Of a DNA stretch of 55,810 bases, positions 1-55,810 are shown piece by piece. A program made the translations under genes and the position numbers. A model generated the notes under the pieces. It was given only the letters and a program-made list of their open reading frames with translations, searched no databases and had not been told where the DNA came from. Within the stretch, counting starts at the first letter, position 1, and every line of letters starts with the position of its first letter. The stretch comes from a virus, in the IMG/VR virus record IMGVR_UViG_3300023174_000201, positions 1 to 55,810 of that record. One strand, written 5' to 3'.

Positions 1-2
1 AT

Positions 3-149
3 AGGGATCATGATGCTGTCGATGATCCTTATTTAGTTCGTAAAGTAATGGATGCCCTTCGGGGCGATGATCTGGAGCCAATTGCCCCAGATGATTTGAA
101 TTTTAATCAGCTACACTATGGGCAACCATTGCCCATGGAAGGAAAGTAA
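3..149 (+). CDS. C-terminal end of an unidentified head-region protein (5' truncated)
   Basis: An open frame enters from the left edge and gives the last 48 residues of a protein, ending PLPMEGK before TAA. The stop overlaps the ATG of the MazG-like gene (TAATG), so the two are translationally coupled. The tail is acidic (several Asp/Glu) with no domain I can name. Lying just upstream of the head genes, it could be the end of a portal or other head-vertex protein, but that is inferred from position only. Confidence 0.7.
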   Translation, partial: RDHDAVDDPYLVRKVMDALRGDDLEPIAPDDLNFNQLHYGQPLPMEGK

Positions 150-514
150 TGTCAAAGTTAGGTAAAAAAATTAATGAGTTGTCCGCAGAAGTTTGCGAAA
201 TTTCAGATGAGAAGGGATTTTGGCATATTGAGGATATCAGTCCTTTTGCCATTGTTCCAGTTAAGCTCGCCCTTATTGGTGACGAAGTAAGCGAAGCCCT
301 TAAGGTTCATCGTGAGGAATATGAAGGTGTTGAAGGGCCAAACTTTAATTACATGACTGCACAGCAGGAGCGGGATTTTACAGAGGAGCTTGCGGATATT
401 GTTATTCGTACTCTTGATCTTGCTGGCGGTCTTGGCCTTGATATTGGTAATTCAATTACCGAAAAGATTAAGAAGAATAAGACTCGCCCGCATAGGCACG
501 GTAAGAGGTACTAA
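149..514 (+). CDS. MazG-like nucleotide pyrophosphohydrolase
   Basis: A 121-aa all-alpha protein of the MazG/dUTPase-like superfamily, which hydrolyses (d)NTPs to (d)NMP and PPi using Mg2+ held by acidic residues. The signature is visible: ExxE at E46-E49 within LIGDEVSEALK and ExxD at E80-D83 within FTEELADIVIR, followed by a helix (LAGGLGLDIG) and a basic tail (KIKKNKTRPHRHGKRY). Family members often end in a similar Lys/Arg/His stretch. In phages such enzymes clean the nucleotide pool or lower (p)ppGpp-type alarmones; the substrate here is unknown. The stop shares a base with the next start (TAATG), so it is in the head operon although it is not a virion protein by family. Confidence 0.88.
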   Translation: MSKLGKKINELSAEVCEISDEKGFWHIEDISPFAIVPVKLALIGDEVSEALKVHREEYEGVEGPNFNYMTAQQERDFTEELADIVIRTLDLAGGLGLDIGNSITEKIKKNKTRPHRHGKRY

Positions 515-2862
515 TGTGGGAAGACATCAAATTTATTGATGTTACTTCCGCCTTTGTTGGGATTACTACGCCCCTGCCTGAGATCCTGAATCAAATTCAG
601 GATCTTGGGTGGGAGGTAGATCATACTTCTGACTATAAAAAAGATGGCTATAAGGTCAAAGCCACTAGCGTTCATGGTGAAAAGCTAGAAGCTACTGGCA
701 ATACTCAGGAAACAGCCGCTGGTAATCTTTTGCATATGATTCAGCGCCTTCATAGTTTTCGTATGCCTATGAACGCAAGAGCAGCAGCTTGGCACGATTC
801 ATATATTGATCTTCAAGAAGCCATTGCGCATGAATACGCTGACGCTAAAATGTATGACAAGAAGGCAGCTTCTGCTTGGACTGAACTTGCAGAGGATTGT
901 CGTCGTCGTGTAGAGATCATTCAGGGCGAGATTGAGATTGAAATTACTGATGATCCGCTTCCTTATAAAACTTTCTCAGAGATGGCCGAAGATATTACTC
1001 AAAAGGGTCATTTCACTGTTTCAAGAGCCAATGCCTCTCATCCCCTTTGGAGCATTAACCAAGTTATAGATTTTCGTATTGCTCATGACATTCTAGGTCA
1101 CGGTGCCTCTGGCGGCGATTGGTCTTGGTTTGGTATCAACAGGGCATTTCAAGCACACGCCCCACTACTGACTTATACTGCTCAAAAGGCATTATTTACT
1201 GAAGTCATTGGTCAAGGTGCATTTAATTCTTATTATGGATCGCAGTCTCAGCAGAAGATTGCATTTCTAAAGATATTTGACAACCCTGAAGCGCCTGAGC
1301 CTTATCATCATCCCGTTCATCCTTCGCAAACTATTGTTCCCGGCCCTATGGCCAAGATTCCTAATGATGTCAACTTTGATAAAAGTTCATCATTTGATGA
1401 TTTACTTGATCCAAATGATAGTTATGAAACGGGCGTTGTTCCAGCAGATAACAATGCTTACAATTGGCATAGGATTCGTAATGCCGATGGTGAAATGGTT
1501 GATCCACTTAATAGTCGCGGCCTTACCAATATGACCCGTGGAATTAAATCTAATTGGCATGAACTAGATGATGCAAGCCGCGAGCAAGCGGTTAGTAACG
1601 CTTTCTCTAATGCGTTTTTAAAACCTTATAAGCACGAACGCGGCCACGCCCAGCATTACCAAGCACTTCATCACCTTCCCGGTTCAGTCGATGATCCTGC
1701 TCGTATTTGGAATGCTCTTACTCACGCCCGCGATACACATAATAATGCTCGCGGTTACTTGCAGGCAAATAAAGAACTTGATCCTTATATGATGCCATTT
1801 AAACGCCATATTCAAAATATTGGCGGGGGATTAAGGCATGATCAAATTAGTGATTTAGCAGATCATCATCTTTTGAATATGAAGGCAGAAGAAGAGCGCG
1901 AGGCAAAGAAGAAACTTGGCGAAGATGCCACTTCAGATGATATTCATCGTGAGGCAACTAAGCGACTTATCAAGAGGCTCAAGCGCATGACCAATGCCAA
2001 AGTTAATCAGGACTATGACTTTGGTAATGAAAAGATGTTTTTTGAATCTAAGCATCCTGATTCAGCTATCTATTCTCCGCCCCTTGCCCATCAGGTAAAA
2101 CCAATCGCTGACATTGGCAAGAACATTAAGAATATTGTTCAAATTGCACTTGAAGATATTGATCAGGGTGGCAAGGGTCATCACTTTAGGTCTTCATTCA
2201 TGAAGCAGTTTTTTACTGATGATATGGAGCCACATCAGGTTGATGAAGCTTGGTTTTTCCTTGCGCCCCATACAAGTCAACTTGGGTCAATTAACCCAGA
2301 CATTTTAAAGGCCCTTGGGCATAAAAAAGATGATATGGGAATAAGGGATTACTTTAAGGCCGAACGTCAATTACAGGGCGCTAGAGATGCCTCTGGATAC
2401 GGACACCTTCCTCTTGGTCAATTTTCTAGAGGGTTAAAAAATCTTATGAGGCATGCGCCCGGTCATCATCCTTCAAAAGATCACATGCACGTTCTTCTTC
2501 CTGTTCCTCATGACGGCATTGATTGGGATAATCGATCAAAAAAATCAGAAAAGCCAATTATTCCAAGCTGGTTTAATGATACTAAAGATATTCGCAAGCA
2601 AATTGGCAAACAATGGGATAGACTTGAAGGCGTATCTAATCCTAAGGATGCCATTCCTTTTAGAAAGAAGGCTGATGCTGGGTTCTCTAGCATGCTAATG
2701 CCTTTCTATCATCATCCTGATACCAAGGATAAGGTTATTGGCCGCCCCGGTCAAAGGCATATGCAGCACCTTATTGAATCCTTGGCGCTTGGAGACGGTC
2801 CGCTTAGCACACCAGAAATTTGGGCATTGAATCCAGAAATAGGAAGGGAGGCGGTTAATTAA
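514..2862 (+). CDS. Large head-region protein with HDxxGH ... TExxGQ motif
   Basis: A 782-aa protein, hydrophilic, His-rich and without signal peptide. The most distinctive segment is residues 186-245: HDILGH (H191, H196) followed 34 residues later by TEVIGQ (E230). From memory, comparable HDxxGH/TExxGQ segments recur in large phage virion-associated proteins of unknown role. The H-x4-H...E spacing also resembles the 2-His-1-Glu iron site of aromatic amino-acid hydroxylases, so a metal site is plausible but unproven. Further His clusters occur near residues 370-390 (HERGHAQHYQALHH). The N-terminal 100 residues look like a small alpha/beta domain. The start overlaps the MazG stop, and a good GGAAGGGAGG ribosome site near its 3' end serves the next ORF. 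Function not recognised; minor head or injected protein is possible. Confidence 0.82.
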   Translation: MWEDIKFIDVTSAFVGITTPLPEILNQIQDLGWEVDHTSDYKKDGYKVKATSVHGEKLEATGNTQETAAGNLLHMIQRLHSFRMPMNARAAAWHDSYIDLQEAIAHEYADAKMYDKKAASAWTELAEDCRRRVEIIQGEIEIEITDDPLPYKTFSEMAEDITQKGHFTVSRANASHPLWSINQVIDFRIAHDILGHGASGGDWSWFGINRAFQAHAPLLTYTAQKALFTEVIGQGAFNSYYGSQSQQKIAFLKIFDNPEAPEPYHHPVHPSQTIVPGPMAKIPNDVNFDKSSSFDDLLDPNDSYETGVVPADNNAYNWHRIRNADGEMVDPLNSRGLTNMTRGIKSNWHELDDASREQAVSNAFSNAFLKPYKHERGHAQHYQALHHLPGSVDDPARIWNALTHARDTHNNARGYLQANKELDPYMMPFKRHIQNIGGGLRHDQISDLADHHLLNMKAEEEREAKKKLGEDATSDDIHREATKRLIKRLKRMTNAKVNQDYDFGNEKMFFESKHPDSAIYSPPLAHQVKPIADIGKNIKNIVQIALEDIDQGGKGHHFRSSFMKQFFTDDMEPHQVDEAWFFLAPHTSQLGSINPDILKALGHKKDDMGIRDYFKAERQLQGARDASGYGHLPLGQFSRGLKNLMRHAPGHHPSKDHMHVLLPVPHDGIDWDNRSKKSEKPIIPSWFNDTKDIRKQIGKQWDRLEGVSNPKDAIPFRKKADAGFSSMLMPFYHHPDTKDKVIGRPGQRHMQHLIESLALGDGPLSTPEIWALNPEIGREAVN

Positions 2863-2927
2863 TGAATTTTAATATTGATTTTGACATTAAAGATATTATT
2901 ATTGAGCCTGAAGATGTCGGGCTGTAG
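2862..2927 (+). CDS. 21-codon small ORF coupled to the 782-aa gene
   Basis: ATG at 2862 overlaps the preceding TAA (TAATG) and follows a strong purine-rich ribosome site (GGAAGGGAGG, 2842-2851). It encodes MNFNIDFDIKDIIIEPEDVG-L and stops at TAG 2925-2927. The peptide is acidic, with alternating hydrophobic residues compatible with one beta hairpin. The well-placed Shine-Dalgarno and coupled start are the only support, so it may be a real micro-protein or a translational spacer that closes the operon. Confidence 0.4.
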   Translation: MNFNIDFDIKDIIIEPEDVGL

Positions 2928-2958
2928 TTTATAGCTTTAACGAACTGTAATTTGTAGC

Positions 2959-3621
2959 ATGACTTTAATACCAGATAAACATACTTTTACTATTTGGCAA
3001 GGCGCTACATTTTTTGAAGTTTTGACATTATATTCAACTAATGATCAAACTCAGCCTAGGGATTTTTATACTAGTACGCTCGTTACTGGTTTAACAGTAA
3101 CCACAAATGGAACCACATCTGCAACATTGAGTGGAACGACAGGGCTTACCGCTAATACAAAGTATTACATTTCTTCGCCAAGTATACCGGCGGCTAATAG
3201 CGTGTATTTTACTACTGGTAGTAGCTTAACCACTGGTATCACTTTGTCTACTACTTGCGTTGCTGGTTCCGGTACGGCAGTTATTACAAAACGCACAATT
3301 AATTATGGCGCTGAAATGATTATTCGTGATAAACCTCAAGGAACATCCCTTCTCACTTTGTCAACCAATAGCTCGGGATCAACTGTTAATGGCATTCATT
3401 CGACTTCAACAGGGTGCAGTATTAAATTATCTGATGATCCTAATACTTTGGGTCAAATACAATTAATTATTGCTGATACCGCTACTGCCATTTTGGGCAC
3501 CTCTAGCACTTGGAAAACCGGCGTTTACGATTTAACTCTTACTCAAATTTTAAATCCCCTTACTGGTGGTGTAACTACTGACGCATTACTTTATGGGGGA
3601 ATTAAGGTTGCTGGCGTATGA
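2959..3621 (+). CDS. Virion/fibre-associated protein with inserted beta module
   Basis: A 220-aa protein. The outer parts (residues 1-40 and about 113-220) form one small beta domain: FTIWQGATFFEVLTLY, then MIIRDKPQGTSLLTLST and YDLTLTQ, a pattern common in short phage structural proteins. Residues 41-112 (3079-3294) are a separate Thr/Ser-rich module with TTGLTANTKYYISSPSIP that also occurs in the tail sheath, the baseplate-J protein and the LamG fibre. It therefore looks like an insertion. There is no Shine-Dalgarno; TGTAAT lies 7 nt upstream of the ATG. It overlaps the next gene by 4 nt (ATGA). Role in the particle unknown. Confidence 0.8.
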   Translation: MTLIPDKHTFTIWQGATFFEVLTLYSTNDQTQPRDFYTSTLVTGLTVTTNGTTSATLSGTTGLTANTKYYISSPSIPAANSVYFTTGSSLTTGITLSTTCVAGSGTAVITKRTINYGAEMIIRDKPQGTSLLTLSTNSSGSTVNGIHSTSTGCSIKLSDDPNTLGQIQLIIADTATAILGTSSTWKTGVYDLTLTQILNPLTGGVTTDALLYGGIKVAGV

Positions 3622-4163
3622 ATATAGCAATCGAGGGTACTCAAAAAGTACTTTTAGTAGAAAACTTAGAAAGTATTGATTTATTAACTGAATCTAATCC
3701 GATTCAATTATCTCTTTCTGGAGTGGCAGTAGCCGGACCACAAGGTTTATCAGGGGTAATTTCTGTTACCTCTCCAATTGTTAATTCTGGGTCATTAACA
3801 AATGCCATCATTGGAATTAACCAATCATTAATTGCAATTGATCCGTCTCAAGTAACGGGTGTCGCCGTAGTCAAATCGGCAATATCATTTCCTTATATTG
3901 CTAAATTTACCAATTTTGATATGACCAGTGATTATGTTAATTACTACACGATTGATTGCACAGCGGCCATCACAGTTACTTTGCCTGATGCATCTGTAGT
4001 TGGAACGGGCAGAGTTTATAAAATTAAAAGCTCTGTCTCCGGCACCGTTACTGTCAATGCTGCAAGCGGCCAATTGATTGACGGCACTTCAAGTAAAACC
4101 ATCACCACGCAATATTCATTTTTGACTGTGCAATCTACCGGTACCAAATGGATAACAATTTAA
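3618..4163 (+). CDS. Fibre-like virion protein with C-terminal beta domain
   Basis: 181 aa, start overlapping the previous stop (ATGA). The middle carries INQSLIAIDPSQVTG, which is repeated almost exactly in the next gene. The C-terminal 80 residues (VTLPDASVVGTGRVYKIK ... IDGTSS ... FLTVQSTGTKWITI) form a beta domain with a paralogue at the end of the 39551-41338 fibre protein (VTLPSATSAGAGRIYNIK ... TLQSTGSAWIIL). Such domains terminate many phage and bacterial fibre proteins. A role as fibre tip or fibre connector is inferred from composition and neighbours. No enzyme motif seen. Confidence 0.78.
   Translation: MNIAIEGTQKVLLVENLESIDLLTESNPIQLSLSGVAVAGPQGLSGVISVTSPIVNSGSLTNAIIGINQSLIAIDPSQVTGVAVVKSAISFPYIAKFTNFDMTSDYVNYYTIDCTAAITVTLPDASVVGTGRVYKIKSSVSGTVTVNAASGQLIDGTSSKTITTQYSFLTVQSTGTKWITI
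3816..3853 (+). repeat. 38-nt exact direct repeat, copy 1 (copy 2 at 4536-4573)
   Basis: The DNA encoding INQSLIAIDPSQV is identical over 38 nt in the 3618-4163 and 4170-5495 genes (second copy 4536-4573). The flanking codons differ. Identity at synonymous sites points to recent duplication or recombination between adjacent fibre genes rather than protein-level convergence. Confidence 0.85.
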
Positions 4164-4169
4164 TATAAA

Positions 4170-5495
4170 ATGCCTAATAAAGTCAAATTAGAAAATCCCA
4201 TTACCCCAGTTAGTCTTACACTAGCACAAGACGCTAATCTTTTTTACCTTAATTTAAAAACTTTTATTTGGAGAAATACTTGGGCGGCCACTCCAACAAC
4301 ATATGGGGTCTATGATGTTGTTTATTACAATGGTAGTTCATATGTAAATAAAACAGGCACAAATACTTCTACTAACCCTGCATCTGATACAACCAATTGG
4401 GATTTAATGGTTCAAAAGGGCGACACTGGTGCTACCGGAGCTACTGGAGCCGCAGGTGTAATTCAAAGCATTTCTCCAACTAGCGGTTCGCCTATTACAG
4501 TTGTAGGTGGAACTACTGCAAATCCAACTATTGGCATTAACCAATCATTAATTGCAATTGATCCGTCTCAAGTTACTGGTACTGCGGTTATTACAACTGA
4601 TTCTCGTTTATCTGATTCTAGAGTACCAAAAGACGCCGCCGGTGGAGATCTTACTAGCAATTATCCTAATCCCAGCCTTGTCGCTGTTGGCACTTCCGGA
4701 ACCTATACTAAAGTAACTACTGACACTAAAGGCAGAGTAACGTCTGGAACCACATTAGCGTCGTCAGACCTTCCAAGCGTCACTCGTTCCGATACTGGAT
4801 CTGTAGCAGCAACTAATTTTGTTAAATCTGTTACTAGCGATACTTATGGTCGCTTGACGGGTATAACTTTGTCCACTGTTCCCGGTATTACCATTGGTAG
4901 CACCGGAGTATTATTAGGAGATACGGTAACCACAATTTCCGGCCTTACTTCTGTAACATCAACTGGTTTTACTGGTGCGTTAACTGGCAATGCCAGCACT
5001 GCAACTAACTTAGCATCAGGTACGACAACCCTTGCCTCTAATGTTGTAAACTCATCTCTTACTAGCGTTGGAACCCTTGCCAATCTTACTGTAACAAATG
5101 CAATTTCTGGAAGTGTTACAGGCAACGCAGGCACTGTTACTAATGGCGCTTATATTAATGCTGCTAATACTTTTACTGCTGGGCCTCAAACAATTAATAT
5201 TGATGCAATTGGCAATAAGGGAATCGTTATTAAAGCCGCTTCTGGTCAAACAGCAAACTTATTAGAAGTTCAACCTGATGGTAGCACCACTCCGATTGCC
5301 AAGGTTGATGCTTCTGGAAATTTTACAGCAAATACAATTGCTGTAACCAATCAAGCAACAACTCGCACTAATCTTAGTCTTGGTAATGTTGATAATACCT
5401 CCGATGTTAATAAACCTATTTCAAATGCTACTCAAACGGAGCTTAATAAGAAAGCGGACTTTAATATTGCTGTTGCACTATCGGTGGCCCTATGA
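4170..5495 (+). CDS. Collagen-repeat tail-fibre-like protein
   Basis: 441 aa. The N-terminus has a WAATPTTYGVYDVVYYNGSSY motif of the carbohydrate-binding type seen at fibre bases. It is followed by a short collagen-like run (GDTGATGATGAAG, about residues 88-100) and the INQSLIAIDPSQVTG repeat. Next come a fibre segment SRLSDSRVPKDAAGGDLTSNYP with GTYTKVTTDTKGRV, then low-complexity Thr/Ser/Gly beta repeats and a C-terminus ending in a short helical segment. This architecture is typical of trimeric phage fibres. There is no Shine-Dalgarno before ATG 4170; the upstream sequence is TTTAATATAAA. It overlaps the next ORF by 4 nt. Its receptor cannot be read from sequence. Confidence 0.82.
   Translation: MPNKVKLENPITPVSLTLAQDANLFYLNLKTFIWRNTWAATPTTYGVYDVVYYNGSSYVNKTGTNTSTNPASDTTNWDLMVQKGDTGATGATGAAGVIQSISPTSGSPITVVGGTTANPTIGINQSLIAIDPSQVTGTAVITTDSRLSDSRVPKDAAGGDLTSNYPNPSLVAVGTSGTYTKVTTDTKGRVTSGTTLASSDLPSVTRSDTGSVAATNFVKSVTSDTYGRLTGITLSTVPGITIGSTGVLLGDTVTTISGLTSVTSTGFTGALTGNASTATNLASGTTTLASNVVNSSLTSVGTLANLTVTNAISGSVTGNAGTVTNGAYINAANTFTAGPQTINIDAIGNKGIVIKAASGQTANLLEVQPDGSTTPIAKVDASGNFTANTIAVTNQATTRTNLSLGNVDNTSDVNKPISNATQTELNKKADFNIAVALSVAL
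4536..4573 (+). repeat. 38-nt exact direct repeat, copy 2 (copy 1 at 3816-3853)
   Basis: See copy 1. This copy lies inside the collagen-repeat fibre gene, directly before the SRLSDSR fibre segment. Confidence 0.85.
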
Positions 5496-5977
5496 AATTA
5501 CTTATCAATAACTACACTTTTAATGCATCGTCTTCTCCAAAGACGATTACATTTAATGATTATTCACAAATTACATTAAATAATGTTCTTTTGGTGGTTA
5601 ATGTCACTACAAACAATACCATTCTTTACAATTTTGTTGATTCAACCACTAATGCAACTGTTTCGGGAAATGTTTTAAATCTTAATTCTAGTTTTAACAG
5701 TGTTTCTATGAATGGCACTGACAAATTGATTATTTTTTATGAGGATGTTGCCGCTAATGCATACGATAACGCCCTTTATGATATCGCCCAACAATTGACA
5801 ATTTTAACAAGTCTTAGAGAAACTAATGCTGCTTTAAGGGTTAACGCTGCTGGCGGCAGCATAACCACATTAAGCAACCAAACCAGCTTAGGTGGTTATA
5901 CTGCATCAAATTTGGTGCCTGCTCAAACAAATCAGGCAGCAATTCAATCAAATATTAACAATGTAGTCATTACCTAG
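5492..5977 (+). CDS. Small virion protein, unknown
   Basis: 161 aa translated from an ATGA overlap with the fibre gene. The first 85 residues are Asn/Thr/Ser-rich beta sequence (YTFNASSSPKTITFNDYSQ), and the rest is a helical segment (DNALYDIAQQLTILTSLRE) followed by a Gln/Asn-rich tail. The combination of a beta head and an alpha stalk suggests an accessory fibre or fibre-connector protein, inferred from the operon only. No family recognised. Confidence 0.72.
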   Translation: MKLLINNYTFNASSSPKTITFNDYSQITLNNVLLVVNVTTNNTILYNFVDSTTNATVSGNVLNLNSSFNSVSMNGTDKLIIFYEDVAANAYDNALYDIAQQLTILTSLRETNAALRVNAAGGSITTLSNQTSLGGYTASNLVPAQTNQAAIQSNINNVVIT

Positions 5978-5991
5978 ACTATAATAATCAA

Positions 5992-7452
5992 ATGGCAATT
6001 ACTAATAAAAATACAAGACTTTTGCATCGCAAAGAGTGGCAAATGATGACATCGGCCCCCATTTCTTCAGCAAATGGTATTACGGCAATAGCATCTGAAG
6101 ATGGAAACTTTGATTACACCCTTTACCTTACATCTACAACAGGGGCTTGGTTATACAGCCATGACGAAGATTCTTGGGTGCAAGCTCCCAGCCCCGGACT
6201 TTCTGGAACTTTTGGTTCGGGTAATGCGGGTTGTTTTAGTCGTTGGTCTAGCACTTTTACAACAACAAGTACGGGTACAGCAACAACTGCCGTAATTACA
6301 AGTTCTACAGCAAACATTGGTCAACCAGCCGTTGGTCAAATAATTGAATTTCTTTCGGGTACGGGTGTTATTGGAAACCGAGGAACTGTTACTTCTGTTG
6401 TAAACGATCCTGCTGGCAATGTTGTAATTACATTTTCTTTGATTGGTAGTATTAATGGTGGCACTGGAGCGACAGTGCCATCGGGGGCCACTTTTAGATT
6501 GTCTACAGGACGATTTTTCGTTCTATGCGCAGGAACAGTTGCCAGCGGCTCATTCAAATTTTATGATGTTGCCACAAACTCGTGGAATGCTTCGGCAATT
6601 TCAATCACAAACCTTCCTTCAACATGGGGAACCGAAGGAAGAATGACTTCTACATTCAATTACGGCGAAACCTATGGAACAGGAACGGCAACCAGTGCAA
6701 CTGCAACAACCCTTGTAAATACATCTAAAAGTTGGACTACCAACCAATGGTCAAATTATCAAGTAAGGATTACGGGCGGAACCGGATTGGGTCAAATTCG
6801 CTCTATTGCATCTAATACTGCAACCACTTTAACAGTTTCAACTTGGACAACAACGCCGGATGCAACTTCTACTTATGTAATTGAAGGAAATGAAGATTAT
6901 CTTTACCTTATAGGAAACGGTGCCGTAACTTTATATAGGTATTCTATTTCTGCAAACACATGGTCTGTCCCCAGCCCAACGGCGGCAAGAGCAGTGGCTC
7001 CGGGAGCCGGTGAATCTTTAAATTATATTGGAAAAAGTAACTCTTCAGCTTGGGCCGACGAAACTAATATTAAAGATGGAAGGTATTTGTATTCGTTTAG
7101 AGGAGGCGCGACCGCTGGATTAGATCGTTATGATATTGCTTTAAATACTTGGGCGGCTATTACCTATGCACCAGCCAATGAGGGCTTTTCTACTGGTTCC
7201 GGCAATGCCTGCTCTCACAATTTAATTTATTTAAGAAGTTCATCAAACAATAGATATTTCAAATATGACGTTGTAACTAATACATTACTTCCGTTTAGCA
7301 CAAACTTATATTCTGACGGCACGGCTGCAACGGGAAATAGGCTTTGGATTCGAAATTATCAGTCAAGCGTTTCAGATGGTTCTGAAACAATTAAATGGCT
7401 TTATTCTATTCAAAATGGCGGTGCCTCCATGCATAGAATAATGATTTACTAG
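5992..7452 (+). CDS. Kelch-like beta-propeller virion protein
   Basis: 486 aa. Repeated blades of the pattern (F/Y)xYD(V/I)xxNxW are visible: FKFYDVATNSWNAS, LYRYSISANTWSVPSP, LDRYDIALNTWAAIT and YFKYDVVTNTLLPF, consistent with a kelch-type propeller. Two modules interrupt the blades: a Thr-rich segment near residues 80-160 and a module at about 229-300 (SWTTNQWSNYQVRITGGTG, then GQIRSIASNTATTL). The latter type is common in phage tail proteins. Propellers in virions usually bind glycans or other proteins, but no partner is visible. ATG 5992 has no Shine-Dalgarno; a perfect TATAAT lies 6 nt upstream (5980-5985), suggesting a leaderless transcript. Confidence 0.8.
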   Translation: MAITNKNTRLLHRKEWQMMTSAPISSANGITAIASEDGNFDYTLYLTSTTGAWLYSHDEDSWVQAPSPGLSGTFGSGNAGCFSRWSSTFTTTSTGTATTAVITSSTANIGQPAVGQIIEFLSGTGVIGNRGTVTSVVNDPAGNVVITFSLIGSINGGTGATVPSGATFRLSTGRFFVLCAGTVASGSFKFYDVATNSWNASAISITNLPSTWGTEGRMTSTFNYGETYGTGTATSATATTLVNTSKSWTTNQWSNYQVRITGGTGLGQIRSIASNTATTLTVSTWTTTPDATSTYVIEGNEDYLYLIGNGAVTLYRYSISANTWSVPSPTAARAVAPGAGESLNYIGKSNSSAWADETNIKDGRYLYSFRGGATAGLDRYDIALNTWAAITYAPANEGFSTGSGNACSHNLIYLRSSSNNRYFKYDVVTNTLLPFSTNLYSDGTAATGNRLWIRNYQSSVSDGSETIKWLYSIQNGGASMHRIMIY

Positions 7453-7495
7453 CAATAGCTACTAAATAACCCAATACGAAAGAATAACTTATAGA

Positions 7496-8053
7496 ATGGC
7501 ATTCATTGGCGTAAATACAACAGATGGTACAACCATCCCTACAGTATCAGATTGGTCTTCAAGTACTAGTTACGTTAAAGGTGACCTTGCTTATGTAGCG
7601 ACCGGATCTACTAAGGGGGTTTGGCTCGCTACACAAAGTAGTTCAAACATCGCGCCAGCAGCAAATTCTTCAATATGGCAGCCTTATTTTAATAACTGTT
7701 GGGCGACAACTGATAAAACTCTTATTACGCAATACATTCATACTTTTACTCACGATAGGTTCACCGGTTCAATTTTGCACGTTGATGCAACGTCAACTAC
7801 CGCTGGAAATCTTTATGTTCAGCAAAGTGGCGATGGAATAATTTGGGATGTATCGACCACGATTACAACAGCCGCGATTGCCAGCGTTGATCAGACGACG
7901 GGTGCGGGCGCTCCTATTACAACGGCTTATGGCAAGGATTTTTCTGTAGAGGTTTTACAACCTTATCTTCGCCTTAAATTTGTTTATGGAACTAATAAAC
8001 CATCGACTTTTAGATTATTTGGCAGAACATCAGACTCTGGCAATAAGTACTAG
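7496..8053 (+). CDS. Virion protein with carbohydrate-binding-like N-terminus
   Basis: 185 aa. Residues 18-50 (DWSSSTSYVKGDLAYVAT, GVWLATQSS) resemble the W-(S/T)-YxxGD pattern of small chitin- or carbohydrate-binding modules. The remainder (YVQQSGDGIIWDVSTT, LQPYLRLKFVYGT) is a beta sandwich often seen in phage accessory proteins. It ends the block of fibre-like genes that precedes the large head protein. No Shine-Dalgarno is present; the leader reads AATAACTTATAGAATGG. A surface decoration or adhesin role is inferred. Confidence 0.75.
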   Translation: MAFIGVNTTDGTTIPTVSDWSSSTSYVKGDLAYVATGSTKGVWLATQSSSNIAPAANSSIWQPYFNNCWATTDKTLITQYIHTFTHDRFTGSILHVDATSTTAGNLYVQQSGDGIIWDVSTTITTAAIASVDQTTGAGAPITTAYGKDFSVEVLQPYLRLKFVYGTNKPSTFRLFGRTSDSGNKY

Positions 8054-8060
8054 GTGAATC

Positions 8061-11000
8061 ATGGATCATAAGGGTCCTGAGCACCATTACGATGAACTTG
8101 AATGCCCCGGCTGCGGGGCGTTTTTTCAGCAGGGCGAGATTCAACCTGAAACCATTCGTAATAATTGCCCGGAGTGCGATTATGATTTGCGCTCTAGCAC
8201 AGGCGGTCGTCCTTATCGCGGCCAACCCTCTCCTATTAATTCAGAAATGACTGAGCGCAATAATCCCCTTGATGGAGCATCAGGCGATAGAGGCGGCAAT
8301 CCTCTTGGCGAAGGCATTCTTGCTGGGCTTAAGGATAAAATGGATTGGGAGGAAATTTCTGAGCTTGATGAAGCAACTGAACCTGCTGGCCTTGGCGAAA
8401 CTCACCCTGTAAAAGATAATCAGTGGAAGCCCGGAGATAGATCTGATCGTTCTATGGGTAGAGATGAAATGCTTGGCTCTGTCCGTAATAGCGGCGAGCA
8501 TAGCTGGAGTGACCCCGGAGATAATCACAATCAAGAGCTTTGGGATCAGGTTGTTGAAGATTTTGAAAATGCTAAAGCTGAGCCTCATCAATCTACAAAT
8601 AAGATTTCGGCAGCGCCTTGGCTTGACGAAGAACCAGATAATTTTCCTGTTGAACAACTAGGCTGGGATATCGTTGACGTTGTAGAGCCTTCTAAAGAGC
8701 TTACAGAGGCCGCTAACAAATATTCTATGCCAATGCCTGAAGGTATTACAGATAATTTACATGAGGCTTTAATCGCTCTTAATGCTTGGGTAGAGAACCC
8801 AGAGGAAAATGGCAAACTCCGCCCTTATAAAGAGTATTGGTCAGTCATTCGACCAAAAATTACACAAGGCTCAGTTCAAATCGGAGTAGAGGATCCTCAC
8901 ATGGCAGATATTATTAATCACATTGTAAGAACTGACGACATTTCATCTTTAAATAAAATGTCAAATATTCAAAAATCATCTTTTCTTCCAGCACTTTTAG
9001 GATTAGTTCCGGCGGCTTTAGAGGCAATTGGGCTTGGCGGAGCGGCAGCAGCAGCCGCTGAAGGAGCAGCAGCCGCTGAAGGGGCATCTGGATTAAGTGA
9101 GTTGCTTCCAAGCGCAGCAAATACTCTAAAAGGTGCACTTGGTAAAGACAACTTAGCAAAAGCAGCTCCATCAGCTTTTGGCACAGGAGCAGGAAATGAA
9201 CTTGGTGGATCGGATTCTGGAGACTCTGAAGATTCTGGTGCTGCAATGCCCGAAGCGGCTAACCCAATTACAGAAGGCGGAATGACCTCTTTGTATATGT
9301 CAAAATCGGCCACTTATGGTGATGAATACGAACACCCTTCTAGCATTACAAGAAGGATTGAAGATCCGGAAAATATTGATCCTCATCAAAGATCGGATGA
9401 AAGTAATGACGATTGGGCTTATGACATGCTCGATGTTAATGAGATTGGATCAACTAATGATCCTCGCGGCAAGGATGATGCTAAAGAACGCATCAGGCGA
9501 CAATTTGCTGCTAATGAAAATTCTAAATCAGACGAGAATTTAAAAAAAGCATTCAAAGCATTTGTTGACAACATCGAAGACATTTTAAGTTTTGCTTTTT
9601 CTGATGAATCGGGAGCAGATCACCCCGGCATTTTATCAGTTCACGACGCTTTTGAGTCCGCCGTTCCCGGATATTTAGATTTGGCCTCTGCGCCAGAAGA
9701 CAATGCGATTATTATCGCACTTGACGATGAGCAAAAGAAAAATAATAAAAATCAAAAGCATGCAGTTAATGAATTTGGACCATATTCTATGGTTCCAAGA
9801 AGCGGCATGCCGCCAATACCCGATGCAACGTTGGCTCCAGAGCCACCTAAACCAAACGTAGTGGATCCATCCACTCATGGATTTGATCCTCAAGCCGGTC
9901 CCGCTAGTGCCGCTGGAGCCGCCGCAGGCTGGGAAACACAGACTTCCCCTAACCTAATTAATAAGACTGCTCCGTTTACTCCACAAGAACAACAGCAGGC
10001 TCAACAATTGACTCAAAAAAATCAACAACAACAACAGCAGGCTCAACAAAAAATTATGCAACAGGTTCAACAAAAGAAAAAGGGATCACATACACAGGGT
10101 CCCCATACAGATGAGCAACAAAACGCATTTATTGAACACCTTCATGAAATGCTTGAAGCTGGACAACTTGATGAAAAGCAAGTTGCCCAATTAGAAGACA
10201 TGATGTTTAATGAGCCTTCTAATCCAGAAGTTACTAAAATTTGGGCAGAAATTGCTAATCAGGATGAGCTTTTTGATGCTGCGCCTGAAGATATGGCTGC
10301 TAGCCCACAAGAGCAAATGCAAGGCATGGGTGCGCCCGGTGCACCAGCACCTCCCGGTGGAGATATGGGTATGGGCGGTCCTCCCGGTCCCGGTGGCCCT
10401 GCACCCGGAATTCCTGATATGAATGCTCCCACTCCTGCTGATCTTAACCCTGCCGGTCCCGGCGCTATGCAGCCTCCAATCATGTCTCATGTAAGAAATG
10501 ATATGCTTAAATCTGTTTTTAAATATGCTGCTGATTCTGCTGCTAGCGTATGTCCTAAATGCGATGGTCACACTACCGGTGTTGTAAATCAATCTAGCGG
10601 TGGATGCGAGTGTCGTTCATGCGGTCATCAATGGGATGATAAAAATCTAATTCCTTCTGATGGAACAAGCACAGACATGAGCACTACTGCTAATTTTTAT
10701 CAGGCTTTAAATTTTGATGAAGGTCCAATGGAAGTGATGCCCGGATCCGTTGATTCTTTTAGCAAGCCTGAAGAATTAGAAGAAGATGATTCTACGCACA
10801 CTTGGGCAGACGACAATGGCGAACCACTTCAAGAGGGCCAAGAATATGAAATTTATGCTCATAATTATGAAATTCCAGATGTTGGTCGCGTAGTTGAAGT
10901 TAAGCCAGATTCCGTTGTTTATGAAATTGAATCTAATGGCGGGCTTCGTACCACAATTGAAATTGATCGCAAAGAAGCAGATCTTAACGGTTACCGTTTT

Positions 11001-11462
11001 GTTTCAACTGATTTTGGATCAGAAGATAACCCCGCTGGCATTGAGAAAAATATGGATTCTAAAAATGTCACCGCTCCCGGTCAAGATTCAGACCTTTCGA
11101 CACCTCATATTCAAATCGGTAGTTCTACAAAGAATGCAACTGTTGGTTTTTGGGCTTGCCCGGAAACTCCAGCATGTCAATTTAATATTGAAGGCGGAGA
11201 TTTTGAACCCGGCGAATGCCCATATCATCATGTGCCAACCGTAGAAGCCGATGAAAATTACATGAGGCAAATTTATACAGTAAAAGAGCATCAAGAAGGG
11301 CGCAATGTTTCGTCACAAAAAACATCCGGTCAGCATTACACACCTATGCAGCAGCGTGAACTTATTGATGAGTATGGCGAAGCTCGCAATTCAGACAAAC
11401 TTAATTTAGAAGGCACTCACTATGCCGATTCAGACCCCGATTATTTTCTTTTCGGTTGCTGA
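8061..11462 (+). CDS. 1133-aa zinc-ribbon, Gln/Pro/Gly-rich head-region protein
   Basis: A long hydrophilic protein preceded by an AGGTG ribosome site in the previous stop region. The N-terminus holds a zinc ribbon (CPGCG ... CPECD, residues 15-40). A second lies near residues 830-860 (CPKCDG ... CECRSCGHQW), and a Cys/His cluster (CPETPACQF ... CPYHH) near 1035-1060. Between them are Ala-rich helical segments (residues 310-345), a Gln tract (about 645-675) and a Pro/Gly/Met-rich linker (about 755-810). A basic-domain-like segment IYAHNYEIPDVGRVVEVKP precedes the last Cys cluster. The position before the protease and capsid genes suggests a minor head or internal scaffold protein. I do not recognise the family. 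Confidence 0.8.
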   Translation: MDHKGPEHHYDELECPGCGAFFQQGEIQPETIRNNCPECDYDLRSSTGGRPYRGQPSPINSEMTERNNPLDGASGDRGGNPLGEGILAGLKDKMDWEEISELDEATEPAGLGETHPVKDNQWKPGDRSDRSMGRDEMLGSVRNSGEHSWSDPGDNHNQELWDQVVEDFENAKAEPHQSTNKISAAPWLDEEPDNFPVEQLGWDIVDVVEPSKELTEAANKYSMPMPEGITDNLHEALIALNAWVENPEENGKLRPYKEYWSVIRPKITQGSVQIGVEDPHMADIINHIVRTDDISSLNKMSNIQKSSFLPALLGLVPAALEAIGLGGAAAAAAEGAAAAEGASGLSELLPSAANTLKGALGKDNLAKAAPSAFGTGAGNELGGSDSGDSEDSGAAMPEAANPITEGGMTSLYMSKSATYGDEYEHPSSITRRIEDPENIDPHQRSDESNDDWAYDMLDVNEIGSTNDPRGKDDAKERIRRQFAANENSKSDENLKKAFKAFVDNIEDILSFAFSDESGADHPGILSVHDAFESAVPGYLDLASAPEDNAIIIALDDEQKKNNKNQKHAVNEFGPYSMVPRSGMPPIPDATLAPEPPKPNVVDPSTHGFDPQAGPASAAGAAAGWETQTSPNLINKTAPFTPQEQQQAQQLTQKNQQQQQQAQQKIMQQVQQKKKGSHTQGPHTDEQQNAFIEHLHEMLEAGQLDEKQVAQLEDMMFNEPSNPEVTKIWAEIANQDELFDAAPEDMAASPQEQMQGMGAPGAPAPPGGDMGMGGPPGPGGPAPGIPDMNAPTPADLNPAGPGAMQPPIMSHVRNDMLKSVFKYAADSAASVCPKCDGHTTGVVNQSSGGCECRSCGHQWDDKNLIPSDGTSTDMSTTANFYQALNFDEGPMEVMPGSVDSFSKPEELEEDDSTHTWADDNGEPLQEGQEYEIYAHNYEIPDVGRVVEVKPDSVVYEIESNGGLRTTIEIDRKEADLNGYRFVSTDFGSEDNPAGIEKNMDSKNVTAPGQDSDLSTPHIQIGSSTKNATVGFWACPETPACQFNIEGGDFEPGECPYHHVPTVEADENYMRQIYTVKEHQEGRNVSSQKTSGQHYTPMQQRELIDEYGEARNSDKLNLEGTHYADSDPDYFLFGC

Positions 11463-11495
11463 CCTTAAAAACAACTTAAATCTAAAGGATAACAA

Positions 11496-12707
11496 GTGAT
11501 GGATTATACAACCCGCATCGTTAAGTCCGCTTCAGGACTCACTCAGCATGAAGCCCTTCTTTCGCTTCAAAATCATAGTCAGTTCCAAGCTGGAACTAAA
11601 ATTGCTAGCATTCACAATCAGGGCGGTCATTGGGTTGCCAAGCTTCTTGTTCCTCGTTTTGCTAATGAAAGTAAATGCAATGTATGCAAAACAGATCTTG
11701 ATGATGGAAAATGTCCTATTTGTTCAGAGCCTACTAGTAAGAAAACTGCTACTGAGGATGTAAAACCTTGCGAGCATTGCGAGGATAAAGGCTGTCAGCA
11801 TTGCAAGAAAACTGCTAGCGGTTGGGGCGATTTTGGCGAGGGCCTTGGTCAAGCTGCTGGAATTGCAGGAGACGTACTCAGTGCCCCTATTGATGCGGCT
11901 GGTGGCGTTGCAAATTCTGTTGGTAGTTTAGCTCAAGGAGATCTTGGTGGAGCCGCTAAAGAACTTGCGGGTGGTAGCGCAGCAGCCATTGGTGACATTG
12001 GCCAAGCTGCTAACGAAGTTGCAAATGCCGCTGGTCTTCCTGCTGGTGTTACGGATGCCGCAATGCCAAATCAGCAAACAATGCAACAGGCAACTCAACA
12101 ATATGGTACTGACGCAACAGGCGCAGCGGCAGATCAAAGCATGAATAATAATTTTTATAAGCCAACTAGCGGCACTCGTAGAAGCGCCGAAGCTTTTGAA
12201 GATATTGATGAATCACCCGCCGATCTTCATGATGATATGCATGAAATGAAAGAATCCCCCTTTGAAGAAATGAAAGAGCATGAGGGCGAAGGTTCGACAG
12301 ACAAGAAAATTGCCGAACTTGAGAAGAAGATTGACCTTCTTCTTGATGCTCTTGGAATTAGCGAAAAGGGCGAAGATATGGATGAAATGCCAGAGGGTCC
12401 ATCTGCTGATCTTCCTGCCGCACCTGCTCCTAAGCGTCCAAAGGGTCCTAAAAAATCAGAGCCTCTCCCAACAGGCTCAGGCGCTAAACTTAAGCCCGGT
12501 GAGGTTCCTAATAAGCCCGGTATGACCCCTGTTGGTTCACCTGCGTTTGCTTCAGTTAAATCATTTACAGCTTCTAAAGTTGATTCTGGTCGCAACATGA
12601 GCATTAGAATGGCAAAAGCTCAACTTGAAAATTCTTACAAGGGATTTCGCGTTGCTCGCATCAAGCGAGCGGGCGACACAATTCACGCCCGTCTTGAGAA
12701 GTTCTAA
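11496..12707 (+). CDS. 403-aa zinc-finger and coiled-coil head-region protein
   Basis: Starts at ATG 11499 or 11496 (GATGG context) after AAAGGATAAC. The first 45 residues and the last 35 residues look like related small beta units (QFQAGTKIASIHNQGGHW and YKGFRVARIKRAGDTIHA). A cysteine region (CNVCKTDLDDGKCPIC, then CEHCEDKGCQHC, residues 64-105) gives two treble-clef-like metal sites. An Ala/Gly-rich helical stretch follows, then an acidic coiled coil (KIAELEKKIDLLLDALG) and a Pro/Lys-rich linker. The last TAA overlaps the next ATG. This composition fits a scaffold-like or minor capsid protein processed by the protease encoded two genes later, which is inference from location. Confidence 0.78.
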   Translation: MMDYTTRIVKSASGLTQHEALLSLQNHSQFQAGTKIASIHNQGGHWVAKLLVPRFANESKCNVCKTDLDDGKCPICSEPTSKKTATEDVKPCEHCEDKGCQHCKKTASGWGDFGEGLGQAAGIAGDVLSAPIDAAGGVANSVGSLAQGDLGGAAKELAGGSAAAIGDIGQAANEVANAAGLPAGVTDAAMPNQQTMQQATQQYGTDATGAAADQSMNNNFYKPTSGTRRSAEAFEDIDESPADLHDDMHEMKESPFEEMKEHEGEGSTDKKIAELEKKIDLLLDALGISEKGEDMDEMPEGPSADLPAAPAPKRPKGPKKSEPLPTGSGAKLKPGEVPNKPGMTPVGSPAFASVKSFTASKVDSGRNMSIRMAKAQLENSYKGFRVARIKRAGDTIHARLEKF

Positions 12708-12877
12708 TGTCTCAAGAAGAGACAATTATTAAAGAGTTTAACACTCTTCGTGGTCGCGTTCTTGGTTTAATTGAATCTTGGGGTCTTCCTGAGCGTCAAG
12801 AAAAAGGCTGCAAGGCTACCTTTAAATCATTGACTTATGACGCAGAAAAGTCAATTCGGGACATTGTAACTAAATAA
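12707..12877 (+). CDS. 56-aa conserved-looking small head-region protein
   Basis: ATG 12707 overlaps the previous stop (TAATG). The product is helical: MSQEETIIKEFNTLRGRVLG, then LIESWGLPERQEKGCKATFK and an amphipathic end. From memory, small proteins with a GLIExWGLPxRQExG pattern sit beside capsid genes of large actinobacterial myoviruses, which supports this as a real gene. No known enzyme motif. A structural or assembly role is only inferred from its place between the zinc-finger protein and the protease. Confidence 0.82.
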   Translation: MSQEETIIKEFNTLRGRVLGLIESWGLPERQEKGCKATFKSLTYDAEKSIRDIVTK

Positions 12878-12906
12878 TTTAGTTCATCCCACACTTAAGA
12901 GGCGAT

Positions 12907-15900
12907 ATGGCATTCACAAAATACGCCTCTTTAGAGGTTAGCAAAGTTTTAGAGATTAAGGGTTCCGCAGAGCGCGATGCCTCTGCTTCTCTTGCTAAAA
13001 TTGCTGCTTTTGAAGATTATCGTACTGAAGATGGTTATCTCTACGCTCGTATTCGTGCCATCTCTTCAAGAGTAAATAAGAATCATGACGGCTGGCCTTC
13101 AGTAGAACTTGCTGGCGGTCAGGATGTTTTTGATCGTCACACTTCTTCTACTGGCGGTTTTACTGTTAATGCCAATGCTAATGATCAATATGGATTTTCT
13201 ACTTTCATTGGCAAGCCAATCTTTGTAGATCATCATAATTCAGATCCCTCCCGTGCGCGTGGGGTTATTGTTGATGCAAAGCTTCATGTAGACGATCATA
13301 AAACTGCCGCTCAAAAAGATTCTTATTATCGTGACGCTCCTTCTAATCACACTCCCCCAACTTGGGTTGAGCTTCTTCTTGAAGTAGATGCTAAGTCATT
13401 CCCTAAGCTTGCTAAGGCAATTATTGACGGATCAAAGAATGCCAAGAATGGCATTGATGGTTTCTCAATGGGATGTTTTGTCCCCGGTACTCCAATTACG
13501 CTTGCAGATGGCACACAGAAGCCAATTGAAGCAATTGAAGTAGGAGATGAGGTTCTTACTCACACTGGTAAAACAGAGCCAGTAACATTTACTATGGTTA
13601 AGCCTCATAGTGGTTTAATTTATAATGTTAAAACCTTTGGACAGGCTTCCCCAATGCGACTTACTGAAGAGCATCCCGTTTGGACTAAGAATGGTTGGGT
13701 TGAAGCCAAAGATCTTGTTGTTGGCGATCATGTTCTTACTCCTGCTATGGAGGGCGTTGGTCACCCCGGCAATTGGGCATTTGCTCGCCTTCTTGGATAT
13801 TACCTTGCTGAAGGCAATCTTGGTTATGATAAAAAGAGATTTCCTGATGGTCGTCCAGTTAGTGTTGAATGGAATTTCCATGTAGATGAAATTGAATATG
13901 TTGAAGAAGTAAGGGCGGCATTAAATGAGCTTGGTTACAATATGGCTGGACCATATGTTAAAAATTCTTGCGCATCTATTCGCTGCAATAGCTCAGAACT
14001 TGCGGCTCGATTCTTTGAGTATGGCGGCAAGCATTCTTGGGGCAAGAAACTTCATTCAGAGGTGCTTCGTTGGGATACGGATAATCAAAGGGCGCTTCTT
14101 ACTGCATATTTTAATGGCGACGGTCATTATCGCAATGATGGTCGGAATGTAGAAGCTGGAACAGCCTCGCAAACATTGGCTCAGCAACTTCAACTTATTG
14201 CTACTAGGTGTGATATCAGAATGACACCGCCAGTTAAACAACATTCGCCATCTGCTGTTACTGCGGGCAAGCGTCCCAAGTATGTCATGCAGGCCACCCT
14301 TCTTGATCCTAAACCACAAACTTTAAATAATGCTCACATTGATGATGAAGGCCTTTGGCGCAAAATTACAGATATTTCAACAATGGAATATAATGGTAAT
14401 GTTTATAACTTTGATGTTGAGGGTGACGATTCTTATGTAGCCGCAGATATTGCCGTTCATAACTGTGACGTAGAGCGCTCTGTTTGCAATATCTGCAAGA
14501 ACTCTGCAACTACTCCTGATGAGTTTTGCAACCACGTTCGCATGAAGGGCGCTATGTGCGATTACATCGATCCTGAGACGGGTCATAAAACTTCAAAGAA
14601 ATCATATGAGGATTGCTACGGCATTAAGTTCTTTGAGATTTCAGCAGTATTTGACCCCGCCGATGAGACTGCTCTTATCCGCGAGGTTCGTTCAAATGTA
14701 AAGGAAGCCTCAATGAATAAATTTGGTCCAATGAGTGAATACGATAAGTACTTTGGCGGCGCAGGATCTGCTCAAAAGGCAAAAGATTCAATGATTGATC
14801 AGTATGGCGAAGAAAAAGGCGAAGAAGTTTTTTATGCCACAATGAACAAAAAGAAAAATCAAAAGAATGCATCTGAAGGATTTGCTCCACCAGAGTCAGT
14901 ACAAAACAATGCTCGTCGTGGTCTTGAAATGGTTGAAGCTGGCGAGGCTGGCGACGGTCTTGAATCTGCAACCAAAGGTCGTGCTCATGATATCGCTTCA
15001 GGCAAGGCTCTAAGCCTTGATCATGTTAAGCGTATGCATTCATTCTTTGAGCGTCATGATAAGACTCGCCCAGATGATGGCGGCAAAGGTAATTCACCTT
15101 GGAAAACTGCTTGGATGCTTTGGGGCGGAGACTCAGGTCGCTCTTGGGCCGAATCCGTTGTTGGCAAAGAAGTTGGTCATGATAAGAGTGAAAAAACTTC
15201 TAATGATAAGCCACAGATCACTAAAACTCGCGCTCCTGAAGAAGTGGATACTTTGCGCGAAGATAAGGTTTGCGACATTTGTGGTGAAATTATGGATGGC
15301 CCACAGTGCGACGTTTGCGGTTATGAAGCAGAGCCTGAAGGTTTTGGCGATCCTGATCTTAGCGCCGCTAAAAAACATGATGAATCAGAAGAGGAAAGTA
15401 AAGAATCTTTATCAACTTTAGACGTTGATACTAATAATTTGCCTACGCTCTCTCATGTAACAGATACCGGATGGAATACGTCCGATGTAAAAGTTGCGCA
15501 AATTAATAGAACAGAAAAACCAGTTTTGCCCGCTCGCCGCCAACCGGCTTCGAACGAGCCAAAAGATCGTGTTGTGAAGGATCAGAAAAGACCCGACACT
15601 TCATCAGTAAGAACCGCATCAGATTTTATCGCGGTTGCAACAAATCAAAAAAGGAACAATATGGAAACACATACCGCTGACGCAATGACAAGCGCACCGG
15701 CTGTTGCTAAACCCGATTATCATACTGATGTAGAGGGTACAGGCGGCGTTGGTGGAGCTTCCAATGAAGAAGCTTCCAAGGCTAACGCTCAAGTTAACCT
15801 TACCGATATTGGTGGGGTTTCTGGCGTTGGCACCGGCGATGAAAAGACAGTACAAGTTGATCAGGGCGATGAGCACTCAAAGAACATTGAAGCTATCCAT

Positions 15901-16590
15901 ACGGATACCTTTGGTCCAAATGATGGCGATTCACTTGGTCAGCAAAACCCAGTAACTGACGTAAGTAGCTATCAAGTATTTAATTCTGATAGTTTTACGC
16001 CAATTAAACATCACGAAGTTCCAGCAACAAAGTCTGCTGCTTGGGTAGTTTCTGATGTTCGCGGCACAGAGCCTTCCGATCCAATGGGCAAGGCCGATGA
16101 TCGCATCGACGTAACGGATAACAAAGGACCATATGCAATTACTACTCAGGATTCTGGCCCAACGGCTACTTTCCCAGATGGTAATAGCGCGGTTACTCGT
16201 CAAGCCGATCCAGTAGATCCTCAAAATAAGAGCTTCTATCACGATCAGAATAGTAATGAATTTTACCCAACTGGAGTTGATTCTAAGGATCACGCTTTTG
16301 GTGATGGTAATGATAGCACCGCTCATATTATGTCGGCTTTCAAACTGGCTGATACTGAGATCGAACTTGGCATTCTTGACGCTTCACAGAAGTATGCAAG
16401 AGTTGCTGAGCTTGAAAAAGCAGCGCCCGCAATTGTTGAGGCTTCACTGGCTTACGCTAATCGCGTTAAGACAGCGGGCCTTAAGAAGTCGGCGCGGACA
16501 GCTAAGAGGCTTCCGTCTCTAGTTAGGGAGGCAAGTACTGCTCCCGCAACAACTCAGGCAGAATCAGATGATTCCGCTCTGTTTATGTAA
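12907..16590 (+). CDS. Prohead protease / capsid maturation protein interrupted by an intein
   Basis: 1227 aa, of which 330 are an intein. The N-extein (1-189) carries a prohead-protease pattern: ARIRAISSRVNKNHDGWPS, a candidate catalytic His in FVDHHN (H109/H110) and the candidate catalytic Ser in GFSMG (S187). The C-extein starts at C520 with CDVERSVCNIC ... CNHV, a Cys cluster likely binding zinc, then YGIKFFEISAVFDPADETAL. Farther on come WKTAWMLWGGDSGRSWAES, a conserved phage segment, and a zinc ribbon (CDICGEIMDGPQCDVCG). A long acidic Ser/Thr/Asp tail follows that may act as scaffold. Ribosome site AAGAGGCG precedes the ATG. Spliced length would be about 897 aa. Family members cleave scaffold and capsid N-termini during head maturation; whether the tail is removed is unknown. 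Confidence 0.87.
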   Translation: MAFTKYASLEVSKVLEIKGSAERDASASLAKIAAFEDYRTEDGYLYARIRAISSRVNKNHDGWPSVELAGGQDVFDRHTSSTGGFTVNANANDQYGFSTFIGKPIFVDHHNSDPSRARGVIVDAKLHVDDHKTAAQKDSYYRDAPSNHTPPTWVELLLEVDAKSFPKLAKAIIDGSKNAKNGIDGFSMGCFVPGTPITLADGTQKPIEAIEVGDEVLTHTGKTEPVTFTMVKPHSGLIYNVKTFGQASPMRLTEEHPVWTKNGWVEAKDLVVGDHVLTPAMEGVGHPGNWAFARLLGYYLAEGNLGYDKKRFPDGRPVSVEWNFHVDEIEYVEEVRAALNELGYNMAGPYVKNSCASIRCNSSELAARFFEYGGKHSWGKKLHSEVLRWDTDNQRALLTAYFNGDGHYRNDGRNVEAGTASQTLAQQLQLIATRCDIRMTPPVKQHSPSAVTAGKRPKYVMQATLLDPKPQTLNNAHIDDEGLWRKITDISTMEYNGNVYNFDVEGDDSYVAADIAVHNCDVERSVCNICKNSATTPDEFCNHVRMKGAMCDYIDPETGHKTSKKSYEDCYGIKFFEISAVFDPADETALIREVRSNVKEASMNKFGPMSEYDKYFGGAGSAQKAKDSMIDQYGEEKGEEVFYATMNKKKNQKNASEGFAPPESVQNNARRGLEMVEAGEAGDGLESATKGRAHDIASGKALSLDHVKRMHSFFERHDKTRPDDGGKGNSPWKTAWMLWGGDSGRSWAESVVGKEVGHDKSEKTSNDKPQITKTRAPEEVDTLREDKVCDICGEIMDGPQCDVCGYEAEPEGFGDPDLSAAKKHDESEEESKESLSTLDVDTNNLPTLSHVTDTGWNTSDVKVAQINRTEKPVLPARRQPASNEPKDRVVKDQKRPDTSSVRTASDFIAVATNQKRNNMETHTADAMTSAPAVAKPDYHTDVEGTGGVGGASNEEASKANAQVNLTDIGGVSGVGTGDEKTVQVDQGDEHSKNIEAIHTDTFGPNDGDSLGQQNPVTDVSSYQVFNSDSFTPIKHHEVPATKSAAWVVSDVRGTEPSDPMGKADDRIDVTDNKGPYAITTQDSGPTATFPDGNSAVTRQADPVDPQNKSFYHDQNSNEFYPTGVDSKDHAFGDGNDSTAHIMSAFKLADTEIELGILDASQKYARVAELEKAAPAIVEASLAYANRVKTAGLKKSARTAKRLPSLVREASTAPATTQAESDDSALFM
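13474..14463 (+). other. Intein with LAGLIDADG homing endonuclease inside the prohead protease
   Basis: Residues 190-519 of the protease frame. Splicing blocks are intact: first residue Cys190 (CFVPGTPITLADG), block B TEEHPVW, block F VYNFDVEGDDSYVA and block G AVHN before Cys520. Two LAGLIDADG helices are visible, LLGYYLAEGNL and LLTAYFNGDGHY, each with an acidic residue. Both splicing and DNA cleavage therefore look competent. The insertion lies three residues after the candidate catalytic Ser (S187-M-G), and its +1 Cys is the first Cys of a CxxxxxxCxxC cluster, so the host protein should be inactive until spliced. Confidence 0.93.
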
Positions 16591-16623
16591 AAAATAAGAG
16601 AATATTACTTTATTTTTACAACC

Positions 16624-16666
16624 CGCCGTCTAGAAACAATTGAAACGGCGTAGCGCCCACAAGGCG
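16624..16666 (+). other. Two small hairpins between protease and decoration genes
   Basis: CGCCGT (16624-16629) pairs with ACGGCG (16645-16650), and CGCC (16654-16657) pairs with GGCG (16663-16666) around a CACAA loop. No U-run follows, so this is not a standard terminator. It could be an RNA-processing, stability or translational element in the leader of the abundant capsid genes. The 114-nt gap 16591-16704 holds nothing else I recognise except an AT-rich stretch at 16590-16620. Confidence 0.5.
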
Positions 16667-16704
16667 TGAAACTAAAAAATCACAAACACATAGGAAATAC
16701 AAAT

Positions 16705-17316
16705 ATGCTAAGACTAAAAAATCTAAGCAATAAGTATCAGAAGCGCACTTGTAGGCCGTTGTATGCAAATACTCAGGCTACGCCTTATGCTGCGACTCTA
16801 TACAATGTTCCGGGAACAACTGCGGGATTCCGCACTGCTGCCGGAAAGCTTCAGATTCCTACCGCAACCGTTGCAAATGGCGGTTTATCGGTAGACACTG
16901 GTAGTAGCCTCATGCCGGGCACCGTTCTTGTTCGCATTAGAGGAACTGAGCAGGTAACCGTTGCAACGGGTGCAGCTAATGAAATCCCCTTTGGCCTCCT
17001 TGCCAACTTTGTTGGTGGAGATCTTGATGAGGGTTTCTCAGGCGATTCGCTTCAAAATTCAGTTGGCGTTTGGCGTGGTCCGGACTCAGTATTTGAGATT
17101 CTTGCCCCCGCTTTTGGCACCATTACTATTGCAGATGGTCTTTCTGGTGGTACCATTGCACAAGATTACACTGGCACCTCTGACACCAATAGCAGCACGC
17201 TTTACGCTGGCACCAATGGCCTTCTTACAAACGTAAAGGGTAGCTCAACTATTGCAGTTGCTCGCCTTATTGAAAAAGTCGGTTCAAATCGTATTATCGT
17301 GGACCTCGCGGTATAA
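16705..17316 (+). CDS. Capsid decoration-like / head protein upstream of major capsid
   Basis: Start set at ATG 16705 (MLRLKNLSNKYQ) because AGGAAA lies 8 nt upstream; the longer frame from 16666 has no ribosome site. 203 aa. The middle is beta-rich with TGSSLMPGTVLVRIRGTEQV, IPFGLLANFVGGDLDEG, SVGVWRGPDSVFEILAPAF and a Thr/Gly-rich end VGSNRIIVDLAV, a layout often seen in capsid decoration or head-fibre-like proteins placed directly before the major capsid gene. It is 20 nt from the capsid start, so it is likely co-expressed at high level. It could instead be a capsid vertex protein. Confidence 0.75.
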   Translation: MLRLKNLSNKYQKRTCRPLYANTQATPYAATLYNVPGTTAGFRTAAGKLQIPTATVANGGLSVDTGSSLMPGTVLVRIRGTEQVTVATGAANEIPFGLLANFVGGDLDEGFSGDSLQNSVGVWRGPDSVFEILAPAFGTITIADGLSGGTIAQDYTGTSDTNSSTLYAGTNGLLTNVKGSSTIAVARLIEKVGSNRIIVDLAV

Positions 17317-17336
17317 GAAAGGAATATGAAAATACT

Positions 17337-18398
17337 ATGGAACTAACATCACGCAAGGCTGTTTCATCAGCCGACTACGAGGCTAAGCTTGCTAACGCAC
17401 CTAAGCTTACCAAAGAAGCAAAGGCACAGAAGCTTCAATCAATCCTAAAGGATTCATCGAACGCAATGCGCCGTATCGGTCAGGGCATGATCGGTCCCAT
17501 TCAGATTCGTCTTCGTTATGAGGGCATTACTCGTAATGTTCTTATTGAAGATACTCTTGAGCGCGGTCCCCTTATGCCTTACGACATCCTTGACGATCTG
17601 GGTAGGGCTTATATCCTTAATCAGACCGACGCGGAAGTTAAGATCACCCCATTCGAAGGCAAGCAGGCATTCCCTCAGCTTTTCCGTATCGCTACGTTCC
17701 CACGTATCCGTAAGGAAGATCTGTACTACCTTCGCGTAAACGCTGTTGAGTACGCACAGGACGAGAGCCGTCAGGCAATCCAGAAGCAGGAGGATGCCCG
17801 TCTTATCCTTCTTCTTGAGGCTGCTATTGCCGAGCTTGGCTCTGTTCGTACATCAGGCACTATCGGTTCCGGTCCTACTGGCGGCATTCAGACCGCTGGT
17901 GATGCCGCACAGGCAGCTTCTAACAAGGAGCAGACTGTTATCATCGGTGCTGGTAACCCACTTGAGCCTAGCGATTTTTACAACGCTGTTGCTCAAATTG
18001 AGACTAACCAGCTAGAAGCTCGTCGTATCCTCATTCACCCTGCGGATGCCCGTGACTTCTACAACTGGGATCTCAACGTAACTGGCTTTGAATTTAAAGA
18101 TAAGGTATTCGGTGGAGAGAAGATCACCACATTCGGTGAATTCCAGATCCAGCGTTCAATCATCGTCCCACAGGGCGAGATTTTCCTTACCGCTGAGCCT
18201 GATTACGTCGGTGTTTTCCCCGTCATGTACTCACTTGACGTTGAAGAAAATCATTCAGTTGAAACATTCTGGAAGGGTTGGGTCATGGACGAACTTGTTG
18301 GTATGATGATCCTTAACGCTCGCGGCCTCTCACGAATTGTTAAGAATGGTGCTGTACCATACGCCCCAAGCAAGCTTGACATCTCAGGCCTCGCCTGA
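17337..18398 (+). CDS. Major capsid protein (HK97-fold type)
   Basis: 353 aa. The N-terminal 60 residues are helical and Lys-rich (KLTKEAKAQKLQSILKDSS), like a delta domain that a prohead protease removes. The body has a GPIQIRLRYEGITRNVLIED segment and a P-domain-like long helix (QDESRQAIQKQEDARLILLL). It also has FYNAVAQIETNQLEARRILI and ends with FLTAEPDYVGVFPVMYSLDV and WKGWVMDELVGMMILNARGL. This pattern and size fit an HK97-fold major capsid protein of large actinobacterial myoviruses. Codons are enriched for C-ending forms (ATC, TAC, TTC) relative to neighbours, consistent with very high expression. A strong terminator follows 25 nt after the stop. The start region contains a short overlapping upstream ORF (see findings). 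Confidence 0.9.
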   Translation: MELTSRKAVSSADYEAKLANAPKLTKEAKAQKLQSILKDSSNAMRRIGQGMIGPIQIRLRYEGITRNVLIEDTLERGPLMPYDILDDLGRAYILNQTDAEVKITPFEGKQAFPQLFRIATFPRIRKEDLYYLRVNAVEYAQDESRQAIQKQEDARLILLLEAAIAELGSVRTSGTIGSGPTGGIQTAGDAAQAASNKEQTVIIGAGNPLEPSDFYNAVAQIETNQLEARRILIHPADARDFYNWDLNVTGFEFKDKVFGGEKITTFGEFQIQRSIIVPQGEIFLTAEPDYVGVFPVMYSLDVEENHSVETFWKGWVMDELVGMMILNARGLSRIVKNGAVPYAPSKLDISGLA

Positions 18399-18422
18399 TC
18401 CTAGCTTACCTTTAGGTAAAGA

Positions 18423-18453
18423 AAAGGCCCCCAGAAATGGGGGCCTTTTTATT
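18423..18453 (+). terminator. Strong intrinsic terminator after the major capsid gene
   Basis: AAAAGGCCCCC, loop AGAAAT, GGGGGCCTTTTT: a 7-bp GC stem extended by A:T pairs, followed by a U-run. It lies between the capsid gene and the convergent minus-strand hydrolase gene (stop at 18469). The A-run upstream gives a U-run on the minus strand too, so it can act in both directions. Confidence 0.95.
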
Positions 18454-18468
18454 TGTATTTATATTAAT

Positions 18469-19389
18469 TTATAAATTATTTGGATGTCTAAGGGCATACT
18501 CTGAACTAGGCCTTAAATCAGATTGCCATCTTGAAGGATTAGCTCCCGATGTATCAAACCTAATACCAGCAACATGCATGTATACATGACCCGAATTAGC
18601 GTAAACCGTAATCCATTTACCCGGCCCTGACTGACCCCAAGACATTAGTGATCCTGAATCCATTGGAGTATTGATCAGATCTGCTCCATGAAGGGCATAT
18701 GATACTGATCCTGAACAGTCGTAGCCAGAATCTAAAAAAGATCCATGCCCGCCTCCCCATACATATGGAAGCGCATTGATCTTGTTTCCGGCCCACACAA
18801 CTCGCTTAACATTAATTGGAGCTTTAGATGGGGCGTAGGCTACATTTTTATATATAAGAGCCTTAGAACCTACTACAACAGGTTTGAAAGGATCTTTAAT
18901 AAGGCTGATCGACGCCCTTACTCGGATCTTCTTTGTTTTAATCTTCCATTTATATGTGTAAAAATGAACAACGGGATTATTCCATGCCGACATCTGATTT
19001 CCACAATGAAGCCAAATATCAAGTTCAGAACCCCAACCGATATGATCTTCAACCCTAAAATAATGCTTACCATAAATGGCTTTAGGGAAATAAATCCTCG
19101 TTCCTAATGGAAGGAAATTATTGGCAACTTCGCCAAAACGAGGCGTTGTTCCCATTGATGTAATATTGCCGCCACCTGAAGCATCACAGCCTTCAGTTGA
19201 ATATGCGGTTGCTCTGACGGAAAAGTGCTGAATTGGCACTCTTACGCGGTACTTCTTTGTTTTTGTTACTACAGGACCCGGAATTGTAGTAATGTGGGCC
19301 TGATTATTAACAGCTTTCGCTGGTTCTGGGGTAGATGCAAAACTACCGATTACGGCGGCTACTACAACCGCTGTTTTAGCATATAACAT
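18469..19389 (-). CDS. Secreted 3D-domain + NlpC/P60 cell-wall hydrolase
   Basis: 306 aa, minus strand. Start set at MLYAKTAVVV (19389) because AAGGAAG lies 5 nt upstream; a 7-residue-longer start at 19410 has no such site. The N-terminus is a signal peptide (hydrophobic AVVVAAVIGSFA, likely cut after PAKA). Residues 55-135 form a 3D / RlpA-like double-psi barrel (RATAYSTEGCDASGG, then TSMGTTPRFGEVA, FRVEDHIGWGSELDIWL). Residues 205-290 form an NlpC/P60 domain with nucleophile C225 in YDCSGS and H268 in SGHVYMH, likely a peptidoglycan endopeptidase. It sits alone on the opposite strand between capsid and connector genes, like an independently expressed lysis gene. Endolysin or wall-remodelling enzyme; no holin seen nearby. 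Confidence 0.9.
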   Translation of the reverse strand: MLYAKTAVVVAAVIGSFASTPEPAKAVNNQAHITTIPGPVVTKTKKYRVRVPIQHFSVRATAYSTEGCDASGGGNITSMGTTPRFGEVANNFLPLGTRIYFPKAIYGKHYFRVEDHIGWGSELDIWLHCGNQMSAWNNPVVHFYTYKWKIKTKKIRVRASISLIKDPFKPVVVGSKALIYKNVAYAPSKAPINVKRVVWAGNKINALPYVWGGGHGSFLDSGYDCSGSVSYALHGADLINTPMDSGSLMSWGQSGPGKWITVYANSGHVYMHVAGIRFDTSGANPSRWQSDLRPSSEYALRHPNNL

Positions 19390-19518
19390 AATATCTTCCT
19401 TGGAACACATTCATTTGTCCTACATTGACTTCGCAAGCCCTCTTACTTAACAACTTAACGGGCTGAATGAGACCAGTGGAATTAACTCCTTCTGTCGATT
19501 TATATAAAAAGCCAAACG

Positions 19519-19548
19519 TTGACTTGTACAAAGACTATATCATATAGT
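19519..19548 (+). promoter_or_regulatory. Predicted sigma-70-type promoter for the connector operon
   Basis: TTGACT (19519-19524), 18-nt spacer, TATAGT (19543-19548), each one mismatch from consensus. The predicted start is near 19555, giving a leader of about 118 nt before ATG 19673. This is the only good promoter seen for the genes after the capsid terminator on the plus strand. Confidence 0.65.
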
Positions 19549-19549
19549 C
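19533..19549. repeat. Perfect palindrome over the -10 region (operator candidate)
   Basis: GACTATAT-C-ATATAGTC, two 8-nt arms with a 1-nt centre, overlaps the spacer and -10 of the predicted promoter. It has the geometry of an operator for a dimeric repressor, or a hairpin if transcribed from the other strand. It is nested inside a wider inverted repeat, AAGCCAAAC (19509-19517) with GTTTGGCTT (19566-19574). Confidence 0.65.
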
Positions 19550-19672
19550 AAATTGTAAAGACTTAGTTTGGCTTCCCTAATTACTATATCGAATCCCGGT
19601 CTTAATCAGTGGCAAGCCTCGTTTGTAGTATCAAGTCAAGTATTATATTGTTATAGAAAGAGAGAATTAATT

Positions 19673-20281
19673 ATGCCACCTAAGAAGCTAACCCCAAATG
19701 GTCAGGGCGCAGAACCCGCTGGAGCAAAGGCAATTCCTGCCAAGCGCACAACGGCTAAAGACAAGCCCGCACCAAAAAGATCCACACCTACCACCAAGTA
19801 CGTCCGTAACGTTCGCGGCGTCGATGTTCGCGTAACATTTGATTCCGGTCGTAGAATTCAACTCAATGCTCGCGGTCAACGCAACGATATGACCGCCATT
19901 AGCAAAGAGGAATTGGACGATCCGATTTTTCTTGATAACCTCGGTACCCTTTATGAAGTTATTTCTGCTGCTGATGCGCAAACAATTCGTGAAAAGCAAA
20001 TGACTAACGCATCTTCGCTTGCAACTCCTCGCCCAGAGGACCTTCTTACGGATCCGCTTGGTAATCGCGGAAATTTCACTGGACTCACTCCGTCTAATAA
20101 TGAAATTAGTATTACCGTTGGTCAGTTAAATGAAACATCGGGTCGTAATAATGAAGAAAAATCTATTGAGGTTACTCGCAGCATTCAGCCAGAAAGGGCT
20201 AATGTTCCGGGTAGTTCGCTAGATCAATATGGGAACCCCATTTCTATTGCTCCGCTGCCTCCAATCAGCGAGCGCAAATAA
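19673..20281 (+). CDS. Head-tail region structural protein, unknown
   Basis: 202 aa from ATG 19673 (MPPKKLTPNGQGAEP), chosen because AAGAGAGAA lies upstream; the longer frame from 19568 runs through the promoter region and lacks a site. The first 50 residues are a basic Ala/Pro/Lys tail (possible nucleic-acid contact). Residues 45-115 form a small alpha/beta unit (KYVRNVRGVDVRVTFDSGRR, then DDPIFLDNLGTLYEV); the rest is Asn/Ser/Thr-rich. It is first in the connector operon. A head-completion role is inferred from place only. Confidence 0.75.
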   Translation: MPPKKLTPNGQGAEPAGAKAIPAKRTTAKDKPAPKRSTPTTKYVRNVRGVDVRVTFDSGRRIQLNARGQRNDMTAISKEELDDPIFLDNLGTLYEVISAADAQTIREKQMTNASSLATPRPEDLLTDPLGNRGNFTGLTPSNNEISITVGQLNETSGRNNEEKSIEVTRSIQPERANVPGSSLDQYGNPISIAPLPPISERK

Positions 20282-20296
20282 AACAAAGGAATAAAA

Positions 20297-20590
20297 ATGA
20301 GTATTTTAGATCGCATCGATGCAAAAGACATTAATGCCCTTAAACAGCATGAATGGCGCATTACAGTTCTTGTTAATGAAGCAAAAGAAAATCTTGCCAA
20401 TTATGAAGAAGAACTAAAGGCAATTGCTGCCAAAATTAAAATTGGTACTGAGGCCGTCGTTGAAACGGTTCAGGATAAAGTTGAAGAAGTTGTTGAGGTT
20501 GTTAAGGAAGAAGTTAAGAAGGCTACTCCTAAGAAATCAACAAAGAAAGACGTTGTTGAAGAGCCTACCGCAGAAGAATCAGATAAGTAA
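20297..20590 (+). CDS. 97-aa highly charged coiled-coil protein
   Basis: Preceded by AAAGGAATAAAA. The first 50 residues are helical with heptad spacing (LKQHEWRITVLVNEAKENLA), then a Val/Glu/Lys-alternating segment (VQDKVEEVVEVVKEEVKK) and a charged disordered tail. No family recognised. A following terminator and its position between head genes suggest a small assembly or scaffold factor. Confidence 0.72.
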   Translation: MSILDRIDAKDINALKQHEWRITVLVNEAKENLANYEEELKAIAAKIKIGTEAVVETVQDKVEEVVEVVKEEVKKATPKKSTKKDVVEEPTAEESDK

Positions 20591-20608
20591 ATTTATCAAT
20601 GTTTTAAT

Positions 20609-20640
20609 GAAAGGGCCGCCTTGTGCGGCTCTTTTTATTT
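20609..20640 (+). terminator. Intrinsic terminator after the 97-aa gene
   Basis: GAAAGGGCCGC, loop CTTGT, GCGGCTCTTTTTATTT: an 8-bp stem with one G:U pair and a T-rich tail. It separates the first two connector-region genes from the adaptor gene, which must then have its own promoter (see the ACAGTTAATA element at 20659). Confidence 0.9.
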
Positions 20641-20658
20641 TAAGATTGTTTATTGCCA

Positions 20659-20668
20659 ACAGTTAATA
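20659..20668 (+). promoter_or_regulatory. ACAGTTAATA element just upstream of a start codon
   Basis: The 10-mer ACAGTTAATA ends 5 nt before ATG 20674. The same 10-mer occurs at 36370 and 43179, also just upstream of start codons that follow gaps or terminators. A phage late-promoter -10 element is the likely reading. It follows the terminator at 20609-20640, as a promoter should. Confidence 0.45.
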
Positions 20669-20673
20669 ATTGC

Positions 20674-21513
20674 ATGAGCCTTGGTTACGATAAACAATTA
20701 AAAATTGTATCCTTAAACGATTCTGCTCGTCTTGTTGCAAATCTTTATGATGATAAAGATCAGCCATATAAGTACGAAGATTTAGGATCGGTATCTTTTA
20801 CAATTCAAAAACCGGATAAAACTAAAACTACTCAAGATGGTGACATTTTAGAAGACGGTACTGGGTATTTAGTTTTTGATAGCACCGATCAATTAGGACA
20901 TTATATTGGCGTTGCAACTTTTCAACTCCTTGAAGGAATTACTAAGTCAGCCAAAGTTAATTTTGAAGTTTTTGATCCCTTTGAAGTTGTTAATTCTGCA
21001 ATCAAAGTTGTTGCGGACGGTGTTTGGACTAAACTTGAAGATTGTTTTGACGCAGAGGACGAAGGCCCTTGGGTTCAAGATGTAACAATGAATTTTTTCC
21101 GTGAGGAGAAAATTGAAAAGTTTATTAATGACGCTCTTTTTGATATTAATTATCAAAATCCCCCTACTGGTTTAACTATAGCTAATTTTGTTAATACAGA
21201 TAATACTGTAACAAGTAATTATCCACTATTAGTGCAAGCGGTATTTGTGCAAGCACTTCGTCATATTATGCGTTCATATGTTGAGCAACCTATGCCAACT
21301 GGTGCGCAAATTGCTTGGCAAGATCGCCGCGATTACCTTCAACGTTGGCAAAGTATGTATGAACTTGAAATGCAACAATATTTACGTTGGGTAGCCCTTT
21401 ACAAAAGGGGATTTCTGCAACTTGGTCACAGCAAACTTCTTGTTTCCGCAAAAGCCGGTCGCCTTATTCCTGCGCCTATGCGCGGAAGAAGTGTTGGACG
21501 CGGTTACTGGTAG
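20674..21513 (+). CDS. Head-to-tail connector (adaptor) protein
   Basis: 279 aa from ATG 20674 (MSLGYDKQLKIVSL). A start at 20653 would lie before the conserved ACAGTTAATA element and is rejected. The N-terminal 110 residues are an immunoglobulin-like beta domain (VSFTIQKPDKTKTTQDGDIL ... YIGVATFQL). The C-terminal part is helical (NYPLLVQAVFVQALRHIMRS, DRRDYLQRWQSMYELEMQQY) with a basic end (RLIPAPMRGRSVGRG). An added beta domain on a helical bundle after the capsid gene fits a connector/adaptor ring protein; the exact family is inferred. Confidence 0.7.
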   Translation: MSLGYDKQLKIVSLNDSARLVANLYDDKDQPYKYEDLGSVSFTIQKPDKTKTTQDGDILEDGTGYLVFDSTDQLGHYIGVATFQLLEGITKSAKVNFEVFDPFEVVNSAIKVVADGVWTKLEDCFDAEDEGPWVQDVTMNFFREEKIEKFINDALFDINYQNPPTGLTIANFVNTDNTVTSNYPLLVQAVFVQALRHIMRSYVEQPMPTGAQIAWQDRRDYLQRWQSMYELEMQQYLRWVALYKRGFLQLGHSKLLVSAKAGRLIPAPMRGRSVGRGYW

Positions 21514-21546
21514 TATTAATTATAAATTGCGACACCTTAATATACG

Positions 21547-21948
21547 ATGGCAAACATTACAACATATTTAGAAAATCAACTTCTTGAGCACAGCCTTGGC
21601 AAAACAACATTTGATAAACCAACGTCAACTCATGCGGCCCTTTTTACCACTTCGCCAAGTATTTCAAGTGCAGGAGTAGAAGTTACTAATTCAAATAACT
21701 ATGCTAGGCAACCCATCACTTGGGGATCAGCATTAAATGGTCAAATTTCCAATTCTGCCGTTTTAACTTGGTCTGCAACAGGTTCGTGGTCAGGCGGAAG
21801 TAGCATTACAAGTATTGGTATTTATGATTCCGGCAATTATGGATCCGGGAATTTGCTTTACTATGGTCCACTATCGGCAGCGTTAACAATGACCAATGGC
21901 GACACATTTAACATCTCAATAGGTTCGTTAAAAGTTGCACTTGCTTAA
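21547..21948 (+). CDS. Small virion protein of the short phage fibre/appendage type
   Basis: 133 aa with the pattern YLENQLLEHSLGKTTFDKP, HAALFTTSPS, NNYARQPITWGSA, SGSWSGGSSITSIGIYDSG and a final NGDTFNISIGSLKVALA. From memory, this LALFT...YARQ...GIFD...GD.F layout is widespread among phage virion proteins, often labelled tail fibre or head fibre. No Shine-Dalgarno; TTAATATACG precedes the ATG. Its place among connector genes suggests a head or neck decoration. Confidence 0.8.
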   Translation: MANITTYLENQLLEHSLGKTTFDKPTSTHAALFTTSPSISSAGVEVTNSNNYARQPITWGSALNGQISNSAVLTWSATGSWSGGSSITSIGIYDSGNYGSGNLLYYGPLSAALTMTNGDTFNISIGSLKVALA

Positions 21949-21957
21949 AGGGGAAAT

Positions 21958-22800
21958 ATGACTGACTATACCGAGTCGTTTCCCATCTCATTAACATCAA
22001 ATATTCAAACAGATGCTGAAGTTTCTGTTCAATCTTTGATGAACGCCACAGTTTCTATGGCCGCAGGGCTAGGAATTCGTGCAGAGGTGCGCAGTGATCT
22101 TATTTATATGATTAAATATGTAGGCGAGGAAGGCGCACCTCAAGACATTAAAAGATTACGTAGTCAAGTTCATGATTTAATGCGGCGCATGGGTCAACCG
22201 GTTATTATTAAAAAACTTTTAACAATTAATGACGTTGATAAAAACTACGCTGAGCGTTCTGCAAATTATGACAGTATATATGGTCAAACTCGTAATAACG
22301 ATAATCTTTCTTGGGGGGCTGGATTTGTTTCTAAGGAAAAATCTAAAAACGAATGGATCAATCCCACCTCTGGTCAAATTGTTTTGTCTGACACTGCGCC
22401 CGATCCCTCTTGGCCCAAGGCTCCAAAGTATCGAGGATACGGGCCGGGTATAGTAACATATATTATTGAGCCAGATGCTCCGCAAGATTATTTTACTTTA
22501 ACTCCCACGGGCGCAATGATGCAGGTTCAAACCTCTGAAGTAACAATGGGTTGGTATCCAAAAATTAACGATGGGGATTTAATTATCCATGTAGAGCTAG
22601 ATGATCATGGTAATATTATTGAATCTAGTCAACGCTATCAAGCAAAAATGACTACGCCTGTTAGCATGCGCGGCCTTGATAGAAGGGGTCGAAAAGAATA
22701 TTCAGGAGATCTAGGCAACCGTCACATTATTAATCAAAATTTCCCAATTACCTTGGTTCCAGAAAATAACGTTCTTATGAAAGTGGAAATTGACCGATGA
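21958..22800 (+). CDS. Head-completion / neck protein
   Basis: 280 aa preceded by AAAGGGGAAAT. Residues 1-90 are helical (YTESFPISLTSNIQTDAEVS ... KRLRSQVHDLMRRMGQPVII). The C-terminal half is beta-rich with GDLIIHVELDDHGNIIESSQ and RYQAKMTTPVSMRGLDRRGR, and ends PENNVLMKVEIDR. It overlaps the following gene by 4 nt (ATGA). Order (capsid, connector, this, tail terminator, sheath) fits a stopper or neck protein; no diagnostic motif. Confidence 0.72.
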   Translation: MTDYTESFPISLTSNIQTDAEVSVQSLMNATVSMAAGLGIRAEVRSDLIYMIKYVGEEGAPQDIKRLRSQVHDLMRRMGQPVIIKKLLTINDVDKNYAERSANYDSIYGQTRNNDNLSWGAGFVSKEKSKNEWINPTSGQIVLSDTAPDPSWPKAPKYRGYGPGIVTYIIEPDAPQDYFTLTPTGAMMQVQTSEVTMGWYPKINDGDLIIHVELDDHGNIIESSQRYQAKMTTPVSMRGLDRRGRKEYSGDLGNRHIINQNFPITLVPENNVLMKVEIDR

Positions 22801-23498
22801 CATTTTTACCTCAAAAGACGATTAAATATAAAACTTATATTAAAACAGCAATTGTTGAAGGTTTAAAACCTGTATTTGCACATCATGTAGACGAAAAATT
22901 ACAAAATACTAAAGTCGGTATTGCATTTCCAAAAGAACGCCAATCTTTCCCTTCGGTCGTTGTTCAATTATATGAAAAGGAAGTTTTTAATTCTGGAGTT
23001 GGTCACGAAGAAAAAATTGTAGATTCATCTGATCCAACAAGAACGTGGCGTTTTAAACATTATTTTTATAAAGCAGATATTGAATTGAAAGTTTACGCAC
23101 TATCTGCTCTTGATAGAGATTTAATTTCTGACACTTTAGTTCAAGTTATTGCAATGGGTGATTTAGCCACCTATACAAATAACTTTTTTAATCGCATATA
23201 TCCAACAGATTCAGATGCATATCCAGATTCAGCCGGTCATTTTATTAATGTAAATTCAGACAAAATTTCTCCCATTAATGAGACTGAAGAAAAAGTTCCG
23301 TGGAACGCCGAAGATGATTTAATTTACAGTACAAGTTATCGCATTGAAGTCTTTGGAGAATTTTACAGTTTGCCAGAAGATTTTTCATATCAATACATTT
23401 CAAATGTATTTGTTTATCCTTATGTTAAGGACGTTGAACCGGTACCTCCGGGCCTTGAAGGTAAAGATAGTTGGAAAAACGCATTTTCTTTTGATTAA
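22797..23498 (+). CDS. Tail terminator / tail completion protein
   Basis: 233 aa, translationally coupled to the neck gene. The N-terminal helix IKTAIVEGLKPVFAHHVDEK is followed by an alpha/beta core (FPSVVVQLYEKEVF, RFKHYFYKADIELKVYALSA, SYRIEVFGEFYSLPEDF), the layout of tail-terminator proteins that form the ring between tail and neck. It lies directly before the sheath gene, the usual position. Confident as a structural gene, moderate on the exact role. Confidence 0.72.
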   Translation: MTFLPQKTIKYKTYIKTAIVEGLKPVFAHHVDEKLQNTKVGIAFPKERQSFPSVVVQLYEKEVFNSGVGHEEKIVDSSDPTRTWRFKHYFYKADIELKVYALSALDRDLISDTLVQVIAMGDLATYTNNFFNRIYPTDSDAYPDSAGHFINVNSDKISPINETEEKVPWNAEDDLIYSTSYRIEVFGEFYSLPEDFSYQYISNVFVYPYVKDVEPVPPGLEGKDSWKNAFSFD

Positions 23499-23573
23499 AT
23501 ATTTTATTTTTATCAAATACTTTAATTTTTAATTCATACTCACATTTTAATTGCTGAAGGAGCATAACATAAC

Positions 23574-26500
23574 ATGTCACTAAACTATAGAACACCCGGA
23601 GTAAACGTTAAAGAGTATTCTACTAATAACGTATCCCCCCTTATTGTAACATCTGATACGGTCTGCTTAGTTGGACCTGCACCCGGACTTATTGAGCGTA
23701 CCGAAGTTGTCACTCTAAACGGTTCTTCTACACCTGTGACCGTTACTGCTGTAAATAATCAAAACGGCACTACCGCAGCATTTCGAACCGCAAATGCTCA
23801 TAACCTGCAAACGGGTTTTCAAGTAAAAGTTCAGGGATTTTCGCCTGATACTTTTAATGGAGTTTATACAGTTGTTTCTGTTCCTGACCCTAACAATTTT
23901 GTTATTGATTGTATGGTAACTGATGCCGTAGCAACATTTGGTACATACTACAACGTATCCACCATTCCATTCGTTTACGAAACCGATCCAACTACAGCGG
24001 TAATGACTGCTTCAAGCATTAAATCTGTCAAAGCGGTTGATCCAACTCGCGCAAAAAACACTGCTTCAAATTATAACACGACCTCCGGATATGTTTCCGG
24101 TTCATACAAATTTGACCCAGTAACTCATACCCTTTCACGCAACAACCCCGTTCCTACTGCAACCCTTTCAACTGCACTTGACACAACCACTACCACTGTT
24201 GTTGCCAAGGGCGATCCCGATGGATTTGATACATACGGAACAATCCTTATTGACAGCGAAGAAATTACATATTCTTCAAAAAGTTTTAGTGGCGAACAGC
24301 AAACTGTTACCGTTAATCCAGTATCAAATCCCGGTGGTTCTACAGTTGCCGTCGCGGTTGCGTCCGATATTACCAATTTAACAGTTGCTACTACTGCCGG
24401 TAGTACCTCTGCTAATTTAAATGATCCGGGCACCCTTGCTATTAACACAACTTATACAATTTCTTCTAGCGCAATTCCCTCCGCTAATAATATTACATTT
24501 ACTACTGGTGGTAGTGTTGCTGCTACATCTTATACCGTTACTGGTGTGACGGTCGGATCAACTGGCACAACTGTTACCAAATCCGGAGGTTCCAGTTTTA
24601 CTTCTGCATTAGTCGGGGCCAAAATTATTGTTGGCGCACAAGCTAGAACTGTTGTAAGTATAACAGATACAAATACATTGGTCACAGATACAGCTTTTAG
24701 CCCTGCTATTACTTCGGGTACCTCGTTAACCAGTATCACTTATTTTCCAATCACGCTCTCTTCCGGCACTGGTGTCACCACTGGTACTAACTCAGCAGCA
24801 ACAATTGGTACTTCAAGAGTACTAAAAGGTGTAACTACAAACTTTACATCAGATATGGTTAACGGCAATATTAATGTTGCAAGTGCGGATTACACTATCG
24901 CCAATGTAATTAGTGGAACTTTAGCGGTTCTTGCAACTGCACCCGGAGTTTCTATTACCGCTACAAGTACATATACTATCAAGAAACCATACACGTTAAC
25001 ATTCAGTGATACCACCCTTGGTAATAATACAACGACCACAACAACGCAGATTCTTCCTCTTGCAACTGCCGCTAACATTAAAAGTGCATTAGCCGCTCTT
25101 ACAAGCGTAGGCGGAACTAGCAATGTTGCCGTTACTGGTAGTGCCCAAACCGGGTACGTAGTAACATTCCAAGGTGCGCTTGACGGAACAAATGTTGCAG
25201 CTATGACAGCCAGCATTACAGATGTTACAATTGCAGCAGCCGATGGTACGTTTAGTTTTCTTAATTGTGTTCGCGCTGCCAATGGTACCACCGCTGCTAC
25301 ACATTCTGTTAGCCCCACTCCCGCTTCAATTACTCAAACTACTCTTATTGCAGACGGAGCAGATGTGTATGTTAACTTTACATACACTCCCGGCGATTAC
25401 TTTAATGGACTTAGATTTACTAATGTTAATGATGTTGAGCGTCGTTATGGACCGGCTTACAAAGTTGTTAACCGTGTTGTAACTTCTAATATTGGCTCGC
25501 CCTTAACCCTTGCGGCAAGTCTTGCTTTTGAAAATGGTGCAACTGACGTTGTTATTCAACCAATTTTCTCAGTTAGCGGTAGTACTAAGTCTGCTCCAAC
25601 TAATGCTGAGATTACAAATGGTAGCGCTTGGCGAAACGCCTTAGAATCACTTAGGGCGGTCGAAGGTATTGGCACTATTGTCCCTGTGGTTGGTCAAACA
25701 AAATCATATAATTACGGTTCATCAACAGCATACTCACTTACCGATCAAGGTTTACTTTCAATTCTTCAATCTGTACAGGACCACATTCATTATCAACAAA
25801 CATATAATGATCAATACCTTGTGGGCGTTTTTGGAGAAGATGGCACAGACTCACCTTCTGGAAGTAGCTATGCAACGCCTGATACTTTAAGGACTCACGC
25901 TCAAATTCTCAAGGGCCGTTACGATGGCGCACACGCAGAGTCAATAGTGCTACTGTCACCCTCTCAGTTTGAGCGTTCGCTATCAAGCGGCACCGGTAAA
26001 GTACAACTTGGCGGTCAGTACGCAGCAGCAGCAATTGCTGGCATGATTGCTTCGCGCCCAGTATCTTCTACTCTTACACGCAGGTTTATTTCAGGATTTG
26101 ATAATGTCCTTGTTTCAAGGAATAAGGCTGATAAAATTACTGATTCTAGCTATGGCCTATTTGTTATTGAACAGATTGGTCGCGCAATTCAAGTAAGGCA
26201 TGCGATTACACTTGACGATAGTAACTCAGCAAGGCAGGAATTATCAGTGGTCAGGGCCAAGCATAAGGTTATTAACTCCCTTAGGTCAACAATCGATACC
26301 CAAATTATCGGTAAGATTGTTGCTGATAATGGTGCGGCCATTGTTGTAGCTTCGGCTGTGGCCAACACCCTTTCAATACTTGTCAACAACGGAGACATTG
26401 TAGCGTTTGGAAACGTTCAATCAAAAATTGTAACACTCAGTCCAACAGTTATTGAAGTAAGGTTCTCTTATAGGCCATCCTTCCCAGTCAACTACGTTGA

Positions 26501-26582
26501 TATCGCATTCTCCATCGACCTTACTGGTGGCAGCGCGAGCTTAGCAGATACAACAAACAACATTAACTCAGGAGCAATCTAA
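23574..26582 (+). CDS. Contractile tail sheath protein with nested inserted modules
   Basis: 1002 aa, about 350-500 longer than usual sheaths. It starts NYRTPGVNVKEYSTNNVSPL, the typical sheath N-terminus. The core resumes after about residue 590 (YFNGLRFTNVNDVERRYGPA) and ends with ALESLRAVEGIGTIVPVVGQ, SRPVSSTLTRRFISGFDNVL, LRSTIDTQIIGKIVADNGA and the beta-strand tail VEVRFSYRPSFPVNYVDIAF-like. Between residues 56 and 590 lie inserted beta modules: an NLQTGFQVKVQGF module (56-125) and a nested group (196-580) detailed in the findings. Ribosome site AAGGAG lies 11 nt before ATG. Sheath subunits stack on the tube and contract to drive it through the host wall. The inserts probably decorate the tail surface. 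Confidence 0.92.
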   Translation: MSLNYRTPGVNVKEYSTNNVSPLIVTSDTVCLVGPAPGLIERTEVVTLNGSSTPVTVTAVNNQNGTTAAFRTANAHNLQTGFQVKVQGFSPDTFNGVYTVVSVPDPNNFVIDCMVTDAVATFGTYYNVSTIPFVYETDPTTAVMTASSIKSVKAVDPTRAKNTASNYNTTSGYVSGSYKFDPVTHTLSRNNPVPTATLSTALDTTTTTVVAKGDPDGFDTYGTILIDSEEITYSSKSFSGEQQTVTVNPVSNPGGSTVAVAVASDITNLTVATTAGSTSANLNDPGTLAINTTYTISSSAIPSANNITFTTGGSVAATSYTVTGVTVGSTGTTVTKSGGSSFTSALVGAKIIVGAQARTVVSITDTNTLVTDTAFSPAITSGTSLTSITYFPITLSSGTGVTTGTNSAATIGTSRVLKGVTTNFTSDMVNGNINVASADYTIANVISGTLAVLATAPGVSITATSTYTIKKPYTLTFSDTTLGNNTTTTTTQILPLATAANIKSALAALTSVGGTSNVAVTGSAQTGYVVTFQGALDGTNVAAMTASITDVTIAAADGTFSFLNCVRAANGTTAATHSVSPTPASITQTTLIADGADVYVNFTYTPGDYFNGLRFTNVNDVERRYGPAYKVVNRVVTSNIGSPLTLAASLAFENGATDVVIQPIFSVSGSTKSAPTNAEITNGSAWRNALESLRAVEGIGTIVPVVGQTKSYNYGSSTAYSLTDQGLLSILQSVQDHIHYQQTYNDQYLVGVFGEDGTDSPSGSSYATPDTLRTHAQILKGRYDGAHAESIVLLSPSQFERSLSSGTGKVQLGGQYAAAAIAGMIASRPVSSTLTRRFISGFDNVLVSRNKADKITDSSYGLFVIEQIGRAIQVRHAITLDDSNSARQELSVVRAKHKVINSLRSTIDTQIIGKIVADNGAAIVVASAVANTLSILVNNGDIVAFGNVQSKIVTLSPTVIEVRFSYRPSFPVNYVDIAFSIDLTGGSASLADTTNNINSGAI
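24160..25310 (+). other. Nested beta-module insertion inside the sheath gene
   Basis: Protein-level reading: a module with YGTILIDSEEITYSSK (24160-24280) is interrupted and its matching end, CVRAANGTTAATHSV, appears only at 25254-25300. Inside lies a second module (ITNLTVATTAGSTSANL, 24369-24519), itself interrupted and resumed at 24747 (PITLSSGTGVTTGTNSAATI). The inner inserts have SFTSALVGAKIIVGAQ and NFTSDMVNGNINV type sequences plus a YTLTFSDTTLGN ... VTFQGALDG domain. The boundaries are approximate. Confidence 0.7.
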
Positions 26583-26583
26583 A

Positions 26584-27231
26584 ATGGCAGCAGATCTTAT
26601 TGGCGCAGATAACCGCGCAAGAGTTGGTGGCTCAGGCTTTACAGTTTTCACTTGGGACAATAAACCGGTTCTTTTTGCTCAAGAAGTTGCTCATAAGTCA
26701 CCAACACCAGTTGGCGTTGGCACCGTTGCCATTCACCCACTAGATGAGCCTTATCCCGTAGAACTTATTACACCTCTTGCCGCAAATATGGGCGAGATTA
26801 CACTTAATCTTTATGAGCTTTATGGCGCTCAGGTTTGGGAACGTCTTGCTGACTACTTAAGCAAGCAAGAATTTTCTCCTATGCCCGGTGCAGGCGAGTC
26901 GGGCGGCCTTGGTCACGGTCCCGTAGACATCGTAGGTATCTTTAACGCTGTTGCTAACAGCAAGGATCCTATTAAGATTGTCAAGTACGTCAAGCCACCA
27001 AAGATTCGTGGTAAGGCAATGAGGCCTTACACAGAAGAATATCACAATTGCGTAATTTCTTCAGTAGTTGACGGCGAGACAATTCAGGTTGGCACAATGG
27101 AAATTGTCAAGCAAATCACAGTCAATTACACCTTCATGACACGCAATAATAAGAATCCAATGAAAGACAATCGTTCAAAGAATATTGGCGGCTCTCTCAT
27201 TAACGATTCAACAAGTACGTCATTTAGATAA
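26584..27231 (+). CDS. Tail tube protein
   Basis: 215 aa immediately after the sheath gene (AGGAG overlaps the sheath stop region). The sequence is beta-rich: GGSGFTVFTWDNKPVLFAQE, GVGTVAIHPLDEPYPVELIT, MGEITLNLYELYGAQVWERL and YHNCVISSVVDGETIQVGTM, ending QITVNYTFMTRNN. This fits the beta-barrel tube protein that polymerises as hexameric rings inside the sheath. Codon choice is C-rich like the capsid gene, consistent with high expression. A hairpin follows the stop. Confidence 0.87.
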   Translation: MAADLIGADNRARVGGSGFTVFTWDNKPVLFAQEVAHKSPTPVGVGTVAIHPLDEPYPVELITPLAANMGEITLNLYELYGAQVWERLADYLSKQEFSPMPGAGESGGLGHGPVDIVGIFNAVANSKDPIKIVKYVKPPKIRGKAMRPYTEEYHNCVISSVVDGETIQVGTMEIVKQITVNYTFMTRNNKNPMKDNRSKNIGGSLINDSTSTSFR

Positions 27232-27240
27232 TTTCCGGAC

Positions 27241-27279
27241 CTTAAACTAGAGAGGTATAGATTACTTCTCTAGTTTAAG
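27241..27279 (+). other. Long perfect hairpin between tube and chaperone genes
   Basis: CTTAAACTAGAGA (27241-27253) pairs with TCTCTAGTTTAAG (27267-27279), a 13-bp perfect stem with a 13-nt loop. No U-run follows; three bases later comes AAGGAAAG, the ribosome site for ATG 27292. It may be an attenuator, an RNase processing site or a 3' stabiliser that lowers chaperone relative to tube expression. Confidence 0.75.
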
Positions 27280-27291
27280 ATAAGGAAAGTT

Positions 27292-27825
27292 ATGGAAGAG
27301 CAAGGTATTATTGAAGAGCAGGAAGATACATTTCCTGAAGATGTTATTGAAGAGGTTGAGGGTCTTTTATGGCTTGGATACCTTGAAGAAACAGTTGACT
27401 TTTGCGGTCACGAATTTGTCATTAGAACTCTCAGGTTAGAGGAAGAAATTCTTGCTGGCCTTATTACAAAAGATTATATTGAAACTTTAGCTCAAGCAAA
27501 AGCTTGGGTTGCGGCACAAATTGGCCTTGCACTTGTTTCAGTTGATGGAGATCCCGACTTTTGTCCTCAGGCTGGTCCAAATAAAAAAGACTATGCGCGG
27601 GCTAGATTTCATTATGTATCCTCTAATTGGTTTGAGCCAACAATTAATTACCTTTACGTTAAATACACTGGTTTAATTGAACGGCAATTAGCAGCCATTC
27701 AGGAAATGGAAAATTTATCACAAGGGAGTCGGATTACCTTTATGGCCTCGCCCGACTCTTTGACAGACAGGGGCGATTCAATACCGTCGGAGATACTGGA
27801 CATGTTGGAGGAGGAGGAGGATTAA
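27292..27825 (+). CDS. Tail assembly chaperone (upstream ORF)
   Basis: 177 aa, acidic at both ends (DTFPEDVIEEVEG ... LDMLEEEED). The core FVIRTLRLEEEILAGLITKD and YVKYTGLIERQLAAIQEME fits phage tail-assembly chaperones, which wrap the tape measure during tail polymerisation. It sits after the tube and before the tape measure, as expected. It is followed by an open -1 frame, so a fused longer form by programmed frameshifting is expected, as in most long-tailed phages. Confidence 0.82.
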   Translation: MEEQGIIEEQEDTFPEDVIEEVEGLLWLGYLEETVDFCGHEFVIRTLRLEEEILAGLITKDYIETLAQAKAWVAAQIGLALVSVDGDPDFCPQAGPNKKDYARARFHYVSSNWFEPTINYLYVKYTGLIERQLAAIQEMENLSQGSRITFMASPDSLTDRGDSIPSEILDMLEEEED

Positions 27826-27881
27826 ACCCCCTTCAACTTCGTCTGCTTTCATATCTATTACAGCGTGAAGCACAAGATGAA

Positions 27882-28073
27882 GTGACTATGTTTGAAGCCG
27901 AATTCAAACAACGAGTTTTTGCTGCCAGTCCAAGTATTTACCGTCAAATGTTTGGCGAAGATGAATCGGAACAATACCTAGATCCGTCTGAGGTTAAGAA
28001 CGTAGTTCCTCAAAGCGACGAAGAGTTTCAAGCTATGATGAAAGAACTAAAGGGCTTTGGTATTGGGCTATAG
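27882..28073 (+). CDS. Tail assembly chaperone, downstream -1 frame (fusion product)
   Basis: The -1 frame relative to the upstream ORF is open from 27681 to the stop at 28071-28073. The coding part beyond the upstream stop reads LNPLQLRLLSYLLQREAQDE, then VTMFEAEFKQRVFAASPS and MFGEDESEQYLDPSEV. The ATG at 27882 has no Shine-Dalgarno, so translation most likely comes from -1 slippage in 27681-27825. No textbook X-XXY-YYZ heptamer is present: GGAAAAT at 27707-27713 is closest. A GGAGGAGGAGGAGGA run ends at 27821, where an internal Shine-Dalgarno-like signal could stimulate slipping. Confidence 0.75.
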   Translation: MTMFEAEFKQRVFAASPSIYRQMFGEDESEQYLDPSEVKNVVPQSDEEFQAMMKELKGFGIGL

Positions 28074-28388
28074 TCGATCTGGAGAATTAGAGATGTTTCC
28101 GCCAGCGTTGCAGCGACAATTGTGTTTACAACGACAGGTTTTGATTGAAATCAAAGAGTCGTCCATGTCATGCTGAATTCGATCTGAAACAGAAATAAGC
28201 CCTCCCAGTGTTACATTGAAGCCACGAACCACAAATGCAGGAACCATCATAAACGCGATGAGAGAACAGCCTAATATTCCTCCAATGCTAAATTCTCCCT
28301 TTTTGCCATTGTCGTCTTTGCTTAATTGCATATAAGCGCCAACGGGGATACATACAAACAACCAGTAGATAAATGCTAATGCGATCAT
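28068..28388 (-). CDS. Small membrane protein on the minus strand within the tail operon
   Basis: 106 aa. Two hydrophobic segments are clear: IALAFIYWLFVCIPVGAYM (residues 2-20) and GGILGCSLIAFMMVPAFVV (about 36-54). The C-terminus is Cys/His-rich (KTCRCKHNCRC). No family recognised; size and topology resemble holin-like or superinfection-exclusion proteins, but neither is shown. It has a perfect-spacing promoter (TTGTCA-17-TACAAT) and no leader, and its last codons overlap the chaperone end by 6 nt in antisense. An independent gene inserted into a structural operon (a 'moron') fits best. Confidence 0.72.
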   Translation of the reverse strand: MIALAFIYWLFVCIPVGAYMQLSKDDNGKKGEFSIGGILGCSLIAFMMVPAFVVRGFNVTLGGLISVSDRIQHDMDDSLISIKTCRCKHNCRCNAGGNISNSPDRL

Positions 28389-28524
28389 ACGTATAATTGT
28401 AGCGCATCTCTAATGCAATGACAAGAGAATTTTAACAACCGCAATTTTGCAAATAAAAAGTGACAAGTTGTGATTGTACTCACGATTGTAGCGCACCTGA
28501 CCCCTAATTATTAAGAGAACTTTT
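28389..28524. promoter_or_regulatory. Spacer between membrane gene and tape measure with an 11-nt direct repeat
   Basis: 136 nt of AT-rich DNA. It holds the minus-strand promoter and a direct repeat ATTGTAGCGCA at 28396-28406 and 28485-28495 (each followed by T/C-CT). The second copy lacks a -35 on the minus strand. The repeats could be binding sites for one regulator. The tape-measure ribosome site AAGAGAAC lies at the right end. Confidence 0.45.
28396..28424 (-). promoter_or_regulatory. Consensus sigma-70-type promoter of the minus-strand membrane gene
   Basis: Read on the minus strand: TTGTCA (28424-28419), 17-nt spacer, TACAAT (28401-28396), then 7 nt to the ATG (28388). The transcript should start at or within a base of the start codon, so the mRNA is leaderless, a common arrangement in actinobacteria. 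The 11-mer ATTGTAGCGCA that includes the -10 recurs at 28485-28495. Confidence 0.8.
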
Positions 28525-30957
28525 ATGCCTGAAAAAACTCCCAAGATTAAAGCTCAATTAATTAGCATTGACAATTCGGTATTAACTGATATTGCCAAAG
28601 CTCAATCTATGGCCATGCAGAATTTTTCTGGGGAGTTAGATCAAATTGCAAGCAGCATTAGTATTTTGGAAGAAACAATTCCAAAAGCAATGATGGATGC
28701 CATGAAGCATTTTACAAATGAGTTTATTAAAAGCAATGCGGCGCAGCAACCAAAAGTTCCCACGGGTGGCATTTCGGCCTCAGCATCTGAGGCAACAAAA
28801 GCCAGTCCAACCGGCGATCATCAAACGACTGCTACGGGCACTACAAGCCCTACTCCAATAGCCTCTACAGGCCCTACAAGCCCTACGCCTGTTAACTCAT
28901 TAACAAGTACTTTTAAATCAGGAGAGGGGCCTCTTAAAAGTATAAGAAAATTAGAAGCAATGGGTCCGGGTAGTGGAGCCGAAAGCGTGGGCCAACTAAG
29001 CGATCAATCTATTGAAGGACTTGGTACAGTTGGTGCAGACATTGAAGCTTTAAAAGGTGCCCGTCGAGAGGTTGCAAGGTTTAGTAAAACGCCTAGAAGT
29101 AAACTAGGCAAGGCGGTTACAGCTTTAGAAAGCGTTGCGGGCGGAGAATGGAACGGGGGCCTTGGAGACAAAATTTTAGACAAAGTTGTGGGTAAAAAAG
29201 TTAAAAAAGAACAGCCCAATGTTGAAGAGCAACCCAATGTTGAAGTTTCTGCCGCTGCTGGAGGAAAGGGAGGAGGTCGCGGAAAAAAACCCACGATAAA
29301 AACCGGTGGAACGGCTGATGGTGAAGAAGGTGAAGGCGGCGGCCCTGACGAATTTAAAGCACCAGAAAAAGGACGATTTATTCCAAGGTTTGGAGATCAA
29401 AGGTATACTTCTCAAGATTACGGCAAACTAAGTAGCGATTTATTGACAGGCGCGGCAAAAAGAGTTGCGGGTCGTGGAAAAGCTGATGAAGCAACGGGAA
29501 CTACCACTGGAGATTTGCTTAGTAGAGGGTTTACTTCCGGTTCTAAAATTATAGATCGGGTGTCAGATGACGTTCTTCCCGTTGGTCGCATGGCAATGGA
29601 CGCTTATAGGCAAACTGGAGTATCAAAAGTTCTTGGATCTGGCCCTATGGAATTTGCAAAGACCAATGTGGCTCTTGGTACGCAACAAGGTGTAGATCCG
29701 GGAACTGGGGACCTTGAAGTTGGAGGATTTGGCGTTCGTTTAAATTCAATGTTATTCAATCAAGCCGGGCGCGAAGGCGCAAAAATGAAATTGATGGCTC
29801 TTAAAGATGCAAGGGGGGCAGGAATTAACGCTCAACAGTCAATGGATAATATGAAAGCTGTCTCTGGTTTAGGATATAACGAAGGCACGGAACGCTTTGA
29901 TCGGGCCAAATCTTCTCTTGATTTGGTTCAACAGCAATATGGAGAGGTTACGCCTCAAGACGTTCAATTACTGGATTTAACAACAAGGTATTCTCCTAAA
30001 GGTCCCGGTGCCGCACTAAGCGATTTTAATAATTTACAAACTCAAACTTTTAAAAACAGACAGTATGTACCTTTAGATTTTAAAGATGCAAAGGCTGATC
30101 AAATGGAGATGGCGCAATATTCTAGAACTGTAGGTGGAACGGCCATGCAGGGGGCGCAAACGGCTCAGCATATTGAACTTGCTACGGGTATGCAGGCAAG
30201 AGAAACTAAGCCAATTATGCAAAGTGGATTTTATCAAGCCAACCTAGCCTTGCAATCTGGTCTCATGCCTTATCAAGCCGGTTTGGCAACTACAGGAGAA
30301 ACCGTTTCAGCTTTAAGAAAAAGCATCAAAGATGTTAAAGATGCTGCGCCCGAGGGTGACATTATACGAAAAGATAAATATGGTCAAACCGTTGTTACAA
30401 AGGCAGAAGACAGCAAACGGGCTTTTGCCGCTGGTCAGCTTGGCATTAGTCCTGAACAAATGGCGACCGTCGAATCTGGTTTGGCAAAGACCGAAGCGGC
30501 AGAAAATGTTCAATCTGGTTTAGAAGTAAAAACTCCGCTTAAAAAGAGCGTTTGGCAAAGCATGAGCAAAGATTTGAAAACGTCTGGATACGATAAGAAC
30601 AGAATTAAAGCTATCGAAGAGGCAGGTAAAAGCGATAAGGGTATTGGCGGAACAAAAGAGGCAAAAGAAGCAATGGTTGCAAAAATTAAAGAATTTGAAG
30701 GCCAAGATACCAAAAAACTGCGCGACAGTGGCATTGATCTTCCCGGTCAGGATAAAAGAGATGGTGGTGGCGGAAATCAAGCAAGTGTTGGAGGCGTTAC
30801 AATTGAATTGAAAGGCTCGGCTGCTGATTTGTTTAAAATTAAATCACAAGAAAGTAAAGCTCATTCAGATGGCGGTGGAAAGTCTACTGCTCAGGCGGAG
30901 CTTGAAAATCGCTCTAAGACCAAGGGTGACATGGCTAGCAACCTAGTATCTAATTAA
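28525..30957 (+). CDS. Tape measure protein (tail length determinant)
   Basis: 810 aa directly after the chaperones, the expected place. The N-terminal 80 residues are helical (VLTDIAKAQSMAMQNFSGEL, IPKAMMDAMKHFTNEF). A Thr/Pro/Ser linker with repeats (TSPTPIASTG, TGPTSPTPV) follows, then a duplicated EQPNVE, Gly/Lys-rich stretches, and a long helical Ala/Gln/Lys-rich region (residues 330-690). No lytic domain or clear transmembrane segment was seen, unlike many tape measures. At about 1.5 A per residue it predicts a tail near 120 nm. Identification rests on position and helical composition. Confidence 0.75.
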   Translation: MPEKTPKIKAQLISIDNSVLTDIAKAQSMAMQNFSGELDQIASSISILEETIPKAMMDAMKHFTNEFIKSNAAQQPKVPTGGISASASEATKASPTGDHQTTATGTTSPTPIASTGPTSPTPVNSLTSTFKSGEGPLKSIRKLEAMGPGSGAESVGQLSDQSIEGLGTVGADIEALKGARREVARFSKTPRSKLGKAVTALESVAGGEWNGGLGDKILDKVVGKKVKKEQPNVEEQPNVEVSAAAGGKGGGRGKKPTIKTGGTADGEEGEGGGPDEFKAPEKGRFIPRFGDQRYTSQDYGKLSSDLLTGAAKRVAGRGKADEATGTTTGDLLSRGFTSGSKIIDRVSDDVLPVGRMAMDAYRQTGVSKVLGSGPMEFAKTNVALGTQQGVDPGTGDLEVGGFGVRLNSMLFNQAGREGAKMKLMALKDARGAGINAQQSMDNMKAVSGLGYNEGTERFDRAKSSLDLVQQQYGEVTPQDVQLLDLTTRYSPKGPGAALSDFNNLQTQTFKNRQYVPLDFKDAKADQMEMAQYSRTVGGTAMQGAQTAQHIELATGMQARETKPIMQSGFYQANLALQSGLMPYQAGLATTGETVSALRKSIKDVKDAAPEGDIIRKDKYGQTVVTKAEDSKRAFAAGQLGISPEQMATVESGLAKTEAAENVQSGLEVKTPLKKSVWQSMSKDLKTSGYDKNRIKAIEEAGKSDKGIGGTKEAKEAMVAKIKEFEGQDTKKLRDSGIDLPGQDKRDGGGGNQASVGGVTIELKGSAADLFKIKSQESKAHSDGGGKSTAQAELENRSKTKGDMASNLVSN

Positions 30958-30969
30958 TAAATTAATCTA

Positions 30970-31698
30970 ATGACTAATTCAGAACTAATCTTTACTCATC
31001 CTGCAATGACTAACAGGCCATTGGTTATTCCAATTCGTCCCGATCAGATTACATGGTCATATGGACTTAATACTCAAACTTATCCAACTTTTGACGGCGA
31101 AGTTGTACAAATTCTTTCAATGTATGTTGGCGATATGCAAATCAATGGAACGGTATCAACATATAAGCAAATGGAAGACATTTATAGTTGGTTTATTCAA
31201 TATATGCAAAATGCAACTCAGGGTGGCAGAGGAAGGGTTTCTAAACAATATGACAGTCGCCCTGTTGAAATGCACTACTTGTATCGTGGATGGAAATTTG
31301 ATATCTACCCCAAAAGTTTACCCGGATTTAGATATGGAAAAGAAGTGGTCGCTCCAACTTGGCAACTAACCGCAGCAATTTCTGAGTATAGCGACAATTT
31401 TAGAGATTCCGTTCTTTCAGAGCAGATGTTTGCTGGTGAGGCGGCTGCAAGTGGGTTTGAACCATTCGGAACGGCAACTGGGGAAATTGGATATGAGGAA
31501 AGCAACCCTTGGAGCGCACCAGACGCAAATAAAGCCACCAGAGACGCTCAATTAAAAAAACTTGAAGATCACCTTGTTAATTTGATTCCAACTTATTTAG
31601 ACGGGTCTTTTAAAGATCTTGAATCATCCTATTCTCAACCTCATATTAAGGCCCCTGAAAAAAATGGAAAAGAAAATAAAACTGAGAAGGCAAAGTAA
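30970..31698 (+). CDS. Tail-tip / baseplate component downstream of tape measure
   Basis: 242 aa. Residues 1-150 are beta-rich (PLVIPIRPDQITWSYGLNTQ, VQILSMYVGDMQINGTVSTY, IYPKSLPGFRYGKEVVAPTW), resembling small tail-tip proteins that join the tube to the hub. The C-terminal 60 residues are charged and likely disordered (EKNGKENKTEKAK). No Shine-Dalgarno; TTAATCTA lies before the ATG. It forms one operon with the next gene (9-nt gap). Confidence 0.72.
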   Translation: MTNSELIFTHPAMTNRPLVIPIRPDQITWSYGLNTQTYPTFDGEVVQILSMYVGDMQINGTVSTYKQMEDIYSWFIQYMQNATQGGRGRVSKQYDSRPVEMHYLYRGWKFDIYPKSLPGFRYGKEVVAPTWQLTAAISEYSDNFRDSVLSEQMFAGEAAASGFEPFGTATGEIGYEESNPWSAPDANKATRDAQLKKLEDHLVNLIPTYLDGSFKDLESSYSQPHIKAPEKNGKENKTEKAK

Positions 31699-31706
31699 AA
31701 CTTTAA

Positions 31707-32555
31707 ATGAGCGAAACCCCTTATAAAGATAAAAAATCGTATCCTGTTGGCCCAAACAGTATTTTAAATAATCCCATTGATACGGGTTATGGTGTTACGA
31801 CGCCTAATATTTCTGCTGATAAAAGTTCGTCATGGAATGTGCTTCTTGAAACAAACGAAGGGGTTTATATCAAATTATGGGCTGAAGATATACAAATGGA
31901 TTTTGCAATGGCTGGTTCAACTGGACAGAGCCGATTTAGAAATCAGTTTTATCCAAAATCTTTTAATCAACCTAAATTACAAGTTTCAGGCAGAATGCCA
32001 AATCAATATGAATATAATAGATTAGCTAATTTTGTTAGAGAAAATCATATGCAGGTGCTTTCGGGTGTAGAAGTTAAAGCTCCAATTGGACAGCAAACAG
32101 TTCAAGCTCCAGTTATTAAATTATTTATTAGAGGAAATTCATTAAAAACTTATAAAAATGTCAAAGGTGGTCATAAAGCTCATTCATTTGAAGGGTACAT
32201 TTCAAACATTCAAGCTGGAGCAATCAAATTTAATTTTGCTCCGGAGTTCAAATTTGAATTTATTCCACTCAAATCAAAATTTAATGGACAGTATGGATTA
32301 TATGACGATCAACTTTTAACTAAAGGGATTCAAATTTTAAGTTATATGGATTTATTTAATAAAAATAAAAAAGCTTGGGGTGTTCAAGAGGCTGACGATT
32401 TTGCCGCTCAAGATGCTGAAGTGTTACGTAGGGCGCGTGAAGAAGGAAATGCGCTTGATCCCGGTTTAGCCCCCTCAGTAGAACCACCGCCCGCCTCAGA
32501 CGAATTAAATCCTCCAGAAAATACAGATTCAAGCAATTTAGATCGAATTCAATGA
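31707..32555 (+). CDS. Tail-tip / inner baseplate protein
   Basis: 282 aa. Core segments SWNVLLETNEGVYIKLWAED, FYPKSFNQPKLQVSGRMPNQ and AHSFEGYISNIQAGAIKFNF (residues 42-195) resemble the previous gene product in layout, so the two may be distant paralogues. The C-terminus is an acidic/Pro-rich tail. The stop overlaps the first hub paralogue (ATGA), indicating coupled translation and probably assembly with the hub. Confidence 0.72.
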   Translation: MSETPYKDKKSYPVGPNSILNNPIDTGYGVTTPNISADKSSSWNVLLETNEGVYIKLWAEDIQMDFAMAGSTGQSRFRNQFYPKSFNQPKLQVSGRMPNQYEYNRLANFVRENHMQVLSGVEVKAPIGQQTVQAPVIKLFIRGNSLKTYKNVKGGHKAHSFEGYISNIQAGAIKFNFAPEFKFEFIPLKSKFNGQYGLYDDQLLTKGIQILSYMDLFNKNKKAWGVQEADDFAAQDAEVLRRAREEGNALDPGLAPSVEPPPASDELNPPENTDSSNLDRIQ

Positions 32556-33898
32556 AAAGATTAGTTTATGCGCCGCAAATCAATGTTTGGGTAAAATCAG
32601 ATACGGGAATTTTTGATTTAAGCTCCTATGTTACCTCGTTTAACGTTCATAGACGAGTAAATGCAGTCAGCGCTGCGGAAGTTACATTTCGTAATCCAAA
32701 AGTTGAAGGCCTTGATGGAGAGCCTCGATTTATGTTTACTCAACATCCGGTGTCAAATGAGGGCAAATCCATTTCATATGAACCCATGTTTCATCCCATG
32801 GATCCCATTATTATTACTTTAACTAGGTTGAAAGGTTACCCAGTTCAAGTTTTTACTGGTTACTGTGATACTACGCCTTATGTTCAAATGTATCCGGGTA
32901 CTGCAAAGATAACCGCGTCCTGTACTTTAAAACGACTTAAATATACCTATTGGGATCCGGGCCTACCTTTTGTTTATGAGTATTTGGCTGCCCTCGGATG
33001 GATACCCGGTAAGGATGGCGGATTGGTGTTTAATCCAACGGCGGAAGCCGTAACCACAGCCACCGGAGATTTGGGATATGACAATTTAACCGATTCGTCT
33101 TTTGGGCACCTTGTTTATCGAATTTTACAAGACGTTGGAGGTTGGAATCATAATGACATTTACGTTCAAGGATTACCGGCTGAAGCAATTGATAAAATTG
33201 TTGATGGTATTTATAATGATTTAACTGGCGATGCCAAAGCCAATTTTAAAGATGTTAGTAAATTTTTAAGGAAAGTTATTGGTACTACCACTGTCGGTGG
33301 TGCGGTTAGTGGAGGGGATGCAGGAAATACTGGAAATACCGGAGGCGGTGGAGACGATACTGGTGCTGGCGGAGGTGGAGGAAATGAACCAAGTCATATG
33401 AACAAATTTATTCCTAGAAATGGCAACGGAAGAAATTATTGGGGCGACCGACCGGGAGATCCTAAAATTATTGTTTTACATGCCACAGAAGGAACCAATT
33501 TAACTGGAACCACAGACCTTGATATTCTCAAACAAGTTTTGATGGAACAAGGTCTGTCGGTTCACGTTGGAATTGATGGCGAAGGAAATTCTGCTAAATA
33601 TGTTAATGGCAGTAAAAAAGCATATCACGTTGCTGCATATAATGGCGTGGCCCTTGGCATTGAACAAATTGGCTCATCAGATCAAACTTCATGGCCCGAT
33701 AAACAAGTAAATAAAGCCGCTGAATGGATTGCTTATTGGTCAAAGGAATATAACATTCCAATTCAAAGGTCTACATCTAGAGGGGTGTGCAGTCACGCCG
33801 ACTTAGGAGATCGGGGAGGTAATCACGGAGATCCGGGGTCTGGTTATCCTTGGGATAAAGTATTAAAAAAGGCTAAAGAAATTAGAGACAGTCAATGA
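32552..33898 (+). CDS. Baseplate hub paralogue 1 fused to N-acetylmuramoyl-L-alanine amidase
   Basis: 448 aa. Residues 1-240 are the hub-like domain shared with the next two genes (RLVYAPQINVWVKSDTGIFD, VQVFTGYCD, DVGGWNHNDIYVQGLP). It resembles the first half of gp27/late-control-D type hubs. A Gly-rich linker (250-285) leads to an amidase_2/PGRP-type domain (about 290-448). Likely zinc ligands are H310 in IVLHATEG, H415 in VCSHADLG and D427 in GDPGSGYPW. Such enzymes cut the bond between MurNAc and L-Ala of the stem peptide. Coupled to its neighbours by ATGA overlaps on both sides. Confidence 0.88.
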   Translation: MKRLVYAPQINVWVKSDTGIFDLSSYVTSFNVHRRVNAVSAAEVTFRNPKVEGLDGEPRFMFTQHPVSNEGKSISYEPMFHPMDPIIITLTRLKGYPVQVFTGYCDTTPYVQMYPGTAKITASCTLKRLKYTYWDPGLPFVYEYLAALGWIPGKDGGLVFNPTAEAVTTATGDLGYDNLTDSSFGHLVYRILQDVGGWNHNDIYVQGLPAEAIDKIVDGIYNDLTGDAKANFKDVSKFLRKVIGTTTVGGAVSGGDAGNTGNTGGGGDDTGAGGGGGNEPSHMNKFIPRNGNGRNYWGDRPGDPKIIVLHATEGTNLTGTTDLDILKQVLMEQGLSVHVGIDGEGNSAKYVNGSKKAYHVAAYNGVALGIEQIGSSDQTSWPDKQVNKAAEWIAYWSKEYNIPIQRSTSRGVCSHADLGDRGGNHGDPGSGYPWDKVLKKAKEIRDSQ

Positions 33899-35058
33899 AA
33901 AGGTTAGTTTATGCACCACAAGTCAATGTTTGGATTAAAACAGAAACCGGAATTTTTGATTTAAGCCCTTACGTTACTGATTTCTCAATTCATCGAAAAG
34001 TTGATGCTATAAGTTCGGCATCAATTACATTTCGTAATCCAAAAGTTGAAGGTTCTGATGGAGAACCTAGGTTTATGTTCACGCAGCATCCGGTGTCAAA
34101 TGTCAATGGTGACATTTCATATAAACCGATGTTTTATCCAATGGACCCAATTATTATTACTTTAACTAGGTTGAAAGGTTACCCAGTTCAAGTTTTTACT
34201 GGTTACTGTGATAAAACCCCTTACATACAACTGTATCCGGGCGTAAGTCAATTGACGGCCTCTTGTAGTTTAAAGAAATTAAAATACACTTATTGGGATC
34301 CGGGTTTGCCTTTTGTTTATGATTATTTAAAATCCCTTGGTTGGATTCCGTCAAAAGACGGCGGATTGGCGTATAATCCAAAAACTATGAACAATGTTCC
34401 TGACAGCACGTTATTAAACGATAGTTCTTTTGGACATTTAGTTTATCGAATTTTACAAGATATCGGAGGTTGGGATCATAACGATATTTATGTTCAAGGA
34501 TTGCCTAGTTCAGCAATTAATAACATTGTTGATGGTATTTACACTGATTTAACTGGCGATGCCAAAGCCAATTTTAAAGATGTAAAAGATTTTCTTAATA
34601 AGGTTATTGGTACAACAACTGTTGGTGGTGCTGCCGGAGGCGGAAATAATTCAGGAAACACTGGAGGTGGAGGTGGCGCTGCGGGAACCAGTAATCTTCC
34701 GCCTTATGCTGGAGAGCAAGGCAAGCTCACGCCATCTGAAGCAAAGGCCGCTGCTAGGTCGATGCTTAAAGATTTTGGTTGGCCGGAAAGTGAATTTTCG
34801 CCACTTGAAAGTTTATGGGAGCATGAATCTAATTGGAAGTGGGATGCGCTAAATAGCAGTTCTGGAGCGTATGGCATCCCGCAATCTAAACCGGCAAATA
34901 AAATGGGAAGGCGGTCAGAAGGAGGAGGCCCAGATTATTTGACTAATGCGGTGACTCAAATAAAGTGGGGACTAACATATATTAAAAATAGATCCGATTA
35001 CGGTTCGCCCTCGGCTGCTTGGGATAAATGGCAGTCTAGAAATCCACATTGGTATTAA
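33895..35058 (+). CDS. Baseplate hub paralogue 2 fused to lytic transglycosylase
   Basis: 387 aa. Residues 1-235 are the same hub domain as paralogue 1 (long stretches of identical DNA). A Gly/Asn-rich linker is followed by an SLT-like domain (270-387) with catalytic Glu E311 in WEHESNWKWDALN, then SSSGAYGIPQSKPANKMG, QIKWGLTYIKNRSDYGSPS and AAWDKWQSRNPHWY. The ending is typical of actinobacterial lysozyme/transglycosylase domains and is one of the best host clues here. The reaction would be cleavage of the MurNAc-GlcNAc bond of the host wall during infection. Confidence 0.88.
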   Translation: MKRLVYAPQVNVWIKTETGIFDLSPYVTDFSIHRKVDAISSASITFRNPKVEGSDGEPRFMFTQHPVSNVNGDISYKPMFYPMDPIIITLTRLKGYPVQVFTGYCDKTPYIQLYPGVSQLTASCSLKKLKYTYWDPGLPFVYDYLKSLGWIPSKDGGLAYNPKTMNNVPDSTLLNDSSFGHLVYRILQDIGGWDHNDIYVQGLPSSAINNIVDGIYTDLTGDAKANFKDVKDFLNKVIGTTTVGGAAGGGNNSGNTGGGGGAAGTSNLPPYAGEQGKLTPSEAKAAARSMLKDFGWPESEFSPLESLWEHESNWKWDALNSSSGAYGIPQSKPANKMGRRSEGGGPDYLTNAVTQIKWGLTYIKNRSDYGSPSAAWDKWQSRNPHWY

Positions 35059-35059
35059 A

Positions 35060-36346
35060 ATGAAAAGATTAGTTTACGCGCCACAGGTTAACGTTTGGAT
35101 TAAAACGGACACAGGAATTTTTGATTTAAGTTCTTACATTACAGATTTTTCAGTTCATAGACAAGTGAATGCAATTAGTTCTGCACAAATAAAATTTCGT
35201 AATCCTAAAGCTGAGGGACCTGATGGAGAGCCACGTTTTATGTTCACGCAACACCCTACGTCAAATGCAGACGGGACGACTTCTTATAGTCCTATGTTTC
35301 ATCCAATGGATCCAATTGTTATTAGCTTAACTAGATTAAAAGGTTATCCGGTGCAAGTTTTTACCGGTTACTGTGATTCTTCACCATATGTTCAATTGTA
35401 TCCCGGATTAGCTCAAATGACGGCTTCTTGTAGTTTAAAGAAACTTAAACATACTTATTGGGATCCGGGGCTACCTTTTGTTTCTGATTATTTAGAGGCC
35501 TTGGGTTGGAAGCCAACTAAAGATGGCGGATTAACTTTTAATCCAACGGCGGAACAGTCGGCTAATTCTGGAGTGACAGACACATCTTTTGCATATTTAA
35601 TTTATAGAATTCTTCAAGACGTTGGAGGTTGGAATCATAATGACATTTACGTTCAGGGGCTACCATCTGAAGCCATACAAACCATTGTTACGGGAATTTA
35701 TACGCAATTAACTGGGGATGCCAAGGCCAATTTTAAAGATGTTAGTAGTTTTCTTGACAAAGTAATTGGGGCCACAACCGTTGGTGGTGCCGCCGGTAAT
35801 GCTAGCGGTGGCGGAGGAGGCGGAGGTGTTTCACCAAATACGGGTACAAATGATACAAGTGGCGACAACGGGATATTAGGCGGACCATTTCCAGTTGGAC
35901 AAGAAAAAGTTATTACCGCCACCACCTTTTATAGGGGACCGGATATGGGAGGCGCTTTTAAATATTCCGGATTTCGTACCCCGGACGGTGTTATTCCCGG
36001 TGGTGAGTATCCGGGAACTACTCCCAATCGCGGTCATTGGTGGGCAGAACCATCGGTTAATCCAGATGTTGTTGATGGCAGCGCAATGGGAAACCTTCCC
36101 GCTGGCACCCCTGTTAAAATTACATATAAAGGTAAATCAATTATTGCTAGAAAAGCAGATATTGGCGCAGGAGGATCAACGCCTATGGGTGGACACCCAG
36201 ATTGTATGGATATTTTTGAACATGGTGCCCGCACCCTTGGATTAACTCCAGACGTAGGCGGGGTAGGTAAAGATGTTGTTAAAGTTACCGTGCTTAATGA
36301 AACTATGGTCAAAGAATTAAGAAGAACAAATAAGGTAATTTGGTAA
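35060..36346 (+). CDS. Baseplate hub paralogue 3 fused to RlpA-like double-psi barrel
   Basis: 428 aa. Hub domain 1-235 as in the two preceding genes, but more diverged. A Gly/Ser linker is followed by a domain (280-428) with MGNLPAGTPVKITYKGKSII, an Asp in RKADIGAGG (D367) and another in MDIFEHGARTLGL (D384), the layout of RlpA/3D-type double-psi barrels. Some of these are lytic transglycosylases; others only bind glycan. Start 2 nt after the previous stop (TAAAATG). Enzymatic activity is not established by sequence alone. Confidence 0.82.
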   Translation: MKRLVYAPQVNVWIKTDTGIFDLSSYITDFSVHRQVNAISSAQIKFRNPKAEGPDGEPRFMFTQHPTSNADGTTSYSPMFHPMDPIVISLTRLKGYPVQVFTGYCDSSPYVQLYPGLAQMTASCSLKKLKHTYWDPGLPFVSDYLEALGWKPTKDGGLTFNPTAEQSANSGVTDTSFAYLIYRILQDVGGWNHNDIYVQGLPSEAIQTIVTGIYTQLTGDAKANFKDVSSFLDKVIGATTVGGAAGNASGGGGGGGVSPNTGTNDTSGDNGILGGPFPVGQEKVITATTFYRGPDMGGAFKYSGFRTPDGVIPGGEYPGTTPNRGHWWAEPSVNPDVVDGSAMGNLPAGTPVKITYKGKSIIARKADIGAGGSTPMGGHPDCMDIFEHGARTLGLTPDVGGVGKDVVKVTVLNETMVKELRRTNKVIW

Positions 36347-36369
36347 TTATTAAATTTTATAAAAATCAC

Positions 36370-36379
36370 ACAGTTAATA
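36370..36379 (+). promoter_or_regulatory. ACAGTTAATA element (second copy)
   Basis: Exact copy of the 20659 10-mer, 5 nt before an ATG at 36385 (a 3-codon mini-ORF, MAI) and 13 nt before the annotated start 36393. It lies in the only gap (46 nt) between the hub paralogues and the M23-hub gene, where a new transcript would begin. Confidence 0.45.
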
Positions 36380-36392
36380 GAGAGATGGCAAT

Positions 36393-38111
36393 ATGACAAG
36401 AGCAGGAGAATCAGGCAGACAAGCAAATCCTAGATCGGTAACGGTACCACCGTCTACGTCTAAAAGTCAAATAAGCGAGCAAGATCGCAGTCATGTACAC
36501 AAGCCATTTAATCTTGCATCCGCTCCGCCAGTTGGCTCGCCATATGGCGATTATCCGCATACGCCCAGCAATCCTCATGAGCATAGAGGAAATGACTATA
36601 GCATGGGCATGGGAACAACTTTTTACGCTTTAGTAAAATCTAAAATTATTTATGCTGGGCCTTGGTATGACGAAGGAATGAACCTTATTGTTATCGAATC
36701 TCTTGAAGACAGAGGATATGCCCCTGATGGTAAGCGAGTTATTCAAAAAGGAGATCGATTTGGATATGGTCACGCTGAATCATATTCGGTGTCCGCAGGA
36801 CAAGAAGTTGAGGCCGGTAAACAGATTGGTAAAAGTGGTACCGCAGGAAGCGGGCCTCATTGTCATTTTTGGATGCAAAAGTATCCAAACCATCATACTG
36901 CTCCGGGTCGCGGAGTGTCCGGAGGTGGAACACAAGATGGTAACGTAGACCCCAAGAACGTTGTTACTTGGGCTTATGGAGGACGAGCCGCTTCTATTGA
37001 TGGCGATGGAGGTAGCGGCGGAGGCGCAAGTAGCGGAGGAGGTGGCGGAGGAGGAGGCGGAGGATCTGCTTACAACGCAGAACAAATTTCAAAAGCCTCT
37101 GCCTATTCTAGCATTCTTTCGATTCCGGGCGGTTTAAATAGTTTAGAATCTCGGTTTCTTACAGGTCAAAGAAGTTTGATGAATGATCAACCCCTACTGC
37201 CTTTTATTGAACAAATTTGCGGAGCCTCATTAAGAAGTTTTATGTCTATGCCTAACGGCAAATTTTATGCTTTTTATCCAGATTATTTTGGTGGATTTAA
37301 TAGACAACCATATTGGAATATTGCAGATGTAGAAATCATTAGCGGCAAAATTGATTTATCTGATGACACTTTGGCAACGCATGTTTTTGTTGTGGGTGAC
37401 ACAAATGCTGCTTATGGTGGACCAGCCGCCGGTTATGGCAGCATTGATCTTATGGATAAAATTCAAACAACTGGCGTAATTAATATTTTTAACGCTTTTG
37501 CAACCGGCTTCTTAAATGGAAAGACTGCGCAGGGTCAAGTTTTAGGAGAAAAGGATGCGGGCGCAAAAGGCAAAGGTCGAACCAAAACTAAAAAAGCAAA
37601 TAATGCAAACACAAATGGTAATTATTTACCAATGGGTGAAGATGCTCAACCAGATGAACTTACTCAAGACGGAGCAATAAATTTTTTGAAAAAGTACGGA
37701 GCAAGACCGGTTTATGAAGAGGTGCCCGCTATTAGATCGCCCATTTATGAAACATACTTGGCGTTTCAAAGATTTTGTATGCTTTGGGCTTCTCAATTTA
37801 AAACGACGTTTGAATTTACATTTATGCCTGAATTGTATCCCGGAGGGATTGTGGCATTTCCTGACCACGGATTACAATGTTACGTTGAAGAAGTTGTTCA
37901 TTCCGGTTCATATGAAAGTGGATTTACAACTATGGCTACGTTGTCTTCTCCTGCGGCGCTTAAAAATGCAGATGGCAATCCTGAGCAAGAGTGGGTTCAC
38001 TCTGGCATGATTCGTGCATTTGTAAATAATCCTGATAATTTCTCTAAACCAAAAATTAAAGCTGTTTCTCCGCCTAAGAAAAAACCCAAACCAAAGGGTA
38101 AGAAGTCTTAA
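36393..38111 (+). CDS. M23 metallopeptidase - baseplate hub fusion
   Basis: 572 aa. Residues 45-195 form an M23 (LytM-type) zinc endopeptidase: H64-x3-D68 in HEHRGND, H127 in YGHAES and the HxH at H156/H158 (GPHCHFWM). A Gly/Ser linker (200-228) leads to a hub-like C-terminal part (230-572) with FIEQICGASLRSFMSMPNGK, FYPDYFGGFNRQPYW, ADVEIISGKIDL and a Lys/Pro-rich basic tail. The C-terminal half looks like the missing second half of the hub whose first half is in the three preceding paralogues. M23 enzymes cut peptide cross-bridges of the wall. Confidence 0.87.
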   Translation: MTRAGESGRQANPRSVTVPPSTSKSQISEQDRSHVHKPFNLASAPPVGSPYGDYPHTPSNPHEHRGNDYSMGMGTTFYALVKSKIIYAGPWYDEGMNLIVIESLEDRGYAPDGKRVIQKGDRFGYGHAESYSVSAGQEVEAGKQIGKSGTAGSGPHCHFWMQKYPNHHTAPGRGVSGGGTQDGNVDPKNVVTWAYGGRAASIDGDGGSGGGASSGGGGGGGGGGSAYNAEQISKASAYSSILSIPGGLNSLESRFLTGQRSLMNDQPLLPFIEQICGASLRSFMSMPNGKFYAFYPDYFGGFNRQPYWNIADVEIISGKIDLSDDTLATHVFVVGDTNAAYGGPAAGYGSIDLMDKIQTTGVINIFNAFATGFLNGKTAQGQVLGEKDAGAKGKGRTKTKKANNANTNGNYLPMGEDAQPDELTQDGAINFLKKYGARPVYEEVPAIRSPIYETYLAFQRFCMLWASQFKTTFEFTFMPELYPGGIVAFPDHGLQCYVEEVVHSGSYESGFTTMATLSSPAALKNADGNPEQEWVHSGMIRAFVNNPDNFSKPKIKAVSPPKKKPKPKGKKS

Positions 38112-39529
38112 TGGCAATTAAAGATCATATGCAACCCGGCATGGGCGCAAGACAAATGGTTAGAATCACCACCGTCGATACTTCTAATCGAATAATTGAG
38201 GCTGCTTTAAAAGATTATGGCACAATTCAAATTGCTATTTTTGATACTCCTAATTTTTTCGTATGGCCAAAAGTTTTGGAAACTTGGCTAGTAAGAAAAG
38301 AAAACGGCATTTGGATGCTTGATCGTAGGGTTGATATTGGCGATGATCAAAGTATTAATAGTCTTAATCCGGGCGAAGCTAAAATTAATGCCGATACAAT
38401 AAAAACTATTTCTGGTAAATCAGTTATTGCCATTGATGATTCTAAGGTTGCTTCTGGTCAAGTCATTGGTTATAAAAACGGTGTTTGGATACCAGTTGAT
38501 CAAACTACTAGTGGTACCGGATCAGGAAACACGATCAGATACGGTTTAACGACCCCTAGTAATGATTTGGGGTCTAACGGCGACTTCTATATAAATACTA
38601 ATAATAATTATTTATATGGCCCTAAAGCGAGCGGATCTTGGCCATCAGGAATTAGTTTAGTCGGTCCAACTGGTTCTATTGGTCCACCCGGAGCGGCAGG
38701 CGCAACAATTTACTCTGGATCTGGTTCGCCAGCCACAACTGCATCAAGCACTGGTGCTGCCGGTGATTATTTCTTTTCAACTGATTTAAAAACACTTTAT
38801 GGTCCTAAAACTTCAACGTGGCCTTCAACGGGCACAAGTTTAAAAGGTGACACTGGTAACACCGGTCCTGCCGGTCCCGGTCGGGCTTTTAATTACAGGT
38901 CAATAACTAAACATAATGACATATTAACTTTAAATGATTATTTTGTAGAAATTAATACTTATTCGCTTCTCCTTACAAGCGCAGCTTGCACTGTGGCGGC
39001 AAGTTTAATAACGTACACTTATAGTACCGGATCAAGTCCACACAATTTGTCTGTTGGTGACAAAGTGGCTATTAGTGGATTTACTGGAGGAACGGGAACG
39101 ACGCAAACAAGATTTAATTCGCCTGCTACCGGATTTACGGTTGCATCGGTAACAACATCAGCCCCTTATAATTTTACAGTTACATCAGCGTCAAATTCTT
39201 CTGTTACAGGAACAGCCGGATCGGGAACAACTGGTTCCCTTACTGTTATGAAATCCATTGTTAGCGCTCTTAGGCTTCCGGTTCTTACAAGCGCAGACGC
39301 CGGTGTTATTTATGAAATTCGTAATAATCAAAAATTAAATACTAGTAATCCTCCATGCGACATTGTGTTAGATGCTCTTAGCGGTACTTTACCTACACTT
39401 CAGGCCGGGTTATCGTCTAAACCCCCTACCACTGTTCGATTTATATACAACGGTTCGGCTTGGAAAAATATGGGGGTAACCGCTCCGGCAGGATCATCAG
39501 TAGTAGGCACGGGGATTTCAACATCATGA
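38111..39529 (+). CDS. Baseplate spike/fibre protein with OB-like N-terminus and collagen repeats
   Basis: 472 aa, ATG overlapping the previous stop (TAATG). Residues 1-75 (MVRITTVDTSNRIIEAALKD, then VWPKVLETWLVRKENGIWML) form a small beta barrel typical of baseplate proteins. Two GDFYINTNNNYLYGPK / GDYFFSTDLKTLYGPK modules each end in a collagen-like run (GPTGSIGPPGAAGA; KGDTGNTGPAGPG). A further domain (about 275-440) is split by a Thr/Ser-rich module with HNLSVGDKVAISGFTG also seen in the sheath. Probably a baseplate-attached short fibre. Confidence 0.8.
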   Translation: MAIKDHMQPGMGARQMVRITTVDTSNRIIEAALKDYGTIQIAIFDTPNFFVWPKVLETWLVRKENGIWMLDRRVDIGDDQSINSLNPGEAKINADTIKTISGKSVIAIDDSKVASGQVIGYKNGVWIPVDQTTSGTGSGNTIRYGLTTPSNDLGSNGDFYINTNNNYLYGPKASGSWPSGISLVGPTGSIGPPGAAGATIYSGSGSPATTASSTGAAGDYFFSTDLKTLYGPKTSTWPSTGTSLKGDTGNTGPAGPGRAFNYRSITKHNDILTLNDYFVEINTYSLLLTSAACTVAASLITYTYSTGSSPHNLSVGDKVAISGFTGGTGTTQTRFNSPATGFTVASVTTSAPYNFTVTSASNSSVTGTAGSGTTGSLTVMKSIVSALRLPVLTSADAGVIYEIRNNQKLNTSNPPCDIVLDALSGTLPTLQAGLSSKPPTTVRFIYNGSAWKNMGVTAPAGSSVVGTGISTS

Positions 39530-39550
39530 TAAAAATAGAAAGTTTAAATT

Positions 39551-41338
39551 ATGTCCGGACTTAATTTTGTTCCCATTAATTCAGGAACAACTAATAACGC
39601 TTACATTCCCATTGCGCCCTCTTCTGATTTAGGAAATGAAGGAGATTATGCCATCGATCTTAATACAAACATTCTTTATGGGCCAAAAGATTCATCTGCA
39701 CTAAAAATTTGGCCTTTGAGCAGTAAATTATCATTAAATTTATATTTTCGCGGTTCTTGGGCCGGATGGTTGCAAAGTTCATATTTTGATGGATTTGTAA
39801 ATGGCGACATTGTGCATGACAGTCTTACAGGATCAGATAAGAATTATTATGTTTGTGTTAAATCGCATGGTAGGGTTCCCAGCAGTTCTGGTCCTTGGTT
39901 TGTCGGAGATTATTTTATCAGTAAACCTTATGGAACGCCTACTGGAATATTTGCCCAATGTATTAAAGATACAAATGTTAGTTATGATCAAATGGTAATT
40001 GACAATAATCAATCTAATACATGGGATATTTTTAATTATTGGAATGTTGGTTACCCCAATGATATCCTTTATTTAGATGCAAACGGTATACAAAATTGGC
40101 AATTACTGTCTTCATCAACCATTGGTATTAACGAATCAAATGGTATTGCTCCGACTCAATATATTGTTAGAGATGGTTCGATCAATACGACGCAACTTGC
40201 AAATAGTACGGGTTTATCTGATGGAGTAACTTCTGCAAAACTCGCTACAAGTGCAGTTACAACTGCAAAAATCGCGGATACTAACGTAACATTTGGAAAA
40301 CTTGCTTCTGCCGCTATTGCCTCTAGTTCTGATACAAGCTCTAGCAAATTAATTGTTGCTTCTGACACTCGTTTATCTGATTCTCGCAACCCAAGTGTAA
40401 CTTATTCTAAAGTAACTTCTGCATTTTCTACTTTTTACAATGTTGCAACAACAGCGGGATCACCAAATTTTATTGAAATTGCAAACACCTCTGGCACTAT
40501 TGTTACGGAAGTTAGGTTTAACGTTGCTCCTTCTAACAACTCAATATATTGGATTCGAAATTCTACTGGAGCGCCGTTAACAATTAGTAATACAATTAGT
40601 GGCGGGACAATTAGCTGGGCCGGTGGTTCAAGTACCAGTTTTACTTTAGCTTCTGGCGCTACCGCTATGATGGTTTATGTAGGATCTAATAACTTTATTC
40701 GCACAACGGCTTATGATGCAAGTCAGATTACAACTGGTACATTAGAATCTTTAAACATTAATAATCCTACTGTAAAGGGCGGGGGTTATACAGCATTTAC
40801 GCTTACTAGTCTTGGTACCGTTCCTCTTGTAAATTTTGATTCAAATGCGCAAATAGTCAATGCTCATTTTAATACTAGCGGAGCTTATTTTTATGGTACG
40901 TCTGGAGTATATTCAACATTACTTCAAGGATCCCCAACTGGCACTGCCACAGTAACCCTTCCCGGATCTACTGGTACGATTGCATTAACATCAGATAATA
41001 TTACGGGGACCTCAGCAGGTGTTAGTTCCGGCAGTATCGCAGCAACTGGCGCGGTGTCATTACCTTACAGGGCAATTACGGCGGCAAGGACTCTTGATGC
41101 GACCGATTATACCGTTAATTGCACTGGCGGCCCCTACAGCGTGACCCTTCCATCCGCCACAAGTGCTGGCGCTGGTCGTATTTACAATATTAAGAATAGT
41201 GGTACCGGGACAATAACTATTGCAAGGGCTGGTACTGATACTATTGATGGAGCGATTTCTATTACAATGAATGGTAGTATCAAACAGTATCAAACCATTA
41301 CCCTTCAATCAACTGGATCGGCTTGGATAATCCTCTAA
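39551..41338 (+). CDS. Tail fibre-like protein
   Basis: 595 aa. It opens with a GNEGDYAIDLNTNILYGPK module related to the preceding gene. Next come an aromatic-rich carbohydrate-binding-like segment (YFRGSWAGWLQSSYFDGFVN, DIVHDSLTGSDKNYYVCVKS) and the fibre motif DTRLSDSRNPSVTYSKV. A C-terminal beta domain VTLPSATSAGAGRIYNIK ... TLQSTGSAWIIL is paralogous to the end of the 3618-4163 protein. No Shine-Dalgarno; AGTTTAAATT precedes the ATG. It is a fibre by composition; receptor unknown. Its stop overlaps the next ATG. Confidence 0.82.
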   Translation: MSGLNFVPINSGTTNNAYIPIAPSSDLGNEGDYAIDLNTNILYGPKDSSALKIWPLSSKLSLNLYFRGSWAGWLQSSYFDGFVNGDIVHDSLTGSDKNYYVCVKSHGRVPSSSGPWFVGDYFISKPYGTPTGIFAQCIKDTNVSYDQMVIDNNQSNTWDIFNYWNVGYPNDILYLDANGIQNWQLLSSSTIGINESNGIAPTQYIVRDGSINTTQLANSTGLSDGVTSAKLATSAVTTAKIADTNVTFGKLASAAIASSSDTSSSKLIVASDTRLSDSRNPSVTYSKVTSAFSTFYNVATTAGSPNFIEIANTSGTIVTEVRFNVAPSNNSIYWIRNSTGAPLTISNTISGGTISWAGGSSTSFTLASGATAMMVYVGSNNFIRTTAYDASQITTGTLESLNINNPTVKGGGYTAFTLTSLGTVPLVNFDSNAQIVNAHFNTSGAYFYGTSGVYSTLLQGSPTGTATVTLPGSTGTIALTSDNITGTSAGVSSGSIAATGAVSLPYRAITAARTLDATDYTVNCTGGPYSVTLPSATSAGAGRIYNIKNSGTGTITIARAGTDTIDGAISITMNGSIKQYQTITLQSTGSAWIIL

Positions 41339-43140
41339 TGACTTATAATCCTAATACAACATCTACTGACATTGTTGATGGCACTATTGTTGATGCTGAT
41401 GTTAATTCTAGTGCAGCCATTGCTTCTACAAAAATTTATCCTAATACTATTTCAATTAATGGTAACCCCGTTGCTCTTGGCGGTTCAATTACCGTATCAA
41501 GCGGTGGCGCTACTCTTGGTTATTATGGTGAATGGCAAAGCGATCAAAATCAACCTTATGGCGGAACTACTGTTGTAAATCAATCTTATGCAATGTTTGC
41601 TGAAGTTAATGATGGTTCTAATGGCATCCGCATGGTTTCAAACGATGGGTCTAATAGCAATCAATCAAAAACTAGATTAACCTTTGATTATGCTGGCACT
41701 TATAATATCCAATGGTCTGGTCAATTTGAAAATACTGATGATTCAGATCAAGATGTTAACGTCTGGTTGCGTAAAAATGGAACTGATATTTTTGGCAGTA
41801 ACGGAATTATTTCTGTTCCTGCAAAACATGGCTCGGTCTACGGCCACACTATTCCTTCATGGAATTTTATCCTTACTGTTGCAGCGGGCGATTATATTGA
41901 GTTTATTTGGTCTGCTAGCAATGCCGGAGTATACCTTCTTTATTCTGCCGGTGTGACTCGCAGCCCTAGTTCAAATAGCGTTCCAAGTACGGCCAGCGTT
42001 ATTATTACAGCCCAATTAGTTGCTTATGTTCAATCTGCTGCTGAAACTACTGGTATTAGTTCTGGTAGCGTTATTTCAGGCACGGCTATTGGAACAAGTA
42101 ATAAAGCTGTTGATTATAATGCAATTAGTAATGGCCTTCAAATTTCTGGCACTTCGCCAAATCAAACTGTAACCGTTAAACCTAAAACGTCTGGCGGTAT
42201 TACTGTTGATGGCACCGGAGTTAGCCTTACTTCTAATACTATTTCTGGCGTAGCTCTTGGTGGAACTTTAGCCGACCTTAGTATTGGAACTACGGGACTT
42301 AAAACTACTTCTGGAACAACGTCTCCGTATACTGGAACAAACGCCGTTGCAATTGACATTGATAATACTAAAGTTCCAACAATTAGTGGCGGCAACACTC
42401 TTGCGTTTACTACATCCGGCGCTACTAATTTAACAGTTCCAACTTCTGGAACTTTAGCCACTCTTGGAGCTAATACATTTACTGCTAATCAAAATTTAAA
42501 TAGTAATAAATTAACTAGCGTGACGGATCCGACTGCCGCTCAAGATGCAGCAACAAAAAACTATGTTGATAGATTTAATAATAATAGAACTTCTTCATTT
42601 TTTTGTTCAGGAAGAACTCCAGAATTTTTTTATTGGAGTAATATAACTCCAAGTCCGGGGTTTACTTATTACAGTAAATTTACTCCATTTCAAAATATTA
42701 CATTGACCGGAACATCAACTGTAACTTTATATAATACCGTTTCGTCTAACAGTACTTACAACGGTGTAGTAAGAATTTATGATTCTTCCGGAAATTACAT
42801 TGTTGCAAGCGATTTTGTTACAACCGTGTCTACGGGTACTATTACTATGAGTGGTGGAGCTGGATTGAAAACCGCAATATTTAATTTAACTGGTGGCAAA
42901 ACCGCTTCATTAAGCGCTGGAGCTGTTTATTGGATTGGATACTACACTCCCTCTGGCGCTGGCGGAACTGCTCCTACGTTTTATGCATCAAGTTATCCGG
43001 GCGGACAGCAATGGATGGGAACAGGGCTTGCATTAAGTGCAACTGATTTTTACGCGGCGTCTGCTTCCGCAGGTGCCACTCCGGCAAGTATAATTGGAGC
43101 AAGCTCGGCATTAGGACCATTAATAATGATAACCCCCTAG
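41338..43140 (+). CDS. Tail fibre-like protein with TNF-like/C1q-like middle domain
   Basis: 600 aa from ATG 41338 (MTYNPNTTSTDIVDG), which overlaps the previous TAA; a frame start 5 codons upstream is disfavoured. An N-terminal IVDADVNSSAAIASTKI repeat follows the standard fibre pattern. A jelly-roll-like domain lies at about 120-235 (FDYAGTYNIQWSGQFENT, DYIEFIWSASNAGVYLLYS). The Thr/Ser-rich shaft contains NTFTANQNLNSNKLTSVTDP with AATKNYVD, typical of phage fibre shaft-to-tip regions. The C-terminal domain is beta-rich with VYWIGYYTPSGAGGTAPTFY. Trimeric receptor-binding fibre is the likely role. Confidence 0.8.
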   Translation: MTYNPNTTSTDIVDGTIVDADVNSSAAIASTKIYPNTISINGNPVALGGSITVSSGGATLGYYGEWQSDQNQPYGGTTVVNQSYAMFAEVNDGSNGIRMVSNDGSNSNQSKTRLTFDYAGTYNIQWSGQFENTDDSDQDVNVWLRKNGTDIFGSNGIISVPAKHGSVYGHTIPSWNFILTVAAGDYIEFIWSASNAGVYLLYSAGVTRSPSSNSVPSTASVIITAQLVAYVQSAAETTGISSGSVISGTAIGTSNKAVDYNAISNGLQISGTSPNQTVTVKPKTSGGITVDGTGVSLTSNTISGVALGGTLADLSIGTTGLKTTSGTTSPYTGTNAVAIDIDNTKVPTISGGNTLAFTTSGATNLTVPTSGTLATLGANTFTANQNLNSNKLTSVTDPTAAQDAATKNYVDRFNNNRTSSFFCSGRTPEFFYWSNITPSPGFTYYSKFTPFQNITLTGTSTVTLYNTVSSNSTYNGVVRIYDSSGNYIVASDFVTTVSTGTITMSGGAGLKTAIFNLTGGKTASLSAGAVYWIGYYTPSGAGGTAPTFYASSYPGGQQWMGTGLALSATDFYAASASAGATPASIIGASSALGPLIMITP

Positions 43141-43178
43141 CCTTGTTTAATACAAAACTCTACATACGTCAATTCCGC

Positions 43179-43188
43179 ACAGTTAATA
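43179..43188 (+). promoter_or_regulatory. ACAGTTAATA element (third copy)
   Basis: Exact copy of the 10-mer at 20659 and 36370, followed by TATAGAT and ATG 43196 (7-nt gap). It lies in a 55-nt gap between the fibre genes and the baseplate wedge genes. TAATAT (43184-43189) is 6 nt from the ATG, the same spacing as other leaderless candidates here. Confidence 0.5.
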
Positions 43189-43195
43189 TATAGAT

Positions 43196-43657
43196 ATGAC
43201 TTGGAGTTTAAAATTACAAAACGGCGACCTTGCACTAGGAGGCAAGGGTTTTCAAAAAGCAACTGATGATGAAAAATTAATTCAAGACCTTAGATGTCAT
43301 CTTTTGCAAAAAATGGGCGAAAATGATTTGCATCCAACGTTCGGATCATTATTAGACGGAGGGGTAATGCCGGATGGTCAATTAAAACAATCGTTAATTG
43401 GCATGAACGATCAAAATTTAGCGGCTTCACTAATTCAAATAGAAATTCAAAGAATTTTAAGTAATTACCAAGACGCTCAATTAGCAAGAGCTAAACAAGA
43501 CAAAATTCATTACGGTAAAGCAACTTTAACAAAAAAAGAAGTTTTATTTGCAATAAATAGTATACAAGTAACAGCAAATATGGACAATTTATATGTTCTT
43601 ATATCTTTAACTACGGGCACCAGTGGTGCAAAAATTTTAGAAATGACATTACAATAA
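43196..43657 (+). CDS. gp25-like baseplate wedge protein
   Basis: 153 aa. The sequence GDLALGGKGFQKATDDEKLI, DLRCHLLQKMGENDLHPTFG and SLLDGG fits the gp25/lysozyme-like baseplate wedge family present in nearly all contractile tails. This family's signature is a (K/Q)LxQDLxxxL...G...hp.fGs pattern. A helical C-terminus and beta strands (VLFAINSIQVTANMDNLYVL) follow. It lies directly before the baseplate-J gene, the usual order. In T4 gp25 nucleates sheath assembly at the baseplate. Confidence 0.87.
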   Translation: MTWSLKLQNGDLALGGKGFQKATDDEKLIQDLRCHLLQKMGENDLHPTFGSLLDGGVMPDGQLKQSLIGMNDQNLAASLIQIEIQRILSNYQDAQLARAKQDKIHYGKATLTKKEVLFAINSIQVTANMDNLYVLISLTTGTSGAKILEMTLQ

Positions 43658-43658
43658 T

Positions 43659-46600
43659 ATGGCAACACAACAGCAAATAGCAGAGAGAATGGTGGATCAA
43701 TTAAGGGTTTTAGATCCTTCGATTTCTGCCGAAGTCGGTACCCCTGAACGACAAATTATTGACACCGTTGCTCAATCACTTGCTGAAGCCCAAGTTGATT
43801 TAAATACAATCAATGGAGCATTAGACATTGATGCAAAAATTGGGTCCGACCTTGACAATATTTTATCATTATTTGGATTTGGTAGACAGTCTGGAGTTAA
43901 AGCAACTGGATATGTACAATTTTCTAGAAGTGACGCTGCGCCCGCTGATATTCGTGTACCAGCAGGAACTCAAGTCATTGCATCTGGTATGTCTGATCAT
44001 GATGCAGTTTTTATGACTACTTCTACGGTATTTATTGCACAGGGTCAAACTAGCGTAATTGCACCAGTTGAATGCATAGTTGTTGGAGAATCTGGAAATG
44101 TTCCGGCTGACACAATTAAAAGTTTTTATCAAACTACAGTCTCGGGTGTTACTAAAATAACAAACGCCTATGCAATTACAGGGGGAGTTGCCAAAGAAAC
44201 GGATAACTCTGTAAAGGCGCGGTTTAAATCAAGCGGACCATTTAGAAATTTAGCTGGCACAGAAAGTCAGTATTTAGCCCTTGCTATCTCAACCCTTGCA
44301 CAAAAGGCAAACGTAATTGGACCAATTTCTAAATGGAGGGAGTACGTTCAAGTTCCATCAAACGATGATACTTCCGCTAACAAAACATCCGGAGTGGGTC
44401 AATACACCACCGCGCTTTCAACTAATCGAAGCGCTAAATACATTTATGATCATTTGCCAAATTTTGTTTCTGTAGAAGCAAATCAAGCAAATAAATTTTA
44501 TAGAGAGGATTTAGATTATCAATTTAATATTGATAATGTAGATAAAAATCGCGGAGATGCATGGAGGTTATGGAAATATACTGCAATAACTAGTACGACC
44601 AACGTTATTAACGTTACAACCACTGCCGCGTCAACAACTGCCACATTGGACAGTACAAGCGGGTTAACTTCTGGCCTCAGGTATACAATTTCATCTACAA
44701 CTATACCAGAAGAAAATGACGTTACATTTGTTTACACGGATACCACATCAATTATTCTTTCTAGTTCTACCGGAATTACTGCTGGAACCTCTGCCGCAAC
44801 AATTTTTCTTTCAATAGATGATGATCCAACATCTAATGCCGCTACATATAGACCAAATTTAACATTTTTAAATGTTTGGACCGGATCAGGAACAAAGCCA
44901 ACCGCCGCAATTGCTCCAAAAGACATTCTTTTACTTGAATATAATTATACATCTTCTGCCTCAAGAAATGATTATGAACGTGGAATTTTAAATTGTGTAG
45001 ATGTTTATATTGATAATGCAGATTCTAACGTTGCTACGGAAGTTATTCCAAGGCCGGGCGTTAATGTTCCTACAATTCAATTTAGTAGTGATTCAACTAA
45101 TCCGTTTTATATTGAAAACTTTAGAAGGGTTAGCGAGCCGGAGCGCAGGCCCGTTGTTGGTAACATTTTAACTTCGTTACTTGAGCAACCGGTTTTAGAT
45201 TTGCCCAATCAAATCAATTTTAGCGACACAACTTTTTATAAAAACGTTCATTATTGGTTAGTAACAGATATTACAAATATTGGCGGAACAGTTCGCGCAA
45301 GAAATGGTATTGAGTGGGCGTACAATATTAGAGGAGCCACAAAATTAGAAACTGCCGCTGGACCGTTTACGGGTCAATTTATTCGTAAGGCGCTAGTCTT
45401 TGACGAAATTAAATATTCTTATGGTAAGGCCACTACTTTAAGTTCGGCATCAGATAAAAAAACGATTACCCTTTCAACATCAAATATTAGCAATTTTAAT
45501 TACGGTAGCGGAATTCCAGAAGTGGGAATGACCGTAGACGATCCTTCAAACAGCTTCATTGTTGCTGGTACAAAAATTGCCTCAATAAGTGGAACTACTA
45601 CTTTAACAATTACTTTAGACACGGCAATGAATATTACAGCGAATCAAAGTGATATTCAATTAACATTTGGATATCCGTTAACAACCACTTCAACTCAAAT
45701 TAATTTAACTAGCACAAGTGATTGGCCCTCTAGCGGTGTTGTGACAATTGATAATGAAGACATTGCATATTCAAAAAATGATGCGACTAACGCAATTTTA
45801 ACAATATCAAGCAGGGGTTATAATTCAACAACTGCCGCTGCTCATTCAATTGGCGCTACTGCTGCTTTAAAATCTTCCACAGCAGACAATAGCGTAACCG
45901 TAACTGATTATCTTTATGATCGCAATATTATTGTCTTGCAATCTGCACTAGAGGCGTCTAAGCAAATTACAACTGACATTTTGGCTCATAAAGCCAAAGT
46001 TAGGTATTTTAAACCTGATCTTACAATAATTCCAGAAAATGGATTTACCATTTTTAATTTACAACAAAATATTAAAATTGCATTAAATAATTATTTTAAT
46101 AGTACTCAATTTGGCGGAGTCATTCAATTATCAGACATACTTCAATATGTTCACAATATTGTTGGAGTGGACGCAGTAAAATGGTCTAAGGATTCTTTAA
46201 CAAAAACTACAGATGCCTTTGGAGATCCTAGAAACCGTTTAACGGAAACTAGCATTTATGGAGATTCAATCACTGGCATTATTTTAGAAAAGGTGCAAAT
46301 TGGCGGAAGTGGTAGCCCGTGGCCCGCGACTCAGTATCAATTTTACTTTACTGGAAATCCTTCGGGCGGAAAATTTTCACTAAATTATGGATCGCAATCT
46401 TCAGGATCTTTTACAATACAGCAGTTAATAAATGCTGCAACTCCTACTGCTGCTGCGACTATTATTGAAAACGGGTTAGGCGCGTCCTTAGTTGACGTTT
46501 CTGCTGGTTCTAAAAACGTTCCAGATTCATCAAACCGTTTTACTATCACCCTTGCCAATGCAAGTTCTAAAGATTTTATTTCTTCGTTCGACGTTTATTT

Positions 46601-46760
46601 AATTGGTGGTAACGGAGCAATTAACACCGACGTTATTTTAAAAGACAGCGAGTTGGCTTCGCTTCCTACTGGAAAAACGCTAACAGATGGATCTATTGAT
46701 CTTACTTCAATTATGACCATTAGAGTAAAAACAGAATCTACTTGGAACGTTATTGAATAA
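43659..46760 (+). CDS. Baseplate J-like wedge protein (gp6 family) with inserted modules
   Basis: 1033 aa, larger than typical members. The N-terminal part (1-200) has AQSLAEAQVDLNTINGALDI, DLDNILSLFGFGRQSGVKAT, FSRSDAAPADIRVPAGTQV and VECIVVGESGNVPADTIKSF, a classical baseplate-J pattern. Inserted modules lie at 316-385 (TSGLTSGLRYTISSTTIP), about 597-671 and 672-738 (WPSSGVVTIDNEDIAYS ... RGYNSTTAAAHS). A last beta domain is at about 890-990. The core resumes in IIVLQSALEASKQITTDILA and KVRYFKPDLTIIPENG. Baseplate-J proteins form the ring around the hub that switches at infection. Confidence 0.88.
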   Translation: MATQQQIAERMVDQLRVLDPSISAEVGTPERQIIDTVAQSLAEAQVDLNTINGALDIDAKIGSDLDNILSLFGFGRQSGVKATGYVQFSRSDAAPADIRVPAGTQVIASGMSDHDAVFMTTSTVFIAQGQTSVIAPVECIVVGESGNVPADTIKSFYQTTVSGVTKITNAYAITGGVAKETDNSVKARFKSSGPFRNLAGTESQYLALAISTLAQKANVIGPISKWREYVQVPSNDDTSANKTSGVGQYTTALSTNRSAKYIYDHLPNFVSVEANQANKFYREDLDYQFNIDNVDKNRGDAWRLWKYTAITSTTNVINVTTTAASTTATLDSTSGLTSGLRYTISSTTIPEENDVTFVYTDTTSIILSSSTGITAGTSAATIFLSIDDDPTSNAATYRPNLTFLNVWTGSGTKPTAAIAPKDILLLEYNYTSSASRNDYERGILNCVDVYIDNADSNVATEVIPRPGVNVPTIQFSSDSTNPFYIENFRRVSEPERRPVVGNILTSLLEQPVLDLPNQINFSDTTFYKNVHYWLVTDITNIGGTVRARNGIEWAYNIRGATKLETAAGPFTGQFIRKALVFDEIKYSYGKATTLSSASDKKTITLSTSNISNFNYGSGIPEVGMTVDDPSNSFIVAGTKIASISGTTTLTITLDTAMNITANQSDIQLTFGYPLTTTSTQINLTSTSDWPSSGVVTIDNEDIAYSKNDATNAILTISSRGYNSTTAAAHSIGATAALKSSTADNSVTVTDYLYDRNIIVLQSALEASKQITTDILAHKAKVRYFKPDLTIIPENGFTIFNLQQNIKIALNNYFNSTQFGGVIQLSDILQYVHNIVGVDAVKWSKDSLTKTTDAFGDPRNRLTETSIYGDSITGIILEKVQIGGSGSPWPATQYQFYFTGNPSGGKFSLNYGSQSSGSFTIQQLINAATPTAAATIIENGLGASLVDVSAGSKNVPDSSNRFTITLANASSKDFISSFDVYLIGGNGAINTDVILKDSELASLPTGKTLTDGSIDLTSIMTIRVKTESTWNVIE

Positions 46761-48853
46761 TGGAACAACAAGAGTATATTTATACAGTTGATCAAAAATT
46801 TTTTATTGAAGCTTTAAAGGGATCAAAGCATCCAACAAGTCATTTAGATCGATTTCCTGAAGAGATATATAACACTTCTCCAGACTCGATATTATATAAA
46901 TTTTTATACGTTTTAATTGGCCCAGTTGGAGTGGGAGCTTTAAAAAAGAATTATTTAGAAGCAAGGTTAATTTATGAAGAGGCTGGTTTAAATTTTAATC
47001 AACTTGAAAAATTTTATAGCGACCCTTTAAAATTTGGCAAAATTGCAACTGAAACATATACTGACGACCCAGAAAGTATGCTCAATAAGCAAATCTGGTC
47101 AGTAGTTAAAGCAAAAAATCAAGCTTACAAAAACAGAGTTGTAGATTTTTTTCATGCTGGTCGATTGGGTTCAACTCCTGACGGCATGAGATTTGCGGCT
47201 AAATCCGCCTTGGGTCAAGATGTTTTTATTATTGAAAATTATCAACACTTGTTTAATCAAAACAGTGACGTTGTTTTAGATATTGAAAATTTTGCTTTGC
47301 CCAGTAGGTCGGGTTTTTATAACACTGAATCATTTACAGTTATTCCAAATGTTGAAAAAAGTAAAACGGTAATTCAAAAAATTACCTTTGATCCAATTCC
47401 TTCAATTACTAACCTTGCAAGTGGCCAAGGATCATTTACTGTTACATTTGGTGCCTCAAGTGTTTCCATTCCTTATTATCGTAAAACGGTTGCTAATTTA
47501 ATTAGCGCGACTTCGACTGAAACCACTTCTAATGGATACATATTAGATTCAAATGGTAGAAATCAAATAACAACTTATTACGATGTTCAAATTTTGCTTA
47601 ATAGCATCAGTTCTTTAAAAAATAATGTTAAAGTTTATGGCGATTTTGAAAATGGATTTGAAATTCATATGGTAAACCAACTTTCAAATCAACAGGTTGA
47701 CACATTAACCGTTTCTTCAACTTTAGTTAATCAATTAGGCTATGACGCTGTTGGAGGAAAAACATGCGTTCCAACTGTTGAATCTAGTTCAGGTGTGTTG
47801 TCTGCAAATAACGAATTTGCAAATATTGACATTGCAACAAAACGCAATTTAGAAACTGTATTTAATAAATTAAAACCAATGACTGCGTATCCAATTTATC
47901 AAGATGGACAGAGCCAATGGCAACAAACGCCAACTGGTTCTAAAACTAAAATTTACGAAACGAGTCATTACGTAACCACCTCTAGATTTGTAACCGGTCA
48001 AGAATCCATTCCTTGGCCAGATCCAAGTTCTGTTCATTGGATAGAAAAATCAATAGAGGTTGAAGCCCCAATTACTAATAAATACGCAAAAGAAAGTTAT
48101 CAAGATTTTCATCAATTAAGCGATGATCGAGTTTTTGTTTATAACGATTTGGCGTTATTAGACGCATCTTATGCAGATAACATTACGTCCGTTACAAATT
48201 CAAAGTACGCATCGATAAGTCAACAGTTACCACCAGAGTTTATTATAAAATTTCCATCGTTGTCTAATTCACAATCGTTTAAAATTGAAAACTTATTTGC
48301 TAATGCGTTTAAACCAAGAACGGCGAGTGTTTTAGAAGATTATACGGAAACTCCATTAATTGATGAAAGTTACCCGATTGATTATTTTGATTTACCGGGA
48401 ATTAAAAAATTACAATTAAGTAATAATTTTTGGGCATCGGCTTCTAAAACAGCCGGTTCTGATTTTATTGAAATTGATCTAGAAGAACTTTCGGCTGTTA
48501 ACTTCATTGCGTTTGAAGTTATTGGATCTCCGTTAAAAGTAACTATAACTTATGATGATTTAGATTATCAAACGGTAAGAAATTATGTAGAGGTAACGCC
48601 CGAACTAATTGTCAATACCGACACCCCTATCAGTTTTAATAAAGACGTTGCTTATATTGGATCAGAAGCCACTCAATCTCCTTGGACGTATAAAAATTAT
48701 CTTTTTACTGATGTTAATCAAAATATGATTTTTACTAGGTTTATTCGCATTGAATTTAATCGAACGGCGTCCGACTTCTTAATTAATAAAGACGGAACAA
48801 ATTTGGGTTGGCCCGTTTGTATTCGTAATTTACGAATAGGAAGGATTGTGTAA
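46760..48853 (+). CDS. Baseplate/fibre-attachment protein
   Basis: 697 aa, start overlapping the J-protein stop (TAATGG). Residues 1-175 are helical (SILYKFLYVLIGPVGVGALK, LEARLIYEEAGLNFNQLEKF), consistent with a baseplate anchor. The middle is Ser/Thr/Asn-rich beta sequence. The C-terminal 170 residues have the layout of a discoidin/F5-8-type domain (NFWASASKTAGSDFIEIDLE ... VNFIAFEVIG ... FTRFIRIEFNRT), common in carbohydrate-binding baseplate arms. Specific role unknown. Confidence 0.76.
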   Translation: MEQQEYIYTVDQKFFIEALKGSKHPTSHLDRFPEEIYNTSPDSILYKFLYVLIGPVGVGALKKNYLEARLIYEEAGLNFNQLEKFYSDPLKFGKIATETYTDDPESMLNKQIWSVVKAKNQAYKNRVVDFFHAGRLGSTPDGMRFAAKSALGQDVFIIENYQHLFNQNSDVVLDIENFALPSRSGFYNTESFTVIPNVEKSKTVIQKITFDPIPSITNLASGQGSFTVTFGASSVSIPYYRKTVANLISATSTETTSNGYILDSNGRNQITTYYDVQILLNSISSLKNNVKVYGDFENGFEIHMVNQLSNQQVDTLTVSSTLVNQLGYDAVGGKTCVPTVESSSGVLSANNEFANIDIATKRNLETVFNKLKPMTAYPIYQDGQSQWQQTPTGSKTKIYETSHYVTTSRFVTGQESIPWPDPSSVHWIEKSIEVEAPITNKYAKESYQDFHQLSDDRVFVYNDLALLDASYADNITSVTNSKYASISQQLPPEFIIKFPSLSNSQSFKIENLFANAFKPRTASVLEDYTETPLIDESYPIDYFDLPGIKKLQLSNNFWASASKTAGSDFIEIDLEELSAVNFIAFEVIGSPLKVTITYDDLDYQTVRNYVEVTPELIVNTDTPISFNKDVAYIGSEATQSPWTYKNYLFTDVNQNMIFTRFIRIEFNRTASDFLINKDGTNLGWPVCIRNLRIGRIV

Positions 48854-48855
48854 TT

Positions 48856-50691
48856 ATGGCAACTTATTCGGGTACCCCTGCAACTTTATCTGCTTCAAGC
48901 GTTCTATTTCATAGATTAACTCCTGACATTCAAAAACAAGTTGATTTACCTGAAAAAATTAGCAATCAATTAAGCGGAATCATTATTAATCAAAATGCGC
49001 CTTATTTTGATAGCAATAAAAATTTGATTAACATTAATTCATTAAATCAAATTTTAAATAATAATTACCCCATTTTTAAAACAGTTTTACAAGAATTCAA
49101 ATTACCAACAGATTTTAAAAGACGCAGTTCAACAGGAACGAGTCGCATTCCAAATTTTACAGGGTTTCAAATTCATTTGAATGCAAACACAGACAATTTT
49201 CAATTTTCGTACACTTTACAAGTTTATAACAAAGCAAAGGGTTGGCAGACGTTGTTAAAAGATATTGCAACGGGGTCTCAAAATGGAGACCAATGGTTTT
49301 TAATTAAATTTGCCCCATTTTCAATAGATGAACAATATCTAGATCAAAAATTTAGAATTTTTATTAAACCAATTTCTGGGATTGATATTTTTTATTTATC
49401 TTCAACAAATCCGTTTATATTAAACGATTGCTATTGTTACATTGATTCCGATTTAAATGACGCACAATTAAGTGGTAAAACAACTGCCAGTGATGTTAAA
49501 ACCGCTGCACTGATTTCTGGAGCGTTAAGATTTAGATTACTTGGAGATGTTGCAGACTCTGGAATTGACTTTTTAGGAAACTCTTACCGATCTTTGGTTA
49601 ATTCAACTGAGCACTCGGTAAAAAATGTTTTAGATTTAAATACCGATACTTACTGGTTATCAAAAGCAAATCCTTCTAAATACGCAGTTGAAAATTTATA
49701 TTTTGATTTGTCTTTTGAAACAACCATTGCCGCAATTTATTTAGATCCTGTGACTCCAAATATAAAATTTAATGTTTATTATTCTAATGAAGATCCGTCC
49801 TCTGAATCAATTGATGATTTGGATATGATATTGTGGAATAGGGTTCCAAAAGAATTTACTGCTACTAAAGCACAAAATTACATTTTTCCTAACCCTATAC
49901 ATGCACGATATTTAAAAATTGAATTTACGCATTTACAAGCGTCCAGTTATATATCTAGAGATTTTCAAAAACCAATTGTTTATAAAAAGCACCCCCAATG
50001 GGTTTTTGATTATTTTATTTCTTGGTATAATTTTCCAAAAGATCAAAGTTATAATCCGTTTACTTCAGAAATGATTGATGTTAATTTTGATGTTTTAAAT
50101 TTGGCTTATAATTATTATAAGGGAGACATTTTAGAAAGTTCAAATGGTGCCGAACTGACGTTGTTAGCAAACGACTCGGTTGCGGCATTAAATCAAAAGT
50201 TGACTACTTTTTTGACAACTACAAATGACAATATTAAAAATATTGATTCGGCAACATATTTTCAAATTAATACTGATTTAAATGCATTTTTTAACGTTCC
50301 GTCAGATAGAGGATTAAACAACGATCTTATTCACAGGGCGTCGGGCGCATCAATGGCGTCGGAAAATACAAGTAATTACCCAACTGAAGATTTGCCAATT
50401 ATAGCAGGCGACACTACAATTGTGTCAACAAAAGATCGAAATCATTTAATTCAAGAAAAAACCCTGCCTCAAATGTATTTTTTCTTGGAATGTCGTCATA
50501 AATATAGAGAGGCCATTGCAAAGTTAGAAGATGGTAAAGCTTATTTTGCAGGCGTTAAAGAAATTGCGTTTCAAAGATATGATCATTCCATTAAATCTGA
50601 CGACAGCATTTACATGTCAGTTGCCGGGGACACTTTGAATTTCATTCAAAACGATTTTAAATTTAGTAATTTAGGCTGGGTGGCCAAGTGA
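48856..50691 (+). CDS. Baseplate/fibre-associated protein with discoidin-like domain
   Basis: 611 aa. A beta-sandwich segment at about 270-375 (NLYFDLSFETTIAAIYLDPV, FNVYYSNEDPSSESI, IHARYLKIEFTHLQ) has the discoidin/F5-8 pattern seen at the end of the previous protein, so the two may pair or share a receptor type. N- and C-terminal parts are mixed helix/strand with few recognisable motifs (MYFFLECRHKYREAIAKLED near the end). It overlaps the next gene by 4 nt (GTGA). Confidence 0.74.
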   Translation: MATYSGTPATLSASSVLFHRLTPDIQKQVDLPEKISNQLSGIIINQNAPYFDSNKNLININSLNQILNNNYPIFKTVLQEFKLPTDFKRRSSTGTSRIPNFTGFQIHLNANTDNFQFSYTLQVYNKAKGWQTLLKDIATGSQNGDQWFLIKFAPFSIDEQYLDQKFRIFIKPISGIDIFYLSSTNPFILNDCYCYIDSDLNDAQLSGKTTASDVKTAALISGALRFRLLGDVADSGIDFLGNSYRSLVNSTEHSVKNVLDLNTDTYWLSKANPSKYAVENLYFDLSFETTIAAIYLDPVTPNIKFNVYYSNEDPSSESIDDLDMILWNRVPKEFTATKAQNYIFPNPIHARYLKIEFTHLQASSYISRDFQKPIVYKKHPQWVFDYFISWYNFPKDQSYNPFTSEMIDVNFDVLNLAYNYYKGDILESSNGAELTLLANDSVAALNQKLTTFLTTTNDNIKNIDSATYFQINTDLNAFFNVPSDRGLNNDLIHRASGASMASENTSNYPTEDLPIIAGDTTIVSTKDRNHLIQEKTLPQMYFFLECRHKYREAIAKLEDGKAYFAGVKEIAFQRYDHSIKSDDSIYMSVAGDTLNFIQNDFKFSNLGWVAK

Positions 50692-53600
50692 GTACATTTA
50701 AAACATTTAAAGAAGTTGCAACAGAAAATATAGAAATTGTCAATGACGCTTTTGTTAATGCAACGGGCGAGTGGAATAACTACGTTTGTTACCCTAGCAC
50801 AAACGGAGATGGGTCTCAAAACGATCAAATAAGTAAACAAAAACACACCGATATTAGATCGTTTCATAATGGTAAAAAAACTAAAAGGGGTATTTCATTT
50901 CTTACTAAGTCTACAATGGCTGAATTAGGATTAATTTTATGTAATACTACGTATCCAGATTTAATTGGTTCCTCAACATTAATCGCATCAGAAAATTGGC
51001 AAGGAACTAATTTGACTGTAGGTTTACAATCTGATCGAAACAATTGGAATGGAATTTCTGCCGTTTGTTCAAGCAATGCAACAAAAACATTTTATTCAAT
51101 ATCTCCTTCAAAAATAGATTTATCATCATACGATGATACATCCTTAGCCGGGGATTATATTACAATTTCTTGTCCCGTGTTGCCTCCGTTAAAAAAGAGT
51201 TTATCATCAATTGATTTTACTTCTGAAGTTGGTTTTGCTTCTGCCAATACAGATGTTATTAATTTAAGCAATTCTGATTTAACATATAAAAGTAACAAAA
51301 TTGATAAAATTAAAAATTACAGTTCATTAAAAACTTATTGGAGACTTGAAGAAACTAATATTACTAGCGTTAATGATGAAATTAATAATTTAATTAATGT
51401 TCGCGTTGCTACCACTGGGTCTGAGTCATATAACATTAATTATGGATCAGTTTTTTCAATAGCTGGAACCACAATTGATTCAATAACATTGAACGTTGGC
51501 GACATTATTTTAATTAAAAATGCTGGTATTCCAACAGATAGTAATGGTTATTATACAGTTTCAGGCAGTGAGTCTGCAACAACGAGTTCTTCAAGTTGTG
51601 CAAACGGAGTGTATGCTGTTACTGCAATATTAAACGGAAATATGATTGTGTCTCGCACAGTAGAAATGCTTTCATGGAATCAACTTCAAAATGCATATTT
51701 AGTAGTTTCTGAAGGAACAAATCAGAATGTATTTTGGATCACTGATTCTATTGGGTCTGGGAACGTAAACGAAACACCTATTACTTTTATTAAAAATTAT
51801 GTTGAAATTAAAGACGAATTTGATGTTAGTAACGGAGAACTTAGGGGATCAATTACATCAACTAATTTAGATCAAACCGGAGTTTTTTCAAGCAGTGCCT
51901 CAATTTACTTTGATGGAACAAGTAATTATATTAAAATTCCTTACACCTCTAATATTAATCCAACGGAGTCGTCGTTCACTGTGTCTGTTTGGTGTAAACC
52001 AGATTTTGCTAATTTAACTACTGGTTTAACTACTCCCGGAATAGATTTAAGATTAATTAGTAACGAAGGATATACAACCGGTTATGGCTTAGGAATTAAT
52101 TCTTTTACTAAAAAACCATTTTTTATACATTCGGGTGGAACGTTATCCACTAACACCGGAGCTAATCAAACCGTTACTGATAACGCTTGGAATTTAATTA
52201 CCGCAGTGTTTTCCACTACTGGCGCTGGGGTATCTTTGTATGTTAATGGAGTTATAGCGCGAAATCCCGGTACTAGCACAATTAAACCAAATGCAAAAAT
52301 TACAAATTTAAAAATAACTACGACTGCTGGTAGCACTTCAGCCACTCTAAGTGACACAACCGGATTAACAACTAATCAAACTTATAGTATTACGTCTTCG
52401 ACTATTTATCAAGGCACACCTACTACATTTACTACCAGTGGAACTTTAAGTAAATCAATCACTCTTTCTTCAAGCGCTGGTCTTAGTACGGGAACCTCAG
52501 ATGCAATTATACAAACGGGGTTTGGTTTTTATATTGGTGGGTTGCTTCCAAGTGGCGCAACCGCAAATGATAAAAAATTATTTAAAGGCAATATTGATGA
52601 AATTTCCATATTTAATACTGCTTTAAATGCAACTCAAATTTTAGATATTTACAACACATGTAAACCCGCAACTGAAGAAAACGTAGAAATTCAAATTCCT
52701 TTAAAATTATTAAACAAATCTACGTACACAAAAAATTTGGCAAATGAGACTATTTCAGATACCATTAAAGGTGTTAAATTTAATATTAATAATTCAACGG
52801 GTTCAAATTTTAATTTTCGTTGTTTAGCAATGAGGTGCGTTTCAAAGGATTGGATTTATTCTCCAATTGATTTACAAACTCAATTAGAAACCATTGGGTT
52901 ACAACCAACAACAAATGGATCTGCTTTGACAAGTATTGTTTCAAGCAATTTTACAAATTGGCCAACAAATACAAATTCAAGTAATCTTCCAACTCTATGG
53001 CCCGCACTTTTTAGATCTTATGAAAATAACCCAAGTACCTTTGATGTCCCGGATCCTATAGACGGAAAAATGCAGGTCACATTTAATACTGGCTCAGTTA
53101 GTAACGCAAGTTCAACCAATTCAAATGAATTCAATATTTATTTTAGAGCCACAACTAAAGGCGTTACTAACACTTATTTAAATACAAAAATGCAAACAGA
53201 ACTTGACGCCATTGGTGATATTGAAAATGTTTTGGAAGATTTAGAAAAATATAGGCAAAAAGATCATTCAATTATTCAAGGCAAATTGCCAATTACAAGA
53301 AGCACTCCGACGCCAACATCAGTAGCTGAATTACTGCGCACCTCTCCAACTTCTGATTTTCAGACTACCCCGGTCAGTACAACATTGGCTCAAGATTTAT
53401 CTAGTACTGAAACAACGAGCATAATTTTATCAAATGCAAGTAGTTTTCCAAATTCAGGAATTGTTTATATAAAATCACAATACCCTGAATATATTAAATA
53501 TTCTTCAAAATCAGGCAATACTTTATCCATTGCAACAAATGGACGAGGCCAATATAATACGGTTGCAGCCGCTCACACTACATCTTCCCCAGCGCATTTA

Positions 53601-54815
53601 TTCAATCAATTAAATTTGACATCTCCTGCGTATGCTAATACAAGCGGTAAAACGCAAAGAACAATGAATACAAAAACGCAATATGAATTATCTTATTATA
53701 TTGATGTAAATAAAATTTCTTATGCTACCGCTAAATTTATTTGGTGGAAGGAATCCGAAAACATTAAATCTAAAATTCAAATTTATACAGAGACCGGCTC
53801 AACCGCAGGATACACTTTTAGTTTACCAGATAATTTAATTGAAATAAATACCGTTTATGCAATAATGCCTGAAATTAATAATTATACGCTACGAGTTAAA
53901 ATTTATAAATTAACTAATGTAACAAGTGAAACTTATGTTTACAATGACATGATTTTAGTATATGACACCGGAATTGTAAATAATTTATTTATTATTAATC
54001 ATAAAGGTAGAGTTGGTTGGTCTGCCAAATTAGTTGATGGGGATGCATATATGGAAAGCGTTAGATCTCATGGGTTAGTTTACGCCAAATTGTTATCTAA
54101 ACCAATACAAAGTTATACGCCGGTTAAGGGAATTCAAGCCGCAATTCAAAACACCCCACCTATTGAACTCTATTCTTCAATTGATGAAAGTCCCTTTAAT
54201 AAAGTTAATTCATATTTTATGGCTGAAAATAAACGAGTTGCAGCAAATTCTACAAGTAGTTATAAAGTTTTTAATAGCGAAGGTAATTTGCAAGGTTTAA
54301 AAACAAATGATTTTGAAATTGAAGATTTTGAAGATATTAAAATTGAATTTAATCTCTATAAACAATTGGCGAGTCAACGTATTTCGGTATATCTTTATCA
54401 AAAAGAACGCGATGTTATTATGCCATTTTATACACCAGATGTTATTGAAGGTAGTTGGCAAAGCATTAAATTTGAACTTACTAATGATTTTCATCCATCA
54501 GGAATTTATTCATTGTTAATTGTTGAAGATAATGCGCAAAGTGGTTCAACGTGGTGGGTAGACAATATTACAATTCAAAAGAAAACAATGCACTGGTCTG
54601 CAAGGTCTTATTCAAATGGTATTAATGAAATCGGCGCAGATGACTGGTTAACTATTGATCCTATCATTAATGGCAGTAGTTCCGGTGCACAATTTGCAAC
54701 TTCAGGTAAAGAATTGCAAATTCAAGGATTAGCAAAGAGTCAAACGGCTGCTATAACTGAATTAAATTATATTCCTAAATATGCAACTCTAGGAAATTTA
54801 AAAAATTATGCATAA
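50688..54815 (+). CDS. Large LamG-type fibre protein
   Basis: 1375 aa starting at a GTG codon that overlaps the previous stop. A LamG/concanavalin-like fold covers about 395-660: SASIYFDGTSNYIKIPY, VSVWCKPDFANLTTGLTTPG, WNLITAVFSTTGAGVSLYVN, GFYIGGLLPSGATAND and FKGNIDEISIFNTALNATQI. It is interrupted at 538-609 by the same Thr/Ser module as in the sheath. A second recurring module lies at about 900-970 (SGIVYIKSQYPEYIKYSS ... GRGQYNTVAAAH). The C-terminus has a further sandwich (SYKVFNSEGNLQGLKTND, STWWVDNITIQKKTMHWSA). LamG folds bind glycans, so a receptor-binding fibre is likely. Confidence 0.8.
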   Translation: MSTFKTFKEVATENIEIVNDAFVNATGEWNNYVCYPSTNGDGSQNDQISKQKHTDIRSFHNGKKTKRGISFLTKSTMAELGLILCNTTYPDLIGSSTLIASENWQGTNLTVGLQSDRNNWNGISAVCSSNATKTFYSISPSKIDLSSYDDTSLAGDYITISCPVLPPLKKSLSSIDFTSEVGFASANTDVINLSNSDLTYKSNKIDKIKNYSSLKTYWRLEETNITSVNDEINNLINVRVATTGSESYNINYGSVFSIAGTTIDSITLNVGDIILIKNAGIPTDSNGYYTVSGSESATTSSSSCANGVYAVTAILNGNMIVSRTVEMLSWNQLQNAYLVVSEGTNQNVFWITDSIGSGNVNETPITFIKNYVEIKDEFDVSNGELRGSITSTNLDQTGVFSSSASIYFDGTSNYIKIPYTSNINPTESSFTVSVWCKPDFANLTTGLTTPGIDLRLISNEGYTTGYGLGINSFTKKPFFIHSGGTLSTNTGANQTVTDNAWNLITAVFSTTGAGVSLYVNGVIARNPGTSTIKPNAKITNLKITTTAGSTSATLSDTTGLTTNQTYSITSSTIYQGTPTTFTTSGTLSKSITLSSSAGLSTGTSDAIIQTGFGFYIGGLLPSGATANDKKLFKGNIDEISIFNTALNATQILDIYNTCKPATEENVEIQIPLKLLNKSTYTKNLANETISDTIKGVKFNINNSTGSNFNFRCLAMRCVSKDWIYSPIDLQTQLETIGLQPTTNGSALTSIVSSNFTNWPTNTNSSNLPTLWPALFRSYENNPSTFDVPDPIDGKMQVTFNTGSVSNASSTNSNEFNIYFRATTKGVTNTYLNTKMQTELDAIGDIENVLEDLEKYRQKDHSIIQGKLPITRSTPTPTSVAELLRTSPTSDFQTTPVSTTLAQDLSSTETTSIILSNASSFPNSGIVYIKSQYPEYIKYSSKSGNTLSIATNGRGQYNTVAAAHTTSSPAHLFNQLNLTSPAYANTSGKTQRTMNTKTQYELSYYIDVNKISYATAKFIWWKESENIKSKIQIYTETGSTAGYTFSLPDNLIEINTVYAIMPEINNYTLRVKIYKLTNVTSETYVYNDMILVYDTGIVNNLFIINHKGRVGWSAKLVDGDAYMESVRSHGLVYAKLLSKPIQSYTPVKGIQAAIQNTPPIELYSSIDESPFNKVNSYFMAENKRVAANSTSSYKVFNSEGNLQGLKTNDFEIEDFEDIKIEFNLYKQLASQRISVYLYQKERDVIMPFYTPDVIEGSWQSIKFELTNDFHPSGIYSLLIVEDNAQSGSTWWVDNITIQKKTMHWSARSYSNGINEIGADDWLTIDPIINGSSSGAQFATSGKELQIQGLAKSQTAAITELNYIPKYATLGNLKNYA

Positions 54816-55536
54816 AATTCAAGAAACTTCTAGTTTAGCAAAATTAACTGTTGATTTTGCATTGGATCGAAAAAAACAAATTGGTACCTCTAGTTCATTA
54901 TCCCCATATACAATTACAATTACTGGCGGAAGCTCTCCCGGAACATATCCTGCGTCTGGATTTTCAAATGGTTATTTTGTACCGGTTTATAATGCTAGTA
55001 AGACAATTAGTTCAAGTCCGGCAATTGATACCACGATTACTAAATTTATACCAATTATTCTTGGTTCAACTAGTGAAATTTATCCAATTCAATGTCAATG
55101 GGATTTTGGTGATCAAATTTTAAATACCCATCCTTCGTTAAATGGAAAATTAATTACTACATCAGTTGGGTCATTAAATCAAGGAATTTCATCAAGTTCT
55201 GCGCCGACAACAATTGCATTTGCATCTGGAACAATTTCTAATTGGCCAACAACTGGGGCAATTATGATTGATGAAGAAATTTTCTCTTATACTGGTATTT
55301 CAAATAATTCTATTACCGGAGTAATGGTTGGGCAGTATGGTACAACAAAATCAAATCATACAACTAGTGCCAAAGCTTATATAGCAAGCGGTTACGCTCC
55401 AATAGAATATTACAAATATATTTTGAGTGGTCCAGACAATACAAATTCTAATTACCAAGTTACATTCACTGTAATTGATAATTTTTATAGAAAATACGTC
55501 GCTTCAAAAACAGTTTATCCTAAACTTGACGCCTAG
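54808..55536 (+). CDS. PKD-domain fibre protein with inserted module
   Basis: 242 aa, 8-nt overlap with the large fibre gene. The C-terminal half has PKD hallmarks: CQWDFGDQILNTHPS (W98 onward) and SNYQVTFTVIDNFYRKYVAS. Between them lies a module (131-192; SGTISNWPTTGAIMIDEEIF, VGQYGTTKSNHTTSAKAYI) that recurs in the sheath, baseplate-J and LamG proteins, so the PKD fold is interrupted. This is the last gene of the structural operon; its stop overlaps the stop of the convergent minus-strand gene. Confidence 0.8.
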   Translation: MHKIQETSSLAKLTVDFALDRKKQIGTSSSLSPYTITITGGSSPGTYPASGFSNGYFVPVYNASKTISSSPAIDTTITKFIPIILGSTSEIYPIQCQWDFGDQILNTHPSLNGKLITTSVGSLNQGISSSSAPTTIAFASGTISNWPTTGAIMIDEEIFSYTGISNNSITGVMVGQYGTTKSNHTTSAKAYIASGYAPIEYYKYILSGPDNTNSNYQVTFTVIDNFYRKYVASKTVYPKLDA

Positions 55537-55810
55537 CCTTCAAGGATATACATAAAGTCTTTTTTGCTCATCCTTTGACTAATTGCTTGATCGGCAATGG
55601 CTCCCTTAAAGATGGCATCATGATATCCCATTTTGTCAAGAACGACCTTAAGTTTTCTGTCTTCTACTGAGTTTGCCATTAGCAGTGTGTAAAACCTGAC
55701 GGTTTCAAAGTTAGATGTAACTCGGTGAATCCGGTTTTCGCGCTGAGTGTATGTAGACCATTTCCATGGCAGGTCATAATGAATGCATACAGAACCTACC
55801 TCAAGGTTAA
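55533..55810 (-). CDS. C-terminal end of SNF2/DEAD-type helicase (5' truncated by window edge)
   Basis: The minus-strand frame gives the last 91 residues of a helicase. DLPWKWSTYTQRENRIHRVT is the motif VI region (Q-x-x-R-x-H-R) of superfamily-2 helicases of the SNF2 type, preceded by VGSVCIHY. The tail (RFYTLLMANSVEDRKLKVVL, then DKMGYHDAIFKGAIADQAI) is the usual post-motif-VI region that contains VEDR, typical of these proteins (SVEE/T-R). It shows that the early/DNA-metabolism genes begin to the right on the opposite strand. Confidence 0.9.
   Translation of the reverse strand, partial: NLEVGSVCIHYDLPWKWSTYTQRENRIHRVTSNFETVRFYTLLMANSVEDRKLKVVLDKMGYHDAIFKGAIADQAISQRMSKKDFMYILEG

What the first reader, a model, noticed from the sequence alone, without database searches (positions are those of the whole stretch)
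32552..38111. Three tandem hub paralogues each carrying a different wall hydrolase, followed by a fourth hydrolase-hub fusion
Seen: three genes in a row share an N-terminal about 240-aa hub-like domain but end in an amidase, a lytic transglycosylase and a double-psi barrel. A fourth gene has M23 peptidase first and a hub-like half after it. Known: gp27-type hubs are homotrimers with one spike/lysozyme. Inference: the trimeric hub here could be a heterotrimer delivering three chemically different wall-cutting enzymes, or three alternative tails. This would be an unusual multi-enzyme penetration device for a thick actinobacterial wall.
Basis: partly seen in the sequence, partly recalled or inferred. 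Interest (0 to 1): 0.85.

Follow-up and report, generated by a model that had tools for sequence, protein, structure and literature searches.

The report
Split phage hub, three enzyme subunits
A virus of (probably) actinobacteria has cut the protein ring at its tail tip into two halves and keeps three versions of one half, each armed with a different wall-cutting enzyme, so that a single particle may carry several kinds of cutter at once; this is seen in seven related uncultured viruses but in none of the cultured relatives searched.

Summary
Three tandem genes (32552-36346) share a 240-aa domain (76-77% identical) and end in an Amidase_2, an SLT-type transglycosylase and a double-psi-barrel domain. 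The fourth gene (36393-38111) is M23 peptidase plus a hub part. In cultured mycobacterial, Gordonia and Rhodococcus myophages that protein (PHROG 2810) is one chain: hub-N, enzyme, enzyme, hub-C. Here it is cut between the two enzymes, and the N-half is triplicated.

The layout 3N+1C recurs in seven distinct uncultivated genomes, counted over whole contigs. Enzymes are swapped freely while the count stays at three, and one genome keeps the third N-half with no enzyme. Side lineages have 2N+3C, a split pair plus a fused hub, or 1N+1C; never more than three of either half, the subunit number of known hub rings.

Best reading: a trimer of N.C pairs in which the three N-halves mix, so one virion carries several N-side enzymes plus M23. 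This is inferred; complex assembly could not be tested. New variant of a known kind (multi-enzyme hubs), with a functional parallel in T6SS VgrG heterotrimers.

The parts
32552..33898 (+). Hub N-half paralogue 1 (aa 1-250) + Gly-rich linker + Amidase_2 (aa 302-429)
   Evidence: PHROG 2810 positions 47-260, 120.9 bits; Amidase_2 61.2 bits
33895..35058 (+). Hub N-half paralogue 2 (aa 1-245) + linker + SLT-type transglycosylase (aa 283-387)
   Evidence: PHROG 2810 positions 47-263, 122.4 bits; PHROG 12661 transglycosylase E 1.7e-24; Pfam SLT 20.5 bits, just under cut-off; ATGA overlap with the gene before
35060..36346 (+). Hub N-half paralogue 3 (aa 1-243) + linker + double-psi-barrel domain (about aa 290-428)
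   Evidence: PHROG 2810 positions 47-263, 128.7 bits; DPBB by similarity to a DPBB_1-positive relative; AF2 of the N part resembles contractile-injection hub/spike chains
36347..36392 (.). 46-nt gap before the shared C-half gene; a gap of 18-54 nt is present here in all seven 3N+1C loci and absent (-1 to -16 nt) in the other split loci
   Evidence: no clear difference in Shine-Dalgarno strength
36393..38111 (+). M23 peptidase (aa 63-163, HxxxD and HxH present) + Gly-rich linker + hub C-half (aa 228-525), single copy
   Evidence: M23 44.5 bits; PHROG 2810 from position 631, 196.8 bits; C-half profile aa 228-525; one copy per record; motifs

Best explanation
The four genes encode one tail-tip hub of a contractile-tailed actinophage. 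The ancestral one-chain hub (hub-N, enzyme 1, enzyme 2, hub-C) was cut between its two enzymes into N-enzyme 1 and enzyme 2-C. The N piece was then triplicated and each copy took a different enzyme. In the virion the ring is rebuilt as three N.C pairs. All three N paralogues share the single C partner, so the ring is mixed, most simply N1.C + N2.C + N3.C. One particle would then carry one amidase, one transglycosylase, one double-psi-barrel domain and three M23 peptidases. After sheath contraction these would cut different bonds of the wall around the tube. Shown: the split, the triplication, the enzyme identities (double-psi barrel indirectly), conservation in relatives, purifying selection. 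Inferred: N.C re-association, presence of several N paralogues in one ring, enzyme activity, order of use.
For: Complementary halves: the triplet matches PHROG 2810 positions 47-263, the fourth gene from 631 on; 88 one-chain relatives carry N and C in one ORF with a 326-798 aa insert; I3 gp141 is hub-N, lysozyme-like, NlpC/P60, hub-C. Where tails match one-chain inserts, lysozyme-type tails mostly fall early (0.16-0.28 of the insert; one case at 0.51 in a three-enzyme insert) and M23/NlpC parts late (0.63-0.85), as a cut between enzymes predicts. Intermediates exist: split pair plus fused hub, 2N+3C, 1N+1C. Fold: the one-chain model matches Milano baseplate hub gp26 (E 2.1e-5, prob 1.00); the window N-half model matches spike/hub chains of contractile injection systems (E 2e-3, prob 1.00) and Mu-type gp44-like 3cdd. 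Exactly 3 N and 1 C in the whole record of all seven distinct genomes, including 127-, 132- and 97-kb contigs. All copies under purifying selection (window dN/dS 0.13-0.21, dS about 1). One genome (3300032285_003220) keeps an enzyme-less N-half (246 aa) as conserved as its armed siblings. Enzymes change while the count does not. A gap precedes C only in the 3N+1C loci, as independent translation of a subunit needed in threefold dose would predict.
Against: No complex could be predicted and no virion data exist. The N-halves are similar enough that random mixing or homotrimers are also possible. The 2N+3C, 2N+2C and 1N+1C genomes show that three N-halves are not obligatory in the family. Within a lineage the N-halves mostly cluster together, so the count of three may be one inherited state kept by gene conversion rather than repeated convergence. 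Shine-Dalgarno strength gives no stoichiometry signal. The C-side M23 motif is lost in several relatives.
Confidence: 0.6

Rival explanations
1. Alternative tips: each virion carries a homotrimer of one N paralogue (with C), so a burst contains three kinds of particle, a bet-hedging scheme for hosts with different walls.
For: N-halves share one C partner and are 76-77% identical; enzymes are exchanged freely, as expected for interchangeable heads.
Against: An enzyme-less N-half is kept under the same constraint as its siblings, odd for an alternative tool. Genes overlap in one cluster with no sign of switching. Homotrimers would need strong self-recognition between very similar domains.
Confidence: 0.15
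2. Random mixing (a sub-case of the mixed ring): N-halves are interchangeable and rings are assembled statistically (1:1:1, 2:1 and 3:0 mixtures), with no fixed positions.
For: Region aa 81-140 differs only 11-17% between paralogues of a genome; within-genome clustering of N-halves suggests homogenisation; 2N genomes exist.
Against: The count of exactly three in seven genomes, the kept enzyme-less copy, and slot-specific residues shared by orthologues (14 and 13 three-state sites in two genome pairs) fit fixed slots slightly better.
Confidence: 0.25
3. Ordinary gene duplication: only one N paralogue is used in the virion; the others are recent or decaying copies, or act as separate lysins.
For: Tandem duplication with domain exchange is common in phage tail genes (general knowledge, not tested here); metagenome contigs are uncultivated.
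Against: dS about 1 with dN/dS about 0.15 between copies and intact frames in all seven genomes: old and constrained, not decaying.
Confidence: 0.06
4. Assembly or annotation artefact.
For: All 3N loci are metagenome assemblies.
Against: Same layout in seven divergent contigs from several different data sets, with different enzymes; intact overlapping frames.
Confidence: 0.01

Closest known systems
One-chain hub of cluster C-type and related actinophage myoviruses (PHROG 2810; I3 gp141, Pupper gp123, Phrappuccino gp82, Rhodococcus phage E3 gp119)
   Same: Same N and C hub halves, same place after the tape measure region and before the wedge genes, wall enzymes between the halves
   Different: One gene, one chain, so each subunit carries the same enzymes; here two kinds of gene with three versions of the N part
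Anabaena myophage A-1(L) hub gp15 (PMC10966104)
   Same: Trimeric hub around the spike with two hydrolytic activities shown biochemically
   Different: Single gene, homotrimer; sequence relation to this family not tested
Heterotrimeric VgrG spikes of type VI secretion (Vibrio cholerae; PMC8668125)
   Same: Trimeric gp27-like device in which paralogues with different C-terminal domains are needed together, including one without an extension
   Different: Bacterial secretion system; hub and spike fused in VgrG; no split hub; not a phage tail. In Aeromonas the need for heterotrimers was traced to effectors rather than to the VgrG ring
T4 gp27-gp5, Mu gp44 and Milano gp26 hubs
   Same: Hub fold by structure comparison
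   Different: One hub gene each; C3-symmetric hub in Milano (PMC10811340)

Membership tests
PHROG 2810-type actinophage hub | N-terminal hub part matches the profile | tested here: met
   120.9-128.7 bits for the three N-halves
PHROG 2810-type actinophage hub | C-terminal hub part matches the profile | tested here: met
   196.8 bits for the fourth gene
PHROG 2810-type actinophage hub | Both parts in one polypeptide, single gene copy | tested here: not met
   3 N genes and 1 C gene
PHROG 2810-type actinophage hub | Wall enzymes lie between the two hub parts | tested here: met
   N-enzyme and enzyme-C, i.e. the same order with a cut
gp27/gp44-type baseplate hub | Hub fold | tested here: met
   One-chain homologue model to Milano gp26 E 2.1e-5; window N-half model to contractile-injection hub/spike chains E 2e-3
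gp27/gp44-type baseplate hub | Forms a trimeric ring | not testable with these tools
   No complex prediction available
T6SS heterotrimeric VgrG | Hub and gp5-like spike fused in one VgrG protein | tested here: not met
   No VgrG or gp5 match in Pfam for the four proteins
T6SS heterotrimeric VgrG | Different paralogues present in one trimer | not testable with these tools
   Needs co-purification or a structure
Multi-hydrolase homotrimeric hub (A-1(L) gp15 type) | All enzymes on one identical subunit | tested here: not met
   Enzymes distributed over three N paralogues and one C gene

The most novel reading that the evidence does not exclude
An obligate, ordered heterotrimeric hub: three N-half paralogues occupy fixed positions around one common C-half ring, so the tail tip has no threefold symmetry and each virion carries exactly one copy of each of three different wall enzymes plus three M23 peptidases.
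Probability: 0.35. Interest if true: 0.82.

Novelty: new variant of a known kind. Interest (0 to 1): 0.68.

Why it matters
Phage hubs with structures known to me are homotrimers, so every virion carries the same tip enzymes three times. A hub split in two, with three differently armed versions of one half, would let one particle attack several bonds of the wall, and would show in phages the mixed-tip principle known from type VI secretion. It also gives a natural series (one-chain, one-chain plus split pair, 1N+1C, 2N+3C, 3N+1C) for studying how a symmetric ring becomes asymmetric, and a natural scaffold on which wall-lysing domains are swapped.

Tried and rejected
Four complete hub paralogues: rejected, because the fourth gene matches the other end of PHROG 2810. 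Stoichiometry from ribosome-binding sites: Shine-Dalgarno energies show no pattern; only the gap before C separates the groups. AF2 of the window's third N gene (alignment of 25) gave a good N barrel but left the double-psi-barrel tail unmodelled (pLDDT about 30), so the barrel rests on sequence similarity. Sequence profiles of both hub halves and of the barrel tails against PDB sequences gave nothing useful. The 408-column Milano alignment is too short to span both hub halves across the 440-aa insert, so it is not used as proof that N and C pack together. Three further collection scans found no more split loci. Paper searches for a split or heterotrimeric phage hub found none. The gene after the hub looked spike-like by eye but did not match its positional counterpart in Phrappuccino.
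Full report
WHAT IS THERE. The four ORFs are at the coordinates given. The three first proteins begin with a common domain of about 243 residues, 76-77% identical, followed by Gly/Ser-rich linkers and unrelated tails. Tail 1 is Amidase_2 (61.2 bits). Tail 2 is an SLT-type transglycosylase (PHROG 12661, E 1.7e-24; Pfam SLT just below cut-off; by eye it keeps the ES...GAYGIPQ motif). Tail 3 has no direct profile match but is 44% identical over 55 aa to the tail in the same slot of contig 3300010158_000117, which passes Pfam DPBB_1. The fourth protein is M23 with HxxxD and HxH present, then a hub part.

THE KEY FACT. PHROG 2810 is a 952-aa virion structural protein family. The three common domains match positions 47-263, the fourth protein matches from 631 on. 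The proteins are therefore two halves of one protein. In cultured relatives it is one chain: I3 gp141 (948 aa), Pupper gp123, Phrappuccino gp82. In I3 the insert holds a lysozyme-like stretch and NlpC/P60. tblastn of the N-half finds 211 phage records with 213 places, and of the C-half 211 records with 211 places, all Mycobacterium, Gordonia, Rhodococcus, Mycolicibacterium and one Eggerthella phage, so no cultured phage there has the triplet.

SURVEY. Six scans of viral contigs and one of genome contigs, with the loci of the first four analysed by profiles of each half, gave 88 one-chain hubs and 10 distinct split loci. Seven are 3N+1C: the window, 3300023174_000373, 3300032332_001535, 3300010158_000117 (same hub layout and sizes as 3300028393_000035), 3300023179_000029, 3300032285_003220 and 3300032242_002920. 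The others are 2N+3C (3300027983_000014), a split pair plus a fused hub (3300027969_000050) and 1N+1C (3300027741_000027). Profile searches of whole records confirm exactly three N and one C in the 3N genomes, including contigs of 127, 132 and 97 kb. The later scans added no further split locus.

EVOLUTION. In one-chain hubs the insert is 326-798 aa (median 412). Lysozyme-type tails of split proteins mostly match the early part of the insert, M23 and NlpC parts the late part. The fused hub of 3300027969_000050 carries lysozyme-like and M23 parts in that order. So the cut lies between enzyme 1 and enzyme 2. The N-half tree groups window N1-3 (100/100). It keeps slot-by-slot orthology in two close genome pairs, in one of them with the first two genes swapped in order. 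The 2N genomes form their own pairs. So duplication of N happened more than once, or was followed by homogenisation of the N domain within genomes. Copies are old and constrained (window dS 0.8-1.2, dN/dS 0.13-0.21).

ENZYMES CHANGE, THE COUNT DOES NOT. Enzymes found on N-halves: amidase, amidase+SLT, a GDSL-like stretch with amidase, a GDSL-like stretch with a VanY-like one (both below cut-off), NlpC/P60-like, SLT and SLT_3, M23, two types of double-psi-barrel-like tail. Orthologous N-halves carry different tails, and tails are closer between lineages than the N domains: the 3300032242 N2 tail is 59% identical to 3300023179 N1 but 35% to 3300010158 N2; the 3300032332 N3 tail is 55% identical to 3300023174 N2, while its orthologue in 3300010158 has another barrel type. 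In 3300032285_003220 the first N-half has no enzyme at all (246 aa, clean 9-nt junction to the next gene), yet it is as conserved relative to its orthologue as its armed siblings (dN 0.10 against 0.10 and 0.13). This is the best sequence argument that the N domain itself is needed as a third subunit. The M23 head of C keeps its motif in the window; in 3300023174 the HxH is lost while an M23 domain sits on N1; in several others no motif remains.

STRUCTURE. AF2 of the fused homologue (935 aa, 94 sequences) gives both hub parts mostly at pLDDT above 90. Foldseek matches include Milano baseplate hub gp26 (8fqc_C1, E 2.1e-5; identity of the chain) and contractile injection system chains 7b5h_AJ and 7aef_q. 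The window's third N protein matches the same two at E 2e-3, prob 1.00, with MuSo2 43-kDa tail protein 3cdd and a VgrG-complex entry further down. In Milano the hub has C3 symmetry (PMC10811340). In A-1(L) a trimeric hub carries two active hydrolases (PMC10966104). The fold and the trimer precedent are thus supported; the trimer in this phage is not tested.

MECHANISM AND STOICHIOMETRY. A tail has one hub ring (established for this kind of tail). The four genes overlap or nearly touch on one strand, so all are probably made together. The only partner for three N-halves is one C-half. In every 3N+1C locus, and only there, a gap of 18-54 nt precedes the C gene, while N genes overlap or abut (-76 to +9 nt). 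That would fit independent, higher translation of a subunit needed in three copies, but ribosome-site strength does not show it. A one-chain hub with two enzymes gives six enzyme domains per tip; the split hub gives the same six positions with diversified N-side enzymes (inference). V. cholerae VgrG spikes are the functional precedent, including an unarmed VgrG2 that is essential (PMC8668125). The same paper traces the heterotrimer need in Aeromonas to effectors rather than to the ring, which would correspond here to the random-mixing rival.

HOST. The window's major capsid protein is 55-58% identical to Gordonia and Rhodococcus phages. Genome-contig hits are Solirubrobacter, Streptomyces and one lake MAG filed as gammaproteobacterial. 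Together with about 40% GC an actinobacterial host of lower GC is likely but not shown.

VERDICT. Membership: it belongs to the PHROG 2810 hub family by both halves but fails the one-chain feature, so it is a variant. It works like a mixed VgrG tip but is not a VgrG. Heterotrimer: favoured, not proven. The confidence of 0.6 is for any mixed ring (fixed or random, the random sub-case listed apart at 0.25); the fixed 1:1:1 order is put at 0.35.

Noticed in passing
window 12907-16590: A 1227-aa head-module protein contains Hint/intein-splicing and LAGLIDADG matches (about aa 187-519), i.e. a probable intein with homing endonuclease inside a protein matching PHROG 2774 and weakly a head maturation protease.
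   Followed up: no
window 23574-26582: Tail sheath protein of 1002 aa whose sheath match covers only aa 576-990; a long N-terminal part has no match.
   Followed up: no
window 18469-19410 (-): The only long minus-strand gene between capsid and tail genes; weak NlpC/P60 match below cut-off, perhaps an endolysin.
   Followed up: no
window 48856-54815: Two large tail genes with F5/8 type C and Laminin_G_3 carbohydrate-binding matches, probable receptor-binding fibres.
   Followed up: no
L052 6156-12949: Related contig with the opposite layout: two hub N-halves and three hub C-halves (M23, M23-like just under cut-off, NlpC/P60-like) in one overlapping run.
   Followed up: partly
L057 4320-9837: Related contig holding a split N/C pair and a fused one-chain hub side by side; its split C-half has an unclassified head domain.
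   Followed up: partly
L119 9001-12225: One-chain hub with GDSL-like, SLT-like and M23-like parts in one insert, and an extra insertion inside the N domain itself.
   Followed up: partly
L045 8398-9927 and L007 5544-6758: In this relative the M23 of the C-half gene lacks HxH, while another M23 domain sits on the first N-half: the activity seems to have moved between subunits.
   Followed up: partly
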